Virus record (IMG/VR): IMGVR_UViG_3300009165_000019
Span: 1-32,128 of that record
DNA: 32,128 nucleotides
Strand: one strand, 5' to 3'
Origin: a virus
The notes below the pieces were generated by a model that searched no databases, was not told the origin of the DNA, and saw only the letters and a program-made list of their open reading frames with translations. Positions 1 to 32,128 of the stretch are shown here, piece after piece (positions within the stretch are counted from its first letter, which is position 1; each line of letters starts with the position of its first letter). The translations under genes were made by a program, and so were the position numbers.

Positions 1-53
1 GTCGCCAGGAGCCTTACCAGATTAGGCCATTCTCCGTAATTAAAGGGCGTGGA

Positions 54-87
54 CCGGAACCGGGAAGGACGTGGTGGACAGTTCCGG
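54..87. other. Inverted repeat near the left edge
   Basis: The arms CCGGAAC (54-60) and GTTCCGG (81-87) are perfect 7-bp complements around a 20-nt loop. They lie just downstream of the last minus-strand gene. No T-run follows on the minus strand, so this is not a standard intrinsic terminator. It could be an mRNA-end hairpin or chance. Nothing else is recognisable in 1-102, and no open frame with a plausible start is seen there. Confidence 0.3.
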
Positions 88-102
88 CCCACTGGGGAAA
101 AA

Positions 103-438
103 CTAAGGAATCCTGAGCACTGGCGCGGCCAATGTCCTGATCGTTCGTGTTGGTAAGCCACAGACCTCGTTTGAGTATCCGGACTCGTTGCCCTCTGCGT
201 CGTAAGCTGTAGCTACGAAACAGTAATTCTGGTTTAGTGTCAATTCCGTGACCTTGAATGTCAGTACTCCGCCAACGTCTGTAACGGTACCGTAGGAACC
301 TGATGCGGTCCCGTAGTGGAGCTTATAGCCCGTGACTCCCGTGCTGGCCGATGCGTTCCAAGCAAGCGTGATTTCCCCCGCTTCCCCACATGCGGCCATG
401 ATAATTAGGCAAACGATAACACTGAGTAATCTTTTCAT
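103..438 (-). CDS. Small FN3-domain lipoprotein, last gene of the lysis cassette
   Basis: A 111-aa protein. It begins with a lysine/arginine-led hydrophobic segment (residues 2-16) ending in M-A-A-C17, close to a lipobox, so Cys17 is the likely lipidated residue after signal peptidase II cleavage. Residues about 21-96 read as one fibronectin type III domain: an I-T-L-A-W start, G-Y-K-L-H-Y in the middle, and an A-Y-D-A-E-G-N-E-S-x-Y-S-N-E end, which is typical of FN3. The ATG overlaps the holin stop (ATGA), so the two are translationally coupled. In a Gram-negative host the product should be anchored in the inner or outer membrane. Possible roles are spanin-like lysis help, superinfection exclusion or host-surface modification; none can be chosen from sequence. 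Too long and too folded for a typical o-spanin. Confidence 0.8.
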   Translation of the reverse strand: MKRLLSVIVCLIIMAACGEAGEITLAWNASASTGVTGYKLHYGTASGSYGTVTDVGGVLTFKVTELTLNQNYCFVATAYDAEGNESGYSNEVCGLPTRTIRTLAAPVLRIP

Positions 439-908
439 TTTGTCCCCGTTATTTTCTTCACTGAGTTAGAAGTAGATCCAAGCCGTTCGAAGCTCCTGCC
501 AACAAACCAAACCGAACAAACACCACCCCATACATACCAGAATTCTGTGGGTAATTCAATCGGCGGGACTGCCTCTTTGGCGAAATAAACGATGTAGGGC
601 AGAATAATATGAGCAAGGAAGATTGCCACAAGACCGGCATAAACAATCATGGGCCTCGCCCGTTTGGTGAAATTGTCCGTCTGTTGCATTTCGGCGACAA
701 TGATTGCCTTCTGCGCGTCGATAATTGCGGCTTCGGCATCCATCGCCTTGACGGTCAATTCGTACTCTTTCATCTGGATTTCGTGACTGTTGGCCTCAAT
801 AGCGGCTTCCATTTCCGCTTTCTTTTCCGGAGTCAGCTTGAACGTCCCGACGACATCCTTAACAAGCTTACCCAGGCCGCCCCCGAATACTTCGGTTAAG
901 AAACTCAT
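435..908 (-). CDS. Holin of the GTA/3TM superfamily
   Basis: A 157-aa protein resembling the 3TM holin family first named from gene transfer agents. Residues 1-20 form an amphipathic Gly/Val-rich start. Residues 25-80 are a charged, Ala/Glu-rich helical (coiled-coil-like) segment. Then comes the family-typical R-A-R-P-M-I-V-Y stretch leading into a hydrophobic segment (87-109), and a second one (about 124-139) with a W-x-V-W-G pattern. Holins assemble in the inner membrane and time the release or activation of the endolysin. The start has a good ribosome site (AAAGGAG, 5 nt before ATG). It sits among other small membrane proteins, as expected for a lysis cassette, and its stop overlaps the lipoprotein start. 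Function in lysis is inferred from family and context. Confidence 0.8.
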   Translation of the reverse strand: MSFLTEVFGGGLGKLVKDVVGTFKLTPEKKAEMEAAIEANSHEIQMKEYELTVKAMDAEAAIIDAQKAIIVAEMQQTDNFTKRARPMIVYAGLVAIFLAHIILPYIVYFAKEAVPPIELPTEFWYVWGGVCSVWFVGRSFERLGSTSNSVKKITGTK

Positions 909-917
909 ATTTCTCCT

Positions 918-1100
918 TTACTTTGGCGGTAGAGGCGACTGCCCCAACCAAGCAAGCACCACTCCGGCCACAATTCCCAATGCAGCGAACACCACCTTAA
1001 TCTGAATCAAATCACCCCATGAAGATAGCGAATTACCCCACGGAGCAAGTGCGATTATGATTGAAAAGACAAGCACATACCACGGTCTGATTTTAGTCAT
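918..1100 (-). CDS. Small two-TM membrane protein, possible second holin/antiholin
   Basis: A 60-aa protein with two hydrophobic segments (residues about 8-22 and 34-52) separated by a short polar turn (N-S-L-S-S-W-G-D), and a short Pro/Lys tail. The ribosome site is very strong (AAGGAGGT three bases before ATG), suggesting high expression. It lies between the DUF5675 gene and the 3TM holin. Size, topology and position fit a class II holin or an antiholin, but no family signature is recognised. It could equally be an unrelated small membrane protein. Confidence 0.6.
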   Translation of the reverse strand: MTKIRPWYVLVFSIIIALAPWGNSLSSWGDLIQIKVVFAALGIVAGVVLAWLGQSPLPPK

Positions 1101-1109
1101 ACGACCTCC

Positions 1110-1490
1110 TTAAATCACATCCAAAAAAAACCAATTCTTCCCTTTGAGCTTTTGCATAAATTCGGTAAATCCAGCACCGCTTTGCAATATTGCCGGTTTG
1201 CCGTGCAATTCCCCGAACTGCTCCCCGATACCGACACATCCGTCAAGATCGATTTCGGTATTTGCCTTGTGAAACAGAATTCGACTGTGCCCCTGAACCT
1301 CGATCTCAAATGTCTCATACCCGCCCTTGTGGTACGTTGTGCGCTTGCAGATATGGATTCCTGCCGGGATCTTAACCGACAGGTTTTCGTAAGTGCGCTC
1401 CAAAGTGACGGCAATCGGAACATCATCAATCAAAAGAACTCCGAATGCCCCGGATTCGATAATCGAAATACGCTTGAGCGTGACGTTCAT
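1110..1490 (-). CDS. DUF5675 family protein in the lysis cassette
   Basis: A 126-aa protein matching the DUF5675 pattern. It starts with T-L-K-R plus an E-S-G-A-F-G-V-L segment, followed by L-E-R-T-Y (30-34), I-P-A-G-I-H-I-C (41-48), R-I-L-F-H-K-A-N-T (70-78), D-L-D-G-C-V-G-I-G (81-89) and a final A-I-L-Q-S-G-A-G-F-x-E-F-M block. The conserved His, Asp and Cys residues resemble the layout of a peptidase or transpeptidase-like fold. DUF5675 genes are common in phage lysis regions and are sometimes suspected of acting on peptidoglycan, but the activity is not established. No signal peptide or membrane segment. The start overlaps the upstream stop (ATGA). No other endolysin candidate is visible in the window, which makes this gene the best, though weak, candidate. 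Confidence 0.75.
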   Translation of the reverse strand: MNVTLKRISIIESGAFGVLLIDDVPIAVTLERTYENLSVKIPAGIHICKRTTYHKGGYETFEIEVQGHSRILFHKANTEIDLDGCVGIGEQFGELHGKPAILQSGAGFTEFMQKLKGKNWFFLDVI

Positions 1491-1687
1491 TTTATCAGAT
1501 GCTCCTTAATGATTCTGATATCGTCTTTCATTTCTCCGATATTCTGGTCGATGTTTCTGTGAATTACGGCGCAAGTCTCCTTGCTAGCATACTTCCCGTT
1601 CCGCATTTTCTCGACCAAACTTCCAGATCCGAAAACCACAACTGCTGCCGCTGCTACAATTGGCCAGGCTTCAAGTAAATTCTGCAT
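1487..1687 (-). CDS. Small single-TM protein of the lysis region
   Basis: A 66-aa protein with one N-terminal hydrophobic segment (residues about 9-21, rich in Ala/Val) and a charged, helical C-terminal part (residues 25-66) with no Pro. The ribosome site GGAG lies 7 nt before ATG. The topology (N-terminal anchor, soluble helical tail) is like an inner-membrane spanin or a small accessory holin-like protein. An i-spanin is usually longer, so the role is uncertain. First gene of the lysis group after the tail spike. Confidence 0.6.
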   Translation of the reverse strand: MQNLLEAWPIVAAAAVVVFGSGSLVEKMRNGKYASKETCAVIHRNIDQNIGEMKDDIRIIKEHLIK

Positions 1688-1731
1688 GTGCGTTCTCCAG
1701 GTTAATAAGCGGGTTGTTCTAATTGTTGCTC

Positions 1732-3795
1732 CTAAGTATTGTCGCTTCTACTTAACTCATACCATTTACCATCTGCCTTCTGAATCAATGTTAAAGTATC
1801 AGTTGCGGCCATAACAAAGTTCGCGCTACCATTTAGGAATATGTTTGTGCCATCAGTGATTGTAATTGCATGCTCGGACACAATAGTAATTACCTGCCCT
1901 TCGATTCCATCATCAAAGTCGGTAATAGTCGTTGTACCTCCAGTCACAAAGTTATTGCCGCCAAGTACGGAAGGAGTAGCATCATCGGCAAGTGTGATGA
2001 ATGGACTTAATACAAACGCTCCCATCATACGGGAATAGGAATCATCTAGGGATCTAGGAGATGCATGAGGTATTTTGATGCCCTCTACAAGAATAGGCTC
2101 GCTCATGTAGACATCGCCAGTCACAGTCCCACTTGATACGCCCTTTATTGATACTTTAACATACGTTGCATCAGATGGGATTCTTGCAATAGCTGTTAGT
2201 AATCTCCATGTATCGTCACCTGGATGACTGTCATTACCCCATCCCGCGCCTCCAGTACCATCTGCCCATATCTTAATGTTACCAGCACTAGCCACATCAG
2301 TTTTACACCAGGCGCTCATAGATACCGTCTTACCGGCTAATCGGGCAACAGGTATGTCTGTAATGGCAGTACCACCAGCAATATATGCTGAAACAATCGG
2401 ATTACTAGCCACACCAGTTAGTTTTATACTATATGTACTCCCATGAATTGTTGATGATTCTTGCGTCACAGTAGCCGCATCCAAGATCCATCCAAAGGGT
2501 TTTGTTCCATCCCAATGTTTAAAGTTGGAATTAGGTATAAGATTTGTAGTAGAGTAGTTTTCACCAGAACCGGGATAGTTATATCCAATAGATCCATTGG
2601 TTGTTACATCATTACTAAAGCCTTCATCCACAGTCCATGAGTCATGATTGTGAGCATACTGATTATGAATGATGATATTATTTCTACTACTATTTGAGGT
2701 TAAGTTTATTAATCTTGTTGGGTTCCCTGATCCCGCTTCGCAGTAAACATTATCTACCTTGTTTCCGGTACCACTTATCTTTAATACATCGTCAACGCCA
2801 TCTGCCGAGGCATCCCATGATAATCCGCCTCCAAACCAGGTATTATTATTACCCTTAATCTCAACAAGCGTTGTCCATTTACCTCCAACCGCTACATTAC
2901 TTAATACATTGGCATTAGAATTAGGTATGCTATTTCCATCTATCGTTAATCCAACAGTTCCCTGAGTCGTGTTATTTAAATATATTTCACTGAATCGACT
3001 AAAATACACACCGCTGGTTCCAGCAATTCCAATTTTGATACCGTTAGTATCGAATTGCCTGATATATATTTGATGTACATCTAATAATATTCCACTACTT
3101 ATAAGTATTCCACTTTGCGTTGTATCCTGACTATATAATGTAAATCCGGATAATTTTGTCCCATTACCTCCAGAGAATGTAATTGCATATCCAGTTCCGT
3201 AGAAATTTATAGTTGTATTTTGAGAATTTTCTCCAACTAGACCTGTATTGGTAAATGTGACACTTGAGTTAAGTCTATAGGTTCCAGAAGGAATACGTAC
3301 TTCACCAAGTAGGACTCCTGCTATATTAAATGCAGATGAACAATCAGTTGCTCCATCCCCAACTGCACCCCACCACCCAGGATAAACAGTTCCAGGCGTT
3401 GTGAATCTCAGCATGTCAACAGTGGTGATTGTCTGCCGTTTCCCGGCGATGATGTGTTCGGGACTGTAGACCGTAAACGTTTCCGAAGCAGCTCTGGCAA
3501 GTGTAGCGCCCGGCATGAACTCGACGTTCACATTGCTCGACACCGTGATACTCGCATTCAGCGTGTACGTCCCCGGAGGAAACAGAAGTGTGCCCCCGGC
3601 ATCATCGGCATAGGCTTCCGCTGCCGCGATGTCCACCGCCTCACACACGCCGTCATGGTCTTGATCGTAGGCGGAACTTGTCACATCTACCCATGGCTTT
3701 TGAGCCACATACAGAGTGTTGACGCTAGAAACGTTCTGTTGAGCCAGTAATGGCAGGCAGAGAAACAGAAATATTATGCAAAGAAGTTTTTTCAT
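1732..3795 (-). CDS. Tail spike / depolymerase with pectate-lyase beta-helix and signal peptide
   Basis: About 687 aa from the second in-frame ATG, which I prefer because GGTGA lies about 9 nt upstream; an alternative ATG at 3804 overlaps the previous stop. The N-terminus (M-K-K-L-L-C-I-I-F-L-F-L-C-L-P-L-L-A-Q-Q) is a textbook Sec signal peptide, unusual for a phage tail spike. Residues about 30-120 and 130-400 carry pectate-lyase-3-type repeats (T-L-L-F-P-P-G-T-Y; G-W-W-G-A-V-G-D-G-A-T-D) leading into a right-handed beta-helix rich in Asn/Gly/Ser. Residues about 415-570 look like a jelly-roll carbohydrate-binding module (N-L-I-P-N-S-N-F...). The last 90 residues resemble the C-terminal cap seen in other phage spikes. 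Expected to bind or cleave a surface polysaccharide; substrate unknown. Base composition changes near 3400. Confidence 0.85.
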   Translation of the reverse strand: MKKLLCIIFLFLCLPLLAQQNVSSVNTLYVAQKPWVDVTSSAYDQDHDGVCEAVDIAAAEAYADDAGGTLLFPPGTYTLNASITVSSNVNVEFMPGATLARAASETFTVYSPEHIIAGKRQTITTVDMLRFTTPGTVYPGWWGAVGDGATDCSSAFNIAGVLLGEVRIPSGTYRLNSSVTFTNTGLVGENSQNTTINFYGTGYAITFSGGNGTKLSGFTLYSQDTTQSGILISSGILLDVHQIYIRQFDTNGIKIGIAGTSGVYFSRFSEIYLNNTTQGTVGLTIDGNSIPNSNANVLSNVAVGGKWTTLVEIKGNNNTWFGGGLSWDASADGVDDVLKISGTGNKVDNVYCEAGSGNPTRLINLTSNSSRNNIIIHNQYAHNHDSWTVDEGFSNDVTTNGSIGYNYPGSGENYSTTNLIPNSNFKHWDGTKPFGWILDAATVTQESSTIHGSTYSIKLTGVASNPIVSAYIAGGTAITDIPVARLAGKTVSMSAWCKTDVASAGNIKIWADGTGGAGWGNDSHPGDDTWRLLTAIARIPSDATYVKVSIKGVSSGTVTGDVYMSEPILVEGIKIPHASPRSLDDSYSRMMGAFVLSPFITLADDATPSVLGGNNFVTGGTTTITDFDDGIEGQVITIVSEHAITITDGTNIFLNGSANFVMAATDTLTLIQKADGKWYELSRSDNT

Positions 3796-3800
3796 AATTA

Positions 3801-6032
3801 TCATTCACCCATTAATGCGCTTTTGACTCCTCTAAAGACGCCTGATGCGTAGCTTCCCACTCCGGCAGCAAGCGCTATCCACCCAAGACGTTTATACTTT
3901 TTTACCTTATCAATCTTATCCTGAGCTTCCTGTTCTTTCCTTATCAATTGCTGTTTTTTCATGGAAACCGCATGTCTAAGTTCATCGTTCTTTCTTCTGT
4001 AATTTGCTTCAATTTTCTTGCGCTCGAAGTTCAGTTGATTCTTTTCAGTGCCGGATATTGTCGAAGCCTTATTTCTCAATTCGTCAATTTTGGTCTGTAT
4101 TCGAGTGAGTTCGGCTTTTTTCTTTGTGATTTCTGAAGAGTTTTCAACGGCTTTCGTTATTCGGGCCGCTTCCGCTTCCTTATATTGTTGCGCTATTTTG
4201 GCAAGTCCTTCCTTGGATGCCCCGGCTATCTCATCGCCTCGCTTGATCTGATCTTCAGAAAACCATAACGATTTAACTTCCCGGTCCATCGCCTTCCATC
4301 TTTTTGAGAATTCCTGCGGTCCTTCGCGTAAGAGTTCGTCGGCGACTTGTGATTTTGCCGCTTCAATCGTCGGACGGTCAACTTGGTACATCCATGCATC
4401 TAAGGCGACCGGATCGGTGAGCCTTGTGGCATCACCATACCGTTCCATCGTTTTTCGTGCCGCCTTAGCTTCAGCAGTGCCGAAAACCGAATCGCGGTAT
4501 CGAAGCACTTCAACTTCCTTATCCATCAACTTGATTGCTTCATCCCCGCCGTCCTTGAATTGGGATACCTGCTTACGAATTGTCCCGCCTAGCTTATTGG
4601 ATAAATCTCTCGCAATGGCTTGAGAGGCATCGGTAAAAGCAACATCGGCGTCGTGATAGCCGATTTTGTTAAGAGCCGCTCTTGTGTTCAATGCCTGTTC
4701 GAGGCTCAATGGCGCATCGGATTCGTAGAGTTGTTTCAAGGCACGGGCAGCGGGGGAACCGTTATTCGCAGCTACTTGAATCTCACCTTCCATTGTTTCG
4801 TATTTACTCGCCAGGGAAGCACGAAGTTCCGCCGTATCTATCATTCCGGGGATTTCTTTTTCAACGGTTTCCATGATCGGACGCCCCGCCTCATCGAGAA
4901 CCTTGCTAGGCTTCTGCGTAACCTGAGTGACAATATTCTTCGGGCGCTTGGATATGTCGATTATTCCCTTGTGAGTTTCATGTTCAATACCCTGAATTTC
5001 ATTGTACGTTGTGGCTCTTGATTTAGTAGCTTGGCCGAACTTGCCGCCGAAAGATATCTTGTCGGGCGGCTTACCAAAACCATATCTGTATTCTTCCGCT
5101 TGCTTTTCCACTCGTCCCTGAAGCGCTTGTTCCTGTGCTGCCTTTTGGCCTCGAAGCGCTTGGATGTTCCGACGATTCTGAACAGTCTGATCCGCACTAA
5201 CTTCGGTTAGCATCTCACTGACATTTCTTCGCCCTTGCTGAAGGTTCTGGATTTCCTTTTCAATCGGGCTTACCAATGACTGTTCGTTAATCTCTCTCGC
5301 CTGCTCTACTGCATCAAGTTCCTGAGCTTTATTTGCCTGTAATCCAGATCGAACATCGCCGACTTCTTGGGCAACTTGGTTTCTCAGGATCGGCATGTCT
5401 CGCTTGATCTGTTTTGCTTCCGCATATGTCATTTTGGGTATTCGTCGCGCAGTGGTTCCGGATTCTCCCGACAAGGTGATAGCCTCAATAATTGATGCCG
5501 GCAGTTTGGCTTTCATTGCGTCCCATACTCCAGGCATTAACATTGTTTCGCTAATCAGATCCATTACTTCTGCGGCTTCTTTGTCGCTTGCCATCGGTCT
5601 ATTTCGTTCGAGATTTAAGACGCTCCCGCCAAGCGCGTTTGTCGGATCGTATACCCGACGAATGATATTCATAAGAGGCCTGGTTAGTCTTTCGGGAATA
5701 GATAATGCTGCACGAATATCTCCTTGTCCGGCTTTGTATGAATCTAGGGCAAGATTCGTCCCCCACTGAATAGCCTGATTCAAAGGCTTATCCGCATCAA
5801 TCCTTTGCTGTTCTTCAGACTTGGCTTGCTGGACCTCTTCGGGAGTTGCCGCCCGCATGACGGACGTATCAGTGATAGGAGTGCCGGCATTCATATTGAC
5901 CATAGGAGCATAATCCGGATGTTTGGCAATAATCCTATTCACAAGTTCGTCATCATTCACTTCAGCATATTCTGGATATTTAGCTTTTATCTTAGCCGCA
6001 AAATCAGTTATCGATAAAGGTTGACTTGACAT
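3801..6032 (-). CDS. Large ejection / internal virion protein
   Basis: A 743-aa protein, start TAATG-coupled to the gene before it. Residues 7-44 hold two copies of a short pattern seen at the N-terminus of phage internal proteins (K-Y-P-E-Y-A-E-V-x-D-D-E-L-V, then K-H-P-D-Y-A-P-M). The rest is mostly charged helix: long coiled-coil-like stretches at about 215-320 and 620-710 rich in Gln, Lys and Glu. The C-terminus has a short hydrophobic, Gly/Ala-containing segment (about 718-735). No lytic transglycosylase or peptidase motif is seen. Position after two other ejection-like genes and before the tail spike fits the large pilot protein of a P22/epsilon15-type injection apparatus (role like P22 gp16), which would cross or line the envelope during DNA entry. 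Assignment rests on architecture and position. Confidence 0.7.
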   Translation of the reverse strand: MSSQPLSITDFAAKIKAKYPEYAEVNDDELVNRIIAKHPDYAPMVNMNAGTPITDTSVMRAATPEEVQQAKSEEQQRIDADKPLNQAIQWGTNLALDSYKAGQGDIRAALSIPERLTRPLMNIIRRVYDPTNALGGSVLNLERNRPMASDKEAAEVMDLISETMLMPGVWDAMKAKLPASIIEAITLSGESGTTARRIPKMTYAEAKQIKRDMPILRNQVAQEVGDVRSGLQANKAQELDAVEQAREINEQSLVSPIEKEIQNLQQGRRNVSEMLTEVSADQTVQNRRNIQALRGQKAAQEQALQGRVEKQAEEYRYGFGKPPDKISFGGKFGQATKSRATTYNEIQGIEHETHKGIIDISKRPKNIVTQVTQKPSKVLDEAGRPIMETVEKEIPGMIDTAELRASLASKYETMEGEIQVAANNGSPAARALKQLYESDAPLSLEQALNTRAALNKIGYHDADVAFTDASQAIARDLSNKLGGTIRKQVSQFKDGGDEAIKLMDKEVEVLRYRDSVFGTAEAKAARKTMERYGDATRLTDPVALDAWMYQVDRPTIEAAKSQVADELLREGPQEFSKRWKAMDREVKSLWFSEDQIKRGDEIAGASKEGLAKIAQQYKEAEAARITKAVENSSEITKKKAELTRIQTKIDELRNKASTISGTEKNQLNFERKKIEANYRRKNDELRHAVSMKKQQLIRKEQEAQDKIDKVKKYKRLGWIALAAGVGSYASGVFRGVKSALMGE

Positions 6033-7336
6033 TAAAATAACCCCAAAGGATCAGATTTCGGTTTAATGGCCGGTTGTGGTCCAGACGGAGACACTAAGGG
6101 AGTTTTCCCACTTCGTCTATCAATAAGGCGCTGTGTTTCTTCCATAAACGCATTAAGATCGGAAAAGAATTTCACTTCAGACGTATTCACACTTGGCATC
6201 AATCGTTCTAATCTTTTATATTCAGTTTCATTAATTTGCGCTCCCGATCTCGCCCTGAGCAAAACATCTTTAAGGTTATTCGAAATCCTTATAAGTTTGC
6301 TTATGTCCGGAGTTGTGCCACTAATTTTATTCTTTACCTCTGTCGCCCATCCTACGCCCCAACCAATAACATCCCTGTTTTTATCCGCTAAACCTTTTAA
6401 TTCTTTGGATTGCCCCATCATTTCATCAAGAAGGGAAATGTCCTTACGTTCTTCTGATGTGATTTCTTTCCTTGTTCCTTCTGGAGCGTATTCGGTTTTC
6501 CCCGTACTTGGTTGATACCACAGAGGATTTCCTTCGGGAGTGTTGAGTAATTTCCATCCTGATCCATATTGATTAGCAACATATCCCAGTGCTTTTTCTA
6601 TCGCCTGCTTTCTATTCTTTTCAGATTCCGAAGGATTTGTAATTGTATAAAGATCGGCCAATTCTTCATTTAATGATTGTTTGTCTTTATCTGTGTTTGT
6701 CTTATTAATTTGAGCTTGTTGGAACGGATTCAATCCCGTATCCTTATCCGGCATTGTTCTTTCAGCCGCCGTAACATCCAATTCCGCTTTTCTTGCTTCC
6801 AGTCTAGATTTAATCAATTCATTCGTATTGTAGTACATACCCATCGTAACCGGATCAAAGTGAAGCGGAATCTTTGCTTTCATATCAGCCGGGATATCCA
6901 TAGTGGAAAGCATCGACTGGTACGCCGCCTCCTGATTCTCGGGCGGAAGCGTCATGATATTCCTTATGCCTTCGCTGAACGGCTTCATCTTTTTATCAAT
7001 TATTTCCAGTTCTTCTTTGGTTGCTGATTTGATTTTATCATTGATGGTTAAGACGGAAGTAAGCGCCTCATCTGCCGCACGAGGACCATATTTCTTGTAT
7101 AGCGCAACTCTGGCCTTCCCGACATCAACATTGCCCTCTTCGTCCGTATAATCGGCAATAGTCTGATTTACGCCTAATGTGATCTCGGCTTTCTTCCGGG
7201 CTTCTTCCTGAGCCATTTCATTCATTTGATTCTGTTGCTGCATGTTCTTCAATGACATTACCTGCCCGTATTGTTCGAGCGGATTAGGCATTTGCATTGG
7301 TTGAACCTGCATTGCAATTCTAGGATCTATAGGCAT
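6032..7336 (-). CDS. Probable ejection protein
   Basis: A 434-aa, mostly helical, Gln/Met/Lys-rich protein. The start is M-P-I-D-P-R-I-A-M-Q-V followed by a Gln/Met/Asn-rich stretch (12-40), like many phage structural proteins placed after the neck. The middle part is charged and lacks membrane segments. Residues about 320-415 include a regular helical block (I-R-I-S-N-N-L, L-R-A-R-S-G-A-Q-I-N-E-T-E) that recurs in phage DNA-ejection proteins. The ribosome site AGGAG is 9 nt from ATG. It sits between a 398-aa and a 743-aa ejection-like gene, so the three probably form the injected protein set, like P22 gp7/gp20/gp16 in role. I recognise no catalytic motif. Confidence 0.65.
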   Translation of the reverse strand: MPIDPRIAMQVQPMQMPNPLEQYGQVMSLKNMQQQNQMNEMAQEEARKKAEITLGVNQTIADYTDEEGNVDVGKARVALYKKYGPRAADEALTSVLTINDKIKSATKEELEIIDKKMKPFSEGIRNIMTLPPENQEAAYQSMLSTMDIPADMKAKIPLHFDPVTMGMYYNTNELIKSRLEARKAELDVTAAERTMPDKDTGLNPFQQAQINKTNTDKDKQSLNEELADLYTITNPSESEKNRKQAIEKALGYVANQYGSGWKLLNTPEGNPLWYQPSTGKTEYAPEGTRKEITSEERKDISLLDEMMGQSKELKGLADKNRDVIGWGVGWATEVKNKISGTTPDISKLIRISNNLKDVLLRARSGAQINETEYKRLERLMPSVNTSEVKFFSDLNAFMEETQRLIDRRSGKTPLVSPSGPQPAIKPKSDPLGLF

Positions 7337-7346
7337 ATGGTTGCTC

Positions 7347-8543
7347 CTACTTCTTTAATAATTGACTCATCATGTAATACTGCCCTGGAAGAGCGGCGAT
7401 ATTGCCTAATGCACCGCTCCATGCGTTTGCGCTTCCTACCGTTCCACTGGCTCGCGCATTTGCGGCCTGTGTAGCCAGATCACCTTGAACAGCGGCGGAA
7501 TTCATCATGATGCTGGACGAGTTATTCGCCGAATTGGTTGCTGAATTACCTACTGATTGAGCCGAGGTCTGCCCAAGTCCCGCTAATGCCGCCAGTCGAT
7601 TAAATCGGTCATTACGATCTGCGGAAGTTCGATTCCATACATTGCTATATTCCGCTGAAGCCAGATTTTGATTGAATTCCAGCATTGCTTTAGCGGCAGT
7701 CCCGCCAAACGGCATTCCTTTATCTACCAGGAATCGGTTGACGGTATTCTCTCCTTGCTCTTGACGGAAGGCGTATCCGGGATCCTGTTGCCAGTTCTGC
7801 ATAACTTCAGACATCGGTTGAGCTAATTCTCCGGTTGTTCCTGAAGTTATTGGAGACGGAGTCGCGTCGGTAGTTGTCTGCCTTTCCGGTCCAGTAAGCC
7901 CGGTTTTATCCGTTCCCGTGCTATACATCATTCCGGTATTCGGATCTATTGTCATCCCGCTTGGCGTTTTCACGTTTGAAGTTTGCGCGTTCGCAGTTGT
8001 ACCGGACAAGTTGCTTTTCTGAGATTCCAATGCCTGCAATGCAGATTGATATTGGGATTTAGCTTTAATATATTCAGGATTTGTCATTGCACTTTTACCT
8101 AATATACTTCCTGAACCCATCGTCTCCCATTTGCTGTAATTGGAAGTGCCCCAATCATTATTCAATTTTTCAATTTGAGCGTTTATTTCAGCCAGTTTTT
8201 GCTGATTCTGATATGCTGTCTGTTGGCCTGAACCGACATAGGGCATCTGTTGGGTTGGCATTACCTGTTGCGCCGCCGGCGTGGGAACGCCCATAAGGTT
8301 TCCCAACTGATATGCGGCTCCGGCCCCGGTCTGAAGCCAGGGAAGTTGATCCGACCGGACGTTATACATGGATTCCCGCTGAAGTTGCAAGGCTTCTTGT
8401 TCAGTCTGTCTTGTCAAATCGGCAGCATATTGCGTTGCTTCCGCCTGAGTCCTAGCGGCTGAACCGGCAGCACTAGCGCCCATTGCGCCCCCGGCTAAAC
8501 TTGCAATTGCGCTTCCACCTATTGCTACGGCTATGAAAGACAT
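7347..8543 (-). CDS. DNA-transfer / ejection protein with Gly/Ala-rich hydrophobic N-terminus
   Basis: A 398-aa protein. Residues 4-30 are hydrophobic and Gly/Ala/Ser-rich (V-A-I-G-G-S-A-I-A-S-L-A-G-G-A), a typical start for phage DNA-transfer proteins that insert in membranes on injection. Residues 30-65 are a Gln/Glu-rich helix. Residues about 66-85 hold the frequent motif D-Q-L-P-W-L-Q-T-G-A-G-A-A-Y-Q-L-G. The middle is low-complexity Thr/Ser/Gly. Residues about 245-345 hold the conserved block W-Q-Q-D-P-G-Y-A-F-R-Q-E-Q-G, followed by G-M-P-F-G-G-T-A, also typical of the family. The C-terminus is Ser/Asn/Ala-rich. A strong GGAGG lies 7 nt before ATG. The start overlaps the upstream gene by 13 nt. 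Expected to be inside the virion and ejected with the DNA. Confidence 0.75.
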   Translation of the reverse strand: MSFIAVAIGGSAIASLAGGAMGASAAGSAARTQAEATQYAADLTRQTEQEALQLQRESMYNVRSDQLPWLQTGAGAAYQLGNLMGVPTPAAQQVMPTQQMPYVGSGQQTAYQNQQKLAEINAQIEKLNNDWGTSNYSKWETMGSGSILGKSAMTNPEYIKAKSQYQSALQALESQKSNLSGTTANAQTSNVKTPSGMTIDPNTGMMYSTGTDKTGLTGPERQTTTDATPSPITSGTTGELAQPMSEVMQNWQQDPGYAFRQEQGENTVNRFLVDKGMPFGGTAAKAMLEFNQNLASAEYSNVWNRTSADRNDRFNRLAALAGLGQTSAQSVGNSATNSANNSSSIMMNSAAVQGDLATQAANARASGTVGSANAWSGALGNIAALPGQYYMMSQLLKK

Positions 8544-8968
8544 TTTAACGCCTCCTTCTGTTCCAGATATTCCTGTTCCGGAATAATGATCTGTTTTTCA
8601 ACTTCATCAGGATCGGTTTCCTGAGTTGGGATGATATTCATAAATAACGCTGCTTCCTTGCAGAACGCAAACTTCTTAGTTCCAGGCGGAGAAGTGAATA
8701 CGAATGGTCCGGTAATTGTCACTGAATCGGACCCATCTTCAGGGAATAATTCCAATACGCCCTTAACTAATACATTGCACGTTTCATATCTATGCCGCTT
8801 CCCCATGACAAGCGTTCCTGCCGGTATCGCTATTTGACGAATATACACCCCGCCGGAAAATATGTGTCGTTCAGGAATCTCTATTCTATTCTTCTGTGTC
8901 AGCATTTCCGATTCAATCTTGATTAAATCAAGTTTGCAATCATCGCGGATATTGAGATATTCGTTCAT
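8531..8968 (-). CDS. Cupin-like virion-region protein
   Basis: A 145-aa protein. Residues 37-120 read as a double-stranded beta-helix (cupin-type) core: S-G-G-V-Y-I-R-Q-I-A-I-P-A-G-T-L-V-M-G-K-R-H-R-Y-E, then N-V-L-V-K-G-V-L-E-L-F, then G-P-F-V-F-T-S-P-P-G-T-K-K-F. One His (in K-R-H-R-Y-E) is in the place where cupins bind metal, but the full metal-ligand set is not complete. Similar small cupin-like proteins are common between tail and ejection genes of epsilon15-like phages, with unknown function. The C-terminal 25 residues are Glu-rich. Ribosome site AGGA 6 nt before ATG. Confidence 0.65.
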   Translation of the reverse strand: MNEYLNIRDDCKLDLIKIESEMLTQKNRIEIPERHIFSGGVYIRQIAIPAGTLVMGKRHRYETCNVLVKGVLELFPEDGSDSVTITGPFVFTSPPGTKKFAFCKEAALFMNIIPTQETDPDEVEKQIIIPEQEYLEQKEALKCLS

Positions 8969-8975
8969 ATTAATC

Positions 8976-10988
8976 CTAAGTCGCTATCAATCCATGCGTT
9001 CTTAATCGTGCCAGAAGCGCATTAATTGCTGTCCTGGCTTCTGCATCTACCGTTGCCCCACCTGACGCATCTGCCACTGCTGCCTGTTGGGAGTCAATAA
9101 TTTTAGTTCCATCAATATAAATACATGATGTTGCTGGAATTAATAGAAGACCCCCATATTGATCTAAGGTCATTATTTGATTTCCATCAATATAGAATCT
9201 AAAATAGCCAAGACCGGAGATTAAAGTATAATCAAATTCTAATTCAGGACCAAGTACGCTATTCTTATGTGCAGTACAATGGCCAATGCTATTGGCATAT
9301 ACCCCGCCGTTAAATTGGGCGATAACCGTACCACCTGAATCGTACACCTGCATTCCGTCAGTAGAATCTATTTCCACTCGCTGCCCGGTTTCCGCTGTTT
9401 TGACAGTTGAGCCGATGATAGTGGTTCCATTAAGAGCAGTTACATCCAAATGATCGGTTATGATTGCATGTTCAGATATTGAAGTAGTGACAACTTTATT
9501 TTCCGCTATATTCCCATCATCGTCGAATCCATCCGTTATTACTTCAAGTTCCTGCTTATCGGATACCTTCCATAGGCTAGTGAATACTCCGTATTTATTC
9601 ATACCAACCAGTATAAGCGACTCTGATATTGCCGGGAAAGTATCTGAACTCTGAAATTCTTGAGAACTGCTTGTGGTCCAATATATCCATTTATAACTGG
9701 AATGACTTCCAGAAACATCGTAACTCCTGCCGTTATAAATGAGTTTAATGTCTGACCATTGAACTTCAGTTGCTGTAGGTGCATTGCTGGCAAATCCGCC
9801 TAATGTTATTTCAAATATATATCCATGATTATAGACTCTGGATTCTCTTGATTTCTTCGTGAAATACTCCACCCATCGCGGGTTCATATTCCCGATTATC
9901 ATATCATTCTGAGTCAAATACATCGGTATGGATATAGGGGCTTCGATGTACTCGCGAACCTGACCAAGAAGTATCTCCGGAGATTCACTTGGACTGGCCG
10001 ATGGAGATAAACTTAGACTTGCGGAGGCGCTAGATGAAGGTGAAGTACTAGGACTTGCGGAAACACTCGCTGAATGTGAAATGCTAGGACTAGCTGAAGC
10101 CGATCTGCTAGGAGATAACGACTGCGATTCTCCCTCGCTTGGGCTAGCCGACGGAGATTCTGAAATACTTGCGCTTGGACTTAAACTCGGGCTTACCGAT
10201 ACTGATGCGGAAGGAGATATACTTACGGAAGCCGAAGGGCTAATGCTAGGACTTACTGAAACAGATCCGCTAGGGCTTATAGATACAGACGCTGATGGAC
10301 TTACAGACACACTAGCGCTAGGACTTACTGACGGTGATTCACTTGCACTACCGATAACTTCCGATGGCGATGCAGAAGGAGATTCAGATGGACTTACACT
10401 AACACTTGCCGAAGGACTTATAGAAGGCGATACTGATACCGAAGCGCTTGGGCTAAGGGACGGTGACTCCGATACACTCGCACTTGGCGATATGCTTACT
10501 GATGCAGAAGGACTTATACTAGGGCTGATTGATACGCTTGCACTTGGAGATTCCGATGGAGATTCACTTACCGATGCCGAAGGTGAAACGGATACGCTCG
10601 CGCTTGGTGATAAGGAAGGTGATATTGATACCGAAGCAGAAGGACTTAAACTCGGAGATATGCTTACACTGGCGCTAGGTGATATGCTCGGTGATGCACT
10701 CACAGATGCGGACGGTGATTCGCTTACACTTGCCGAAGGGGAAATAGATACTGACGCCGAAGGGCTTTCGGAAGGCGATTCGCTTATAGATGCTGATGGC
10801 GATATCGACGGGCTTATCGATACCGAAGCAGAGGGTGAGATACTGACTGATGCTGATGGGCTTATACTTACACTGGCTGACGGGGACAGACTTGGGGATA
10901 ATGAACTAGATCCACTTGTAGATTCCCAAGTGTCTGCCGCCCATGCATCTGCATCCCAAGATGTCTGTACCCAACAATTGCCGATCAT
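8976..10988 (-). CDS. Tail-fibre-like protein with a long Ser-repeat (mucin-like) domain
   Basis: A 670-aa protein. Residues 1-26 are Trp/Asp-rich ([11 protein letters not shown]). Residues about 27-337 are one continuous tract of the tetrapeptide S-[PVI]-S-[AILEG], so about half of 310 residues are serine. Residues about 340-670 form the folded part: a beta-rich segment, an S-E-H-A-I-I-T-D...L-D-V-T-A-L-N-G linker, and a C-terminal end with [17 protein letters not shown]-x-H-G-L, an ending common in phage tail proteins. The gene abuts the upstream stop (TAA-ATG). Position between the tail genes and ejection genes suggests a fibre or tail appendage. The repeat is probably an extended, possibly glycosylated stalk; the sugar is inference. 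Confidence 0.75.
9980..10910 (-). repeat. 12-bp-period coding repeat (Ser-rich tract 1)
   Basis: About 310 codons of S-[PVI]-S-x repeats. The protein register is almost perfect, but Ser codons mix AGY and TCN types and Pro codons vary, so the DNA copies are diverged. The longest of three such tracts in the window. Short breaks occur (for example around E-V-I-G-S-A and E-G-E-S-Q). Confidence 0.9.
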
Positions 10989-11384
10989 TTACGCTGGACC
11001 CCAAGGAGTTCCGCTGGTGCCATCACCTGTCAAAGCGACATCGTTTACTTTTTTAATATTTACACTCAATTCCTTAATCTGAAACGTATGCCACTCAATC
11101 GCCGACACCGAATCAACGGTAGCCTTTATCAGCACCATGTAGGTTTTTCCAAGTTCGAATCCGGCTGCGGCTGTCAACTGTCTTCGGACATAATAAGCGC
11201 CAACTACCGAATCGAATGGACTGGCTGGCGTCATATCGACATCTTCGTCAAGTCCGGTTGCGCTACCTTCTTCATATATCGAATAAGTTATTGCAGTCGG
11301 CGCATAAGCCGCACCGGATGAGAACCTATGCGTAGCTGCCGGGATCGGAACATACTCGTCAATATTGAACATTCCTAGATACAT
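10989..11384 (-). CDS. Conserved phage tail-region protein, all-beta
   Basis: A 131-aa protein of a type often found in podovirus tail regions. It opens M-Y-L-G-M-F-N-I-D-E-Y-V-P-I-P-A-A-T-H-R-F, then has a Y-S-I-Y-E-E-G segment, a D-M-T-P-A-S-P-F-D-S-V-x-G block with a Y-Y-x-R-R-Q-L-T-A-A-A-G-F-E strand pair, and ends with a short linker (V-N-D-V-A-L-T-G-D-G-T-S-G-T-P-W-G-P) used in many phage structural proteins just before another tail protein. Likely a single Ig-like/beta-sandwich domain. Strong ribosome site (GGGAGG, 4 nt from ATG). Its stop touches the start of the Ser-repeat fibre gene, suggesting a joint structure, for example an adaptor for it. Molecular role unknown. Confidence 0.7.
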   Translation of the reverse strand: MYLGMFNIDEYVPIPAATHRFSSGAAYAPTAITYSIYEEGSATGLDEDVDMTPASPFDSVVGAYYVRRQLTAAAGFELGKTYMVLIKATVDSVSAIEWHTFQIKELSVNIKKVNDVALTGDGTSGTPWGPA

Positions 11385-11385
11385 A

Positions 11386-12468
11386 TTACCTCCCTAACAC
11401 CATTCCACCCATTACCGGACCACCGCCGCTTGCCGCGCCAGCACCGTCGTCAAGCTGGTCGATGAGCACTGCTCCAAAAAACCATTTCGTATCGTCTTCT
11501 GCAAATGCATTCGTATCATCACGCGAACAGTAAACTCCATATTGCCCGCCTGGATAACAGGATTTCAGCGTGTTTACGCCACAATATACTGGATATGAAT
11601 TCAGGTCACCCGCATCACCGGGGCTTAAAACAAGCGCATATTTAGTATTTATGGATAGTGTAACAGGCGTGACAAAATTCAAGTGTATCCACCGCCATGC
11701 AGCGTCATTTGATATTTGATCGGTGTCGATAAGCGCAGTCGAAGCAATCTCTGTCGGAGTCCCCGTAGGATCTGAGTATAGTTTAACGTAGAAACTCGAA
11801 CCTGCCACAGTATAAAGAATGACTTTGCACCCAACCACTCGACATGAAAAGGGCACATATATGATCGAGCCGCGCTGCTCGGGAGTTCCGTTATTGTCAA
11901 TTACTTCGCTAAGAGAATTGCCTGCAATCATACAGCCACGAGGCAACACCCACCCTCCGATATTAAATGCCAGGACAGGCAGATTACCTTCTCGCAATGT
12001 ATAGGTTCCTGCGCTAAGATCATCAAATCCATATGGACGCTCACTATAATCTTGAAAATTTGTTATCCTCAAATTTCCCGATCCGGACGCGGTTCTTTGA
12101 AATCGAACTGCGATAAGATCATTCTTTGTTACACTCACGCCTGTACCGCTATTTATATTGCAGACAATTACCTTATTATCGTCCGCGTCGGCGATAGCCA
12201 CAGTGCCTTCTGAATTCGCCGCATAGAGTGTTCCTGTCGGTTTGCCATCAGTAGCCGATACGGTTTCAAGTCGGACCCCAAAGGTTGCATCTCCGGTTGT
12301 GACTGTGCTTGTTCCGAATGCTACCTGAGTTAATGTCCCGGACACCGGCACATCTACAACAAATCCGCAAATATCACCGTCACCGTCAAGTATCCAGTAG
12401 CTAAGTGCCGGATTAACTGGCAAAATAGTTGGAAACTCCATTGGAGTAGGAAGATTCTGTAATGTCAT
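11386..12468 (-). CDS. Probable virion protein with two beta-sandwich modules
   Basis: About 360 aa from the ATG at 12468, which overlaps the previous stop (ATGA) and has GGAGGT 6 nt upstream; the frame is open 12 codons further but those lack a site. Residues about 30-150 and 190-320 read as two related jelly-roll-like modules with similar phrases: G-K-P-T-G-T-L-Y in the first and D-P-T-G-T-P-T-E-I-A in the second, each followed by a V-x-V-T/V-T-L-S strand and K-Y-A-L-V-type strand. The C-terminus is Gly-rich (A-S-G-G-G-P-V-M-G-G-M-V-L-G-R). No signal peptide. The position among tail genes indicates a structural, perhaps carbohydrate-binding, appendage; exact role unknown. Confidence 0.65.
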   Translation of the reverse strand: MTLQNLPTPMEFPTILPVNPALSYWILDGDGDICGFVVDVPVSGTLTQVAFGTSTVTTGDATFGVRLETVSATDGKPTGTLYAANSEGTVAIADADDNKVIVCNINSGTGVSVTKNDLIAVRFQRTASGSGNLRITNFQDYSERPYGFDDLSAGTYTLREGNLPVLAFNIGGWVLPRGCMIAGNSLSEVIDNNGTPEQRGSIIYVPFSCRVVGCKVILYTVAGSSFYVKLYSDPTGTPTEIASTALIDTDQISNDAAWRWIHLNFVTPVTLSINTKYALVLSPGDAGDLNSYPVYCGVNTLKSCYPGGQYGVYCSRDDTNAFAEDDTKWFFGAVLIDQLDDGAGAASGGGPVMGGMVLGR

Positions 12469-12734
12469 ATCTTCACCTCCGTTGCTACGGCGGCAAGGTT
12501 CCATTCCTTAGACTCAATTGTATCCTTAGCCGTCAATGCCGATACTGCTCCGCTTTCCTTAACCGCAATTCGAACCAGAGTTTTTAGCGCTTCATCAATG
12601 TCGTACTGTTCATTAAACAGTTCAGTGCGAGTATAGACGGTACGCTTAATTTCCTTGCCGTCGCAAAGAATGCCTACAAGGATATGCTCTCCGCCCTGGC
12701 ATTGACTGATAACCTTTACACTGTATGTTGCCAT
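12465..12734 (-). CDS. Small conserved tail-region protein
   Basis: An 89-aa protein with a mixed alpha/beta pattern and no membrane segment: beta-like V-K-V-I-S and E-H-I-L-V-G-I-L-C-D-G-K-E-I-K, then a helix around D-I-D-E-A-L-K-T-L-V-R-I-A-V-K-E. Good ribosome site (GAGGG, 7 nt before ATG). Translationally coupled to the following 360-aa gene. Gene neighbourhood (just downstream of the gp10-like protein) suggests a tail or assembly accessory role. No family recognised. Confidence 0.6.
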   Translation of the reverse strand: MATYSVKVISQCQGGEHILVGILCDGKEIKRTVYTRTELFNEQYDIDEALKTLVRIAVKESGAVSALTAKDTIESKEWNLAAVATEVKI

Positions 12735-12746
12735 AATCTACCCTCT

Positions 12747-14474
12747 TTATCTCACTTCCAAATATGCATCTGTCCAACAATGTCTTATCGCAGCAGTCGA
12801 ATATACCTCGAACACGTAATCCCTGCCGGTCCCTAAACGGTTCCATTCCACGCGGATATTGTTGACATCATCGTCCGTCTCTCCCACAGACGAACCGATT
12901 GCAGTTCCATAAGTTTTCCCGCCATTATTCGAATAGCGCATATACATCTGAGGATCGGTCCCGCTTGTTCCCAATCCCTTTTCCATGTCCAAGCCGAACT
13001 TATAGTAGGACAGAGCCTTATCTTCCGAATGAAGATGAGGTGCACGGCGGAATCGCCGAATATCGCTGCCGGCATCCGTATAAACCGCCATTGACGATGT
13101 ATATACTTTCCCGCTATTTCTCGCTCCAATGTAATGAACGCCATTCTTAGCCAGATGCGATTTTGCCAGATGAAGCGAATACGACGATCCACTCCAATAC
13201 GCTCGTTCATGCCATCGTTGAGTTGATGAATCAATGCATAATGTAGTATCCGCTCCCGGTATGGATAAGTGATATATCTCGTGGCCTTTTTCTTCTGTTA
13301 CAATGGCATAAGCGCTGCTAAGATTATCCTTATTATCAGTAATAACTGTATCGACATAGTGAGTGCTTAATTTTGTCGGCGCATAGTTTCGTGCCAAGCA
13401 AACTCTCCCGACTCCATTATTCATAGACGCAAGCCATATAATCGCATTATCCCATATATGAAGAGTAGCATTAGACCACAATCCGTATTGTATTTGAATT
13501 CCGTTTATACGTGATAATCCTAAATCAACAGTACTATCGAGCATCCAGACGTTTGTTCTTGTCTTACCGAAGAACCATAACTGACCGTGGCTTTCCATTA
13601 CTCCGACAAGTGGTTCAGGTTGCGAATCCGGGTAATCATAATCAAGCGCACTCCATGAAGTGATATCCCCTACGGCTGATCTTCGAAATACATATTCATC
13701 GGTAATGACAATGAAATATCCTCCAATATAGGCGCAATCAAGACAAGTGATGCCATCAAGTTCCGATATCTCTGATAATGATCCTGAAACCAACTTGAAC
13801 GCCTTACCATTGTTAATTATCAATGTATCGAGCGTTGTATCCCCTGTTGCTATTCGTACAGGAGAATCGATTGACGGCTCTGCGGCAACGCTTGGGCTGA
13901 CGCTTGGTGACATAGACGCCGATACGCTTGCACTCAGGCTAGGCGAGAGACTAGGACTTAATGATGGTGATATTGATACCGAAGAACTCGGACTGATGCT
14001 CGGCGATGTGCTGGGAGATAACGACGAGGAATCTCCTTCACTTGGACTTGTTGAAGGAGATTCCGACACTGATGCAGAAGGAGAAATAGAAGGTGAAACT
14101 GAAACAGACGATGAAGGGGAAATAGAAACCGATCTTGATTGAGACAACGACGGAGACAAGGATTCCGAAGCTACTGATTCCATTGTTCCTAAATCAGTTA
14201 CAGCCCCGTTAGCTACACAAACCTTATAGGCATTGTTATCGACAATACAGTAATAATATTCTGAATTGCCAATCAGATCCCCATTGAATATTGTTCTTAC
14301 ACTGTCTCCGGTTGCAATTTCTTTGAATAAAGTCAATCCAGGAGTTCCTACCAAGACAGTCTGATTTTTACCTGTAGCTCCGACTATTTCCGGCATCATA
14401 TTAACAGTGCGCGAAAGATCGGATTCAATGGAAGTCAGTTCATTTGATCCTTCAATAAACCCTGGATATCTCAT
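12747..14474 (-). CDS. P22 gp10-like packaged-DNA stabilisation protein with inserted Ser-repeat
   Basis: A 575-aa protein. The first 95 residues (M-R-Y-P-G-F-I-E-G-S, N-M-M-P-E, G-T-P-G-L-T-L-F) and the part after residue 205 (N-N-G-K-A-F-K-L, C-A-Y-I-G-G-Y-F-I-V, W-F-F-G-K-T-R-T-N-V-W, N-N-G-V-G-R-V-C-L) match the P22 gp10 type, a beta-propeller-like tail hub that plugs the portal after packaging. P22 gp10 is about 470 aa; the difference is explained by a Ser-rich insert at residues about 100-198 between what look like two propeller strands. The start is TAATG-coupled to the gp4-like gene, the same order as in P22. Insertion of a low-complexity tract into an otherwise conserved structural protein is the odd feature. 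Confidence 0.85.
   Translation of the reverse strand: MRYPGFIEGSNELTSIESDLSRTVNMMPEIVGATGKNQTVLVGTPGLTLFKEIATGDSVRTIFNGDLIGNSEYYYCIVDNNAYKVCVANGAVTDLGTMESVASESLSPSLSQSRSVSISPSSSVSVSPSISPSASVSESPSTSPSEGDSSSLSPSTSPSISPSSSVSISPSLSPSLSPSLSASVSASMSPSVSPSVAAEPSIDSPVRIATGDTTLDTLIINNGKAFKLVSGSLSEISELDGITCLDCAYIGGYFIVITDEYVFRRSAVGDITSWSALDYDYPDSQPEPLVGVMESHGQLWFFGKTRTNVWMLDSTVDLGLSRINGIQIQYGLWSNATLHIWDNAIIWLASMNNGVGRVCLARNYAPTKLSTHYVDTVITDNKDNLSSAYAIVTEEKGHEIYHLSIPGADTTLCIDSSTQRWHERAYWSGSSYSLHLAKSHLAKNGVHYIGARNSGKVYTSSMAVYTDAGSDIRRFRRAPHLHSEDKALSYYKFGLDMEKGLGTSGTDPQMYMRYSNNGGKTYGTAIGSSVGETDDDVNNIRVEWNRLGTGRDYVFEVYSTAAIRHCWTDAYLEVR
13881..14177 (-). repeat. Ser-rich tract 2, inserted in the gp10-like protein
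   Basis: About 99 codons of the S-[PVI]-S-x type with a short break (E-G-D-S-S). The same register and residue choice (V, I, E, A, L, T between serines) as in the fibre-like protein. Flanked on both sides by conserved gp10-like sequence, so it is an insertion in a loop. Confidence 0.9.
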
Positions 14475-15427
14475 TATCCGTAATCCTCTGCATTTGGAAT
14501 GCCGTAATCGGAAGTGATTTTGTACGATTTGAGATTATTTGACGCAATAGCCGCCCTGGATTGTCTGGCGAGTTTCTTTTGGGTATCAGTCAATGTTACC
14601 CCGAACGCATCAGCCAATCTTTCAGCCAGAGTCCATTTCAGAGCATCCTTATACCCGGGAGCCAGATCAACAGATGTATCTGAAGTAGCAAATTCGTTCA
14701 AATAGGACCATGTGAATAACTGCAACTTATTGGCTAAGGCTTCAGCGGTATTTGCCGGATAAGGCCACGGCCATATAGTTCCGTTCGGCACTGTAGGCTG
14801 ATAGTAAATACACACCGACTCTTCATCACTGAGAACCGGAGTTGATAACGATGCATATTCCGTCATGTCATATACAGCCAATGGCGTATATGAATCAGGA
14901 TCATCGCCAGAATGAATGAGATTCGCTCTGGCGATCTTTATCGGCCTGTCTGCGGTGAAATCCGCGCTATCCTGACCGATAGTGTAGGATTGCTTCGAAG
15001 TTGTCCACGTATACTCTGAATGAGAGTAATACAGGACAAATCGTTTCAATGCCCTCCAATGGTCGATCAGATCGTTTAATTCACCCAGACTGAAACTTAA
15101 ATCAGCCGTTGATATCGTCTGCCCTACGCCAAGGCGGTTTATTCGCCTTAATGCCGACTGGATTATCTCAAGAGCGGTAACGGCCCCGGAGCTGGATGCC
15201 ACGCTTGTACTGACAGTATAGTGAACTGATACTGTATCCCCTGTAACTGGCGCTGAAGCAAATGTTACGACATTACCGCTTACCGTTGTGGAAATAAAAG
15301 TTCCATTAATGAATCCTAATACCGAATAGGTGTCGGGCGTATTAGTAACCGTATAATCAGTATTCACTCCATTAATGGAACCGCTCAAAGTATCTGAGGA
15401 TGTTTCAGTATATGGTGTGGTCGCCAT
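14474..15427 (-). CDS. P22 gp4-like head-tail adaptor with an added N-terminal beta domain
   Basis: A 317-aa protein. Residues about 90-317 fit the gp4/tail-accessory family: A-L-E-I-I-Q-S-A-L-R-R-I-N-R-L, D-L-S-F-S-L-G-E-L-N-D-L-I-D-H-W, Y-T-I-G-Q-D, R-P-I-K-I-A-R-A, and a Trp/Pro-containing stretch (I-W-P-W-P-Y-P) before a helical end. Residues 1-85 are a separate Thr/Ser/Val-rich beta domain of a kind used in other phage appendages (G-V-N-T-D-Y-T-V; F-I-N-G-T-F-I). P22 gp4 is 166 aa without it. The family forms the ring below the portal on which the tail hub is built. The good site AAGGAG is 6 nt before ATG; the stop overlaps the gp10-like start. Confidence 0.75.
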   Translation of the reverse strand: MATTPYTETSSDTLSGSINGVNTDYTVTNTPDTYSVLGFINGTFISTTVSGNVVTFASAPVTGDTVSVHYTVSTSVASSSGAVTALEIIQSALRRINRLGVGQTISTADLSFSLGELNDLIDHWRALKRFVLYYSHSEYTWTTSKQSYTIGQDSADFTADRPIKIARANLIHSGDDPDSYTPLAVYDMTEYASLSTPVLSDEESVCIYYQPTVPNGTIWPWPYPANTAEALANKLQLFTWSYLNEFATSDTSVDLAPGYKDALKWTLAERLADAFGVTLTDTQKKLARQSRAAIASNNLKSYKITSDYGIPNAEDYG

Positions 15428-15441
15428 GACGACTCCTTATG

Positions 15442-15837
15442 TTACGCAGCAACTACTATCGCCACCGGGACGGTGCTAAGGTAGAGTTTAACTTTCCCAT
15501 TCGCTCTGTCTACGGCATTGCCGGAGATAGCCATTGTAATGTTGGAATCTATCGGACGGGATACCTGAGTCGGGAAAATTACTTCCGCATTAGCTTCATC
15601 ACGATTAGCCAATAGACTTGCAACGATGGAATACCCATCTGCGTCCTTTAACGTGATATCGTAATTATCGGTCGGAGGTCTGTTGCCAGGAACGGTTTCC
15701 ACCTGAACAAGATACATGCCCCGGCATCCGGTAATGTCGTAAGATTCGACGGCCCCACCTGTATCCGCCGTCCAATTGACGGTGATAACATTCATGGTTT
15801 CTTTTTCATTAAGCCAGTTTGTTTGTGTTACGGTCAT
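15442..15837 (-). CDS. Small all-beta head/neck-region protein
   Basis: A 131-aa protein, with a very good ribosome site (AGGAGG, 7 nt before ATG). The pattern alternates short hydrophobic strands with turns (V-I-T-V-N-W-T-A-D, M-Y-L-V-Q-V-E-T-V-P-G, D-N-Y-D-I-T-L-K-D-A-D-G-Y), followed by K-V-K-L-Y-L-S-T-V near the C-terminus. Proteins of this look are common next to gp4-like genes in podoviruses; role unknown. No motif for catalysis and no membrane segment. Confidence 0.65.
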   Translation of the reverse strand: MTVTQTNWLNEKETMNVITVNWTADTGGAVESYDITGCRGMYLVQVETVPGNRPPTDNYDITLKDADGYSIVASLLANRDEANAEVIFPTQVSRPIDSNITMAISGNAVDRANGKVKLYLSTVPVAIVVAA

Positions 15838-15855
15838 TTTTCAACCTCCTGATTA

Positions 15856-16263
15856 TTAAGCATTCTTCGGTGGACGGCCAGGGCCGCGCCTAATTGATTC
15901 TATTTCTTCTGATGTACGGTCAAGAGCCTGTTGCGCCGTTGTAAGCACTTCCGGTTCATTGTCGTCAAGCCGTTCCATTATCTCTTCATCAAATTGCGAT
16001 TCAGCGGAAACAACAACCAGCTTGTTGACGCCGTTTTCCTTGACTGGTCTGTTAGTGGCCGGATCCACGACCGTAATGCGCTTGGGATGCAGAGTGAATA
16101 CGTCGTTTTCGTGCCGGCGACAGAAATCATAGTACAACGTTCTCCTTGCCCGAACCTTTATTGTCGGTCCTTCGGCATAGTCGTTGCCAAGATTGAAATT
16201 ATTAATTACCGGCCAAGGCGGTTGACTTTCCTGCTGTTTGATTTTTTCGTTTACGTCAATCAT
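15856..16263 (-). CDS. Conserved neck-region protein with AT-hook-like C-terminus
   Basis: A 135-aa soluble protein. The N-terminal half is polar; the middle has R-T-L-Y-Y-D-F-C-R-R and T-L-H-P-K-R-I-T-V-V-D (residues 42-68), like a small beta domain that recurs in podovirus head/neck operons. Residues 126-134 read R-G-P-G-R-P-P-K-N, close to an AT-hook core (G-R-P flanked by basic residues), at the very end of the chain. Such C-termini are frequent in this group and may contact DNA, but no binding is shown. Ribosome site GAGGAG, about 6 nt from ATG. Function unknown. Confidence 0.65.
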   Translation of the reverse strand: MIDVNEKIKQQESQPPWPVINNFNLGNDYAEGPTIKVRARRTLYYDFCRRHENDVFTLHPKRITVVDPATNRPVKENGVNKLVVVSAESQFDEEIMERLDDNEPEVLTTAQQALDRTSEEIESIRRGPGRPPKNA

Positions 16264-16503
16264 TTATATCTCCTCTTCATAAGTTCGGTTTTTTTCTTCA
16301 TCATCGTACCGCTTTCGGTATTCCTTCAGTTTATTATGCATCCGCTTGCCGAATGCAAATATAAGCCTGAGATTGTCTTTTACCGCTTCATCATCCGTCA
16401 TGCGATAAGTGTCGCGCAAAGTCTGGCATATAGTATGATGCCCTGGGTGTTCATCCCTGAACATTTCCTTTTCCGTTACTGGATTAGTCCTAGGATATGG
16501 CAA
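16264..16503 (-). CDS. Small charged helical protein, probable TTG start
   Basis: A 79-aa, Glu/Arg/Lys-rich, mainly helical protein. The frame opens with TTG at 16503, preceded by GAAGG 4 nt upstream; the first ATG is codon 14 and has no better site, so the TTG start is reasonable but not certain. It has N-terminal P-Y-P-R-T-N-P-V-T and a D-D-E-A-V-K-D-N-L-R-L-I helix. It overlaps the preceding gene by 14 nt and abuts the next. No family recognised; context (before head-tail adaptor genes) suggests an accessory assembly role. Confidence 0.55.
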   Translation of the reverse strand: MPYPRTNPVTEKEMFRDEHPGHHTICQTLRDTYRMTDDEAVKDNLRLIFAFGKRMHNKLKEYRKRYDDEEKNRTYEEEI

Positions 16504-16789
16504 GATGCCTTCTTTCCTTTTGAATGTCCAAAAGCGATTTTATTTTGTCAAAAAATTCTTCCCGCATTCTAAATTCTCCTGATGTTTCACATTCTTCTAT
16601 CCAACCATTGACAGCAAGCATAAATAAGGCATAGCTATCTTTTAAATAATCGTCATAAAATAATGGGGCGTCACATGGAAAACCCTCTAATGCTTGGCAT
16701 ATACATTCCGCTATTTTATCCATTTCGAAGCATCCAAACATATTTGTACAGTCAGCGTTTGCTAATTGTTCATCAATTCGGTATGGCAT
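16490..16789 (-). CDS. Small acidic Cys-containing protein, function unknown
   Basis: A 99-aa acidic, helical protein with five Cys (residues about 14, 20, 29, 31 and 39, plus one near 67) that do not form a clear zinc motif. It overlaps the end of the 563-aa glycosyltransferase by 17 nt and the next gene by 14 nt, so it belongs to the same transcript. It could be part of the sugar cassette or the first of the neck genes; nothing in the sequence decides. Confidence 0.5.
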   Translation of the reverse strand: MPYRIDEQLANADCTNMFGCFEMDKIAECICQALEGFPCDAPLFYDDYLKDSYALFMLAVNGWIEECETSGEFRMREEFFDKIKSLLDIQKERRHLAIS

Positions 16790-18464
16790 TTGGCAATAAC
16801 CCCCTTAATTGATCCTTGGTCCATCCATCGAGTTCCCATACCTTCTTTTCGGTCCAGGCGTATAATTGCTGCTGATTCCTGAAATCCCTTTTACGCCATC
16901 TATTTGATGTCAAATTTTTGTCATGCCGGATATCCAGACTCGGATGCTTGGAGAAATACGCTTCTCTGGTATAGTAATCGCATCCACGCGGCGGCTTATG
17001 ACTTCCAGGTTCAAACCCGAATCTGCGAGTAAATCCTTCTTTCTCCACCTTCTCTACTCGGGCAATGTAGTGTTTCAAAAGCGCATCACGATACCCGCAT
17101 AACATACTCGTGCTCATATGATTATAGAATAGCGCATGCCCGGTGAATGCGTTTATATGCCATACATTCTCATCATAATAGAATATTTCCTTATTAGGCG
17201 GAATAAAGTCAAAGTGAGAGGGGTGATAGCCCACATCATGTTCAACCATAAACAGAACGTCTGCCGTGCTTTCTTCAATTCCTTTCAATATCTGTTGAAA
17301 CATCGTAAGGTATCCACGTTCCTTATTCATGACGATATTGCGCCCGAAGTCCATCGGAACAAGCGTTACGCTTACAATATCGTGACCATTGCAGCATACC
17401 TTGATTTGCCTCTGGCATGATTCCAGTATTTGTTTATCCGGCCTGCCGTCTGAATAATAGACAAGCCCGATGGACGGTTTATCCACAATAACAGCAGGCG
17501 CTTGATTGAATAGTTTTCCTGCTTTCATGACTCTTTCGACGTTTTCTTTTATGATTTTCACCTTTTTCGTTTCTACATGCCAGCCGGGAACTGGAGAGAA
17601 TTTCTCTACCAGCCAAGACAAAGGATATATCTGTTTTGGATGCCTGTTATTGAAGAACGTATCCCGCGCTCTTTGTTTGGCGTTTTGAATCTGTGAATCC
17701 GACTGTTTATATGGGAACCCGAAATCCCCGCCTTGGGTTCTGAATAGATGGGCATACCACGTATTATGGTTACATATACACTTGCCTCCTGAAAGCCATG
17801 TTGTTATAGCTACAGTCAATCCCTGACTTCCCCACGAACCAAACGTTTCATCGTCAAGATTCAGGTCGAAGTACTTCTCTTTGGTACACATATAGCATGA
17901 ACCCTGAAGGCTCATTGTTTCTGATAGCGGCCCCTTCCCATTGGGCCGCTTTTTCATTTCGCCCATGTACTGAAAATGCGGTTCGCTGTCGAAGCAGTAC
18001 GCCGTGCTTTGCGGATTTCCCTTGCCAATCCATACTACGTCCATTGTAGTCGGTTCACCGCATACGGTACACACCCCGGACGGCCCTTGGTAGCGCCGAT
18101 GTCCGTTCGGGCAGACCCAATCAAACGCATGCAAGTTCCGCATGACCGGAACCATAGTCCAATCGTCTTGCATGACTTCAAGCATTTTGCGGTCAAATCC
18201 CTGATCGAAGGCGCAATGAGCATCTACTTTCATCACATATTTTGACGATGCCATTCGCGCCGCTTCGTTGCATGATGCACGTTGCCCGTGCGGTTCAGCA
18301 TGGCGGATAACCTTAATTCTGTCCGATTCCGGCAGATCGGTTTCCCATCCATCAAGCACAACAACGATTTCCGTTTCCGCTTCGGAATGGAGAAGGATAT
18401 CTTCCACTGTTCTCCTAAGGAACATTTCATTAAGTGATGGAATTAACACGCTTAATTCAGGCAT
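16773..18464 (-). CDS. Two-domain glycosyltransferase (GalNAc-T-like/GT2 N-half fused to second GT-like domain)
   Basis: A 563-aa soluble enzyme. Residues 1-315 are a GT-A domain: L-S-V-L-I-P-S-L-N-E start, V-V-L-D-G-W-E (36-41), D81-A-H83-C as the metal/UDP-sugar motif, then G-S-W-G-S-Q-G...W-L-S-G-G (209-227) and N-T-W-Y-A-H (234-239). The DxH and the WG...GG blocks recall polypeptide GalNAc-transferases (GT27) more than plain GT2. A Cys pair-of-pairs insert (C118...C132-x2-C135) looks like a zinc ribbon. Residues about 330-500 are a second domain (P-M-D-F-G-R-N-I, E-H-D-V-G-Y-H-P-S-H-F) homologous to the stand-alone protein at 19757-20461. The N-half is homologous to the protein at 21769-22725. 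Sugar donor and acceptor unknown; virion protein is the favoured acceptor. Confidence 0.8.
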   Translation of the reverse strand: MPELSVLIPSLNEMFLRRTVEDILLHSEAETEIVVVLDGWETDLPESDRIKVIRHAEPHGQRASCNEAARMASSKYVMKVDAHCAFDQGFDRKMLEVMQDDWTMVPVMRNLHAFDWVCPNGHRRYQGPSGVCTVCGEPTTMDVVWIGKGNPQSTAYCFDSEPHFQYMGEMKKRPNGKGPLSETMSLQGSCYMCTKEKYFDLNLDDETFGSWGSQGLTVAITTWLSGGKCICNHNTWYAHLFRTQGGDFGFPYKQSDSQIQNAKQRARDTFFNNRHPKQIYPLSWLVEKFSPVPGWHVETKKVKIIKENVERVMKAGKLFNQAPAVIVDKPSIGLVYYSDGRPDKQILESCQRQIKVCCNGHDIVSVTLVPMDFGRNIVMNKERGYLTMFQQILKGIEESTADVLFMVEHDVGYHPSHFDFIPPNKEIFYYDENVWHINAFTGHALFYNHMSTSMLCGYRDALLKHYIARVEKVEKEGFTRRFGFEPGSHKPPRGCDYYTREAYFSKHPSLDIRHDKNLTSNRWRKRDFRNQQQLYAWTEKKVWELDGWTKDQLRGLLPNAIPN

Positions 18465-18995
18465 CTATTTTATCCAATACCAGCTTGGAGCTGCTTCCTT
18501 ATCATAAAACCCTGTGACGCTTACCGGATCATTGCTTATTCGTTTATAGAACTCATCAACAGCAGCTTTAACGCTTCTGGTCTGATGATGTTCTGTTCCG
18601 TAATCATGCCCGGAAACTATCCCGCCCGGACGTACCTTTGGTTCCCAATGAGTTATATCCGAAAGAACGCTTTTATAGTCATGCGATGCATCAATGTACA
18701 CCAAATCAAGTGATTCATCGGGAATCAACTTAGACGCTTCAACACTATCCATTTCCATGAATCGCACTTTATATGGAGCAAGAATGCATCGAGCATTCTC
18801 CAATGCTTTCTTAATGTTATGAATATTCTTGTGATTCCTGGTCGGCTGCCACACATCCACGCAGATATGATCGACATTAGGTATGTTACGGCAAATCACT
18901 TCAGAGAATAGCCCACTGAACACGCCTATTTCCGCTGTGAATCGCGCTCCCCGGCTTGCAGCAAATTTAATCAGTTCTTCTCTATTTTTCAGCAT
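18465..18995 (-). CDS. Class I SAM methyltransferase (copy B)
   Basis: About 176 aa from ATG 18995; the frame is open to 19046 but the longer start overlaps the previous gene by 65 nt and the alignment to its paralogue begins after it. The fold is seen in A-E-I-G-V-F-S-G-L (motif I, SAM binding), a C-V-D-V-W acidic turn (motif II), S-L-D-L-V-Y-I-D-A-S-H-D-Y (motif IV) and P-G-G-I-V-S-G-H-D-Y. This is the pattern of Methyltransf_24-type enzymes, which often methylate sugars. Paralogue of the 201-aa protein at 21174-21779; both end in S-W-[YF]-W-[IV]-K. Likely O-methylates a sugar added by the neighbouring transferases; substrate not shown. Confidence 0.8.
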   Translation of the reverse strand: MLKNREELIKFAASRGARFTAEIGVFSGLFSEVICRNIPNVDHICVDVWQPTRNHKNIHNIKKALENARCILAPYKVRFMEMDSVEASKLIPDESLDLVYIDASHDYKSVLSDITHWEPKVRPGGIVSGHDYGTEHHQTRSVKAAVDEFYKRISNDPVSVTGFYDKEAAPSWYWIK

Positions 18996-19770
18996 AAAAT
19001 AAGTCCGGATATCGTTCCTTGTTATCCAACAGCCATTGAGGACCATTCGGCATTTCTATCGTAAACTTGTATTCGGGATAACTGTCCCATCCGGCTGGCG
19101 CTCTTTCATATGGATCTTTCAGGTTTTTTATGTTCTCTTCAAGATTCTCTTTGAAGTAATCGGTATCTAATTCCGTATGCGCGAATGATTCTATCTTATA
19201 CCTTATCTGATCCGCATTTCCTATAGTAGAAAAATGCCAGCCCCCATTAATGAGTACAGTAGGATTGCTGTTTCTATGATTTCGGACATGCGTTAAAGTC
19301 TTTATGTTCTTATACTTATAGGCTTGTGTTCCTTTCCACAATCTTGTATTGGTGAAGCAATTCAGATAGTAATAATATAACTTCTGCTTGAATGCGCCTT
19401 CGTTGCCGTTCCAATCTTTCAAATTAGGTATCTCGTCAAGATCCGATAACAAGATAATGTCTTCAGAATCGCACCCAGTTAAGCCCCGCATAAGACATTC
19501 ACGCTGATAATGTTCCAACCTCCAGGCATTGCCGCTATACTTCCCTTTCTCAATCACATAGTTTTTATCATCTTCAACAATAATGTGAGTAATTGGAAAG
19601 TCCTTAAATCGTTCCTTATTCTCTTCGAAATACAACGGCTTAGGGTTCCCGCTATGAGTTATAGGCATTTCTGTAAGAACAAATATATCCACATAGGGCG
19701 CAAGGCTATTGAGCCTGATTTCGAGTAGGTCCAGTTCATTGAAGAATGGGAAACAATCAATTATCTTCAT
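18982..19770 (-). CDS. Glycosyltransferase family 17-like protein
   Basis: A 262-aa protein matching the GT17 (beta-1,4-mannosyl-glycoprotein GlcNAc-transferase-like) pattern: D-C-F-P-F-F-N-E-L-D-L-L-E-I-R-L at the start, F-V-L-T-E (30-34), T-H-S-G-N-P-K-P-L-Y-F-E-E-N-K (38-52), Q-R-E-C-L, and L-L-S-D110-L-D112-E-I-P as the metal-binding DxD. Near the C-terminus W-H-F-S (with G-G before it) is also typical. Bacterial and phage GT17 proteins are common in glycan clusters. No signal or TM segment, so cytoplasmic. Overlaps the upstream gene by 14 nt. It probably extends a glycan with GlcNAc or a related sugar; the exact linkage cannot be read. Confidence 0.8.
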   Translation of the reverse strand: MKIIDCFPFFNELDLLEIRLNSLAPYVDIFVLTEMPITHSGNPKPLYFEENKERFKDFPITHIIVEDDKNYVIEKGKYSGNAWRLEHYQRECLMRGLTGCDSEDIILLSDLDEIPNLKDWNGNEGAFKQKLYYYYLNCFTNTRLWKGTQAYKYKNIKTLTHVRNHRNSNPTVLINGGWHFSTIGNADQIRYKIESFAHTELDTDYFKENLEENIKNLKDPYERAPAGWDSYPEYKFTIEMPNGPQWLLDNKERYPDLFYAEK

Positions 19771-20461
19771 TTCTTCTCTTATACAATTTCAATACATCTT
19801 CCGCACTGCCCCATGGATCGAGTTGATTAACTCTCTGTTCTCCATGTCCCTTATTTTTCCCTCGTGACAGATATCCGAACGCATCTTCATGAGAGAATGC
19901 TATTGTAGGTTCCACGGCCCACGATTTCTCGATTATCCGTTCAGTCATTCCCAATCTGTTCTCTCGCCGGCCGGGATCCTTCCAATTGCTTAAATTCAGT
20001 TTCGATTCATCCGGCCATAATCGGAATCGTTCTTCCAGATCGTCTACCAGATAGTCACGATTGCTTATTAACTGATGCACAACTGTATTATTCAGTATCG
20101 AGAATATCGGCGGTTTTGTCCAAGTATATAGACTCCACTTATTAACGTCATAATTGAACACTTCATCGGAACTTGGTCTTAACCGAAAGTGAGAAGGCGG
20201 ATACAAGATATCATCTTCCGCTAGGGCTACATATCGAGTCTTTGCCGCTTTCGCTCCAATCAATATCTGGTGATATATGTTCAAATGGGACCGCCCGATA
20301 TCTCCGACGCAGATGTTCGTTCCCAAATCCATTGGTTGCTGGCTTACGGTAATTAAAGGATATCCGTCAATGGCTCGAAGCAACGCTTTCATCGTGTTTG
20401 CAAAGAAATGCGCTGAAATATAATTAGCCGTATAATAGATTACCGTTAAATCTCCGTTCAC
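19757..20461 (-). CDS. GT-A-like glycosyltransferase domain protein (stand-alone C-domain)
   Basis: About 234 aa using GTG at 20461, which overlaps the previous stop (GTGA) and has GGGGAG four bases upstream; a GTG at 20473 is the other option. Key blocks are P-M-D-L-G-T-N-I, Y-H-Q-I-L-I-G, A-E-D-D-I-L-Y-P-P-S-H-F and V-F-N-Y-D-V-N-K-W. The same blocks occur in the second half of the 563-aa enzyme, so the two are paralogues. The E-D-D is a DxD-like acidic motif at the end of a strand, as in GT-A enzymes. No known family is certain. An enzyme that adds a further sugar is the simplest reading. Confidence 0.7.
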   Translation of the reverse strand: MNGDLTVIYYTANYISAHFFANTMKALLRAIDGYPLITVSQQPMDLGTNICVGDIGRSHLNIYHQILIGAKAAKTRYVALAEDDILYPPSHFRLRPSSDEVFNYDVNKWSLYTWTKPPIFSILNNTVVHQLISNRDYLVDDLEERFRLWPDESKLNLSNWKDPGRRENRLGMTERIIEKSWAVEPTIAFSHEDAFGYLSRGKNKGHGEQRVNQLDPWGSAEDVLKLYKRRNEDN

Positions 20462-21174
20462 TTTTCTCCCCACTTAGTATGGTTCAATGTATGAAACAAG
20501 CCATGTGGATTATCATTCCCGTCAATATGATATCGGCCTGAAGGGAAGAAATAGACAAACGATCCTAATACCTGATCTTTGTATTTCCCGTCCCTACATG
20601 CATGGGCGTATCGCTTATTGAATTCCCTATCTTCCCCCTGTAGATGGCTGCCTGAATTGCATCGGTTGAGGTTATACCCGCCAAGTTCATCAAATACAGT
20701 TCTACGCATGAGCCAGGTATTGCCATGCACCCCATCGGAAAGATTGTCGTCCCGGATGGCTTTAGGGTCCAATCCCCAAGATATGACGCTATCTCTGTCA
20801 TTGATGAGTTTCCCTTCTTCGTCAAGATAAGCGAATCGGCGACGAAAGATCATTTTGTCATCCTGAAACAATAGCGATGCGTCGATGGCTTCTTTGGATA
20901 CGATATGGTCTATATCAGTGCAAAGAATGTATTCCCCGACAGATTCCTTTATGCCTTTCATTCGAGCAAGCCCCTGAGTCCAGCTGCGCGTATCGTTGGT
21001 ATACATTAATTTTGTTGTACGGAGTGGCTCAGGGGCTTGGATCGGCGGATTGCTGCCATCGTCCACGATGATAGTTTCAACCGTGTCCGGCAGGTCCAAA
21101 CTTTTAAGATATAGCAAATAGCGTCTGACGATTTCGTGGCTATCAAGTACCGCTATTACAATTGACAGTTTCAT
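20458..21174 (-). CDS. Glycosyltransferase family 2
   Basis: About 238 aa from ATG 21174, which overlaps the methyltransferase stop (TGATG); a TTG 12 nt upstream is less likely. GT2 features: L-S-I-V-I-A-V-L-D-S, T-I-I-V-D-D-G-S-N (34-42), I-L-C-T-D87-I-D89-H (DxD), and G-E-D-R-E-F near residue 180, the place of the catalytic base. F-D-E-L-G-G-Y-N precedes it as in GT2/GT27 C-terminal halves. Inverting transfer from a nucleotide sugar is expected. Cytoplasmic. It lies in the middle of the sugar cassette. Confidence 0.85.
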   Translation of the reverse strand: MKLSIVIAVLDSHEIVRRYLLYLKSLDLPDTVETIIVDDGSNPPIQAPEPLRTTKLMYTNDTRSWTQGLARMKGIKESVGEYILCTDIDHIVSKEAIDASLLFQDDKMIFRRRFAYLDEEGKLINDRDSVISWGLDPKAIRDDNLSDGVHGNTWLMRRTVFDELGGYNLNRCNSGSHLQGEDREFNKRYAHACRDGKYKDQVLGSFVYFFPSGRYHIDGNDNPHGLFHTLNHTKWGEK

Positions 21175-21779
21175 CACTTCACCCAAAACCAGCTTCTAGG
21201 CGGATCTTTAGGAGTCACATAATACAGCGCGATATTGTGAGCATGTACATATGCGTCAACAGCCTGAATTACGCCGCAACTATAATAATGCTCGTAGTCA
21301 TGCCCGGAAACTATCCCGCCTGTTTTAACCTTCGGAACCCATGCGAGAATATCAGCCATGACATTATCAAAATCATGAAGAGCGTCAATATAGACGAAAT
21401 CAAGGCTTCCGTCTTCGACGTTCTTAGCCGCTTCGATGCTGCATTCTCTTATAAATTCAACATTCTTATACGGACTTAATCTATGTCTTGCTCTCGCTAA
21501 TTGCTGATTCTGCCATTCCTGATTATGATGAGTAAACGGTTTCCACGGATCAATGCATTTCAGATTCAACTCAGGATTAGCCATGCATAATTGTTGCGAG
21601 TACGTCCCGCGCTGAACGCCTATTTCCGCACCTTTCATATATCCTAATTCGGCGAATAACTGGGCCAGGGTATCTCGCGTTCCCTCAAATCCCATGATAG
21701 GGGGAGTGTCGCCATGATGAACGTGGAACGTGCTCCATATCTTCCGGTTTACATGGTCGAGACGAATGCTATAGCCCAT
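21174..21779 (-). CDS. Class I SAM methyltransferase (copy A)
   Basis: A 201-aa protein with motif I A-E-I-G-V-Q-R-G (51-58), C-I-D-P-W (75-79), S-L-D-F-V-Y-I-D-A-L-H-D-F (about 129-141) and G-G-I-V-S-G-H-D-Y (about 158-166), ending S-W-F-W-V-K. Methyltransf_24-like; paralogue of the enzyme at 18465-18995. Its start overlaps the end of the preceding 318-aa transferase by 11 nt and its stop overlaps the next GT2 start, so the three are translated together. Sugar O-methylation is the favoured role given its neighbours; a protein or lipid substrate is not excluded. Confidence 0.8.
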   Translation of the reverse strand: MGYSIRLDHVNRKIWSTFHVHHGDTPPIMGFEGTRDTLAQLFAELGYMKGAEIGVQRGTYSQQLCMANPELNLKCIDPWKPFTHHNQEWQNQQLARARHRLSPYKNVEFIRECSIEAAKNVEDGSLDFVYIDALHDFDNVMADILAWVPKVKTGGIVSGHDYEHYYSCGVIQAVDAYVHAHNIALYYVTPKDPPRSWFWVK

Positions 21780-22725
21780 TTATTTTGTACCCATCATTTC
21801 CACTTGAATTGAATACGGCGAAATTACCGTCTTCCTTAACAAAAGTCTTCCATGTTGCCGGCCAACTGGGGATGGGATAGAACTTTGAATTAGCGAACCA
21901 GCTCATTGTGCGCGTGGCTTTCGGCCATTTATCGTTCATCCATACCCAAGTATTGAACCGTTCCGATTCGTGTTTCTGCCGCTTGGTTCTTCCATATCCG
22001 CCGGATTCGTCCTTATGCCAATGAGCGTACCAGGTGTTTTTGTTCACAATCACCCTTCCACCACGCATCCAGGTCTTGAAGGTTAACTCCTGCGGTTCCT
22101 GATAGAAGAACGTGTGCACTTCGTCTTTCCCGTCAATATCGTAGAAATGCTTACGACTCATTAGCCATAAGGATCCCTGAATAGTATGGATATCGTCGAT
22201 TTTGACGTGCTTCCGGTTGTTTTCCATCCAGTAGTATTCTCTTTTACCCATATTTTGCCCGATTCCATCGGTACCGATCCATTTTTTGCCGTGAAAGCCT
22301 GCACCGTAGAGATCATCAGTATTATAAGGAAAGGTAAGGTAAAGGTATTCCAGTGGTTCATCTTTCGCACCCCATTTGTTTGTATCAAGTCTATATCTTG
22401 TTGGAGTTACCAGCCAGTTATCTTCGATGTTATCCAACAGCTTTGCATCGAACTCATTGTCAAAACAACAATGAGCGTCCACCTTCATCAGATAGTCGCC
22501 TTGAGCCAGTGCCGCTAATTCATTAATTGCAGAATCCATTCCCCGCGCTGTCTGACAATGCACTTGAAGAAGGTTTTTGCGATCTTCCAATGGCGGATCG
22601 GGTTTCCATCCGTCAAGCATAACGAGAACTTCAATATCTCCGGCAGCTTTGATGAACAGATCGTCAACGGTCTGCCGGAGATAAGGTTCGTTTCTTGCGG
22701 GAATCAATACGCTTAATTTAGGCAT
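21769..22725 (-). CDS. Glycosyltransferase with GalNAc-T-like motifs (candidate initiating enzyme)
   Basis: A 318-aa protein homologous to the N-terminal half of the 563-aa enzyme. Motifs: L-S-V-L-I-P-A-R-N-E, V-M-L-D-G-W, D83-A-H85-C, I-Q-G-S-L-W-L-M (183-189), Y-Q-E210-P-Q-E213...W-M-R-G-G, N-T-W-Y-A-H235, and P-I-P-S-W at the C-terminal side. In GT27 enzymes a DxH motif binds Mn/UDP-sugar and a later W-G-G-E-N block binds the acceptor side; this layout is alike, but it may still be classed as GT2. It is the first gene after the Ser-repeat protein, starting 4 nt beyond its stop, which makes it the best candidate to put the first sugar on serine. No ricin-type lectin domain is present. Confidence 0.8.
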   Translation of the reverse strand: MPKLSVLIPARNEPYLRQTVDDLFIKAAGDIEVLVMLDGWKPDPPLEDRKNLLQVHCQTARGMDSAINELAALAQGDYLMKVDAHCCFDNEFDAKLLDNIEDNWLVTPTRYRLDTNKWGAKDEPLEYLYLTFPYNTDDLYGAGFHGKKWIGTDGIGQNMGKREYYWMENNRKHVKIDDIHTIQGSLWLMSRKHFYDIDGKDEVHTFFYQEPQELTFKTWMRGGRVIVNKNTWYAHWHKDESGGYGRTKRQKHESERFNTWVWMNDKWPKATRTMSWFANSKFYPIPSWPATWKTFVKEDGNFAVFNSSGNDGYKINGL

Positions 22726-22728
22726 TAA

Positions 22729-23757
22729 TTACATTGCCTTCCAAATTGGCATTGTGGCGTTCCCATCATTCCGGTAAATATTGGAAATTGATCCGGTGCA
22801 GTAATAGATAGATCCTGCTCCGGCAAATCCCGCTCCGTCGCCGTCGGTACCGCTGACGGGGATATCTTCGGACACGATTGACCATACGTCTCCGAATAAT
22901 CTTGTTCGATTGGGATTATGATTTGACAGATGCCAGGTTACGGTTGCGCTGGTAGCGCGATTGAAAGTAACCGCATTCCACCGATAGAGTTTATTCTTGG
23001 GAGTTTCATTTTTCACCCATTCAAGCACTACCGTTCCGGTCAATCCGGTTGAATGGCTGATATCCGCTCCAAGTTTGGATTTCTCTGTTCTCCATCGCTG
23101 TCCGCCATCCTGAGTGTATTCGAGACGTATTGAAGCAACTCCGGTCCCGGTCGGCACTTCGATCATGTACTGAAGTTCTTCTCCAGGCCGAATCAGGATT
23201 GTATGGCTATATCCCGGACTGACGAAATACCCGGTAAGATTCGTCTGATCGGGCGCAGCGCTTGGCGAAGCCGACGGGCTACCGCTCGGACTCAACGAAC
23301 CGCTTGGCGAAGCCGAAGGACTGCTTGACGGACTGGCCGAAGGGGATTTTGACGGCGATTCCGATACTGACGGACTCGGAGACGTTGATGGAGAATCCGA
23401 CACAGAACTGCTTGCTGACGCCGATGGGCTTGCTGAAGCGCTTCTGCTTGGCGATCCCGAAGGGGATTTTGATGGACTTTCAGAAGGACTTTTACTTGCC
23501 GACGGGCTTGCGCTTGGTGAATTACTTGGCGACACCGACACGGATGTTGATGGCGATATCGATACGGACGATGAAGGACTTTTCGAAGGTGAAATGCTTA
23601 CTGAACTGCTAGGCGATGTCGATACAGAAGGTGAAGGACTTGTCGAAGGCGAAGCAGATGCCGATTTACTTGGTGAATTCGACACTGATGCCGAAGGGCT
23701 TGTTGAAGGGGAATTACTTATTGAACTACTGGGTGATAAACTAGGTGACTCAGCCAT
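22729..23757 (-). CDS. Ser-repeat virion protein (putative head/surface fibre) at the head of the sugar cassette
   Basis: A 342-aa protein. Residues 2 to about 172 are the Ser-rich tract, starting right after the initiator Met-Ala-Glu. Between serines this tract uses Pro, Val, Ala and also Lys, Asn, Thr, Gly and Arg, a slightly different mix from the other two tracts. Residues about 175-342 are a folded beta-rich domain (G-Y-F-V-S-P-G-Y-S, S-I-R-L-E-Y-T-Q-D-G-G-Q-R-W, V-T-W-H-L-S-N-H-N-P) resembling an adhesion or decoration domain; no family recognised. Ribosome site AGGAG, 9 nt from ATG. It lies after the cement gene and before the glycosyltransferases, so it may be a capsid fibre and the main substrate of the cassette. 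Confidence 0.7.
   Translation of the reverse strand: MAESPSLSPSSSISNSPSTSPSASVSNSPSKSASASPSTSPSPSVSTSPSSSVSISPSKSPSSSVSISPSTSVSVSPSNSPSASPSASKSPSESPSKSPSGSPSRSASASPSASASSSVSDSPSTSPSPSVSESPSKSPSASPSSSPSASPSGSLSPSGSPSASPSAAPDQTNLTGYFVSPGYSHTILIRPGEELQYMIEVPTGTGVASIRLEYTQDGGQRWRTEKSKLGADISHSTGLTGTVVLEWVKNETPKNKLYRWNAVTFNRATSATVTWHLSNHNPNRTRLFGDVWSIVSEDIPVSGTDGDGAGFAGAGSIYYCTGSISNIYRNDGNATMPIWKAM
23248..23754 (-). repeat. Ser-rich tract 3
   Basis: About 169 codons of S-x-S-x repeats at the N-terminus of the head-fibre-like protein. Compared with tracts 1 and 2 it holds more Lys, Asn, Thr, Gly and Arg and fewer Ile/Leu, so it was not simply copied from them recently. Codons are again synonymously mixed. 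Confidence 0.9.
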
Positions 23758-23786
23758 GATTTAACTCCTGATTGCATTGAACTACT

Positions 23787-23822
23787 GCGGGGCGATGCCG
23801 CTACTCAAGCCATTCGCCCCGC
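23787..23822. other. GC-rich stem-loop between homing gene and Ser-repeat gene
   Basis: Arms GCGGGGCGA (23787-23795) and TCGCCCCGC (23814-23822) are a perfect 9-bp inverted repeat with an 18-nt loop. It lies 30 nt before the minus-strand Ser-repeat start and 78 nt before the plus-strand endonuclease start. No T-run follows on either strand, so a standard terminator is unlikely; an mRNA processing or stabilising element for the downstream operon is possible. Confidence 0.55.
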
Positions 23823-23886
23823 CATGATTAACTGCAATTTAAACAACGATTCTCATTTTATGCTTCCTATGTTAGCCGCATAATGT

Positions 23887-23892
23887 TATAAT
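23887..23892 (+). promoter_or_regulatory. -10 box for the plus-strand endonuclease
   Basis: A perfect TATAAT ends 7 nt before the ATG at 23900. The expected transcription start falls at or next to the ATG, so the mRNA would be leaderless; no ribosome site is seen upstream. The -35 region (around 23864) is poor. Confidence 0.45.
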
Positions 23893-23899
23893 CCAAACC

Positions 23900-24529
23900 A
23901 TGAAAACATTCAATGAAAACACACGATTTGGACGACTTACAATCATCAAGAGAACTGGTCTTGATGAAACTAGCAAATACTACAAACCAATGGTTCTTTG
24001 CTTGTGCGATTGCGGCAAAGAAATTATTAAGAATCTGTATGACATAACCTCTGGTCATACTAAATCTTGTGGTTGTCTTAGAGACGAAGGAAGAAAACCT
24101 ATTCATGGTATGACAAAATCGCCCGAATGGAATACTTGGTGCCACATTAAACAAAGATGTTATGATAAAAATGCTAAAGATTTTAAAAGATACGGTGGGC
24201 GTGGAATAAAAATGTGCGACAAATGGTTGAATTCCTTTGAAGCATTTTTTTCTGATATGGGGCATAGGCCATTTCCAAATTATACAATCGAAAGAATTAA
24301 TAATAATGGAAACTATGAGCCAAAAAACTGCGCATGGATTCATCATGATAAACAAGCCCTTAACCGAAGAAACAATACTATTATCTACTATAATGGACAA
24401 TATTTAACCATTGGCGAATGGAACACCAAAATGGGATTTCCACATGGACTTATCTCACAAAGGTTAAATAAGCTAGGATGGAGCGTAAATAAATCCTTAT
24501 CTACGCCCCACCGTAAGCGATTGATCTAA
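23900..24529 (+). CDS. Homing-type HNH/AP2-like endonuclease, antisense to the operon
   Basis: A 209-aa protein. Residues 9-60 form a zinc-ribbon-like module (R-F-G-R-L-T-I, C36-x-C38-G, then S-C57-G-C59-L). Residues 70-160 carry the family core H-G-M...W, R-Y-G-G-R-G-I (97-103), F-F-S-D-M-G, E-R-I-N-N-N-G-N-Y-E-P-K-N-C (131-144) and N-R-R-N-N (155-159). The C-terminal 45 residues (Y-N-G-Q-Y-L-T-I-G-E-W... G-W-S-V-N-K-S-L) are a NUMOD-like DNA-binding helix-turn-helix. Such free-standing endonucleases spread by cutting alleles that lack them. It is the only sizeable plus-strand gene, is AT-richer than its neighbours, and faces the cement gene tail to tail with a 9-nt gap. No intron is implied. 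Confidence 0.85.
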   Translation: MKTFNENTRFGRLTIIKRTGLDETSKYYKPMVLCLCDCGKEIIKNLYDITSGHTKSCGCLRDEGRKPIHGMTKSPEWNTWCHIKQRCYDKNAKDFKRYGGRGIKMCDKWLNSFEAFFSDMGHRPFPNYTIERINNNGNYEPKNCAWIHHDKQALNRRNNTIIYYNGQYLTIGEWNTKMGFPHGLISQRLNKLGWSVNKSLSTPHRKRLI

Positions 24530-24538
24530 TGCTACTTA

Positions 24539-24979
24539 TCACGCATCAAATACAACAGCATCACTATAGTACGCCTGATCGGACACATTCGCTAATGGAA
24601 CAAGGTTCACATCGACTGTGATTGTGTCACCTGTTCCAAGTTCAACTTTCCCGCCAACATATCTGCGATATGTCGCGCCGGACGGAAGAGGAACAACCCA
24701 CTGTGTACCCAGGGTAAGACTTGCATTCGGGATGCGTCTTGTCGCCAGGTACAAAGGGGAAGTGAGATTTGCATTAGCGGAAGTTATCGCCATGAAATCC
24801 GTTGTATCCGTTGAACCTGTTGCGGCTGCCATCACCGTAAACACCAGACACATAGGCACGCCGGTTCCTATTTCACGTTTCGGGGTAACGTTCCCGGTAT
24901 CGTAGGAATAGTCCGTATATGCATCTGCGTCGGTCACAGCCAGGGCATCGCTAAGTTTGGTGTATTCGTCTAAAATCAT
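24539..24979 (-). CDS. Bbp16-like capsid cement protein
   Basis: A 146-aa protein starting M-I-L-D-E-Y-T-K-L-S-D-A-L-A-V-T, then a G-x-G-V-P-M-C-L-V-F-T-V strand, T-S-P-L-Y-L-A-T-R-R-I, V-V-P-L-P and R-R-Y-V-G-G-K-V. This matches the pattern of the Bbp16 family (cement protein of Bordetella phage BPP-1), beta-rich proteins that lock capsomers on the outside of the capsid. It follows the Bbp17-like major capsid gene by 10 nt, the same order as in BPP-1-like phages. Last gene before the plus-strand endonuclease interrupts the operon. Confidence 0.8.
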   Translation of the reverse strand: MILDEYTKLSDALAVTDADAYTDYSYDTGNVTPKREIGTGVPMCLVFTVMAAATGSTDTTDFMAITSANANLTSPLYLATRRIPNASLTLGTQWVVPLPSGATYRRYVGGKVELGTGDTITVDVNLVPLANVSDQAYYSDAVVFDA

Positions 24980-24989
24980 ATTATCCTCC

Positions 24990-25982
24990 TTAGGATATGG
25001 CCGTGGTTTCGGTCACAAGTTGGTCGCTTATGCGGATCGGGATGCCACGGAAAGACATGATGCGTTTGCCGTCCACAACGCTGTAATCGAGCTGACCGCC
25101 TGTTTTCACATCTTCATATCTCTGCAAATCCAGGTATTCAGCAGTTGTCCGGTTCATATAGAAAGCCGCTCTTCCGGCTTTCAGATTCGGGACGCGGTAA
25201 ATGGCCTTAGCCATTAACCGGCGAAGATTCGCTGCGGAAGTGATTGCGATCAGGTCGGCAACATTGATATTGCAGATGCGGACCACATAGCGCCAATCCT
25301 TGACCACCAGGCCGGATTTCCATACCCAATGATCGTGCAGCGCTCTCATTTTCTGGCCGCTGGAATTCGTCACAGTTTCGGTTCCGAGGTCTTCGTGAAC
25401 GATTCCGGCTTTGCTTCCTTTGGGGAAAGTGAGGAATACCGTATTATCTCCCCAAACGACAAGCCAGATTGAGTAGTTCGAACTCGCGCCGGCGGCGCTG
25501 ATGATGTTATCCGCGTTTCCTGCGGACAAGGAACTATAACGCGGAGCGAAGCCGGTGAACTCTTCCGGCGCAGTGCCGGAATTCCCGTACCACAACGTTC
25601 CGGCCATTTCCTGATTCATTGCTTCGAGAAATGCCGTGGCTTCAGTTAAGCGGAATTTCTTGGAATTGCCGCTTAAATCCGCAAGTACCGGGTCAACAAC
25701 GCTCCAGGCGTCGAGCATTCCGGTTTGTTCGGTGATTTGCGCTGTAGTCGATTTGCTGGCGCTCACATATTGGTTAATCATGCGCCAGTAAACGGTAGGA
25801 AGCCCGGTGCGGACAGTTGTCAAATATCCGGTTGGCAGGTTTCCTTCCTGAACGACTGCATCCTCTAGGATTTCGTTCGTCTGTCCGAGCAATTCTACGA
25901 TTCCCGGTATAGAACCGTTCGGGTCCATCCGTTTTGCCCAATCCAATAGGGTCAAATTGGTGGCAGTTAAAGCTGATGTCAT
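24990..25982 (-). CDS. Major capsid protein, epsilon15 gp7 / Bbp17 type
   Basis: A 330-aa protein with the HK97-fold family pattern of epsilon15/BPP-1: L-T-L-L-D-W-A-K-R-M-D-P-N-G, I-V-E-L-L-G-Q-T-N-E-I-L-E-D, R-T-G-L-P-T-V-Y-W-R, S-K-S-T-T-A-Q, F-L-E-A-M-N-Q-E and T-L-W-Y-G-N. Length is near that of epsilon15 gp7. Ribosome site AGGAG, 7 nt from ATG, as expected for an abundant protein. Upstream is the scaffold gene and downstream the cement gene. It builds the icosahedral shell. Confidence 0.9.
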   Translation of the reverse strand: MTSALTATNLTLLDWAKRMDPNGSIPGIVELLGQTNEILEDAVVQEGNLPTGYLTTVRTGLPTVYWRMINQYVSASKSTTAQITEQTGMLDAWSVVDPVLADLSGNSKKFRLTEATAFLEAMNQEMAGTLWYGNSGTAPEEFTGFAPRYSSLSAGNADNIISAAGASSNYSIWLVVWGDNTVFLTFPKGSKAGIVHEDLGTETVTNSSGQKMRALHDHWVWKSGLVVKDWRYVVRICNINVADLIAITSAANLRRLMAKAIYRVPNLKAGRAAFYMNRTTAEYLDLQRYEDVKTGGQLDYSVVDGKRIMSFRGIPIRISDQLVTETTAIS

Positions 25983-25991
25983 TTTACACTC

Positions 25992-26825
25992 CTACTTGTA
26001 GAGCAAATCCTCCAACGATTTCGGTTGAATTGGATTTGCGCCCTTATCGGTAACGTAAGTGGGCGTTATCTCCGATTTAGGCTTTGGATTTATACCTTTT
26101 ATCCGAGCCAGGATGCGCGATTCGATTTTAATCAATTCACGCACAATCTTGAACGGCGGCAATTCGCGTAATCGCTCAACATCATCGGGATTTTCGTGCA
26201 GTTCCCATAACAGGTCCGGGCCTATTTCCGAATCAACCAGGAACCCGTCCATAGTAGGGTTAGGTCTTACGGTTGCATAGGCTTCGTTTCTGTCGTATTC
26301 GGGATTTCGAGCAATGGTTTTAGCTTCCCGCTTGACTATTTCCGCCTGAAGTTTTTTAGTCTCAGCGTCGTATTTGGCCTTACGGTCGGCTTCAACGGTT
26401 TCTCGTCGCGTATTTTCCCTGACGTATTCACCATATCTCTGTTTGAAGTCCTGAAGCGCCTTATTGTAATCGTCGATGGTTTCATACGACTCAATTTTAG
26501 GCTCTGAAGGTTCAATCAGAGGCTTGATTTCGGGCACTGGCGGAATGGAATGAATCTTTTCCTCCAATGTCCGCACCTTGGCGGTGAGTTGCTTAATGCG
26601 CTTTTCCGCCTTCGATTCCTTTTTAGGCTCGGGCAGTTTCTCATCTTCCGGGGATGTAGCGTTTTCATCCTTGCCTTCGGATTTACCTTCAGGTTCGGAT
26701 TCGGTGTCATTGGATGCTGACGTTTCATCGGCTTTATCGTCATTCGCGGTTTTTTCTTCTACCGGCTCCTGCGATTCCGGTTTTTCTGCGGGTGACGATT
26801 CCGCATTATCTTTTTCGTCGGGCAT
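25992..26825 (-). CDS. Scaffolding protein
   Basis: About 277 aa from ATG 26825, chosen because AGGAG lies about 10 nt upstream; the open frame begins at 26849 where no site is seen. The first 85 residues are Glu/Lys/Ser/Pro-rich and disordered. Residues about 75-95 and 125-185 are charged coiled-coil-like helices, and the C-terminal part is basic and Pro-containing (I-N-P-K-P-K-S-E-I-T). This composition and the position between portal and major capsid are those of phage scaffold proteins, which guide shell assembly and then leave. No protease domain is seen. Confidence 0.75.
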   Translation of the reverse strand: MPDEKDNAESSPAEKPESQEPVEEKTANDDKADETSASNDTESEPEGKSEGKDENATSPEDEKLPEPKKESKAEKRIKQLTAKVRTLEEKIHSIPPVPEIKPLIEPSEPKIESYETIDDYNKALQDFKQRYGEYVRENTRRETVEADRKAKYDAETKKLQAEIVKREAKTIARNPEYDRNEAYATVRPNPTMDGFLVDSEIGPDLLWELHENPDDVERLRELPPFKIVRELIKIESRILARIKGINPKPKSEITPTYVTDKGANPIQPKSLEDLLYK

Positions 26826-26851
26826 AGGTTTTAAGCTCCTAAGTGGCATTT

Positions 26852-26873
26852 AGCCGGAATGAATGCGCCGGCT
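26852..26873. other. Short stem-loop between portal and scaffold
   Basis: AGCCGG (26852-26857) and CCGGCT (26868-26873) form a 6-bp stem with a 10-nt loop in the 61-nt gap between the portal stop and the preferred scaffold start. No T-run follows. It may protect or divide the mRNA so that scaffold and capsid are made in larger amounts; chance is possible. Confidence 0.35.
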
Positions 26874-26886
26874 TTGCAGTTAAATT

Positions 26887-29049
26887 CTATTTCTTTTCCT
26901 TATTCCCTGAATTCTTGCTCATTTTGGCAATATCCTTGTCAACGGATTTCATTTCCCGCTGCAATTGATTGCCTTCATGGGCAATTGCTTCTTCACTGTC
27001 GAGTTCATTCTGCGTATTCATGGTATCGGCCATGATTTTCAGCTTTTCCACATCTGCCTGAATGGAAGCGATTTGGAGTTTTACCTTCCGATCGGCTTCA
27101 TTTTCCATTGATTTGAACTTCAATTCCTGTTCAAGTTGCTGTATTTTCTGACCTAACTGATCGGCAAGCTGCATCCACTGCTGGATTTCCGCCTGCATCT
27201 GCGCCGGATCAACCTTGCCGGGATCGGGATTGAATATCTCTTCAATTGCGTCTCCAATTGGTCCAAGCTGCTTCAATTTGATAAGCAATCCCATGATTTT
27301 ATTCTTCGATTCAGGGGCCATAGGAAGTTTGTCGATATTCTGAACCATAACATCGACAACCATTGCCGCTTCCTGGCGCTGACTCTGGAAACTCGGGCCG
27401 GTAGAGATAGTCACTTCATGCTGTGAATCGTCCGACAGGCTGTACTTATTGACCTTTCCTTCCTTATCTTCCTTATTAATCTCGACTGTTTTGTAATTAT
27501 CCATCTGATCCCGCGTTCCGACAGTCATTGGCTTATCGCCTTCGACGTTATCGAGCAGATCGTTGATGATGCGGCCCATATGTCGGATGAAGGTTTTGTA
27601 ATTGTCAATGAAATGCGCCGATCCCAACTGATTCTGGCTTTGTAACTGTTGAAGCGCGATGCCGCTTTTGACGTTCGTATCGTCTTGCCGGATGAATCCG
27701 TAACTGGCAACTGCGCTTTGAATGCTGCGTCGTGCGGATTCTGCCCCGATTTCAAGCGCCTGAACCGGAGGCTCAAACACTTCCCGCCTTGGCAAAGAAA
27801 GAAGCTGATCTCCGCTGGCTTCAGTAACGGCTTTAACGTGAAGCGCCGCCCTGGGAGCTTTATGCGCTTCCGCCCATTCCCCTTCATGCCCTTCGTCCTG
27901 ACCTTCGTACAGAACATAAGGCACTTTAGGACTCATGCCGATGATTTCCGCTTCATTGGATTTGTAGAAATCGAACAACATCTGCCCATCACGGGCTTTT
28001 CTGATGTAACTGTTAATGATGCGCTTAACGGTAGTGCCGGACTTGATGAAGTCTTCCTCTCCCATGCATATGCCAAGTGGAATCCATTTACCGGGCCAGT
28101 CGATGTATTTCTCGCCATTTTCCTGTTTAAGCACATTCAACCCATTGGTAATGCACATCTTAATCATGGGTTCAAACACTTTACGTTCAGACTTGAGCGC
28201 TATTTCATCGCCATCCTTATATATAAGCCGGCCCTTTTTAATCTTAGCGCCCTGAAATTCATCCATGTAATGAATGACTTCCTCACCGGATTCATCGGCA
28301 AAGACTATCTGATGCCGTGGCTTATAATCCGTGTACCAGTACTCGGCAATCTGAACGCTATCATCGTCGGTCCATTGGTCAATTATGCTTACATCCTCAT
28401 CGCCAAACGATGCAAGCGAGTCCTTGCCATAAACCCTTTCGCATTCATCCTTACTCATGCGCGACAGGACGAAACAATCCTTCATATCAGAACAATCAGC
28501 TTCTACCGTGTCCGGATCCCATAGAACCGAATAGGCATTAGCGAATCTTCGCACCTTAATTACACGCTGATTGCTATTCCATGACTTGTACTCGATCTTA
28601 ACTCCCGCTGCTCCAAATGATCTTTTAGCCGCGCTTTCGAATGCCGCCTGATATGCCTGAACCGCGTTTGATTCATATTCAATCTGCTTAATCCGGCTTG
28701 ACCTCAATTCCGCCGTATTCTCATCGCTGCCCTTCCCGCTTGGATCGACTTTAATGGCAACGGGATTGCTCCTGACCTCATTAACCAGGGCATGAATGTG
28801 CTGGCAAAGCTGATCGAGATGAATGCATGGACGCCCGTCCTTTTTCCGCTGTTCGCGTTCACTATCATCCCACGGTCCGGAAATCGATAATGCCCGGTCG
28901 TCCTTTTCCGCCTGCACCCGTATGTCTTCCCACGCATGAACCATGTACTTATAGCGCGTGCGGATGCGGTCGAGCATCTTCTTGTCTTCGCCTTCATCTG
29001 GCGTGTCACCATCCCAATCGCCACGGTCGGCTTCATATAACGTTGTCAT
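26887..29049 (-). CDS. Portal protein, P22 type
   Basis: A 720-aa protein, close to the 725 aa of P22 gp1 and far longer than the usual lambda/HK97 portals. Features: an acidic start, Y-K-Y-M-V-H-A-W-E-D-I-R (33-44), G-R-P-C-I-H-L-D-Q-L near residue 72-81, R-S-N-P-V-A-I-K-V-D, F-A-N-A-Y-S-V-L-W-D-P, and later S-G-I-A-L-Q-Q-L-Q-S-Q-N. The last 110 residues are a Gln/Glu/Lys-rich coiled coil, matching the long C-terminal barrel of P22. The start has GGAG 7 nt upstream, overlapping the terminase stop region. It forms the dodecameric DNA gate at one capsid vertex and docks the gp4-like adaptor and gp10-like hub found further along. Confidence 0.88.
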   Translation of the reverse strand: MTTLYEADRGDWDGDTPDEGEDKKMLDRIRTRYKYMVHAWEDIRVQAEKDDRALSISGPWDDSEREQRKKDGRPCIHLDQLCQHIHALVNEVRSNPVAIKVDPSGKGSDENTAELRSSRIKQIEYESNAVQAYQAAFESAAKRSFGAAGVKIEYKSWNSNQRVIKVRRFANAYSVLWDPDTVEADCSDMKDCFVLSRMSKDECERVYGKDSLASFGDEDVSIIDQWTDDDSVQIAEYWYTDYKPRHQIVFADESGEEVIHYMDEFQGAKIKKGRLIYKDGDEIALKSERKVFEPMIKMCITNGLNVLKQENGEKYIDWPGKWIPLGICMGEEDFIKSGTTVKRIINSYIRKARDGQMLFDFYKSNEAEIIGMSPKVPYVLYEGQDEGHEGEWAEAHKAPRAALHVKAVTEASGDQLLSLPRREVFEPPVQALEIGAESARRSIQSAVASYGFIRQDDTNVKSGIALQQLQSQNQLGSAHFIDNYKTFIRHMGRIINDLLDNVEGDKPMTVGTRDQMDNYKTVEINKEDKEGKVNKYSLSDDSQHEVTISTGPSFQSQRQEAAMVVDVMVQNIDKLPMAPESKNKIMGLLIKLKQLGPIGDAIEEIFNPDPGKVDPAQMQAEIQQWMQLADQLGQKIQQLEQELKFKSMENEADRKVKLQIASIQADVEKLKIMADTMNTQNELDSEEAIAHEGNQLQREMKSVDKDIAKMSKNSGNKEKK

Positions 29050-29052
29050 CTC

Positions 29053-30489
29053 TTAACTCCATGCTCCATAGAGTTTCTTTATTTCACGAAATACAGGCTT
29101 AGGTTTGGTTTTAGCCCTATGCAAACCGCTTCGCACTAGGTAGCGTGAGCAGTCCATATAATGATCCATTGTCTTGACAATCTTGCCCTTATCATCTCGC
29201 CTATATAGCCTAAACTCATCGAACCATCCGCTTATGCTCTTGAATACCTTGAACCTGCCCGCTGTCATGAGTTCCCATACGTCCCATATGCCAGCCTCGA
29301 CGCTCTTGTCCGGCAGCGATATGTTCAATCCCATCTTCCGATAACTATTAATGATCTTCTCACCATCCGCTATGTTCAATGCCGCCGCATCCCCTACGCC
29401 CGGTATCCAGTCGCCCTTGCTCTTAACCATGTGCGCCTGCATCGCCGGCTCTGCCGCCTTTATCTTCACTCCCGCGTATATGTGCAACGTCTGCGAATCC
29501 CTATCCACCGCCCCCCATAAACACGCAAAATTGTCCCATCCATGATCCAAAGCCCACACTCGCGGCCAATGATCCGGGATCTTTATGTCATCCTCGACTA
29601 TCTGCGTCTCCGGTATCGGGTATATCGCCCCACTCCCCAACTGCGGTATCCCCTTACTCCTTGCATCCCGCTGATACGGCGGTATGCTCTGCCATAACTC
29701 GTCTTTCGCTTCCTGCGTCAAATGCGGCGCATCATCCCATGTTGCCGTCACCACATACCGGCTCCCCATCTCCTCCGGCTGCCGCCCCCCAGGCATGAAC
29801 GACAATACCACTTCCGTTAATCCACTTAACGGCGTGAACGTGTCCAATACCATCCCTTCCGTCGTCATTGTTCGCATCAGATTCTCTGTGTGTATCTCTA
29901 TCGGCGGTTCTTCATCTTCCCACGCCCCATCCAACTCCGTCCCCTGAAACGCCTTCCGCCCCTGCTCATAACTCCTAAGCACCAGATGGCTTATCCCACC
30001 ACTTGCGTGCCTTATCCGCGCACTCTCATACGCATCCTTTAACCCCGCCTTCGAACTCGGCTCTCCCACTATGCATTCCTTCGGGATCATCCCACTCCCT
30101 ACATCATTCGGCGGACCAAATAACTTGTTCTGTATAATGTCCCGCACCGTCGTGTTCGTGTCCCCACTCGCCAGCCACCTAACCGGCCTGTCATACCGCC
30201 GCCCCACCCACCACTCAGGATACCTGCCCGTCAAATGCAACGTGCTCTCGTACGCCCCCACCCCCATCGTTTTTCCCACCCGATTCGCTGCGATTAACAG
30301 CCGCTCCCGATACTCCCGCCCCGCCTCAAAAAACATCATGTGCTTCTTGTATAACTCCCGCCTCAACGGCCCCTCTTCAGGATAGTACGTCTCTATCTTC
30401 CTGTAATTCCTCGCCTCACGCAGCCCCCTCAACATCGGCAGCATCGCTATCAACTCTTCAGGCTTTAACGCATGCTCTGGTGCAATCAT
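29053..30489 (-). CDS. terL: Terminase large subunit
   Basis: A 478-aa packaging motor. ATPase: A-A-N-R-V-G-K-T (67-74) is the Walker A motif; W-E-D-E-E (190-194) provides the Walker B/catalytic Glu; T-F-T-P-L-S-G-L (217-224) is the coupling motif. Nuclease: an RNase H-like domain with Asp315 (A-L-D-H-G-W-D), Asp367 (G-V-G-D-A-A) and Asp446 after H443 (D-H-Y-M-D-C-S-R-Y). This layout fits P22/Terminase_6-type enzymes. The ATG overlaps the preceding stop (ATGA). The sense strand of roughly 29400-30440 is unusually G-rich and favours G-ending codons compared with its neighbours. Confidence 0.93.
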   Translation of the reverse strand: MIAPEHALKPEELIAMLPMLRGLREARNYRKIETYYPEEGPLRRELYKKHMMFFEAGREYRERLLIAANRVGKTMGVGAYESTLHLTGRYPEWWVGRRYDRPVRWLASGDTNTTVRDIIQNKLFGPPNDVGSGMIPKECIVGEPSSKAGLKDAYESARIRHASGGISHLVLRSYEQGRKAFQGTELDGAWEDEEPPIEIHTENLMRTMTTEGMVLDTFTPLSGLTEVVLSFMPGGRQPEEMGSRYVVTATWDDAPHLTQEAKDELWQSIPPYQRDARSKGIPQLGSGAIYPIPETQIVEDDIKIPDHWPRVWALDHGWDNFACLWGAVDRDSQTLHIYAGVKIKAAEPAMQAHMVKSKGDWIPGVGDAAALNIADGEKIINSYRKMGLNISLPDKSVEAGIWDVWELMTAGRFKVFKSISGWFDEFRLYRRDDKGKIVKTMDHYMDCSRYLVRSGLHRAKTKPKPVFREIKKLYGAWS

Positions 30490-30671
30490 ACTATGTTCAA
30501 CGCCCTTACAATAACTTCCCTATCATCTATCACATGAATCGGAAGCTCTCGACTCTTTGTGTATACCAGCGTTATCTCATTTTCCCCATTGCAGTATATC
30601 TCCTGAATTTCATCTGTCGGAATGATTATCACTCCCGATGAACCAGCTTCGTGTAGTTCAATGAATTTCAT
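30486..30671 (-). CDS. Small FlbD-like protein between HNH and large terminase
   Basis: About 61 aa from ATG 30671, chosen because AGGTGG lies 4 nt upstream; the frame is open to an ATG at 30698. It starts M-K-F-I-E-L-H-E-A-G and continues with a strand-turn-strand pattern (V-I-I-I-P-T-D-E-I-Q-E-I-Y, T-L-V-Y-T-K) then V-I-D-D-R-E-V-I-V-R-A-L. The general shape resembles small FlbD-like/SH3-like beta proteins, but similarity is weak. Coupled to terL by ATGA. Role in packaging possible, not shown. Confidence 0.5.
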   Translation of the reverse strand: MKFIELHEAGSSGVIIIPTDEIQEIYCNGENEITLVYTKSRELPIHVIDDREVIVRALNIV

Positions 30672-30777
30672 TTGTCCACCTATAAGGTTGATTGTCATTA
30701 ATAACTGTATACATACACCCCATGAATCCCATCAAAATCTCCTCATGCCCCCGCCCGGTACGGGGAGCTAAGCATGC

Positions 30778-31260
30778 TTACTGCATCATCCATATCGGCG
30801 TAACTGTATGAATCCCATGATGATAGGTCATATGGTCCGATTGACTCTCAAACACCATCAAGTTACTCAGTTTGTTGTTAGTGTTATCTCCATCAATATG
30901 GTGAACAACATGATGGGATTGCAGTTTGAAATAGTGGTTAACTATCTGTCTCGCAATGTTTTGCCCTTGACGCCAAGGTAGATAAGCAGGATTCTCACGG
31001 GACTTGTAATAGCACTGTTCGCCGCAGTATTGCCTTGCCGTTCTTCGCCACCTAGCGCGTGTCGTAGAGCACTCAGAACCGCAATAATCACAAATACATG
31101 TAACATGCTCACCTTGATCCGCCTTGATACCGGCTTTCCGTAAACGCTTCATTACGCCAGCACGTGACATGCCGATCATATCGCCTATTTGTTGCCCTGT
31201 AAGATGCTTTTCAGTGTACATAACCACTATATGTTGTGTTTCCACTTTATTTTTGTTCAT
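30778..31260 (-). CDS. HNH endonuclease (HNH_3 type) with N-terminal HTH
   Basis: A 160-aa protein. Residues 20-42 read as a helix-turn-helix (L-T-G-Q-Q-I-G-D-M-I-G-M-S-R-A-G-V-M-K-R). C57-x2-C60 and C79-x3-C83 form a zinc-ribbon-like site. H116-H117-V-V-H120-H121-I-D123-G-D-N, then N128-N-K-L-S-N-L, is the HNH_3 nuclease core, with trailing H143/H147/H148. It lies between the small and large terminase genes. HNH proteins next to terminases can help packaging in some phages, but the HNH_3 plus HTH design is more like a homing endonuclease. It has its own promoter (31292-31321) and a good ribosome site (AAAGGAT). Confidence 0.85.
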   Translation of the reverse strand: MNKNKVETQHIVVMYTEKHLTGQQIGDMIGMSRAGVMKRLRKAGIKADQGEHVTCICDYCGSECSTTRARWRRTARQYCGEQCYYKSRENPAYLPWRQGQNIARQIVNHYFKLQSHHVVHHIDGDNTNNKLSNLMVFESQSDHMTYHHGIHTVTPIWMMQ

Positions 31261-31291
31261 ATTATCCTTTCCGGTTAACTTTACGGAAACG

Positions 31292-31321
31292 ATAATATCA
31301 TATAATACAACAACTTGTCAA
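31292..31321 (-). promoter_or_regulatory. Strong sigma70-type promoter before the HNH gene
   Basis: On the minus strand a perfect TTGACA (31316-31321 complement) is followed after 18 nt by TATTAT (31292-31297 complement). Expected start near 31285, about 25 nt before the HNH ATG. It could drive the HNH gene and all downstream packaging and head genes. Confidence 0.7.
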
Positions 31322-31368
31322 GACTCAGTTTACATAGTGTTACAAGACATAATTATACTTATCAGAAC

Positions 31369-31887
31369 CTACCCTGTAATCTGTAATGGTACAGTGCAAT
31401 CAGCTGGCGTATCATCCTTACCGGCCTTACGTGCATGCTTGAGCGATTCCGCTTGCGCGATTAAGGCATCGATATCCTTATCGCTAAGCCTGCTACGGCC
31501 AGGATCGTGTTGCTTGAGTTGATGCGTATTATCTACACTTACTCTATCGTGGTAAACCGTTGGATTTAAACCTTTTAGAAGGAATATTAGGAGTACATCA
31601 GACTTGTTGAGGGCCCGGCGTATTGCCTCACGCTCCAAGCAACTTGCAAGGTGCTGCCGTGCAAGCTCAATGCCTGCCGCGAAATCCTCATCGTTATCAC
31701 GCCAGCGATACCATGTAACCTTGTGTATGCCAACACCAGCACAAGAGCCTGTAACATCTCCTGATTCCGAGTACAATTCCAGCACCTTAGCTTTTTTTAT
31801 ACTCGTTGCATCGGTTTCTGAAATTTCATAATACGCTTTAACTTCTGGTGCCGTATCCTCAATGATATCAGCAAGTTGCGCGCTCAT
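31369..31887 (-). CDS. terS: Terminase small subunit
   Basis: A 172-aa protein. Residues about 29-62 form an HTH (K-K-A-K-V-L-E-L-Y... G-D-V-T-G-S-C-A-G-V-G-I-H-K-V-T-W-Y-R-W), the DNA-binding domain for pac/cos recognition. Residues 83-113 carry the typical S-D-V-L-L-I-F-L-L-K-G-L-N-P-T-V-Y-H-D-R-V oligomerisation/end motif seen in many small terminases. The C-terminal tail (residues 130-172) is charged. The ribosome site AGGTAG lies about 4 nt from ATG. It is separated from terL by an HNH gene and a small gene. It forms a ring that selects phage DNA for the large subunit. Confidence 0.85.
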   Translation of the reverse strand: MSAQLADIIEDTAPEVKAYYEISETDATSIKKAKVLELYSESGDVTGSCAGVGIHKVTWYRWRDNDEDFAAGIELARQHLASCLEREAIRRALNKSDVLLIFLLKGLNPTVYHDRVSVDNTHQLKQHDPGRSRLSDKDIDALIAQAESLKHARKAGKDDTPADCTVPLQITG

Positions 31888-31901
31888 GATCTACCTATTA
31901 C

Positions 31902-31922
31902 TGTAATTACGATGTGATTACA
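31902..31922. promoter_or_regulatory. 21-bp dyad, operator-like
   Basis: TGTAATTAC-GAT-GTGATTACA: two 9-bp arms matching at 8 of 9 positions around a 3-nt centre. It ends 15 nt upstream of the terS ATG. The size and symmetry fit a dimeric HTH repressor or activator site. The regulator is not in the window. Confidence 0.55.
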
Positions 31923-31930
31923 TATACGCT

Positions 31931-31939
31931 TGCTATAAT
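31931..31939 (+). promoter_or_regulatory. Extended -10 promoter, plus strand
   Basis: TGCTATAAT gives a TG-extended perfect -10 box (TATAAT at 31934-31939). No clear -35 is seen at the right distance, as is usual for extended -10 promoters. Transcription would run to the right, starting near 31946, inside the 11-bp motif array and away from terS. Confidence 0.5.
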
Positions 31940-31943
31940 TAAG

Positions 31944-31983
31944 ATGTACAAAAAATGTATATGGCATGTACAAATTATGCACA
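31944..31983. repeat. Four 7-bp motifs at exact 11-bp spacing (iteron/operator-like array)
   Basis: ATGTACA (31944), ATGTATA (31955), ATGTACA (31966) and ATGCACA (31977) start exactly 11 bp apart, so all face the same side of the helix. The core TGTACA is itself a palindrome. The array begins at the predicted start of the rightward promoter. It is the most regular non-coding repeat in the window. Possible roles: operator for a regulator, replication iterons, or packaging-site (pac) binding by TerS. Confidence 0.65.
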
Positions 31984-32001
31984 TTACCTGTGGCGTGTCA
32001 A

Positions 32002-32109
32002 GTGAAATTATTAATTACCTGGGATAATGAGCCTAGCTCTGCGCTCAAGCTCATCGGAGATATGGGCAAGAATATAAAGACTACGGACATATTTCCGGAT
32101 GGAAGATAG
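32002..32109 (+). CDS. Possible short plus-strand ORF (35 aa)
   Basis: GTG-initiated frame of 35 codons to TAG, starting V-K-L-L-I-T-W-D-N-E. It lies downstream of the extended -10 promoter and would diverge from terS. No good ribosome site is seen and the codon sample is too small to judge. It may be a leader peptide, a real small gene, or chance. Confidence 0.25.
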   Translation: MKLLITWDNEPSSALKLIGDMGKNIKTTDIFPDGR

Positions 32110-32128
32110 ATATTGAGTAGGGATATCA

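Follow-up and report, generated by a model that had tools for sequence, protein, structure and literature searches.

Ser-x repeat proteins and an adjoining putative glycosylation gene cassette in an uncultured podovirus: a probable phage-made mucin-like coat

In Gram-positive bacteria, serine-rich repeat glycoproteins have been characterized for which GspB, with GtfAB, Nss and Gly, is an example (PMC7948813). In these systems, long Ser-rich repeats are O-glycosylated in the cytoplasm by glycosyltransferases of the same locus, the glycan is extended sequentially, and the product is an exported adhesin. Among phages, virion glycosylation was described for Che8 and related mycobacteriophages (Freeman et al. 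2023; cited by PMC11256854 and PMC12619734). In these, phage-encoded glycosyltransferases decorate virion proteins.

The window examined here, that is, the whole stretch of DNA that was analysed (32,128 nucleotides), comprises positions 1-32,128 of IMG/VR record IMGVR_UViG_3300009165_000019 and belongs to an uncultured podovirus. It contains glycosyltransferase genes among the phage structural genes, together with long Ser-rich repeats at the same locus. We consider it very likely that through this cassette the phage encodes a pathway for O-glycosylation in the cytoplasm, with Ser-x repeats in its own virion proteins as acceptors. Since dozens of other viruses likewise combine repeats and enzymes, the product is probably a phage-made mucin-like coat. 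As in the mycobacteriophages, a decoration of virion proteins by phage enzymes is thus proposed; however, their glycans are located on capsid and tail-tube C-termini (PMC12619734), while here the acceptors are proposed to be dedicated Ser-x repeats and the initiators DxH enzymes similar to polypeptide GalNAc-transferases. With the Gram-positive systems, the phage would share sequential extension and, as proposed, cytoplasmic O-glycosylation, whereas its product is a virion part. No GtfA/GtfB-type initiator is present in the cassette (its families are PF00535, PF04724 and PF13578, plus one without assignment), and in a reading of the open reading frames neither an accessory Sec system was seen in the window nor a signal peptide on the repeat protein, the N-terminus of which is not hydrophobic.

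Table 1. Features of the window, with the basis of each assignment.
Feature	Coordinates	Strand	Basis
Ser-repeat protein 3 of 670 aa; aa 16-341 (DNA 9966-10943) form an N-terminal Sx repeat	8976..10988	-	repeat statistics, PHROGs
Ser-repeat protein 2, Hc3/P22 gp10-like head-closure protein, repeat in loop (DNA 13863-14189)	12747..14474	-	phrog_578 and alignment
Ad3-type head-tail adaptor, cassette lies upstream	14474..15427	-	phrog_637, phrog_12985
Two-domain glycosyltransferase, 563 aa: DxH GT aa 1-300, EHD domain aa ~334-560	16773..18464	-	domain comparison
Methyltransf_24 methyltransferase 2, 193 aa	18465..19046	-	Pfam
GT17 family glycosyltransferase, 262 aa	18982..19770	-	PF04724, E=8e-25
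EHD family enzyme of 238 aa with predicted GT-A-like fold and ExD motif E86/D88	19757..20473	-	predicted structure
GT2 glycosyltransferase, 242 aa, proposed chain extender	20458..21186	-	PF00535
Methyltransf_24 methyltransferase 1, 201 aa	21174..21779	-	Pfam; relatives have DxH GT fusion
DxH glycosyltransferase A of 318 aa, resembling ppGalNAc-transferases; proposed initiator	21769..22725	-	PF00535
Ser-repeat protein 1 of 342 aa; aa 1-171 (DNA 23245-23757) form an Sx repeat, C-terminal domain unassigned	22729..23757	-	ORF and repeat statistics
Bbp16-like head gene, border upstream of insertion	24539..24979	-	PF21190
Major head protein	24990..25982	-	phrog_212

The gene order was identified as terminase, portal, scaffold, major head protein and Bbp16, followed by the cassette and then by the Ad3 adaptor and the Hc3 head-closure protein (Table 1). 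A check of the open reading frames placed all Ser-repeat and cassette genes on the minus strand, at the coordinates of the first-pass annotation. That annotation had located the cassette between head and neck genes in the late structural operon; the flanking genes agree with this, but a plus-strand ORF (23900-24529) intervenes between the Bbp16 gene and the gene for Ser-repeat protein 1. The further description of a Ser-repeat gene followed without a break by five glycosyltransferases and two methyltransferases was confirmed, since the cassette genes at 16773-22725 overlap or abut (intergenic gaps of +3 to -65 nt) and Pfam and fold assignments identify two DxH-type GT2 enzymes, one further GT2, one GT17, one GT-A-like EHD enzyme and two Methyltransf_24 proteins (Pfam tally: Glycos_transf_2, three; Glyco_transf_17, one; Methyltransf_24, two). 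These seven soluble enzymes lie behind the gene for Ser-repeat protein 1.

Ser-x dipeptide repeats of 109-326 aa, with Ser at every second position, were identified in three proteins. Ser accounts for 51% of the repeat in Ser-repeat protein 1 and for 48% in both protein 2 (aa 96-204) and protein 3, with a recurrence at lag 2 of 93%, 86% and 97%, respectively. There are 81, 44 and 152 Ser pairs at lag 2, whereas shuffling the residues of each repeat 2000 times gave at most 54, 33 and 90. Both Ser content and lag-2 counts bear out the earlier statement that proteins 2 and 3 carry the repeat type of protein 1. A recent microsatellite or DNA-level expansion was rejected as the origin of the repeats, because the Ser codons are fully mixed: all six are in use, their entropy is near the maximum (2.39-2.51 versus 2.58 bits), and AGY codons make up 27-42%. 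Tandem repeat analysis of the window by TRF returned two short arrays only.

Ser-repeat protein 2 matches the profile phrog_578 with E=3.7e-58 (best stretch residues 242-572) and can be aligned with its P22 gp10/Hc3 relatives over its length. It differs from them in the Ser repeat of about 100 aa, which in an alignment with three insert-free relatives is a clean loop insertion. The repeat is therefore located on the virion, and at least one of the three Ser-repeat proteins is certain to be a virion protein. The C-terminal part of Ser-repeat protein 3 matches PHROGs of unknown function; its gene position suggests that the protein sits on the tail.

The DxH enzymes match animal and Toxoplasma polypeptide GalNAc-transferases among PDB sequences (profile search, E=1e-16). 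For DxH glycosyltransferase A, an AlphaFold2 model with a pLDDT of 86.8 was obtained, and the top 50 PDB folds are polypeptide GalNAc-transferases in 50 of 50 cases, with TM-scores of 0.6-0.7 and 15-20% identity; the structural match alone leaves the acceptor unfixed. The D83xH85 motif and the late H235 are invariant in 45 sequences. GT60 is, like GT27, a family of polypeptide HexNAc-transferases. The replacement of DxD by DxH is described as a variation confined to these two families (PMC7185993). The phage enzyme has in common with GT27 the predicted GT-A fold, the DxH motif, the metal-binding late His and the top structural matches. However, in addition to the identity of 15-20% in the fold alignment, it differs by the absence of a C-terminal ricin-type lectin domain (PF00535 is the sole domain found in its 318 aa) and, in a hydropathy scan, of a membrane anchor. 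Judged from sequence and model, it probably works like a GT27 enzyme but is not classed as a member of this family. With this kinship, a protein is a more plausible acceptor than LPS or capsule.

The two-domain glycosyltransferase, whose DxH domain carries a Cys-rich insertion, contains two GT domains, so that six GT domains are distributed across five genes. In relatives, DxH, methyltransferase and EHD domains are found fused with each other, and homologs of the further GT2 enzyme adjoin Ser repeats in other phages. The EHD enzyme has no family match in Pfam or PHROGs, and its profile identified no sequence relative among solved structures; its structure model is confident and GT-A-like. As noted in the first-pass annotation, membrane segments are absent from all cassette enzymes, with a maximal 19-residue hydropathy of at most 1.17 versus 2.25 for the holin.

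In the proposed pathway, one operon would yield both repeats and enzymes late in infection. The two DxH enzymes would place the first sugar, probably a HexNAc, on the repeat serines, using a host nucleotide sugar as donor, and the EHD, GT2 and GT17 enzymes would lengthen the glycan, which the two Methyltransf_24 enzymes may cap or modify by O-methylation. At the neck (in the Hc3 loop) and on Ser-repeat protein 1, probably also on the tail via Ser-repeat protein 3, the glycosylated tracts would form mucin-like brushes, extended and hydrated, that might serve as a shield or an adhesin.

To compare other viruses, loci were collected by the DxH profile alone; of the 414 stretches obtained, the analysis covered the best 80. 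A Ser-repeat ORF was identified in 65 of these 80, the profile having been built mostly from contigs that bear repeats. It is located on the same strand as the DxH gene in 65/65 cases, with a median gap of 65 nt, and after clustering at 80% identity it is present in 58 of 69 clusters (all within the best 80 of 414). The 15 repeat-less loci were rejected as counter-examples, since all of them end less than 4 kb past the last DxH gene; among the loci of this set with 4 kb or more of sequence downstream, 44/44 have the repeat. A search with just the window enzyme gave a single locus, L003, in which a Ser-repeat gene follows two genes on. A Ser repeat was present at 0/82 control loci and a DxH enzyme in 0/29 portal-related records. 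In the repeat-first search, EHD was found in 17/36 records versus 0/50 random ones, and PF00535 in 19/36 versus 3/50. About 8 of 25 phages with long Ser repeats are devoid of DxH and EHD enzymes, which implies that repeats can exist unglycosylated or rely on other enzymes. The co-occurrence suggested as a check in the first-pass annotation therefore holds in one direction: the enzymes imply the repeat, but the converse fails. The cassette enzymes thus seem dependent on the repeats, whereas the repeats do not strictly require the cassette, so that the refuting condition named in that annotation applies only in part. Its central claim, that the cassette acts on the repeat serines, is supported by the 44/44 loci, by the kinship to polypeptide GalNAc-transferases and by the repeat in a certain virion protein.

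No match to the DxH and EHD enzymes was identified in cultured and deposited phages, and none by tblastn with the window enzyme among 50,697 phage records. In cultured podoviruses whose head genes are related, the same operon is present but both cassette and repeats are missing. No publication on Ser-repeat phages with such a cassette was found; subscription journals were largely outside the search, so that this absence proves little.

The enzymes might instead modify a surface polymer of the host, like LPS, capsule or teichoic acid, with the Ser-repeat genes as mere neighbours. Serotype-converting phages carry glycosyltransferases, and polysaccharide loci also hold GT2, GT17 and methyltransferase families. 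However, the cassette contains no membrane segment and, in the Pfam scan, neither flippase nor ligase; the repeat gene accompanies the enzymes at every long-enough locus of the best 80 of 414, in very different phages; and the nearest structures are protein-modifying enzymes. In addition, the genes are part of the late structural operon, which is too late to alter adsorption of the same particle. This makes a host polymer a highly improbable target.

It is likewise highly improbable that the Ser repeats serve as flexible spacers without modification and that the glycosyltransferases target other virion proteins, for example, the capsid. The mycobacteriophage glycans on capsid and tail-tube C-termini (PMC12619734) speak for this, as do the phages with repeats but without the cassette. 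Yet the cassette tracks the repeat and not the particle type, being found in podoviruses and in one phage with a tape-measure gene, and bacterial chromosomes carry cassette and repeats together, with flanking regions in which, as far as they were read, no capsid gene was recognised. A hypermodification of phage DNA, for which the PHROG label 'DNA methyltransferase' of the methyltransferase family and the DNA-glycosylating viral glycosyltransferases cited in PMC12619734 could be quoted, is scarcely credible: both methyltransferases belong to Methyltransf_24 in Pfam, no base-hydroxymethylating gene was recognised within the window, and the cassette is located in the late operon and also on bacterial chromosomes.

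Genome matches of the DxH enzymes are nearly all from Patescibacteria, and for this reason a Patescibacterial host was considered. This was rejected as less likely, since the major head protein is 54-58% identical to those of Caulobacter, Limnohabitans and E. coli (phiV10) phages and the Hc3 protein is akin to that of Rhodoferax phage P26218. On balance, we lean towards a prokaryotic mucin system in which Ser-x repeats are modified in the cytoplasm by DxH enzymes homologous to the transferases that initiate animal mucin glycans, and which was exchanged repeatedly between tailed phages, as a virion brush, and Patescibacteria, where the cassette is chromosomal, often near tatC, and its product may be exported and displayed on the cell surface.

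The GT-A-like EHD family is new to Pfam and PHROGs. If the proposed glycosylation of the repeats is correct, hundreds of uncultured phages would use enzymes of their own to build a mucin-like glycoprotein coat, and dedicated repeat acceptors would represent a second, structurally different way to glycosylated phage particles. Kin of the animal mucin-initiating enzymes would then exist in phages and Patescibacteria, and the cassette would provide a compact enzyme set for the production of mucin-like polymers in bacteria.

The window, which is the entire virus record of 32,128 bases, is probably an incomplete genome, since related phages have 36-46 kb and it contains no recognised replication genes. 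Its minus-strand genes are listed below; those for the seven enzymes overlap or directly adjoin each other (+3 to -65 nt). Inside the late operon but on the opposite strand, between the Bbp16-like and Ser-repeat genes, a 209-aa ORF was identified (23900-24529, +) which by eye looks like an HNH/AP2-type homing endonuclease; a Pfam search with it gave zero matches. An HNH_3 homing-endonuclease-like gene (30778-31260) adjoins the terminase gene.

Minus-strand features of the window in transcription order
Feature	Position	Strand	Remark
Terminase	29053-30489	-	first
Portal	26887-29049	-	
Scaffold	25992-26849	-	
Major head protein	24990-25982	-	
Bbp16-like	24539-24979	-	
Ser-repeat protein 1	22729-23757	-	
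Seven enzymes	22725 down to 16773	-	small genes come next
Ad3-type adaptor	14474-15427	-	
Hc3/P22 gp10-like head-closure protein	12747-14474	-	with Ser repeat
Ser-repeat protein 3	8976-10988	-	
DNA-ejection protein	7347-8543	-	
Tail spike	1732-3804	-	
DUF5675 protein, 3TM holin		-	last

The Ser repeats claimed in the first-pass annotation proved to be real. They are 326, 109 and 171 residues long, with Ser recurring at lag 2 in 97, 86 and 93% of cases and lag-2 Ser pairs far above 2000 shuffles of the same residues. P, A, V and I predominate among the alternating residues, and Thr is scarce. Usage is near-even across the six Ser codons, TCN and AGY sets alike, which are mutationally far apart. 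Together with the excess over the shuffles, this points to selection on the protein and disfavours a DNA repeat of recent origin. A DNA pattern for SPSASVSxSPS (about 20 specified bases) was found in 39 stretches among viral contigs, and a control pattern with 17 specified bases in two.

From sequence comparison, one repeat certainly sits in a virion protein. The head-closure protein has a match to phrog_578 (Hc3 head closure, E=3.7e-58) and is colinear with three insert-free relatives, including the version from Rhodoferax phage P26218 (31% identity), apart from a Ser-repeat stretch of about 100 residues flanked by '...LGTMES' and 'SPVRIATG...'. By this alignment, the repeat was inserted into a loop, and the rest of the protein is that of a normal neck protein. 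The annotation had also counted Ser-repeat protein 3 among the virion proteins; its place in the late operon suggests, as for Ser-repeat protein 1, that it is a particle component.

The claimed glycosyltransferase and methyltransferase cassette was borne out by Pfam, with PF00535 in three proteins, PF04724 (GT17) in one and PF13578 (Methyltransf_24) in two. For the 19757-20473 protein, neither Pfam nor PHROG gives a family; its confident structure model (pLDDT 94.3) is GT-A-like, with SpsA and other GT-A enzymes as weak best matches. A second domain of this family, here called EHD, is fused behind the DxH domain in the 16773-18464 protein. The EHD family, which has no Pfam or PHROG model, is characterised by an ExD motif, Q69 and W221; it is present in dozens of phages and also occurs in Patescibacteria.

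For the DxH protein at 21769-22725, a single-sequence PDB search matched polypeptide GalNAc-transferases (best E=4e-4), and with a 16-sequence DxH profile the 14 best PDB sequences all belonged to this group (E down to 1e-16). They also fill all 50 best PDB matches of its structure model (pLDDT 86.8, pTM 0.89). Residues D83, H85 and H235 are the same in all 45 relatives. In a study of the GT-A superfamily, the DxH replacement was found only in GT27 and GT60, and GT27 has a late metal-binding His (PMC7185993). On sequence and model, the DxH enzymes are called GT27-like rather than GT27, because the GT27 lectin domain and membrane anchor are absent. At 17562-18464 and in many relatives, a Cys4-like (zinc-ribbon-like) insertion lies within the DxH domain.

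Searching with the window DxH enzyme alone gave one distant viral locus, L003, where an 898-aa Ser-repeat protein comes after a DxH-MT-EHD fusion, another DxH enzyme and one more GT-like ORF. A DxH profile, built mostly from sequences of repeat-bearing contigs, found 414 viral stretches; in fetched DNA of the best 80, a Ser-repeat ORF was identified in 65, EHD in 73 and a methyltransferase in 60. The nearest repeat lies at a median of 65 nt from DxH, on the same strand in 65/65. All 15 repeat-less loci end less than 4 kb past the last DxH gene, and the repeat is present in 44/44 loci with at least 4 kb behind it. After clustering at 80% identity, 58 of 69 clusters carry the repeat. Control loci contained no Ser repeat (0/52 random, 0/30 portal-related), and no DxH enzyme was found in 29 portal-related records. 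In Ser-repeat records, EHD occurred in 17/36 versus 0/50 random records (Fisher 2e-8) and PF00535 in 19/36 versus 3/50 (Fisher 2e-6), both values being optimistic owing to near-duplicates.

The co-occurrence expected from the annotation thus held from the enzyme side and failed from the repeat side, where about one in three contigs bearing long Ser repeats, some of these contigs being long themselves, are without a DxH/EHD enzyme. The association is therefore one-way. For a repeat that serves as acceptor this is the direction to be expected, since a substrate without its enzyme is easier to have than an enzyme without its substrate. Two phage contigs without DxH or EHD enzyme, L047 and L055, carry Ser-x repeats of 597-667 aa ending a large protein after baseplate-like genes; these either go unmodified or rely on different enzymes.

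In a genome collection, 41 DxH loci were identified, nearly all in Patescibacteria, with a Ser-repeat ORF in 23. Several look chromosomal, and the L251 cassette lies within a 917-kb chromosome record. Six Patescibacteria genomes have two DxH enzymes each, like the window. The system is sporadic, being present in 3/192 Patescibacteria genomes including the one on which the search was centred. TatC was found in 11/41 genome loci (L226, L231, L237, L251, L256, L259 and five more), where the cassette thus lies near it, versus 0/80 viral loci. No obvious signal peptide was seen by eye at the N-termini of the chromosomal repeat proteins. Exchange between viruses and genomes was probably repeated, because a quick tree requires 13 label changes, at least seven of them forced.

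The cultured podoviruses Caulobacter BL94, Limnohabitans DC33 and phiV10 have related head genes (head protein 54-58% identical). In these and in Rhodoferax phage P26218, the interval from the Bbp16-like position to the neck genes holds just small genes, and fetched DNA of the first three contained no Ser repeat. The DxH enzymes of the window and L003 and a related EHD enzyme gave zero matches in 50,697 phage records. This lineage has therefore probably acquired the cassette as a module. The cassette is also present in phages with unrelated particle genes; in L241, it precedes a head-tail adaptor, a minor head protein and a tape measure, and the repeat protein carries a Laminin_G_3 domain.

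Serine-rich repeat glycoprotein systems (PMC7948813) are similar in their way of working, but their GtfA/GtfB and accessory Sec are missing here. Animal mucin initiation resembles the first step, but its lectin domain is absent from the window enzymes. Phage-encoded virion glycosylation, the broad kind to which the system would belong, is already known from mycobacteriophages; in contrast to these, the dedicated repeat acceptors and the different enzyme set appear to be new.

In the mechanism that best fits these results, the repeat serines would be O-glycosylated sequentially in the cytoplasm, either ahead of particle assembly or in its course, and the host would supply the nucleotide sugars. 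The DxH enzymes would start the glycan on Ser, the EHD, GT2 and GT17 enzymes would extend it, and the methyltransferases would modify it. Relatives in which DxH, methyltransferase and EHD domains are fused argue for joint work on one product. The resulting coat may shield the particle against proteases or capture, serve in adhesion to surfaces or hosts, or act in the spacing of neck and tail parts.
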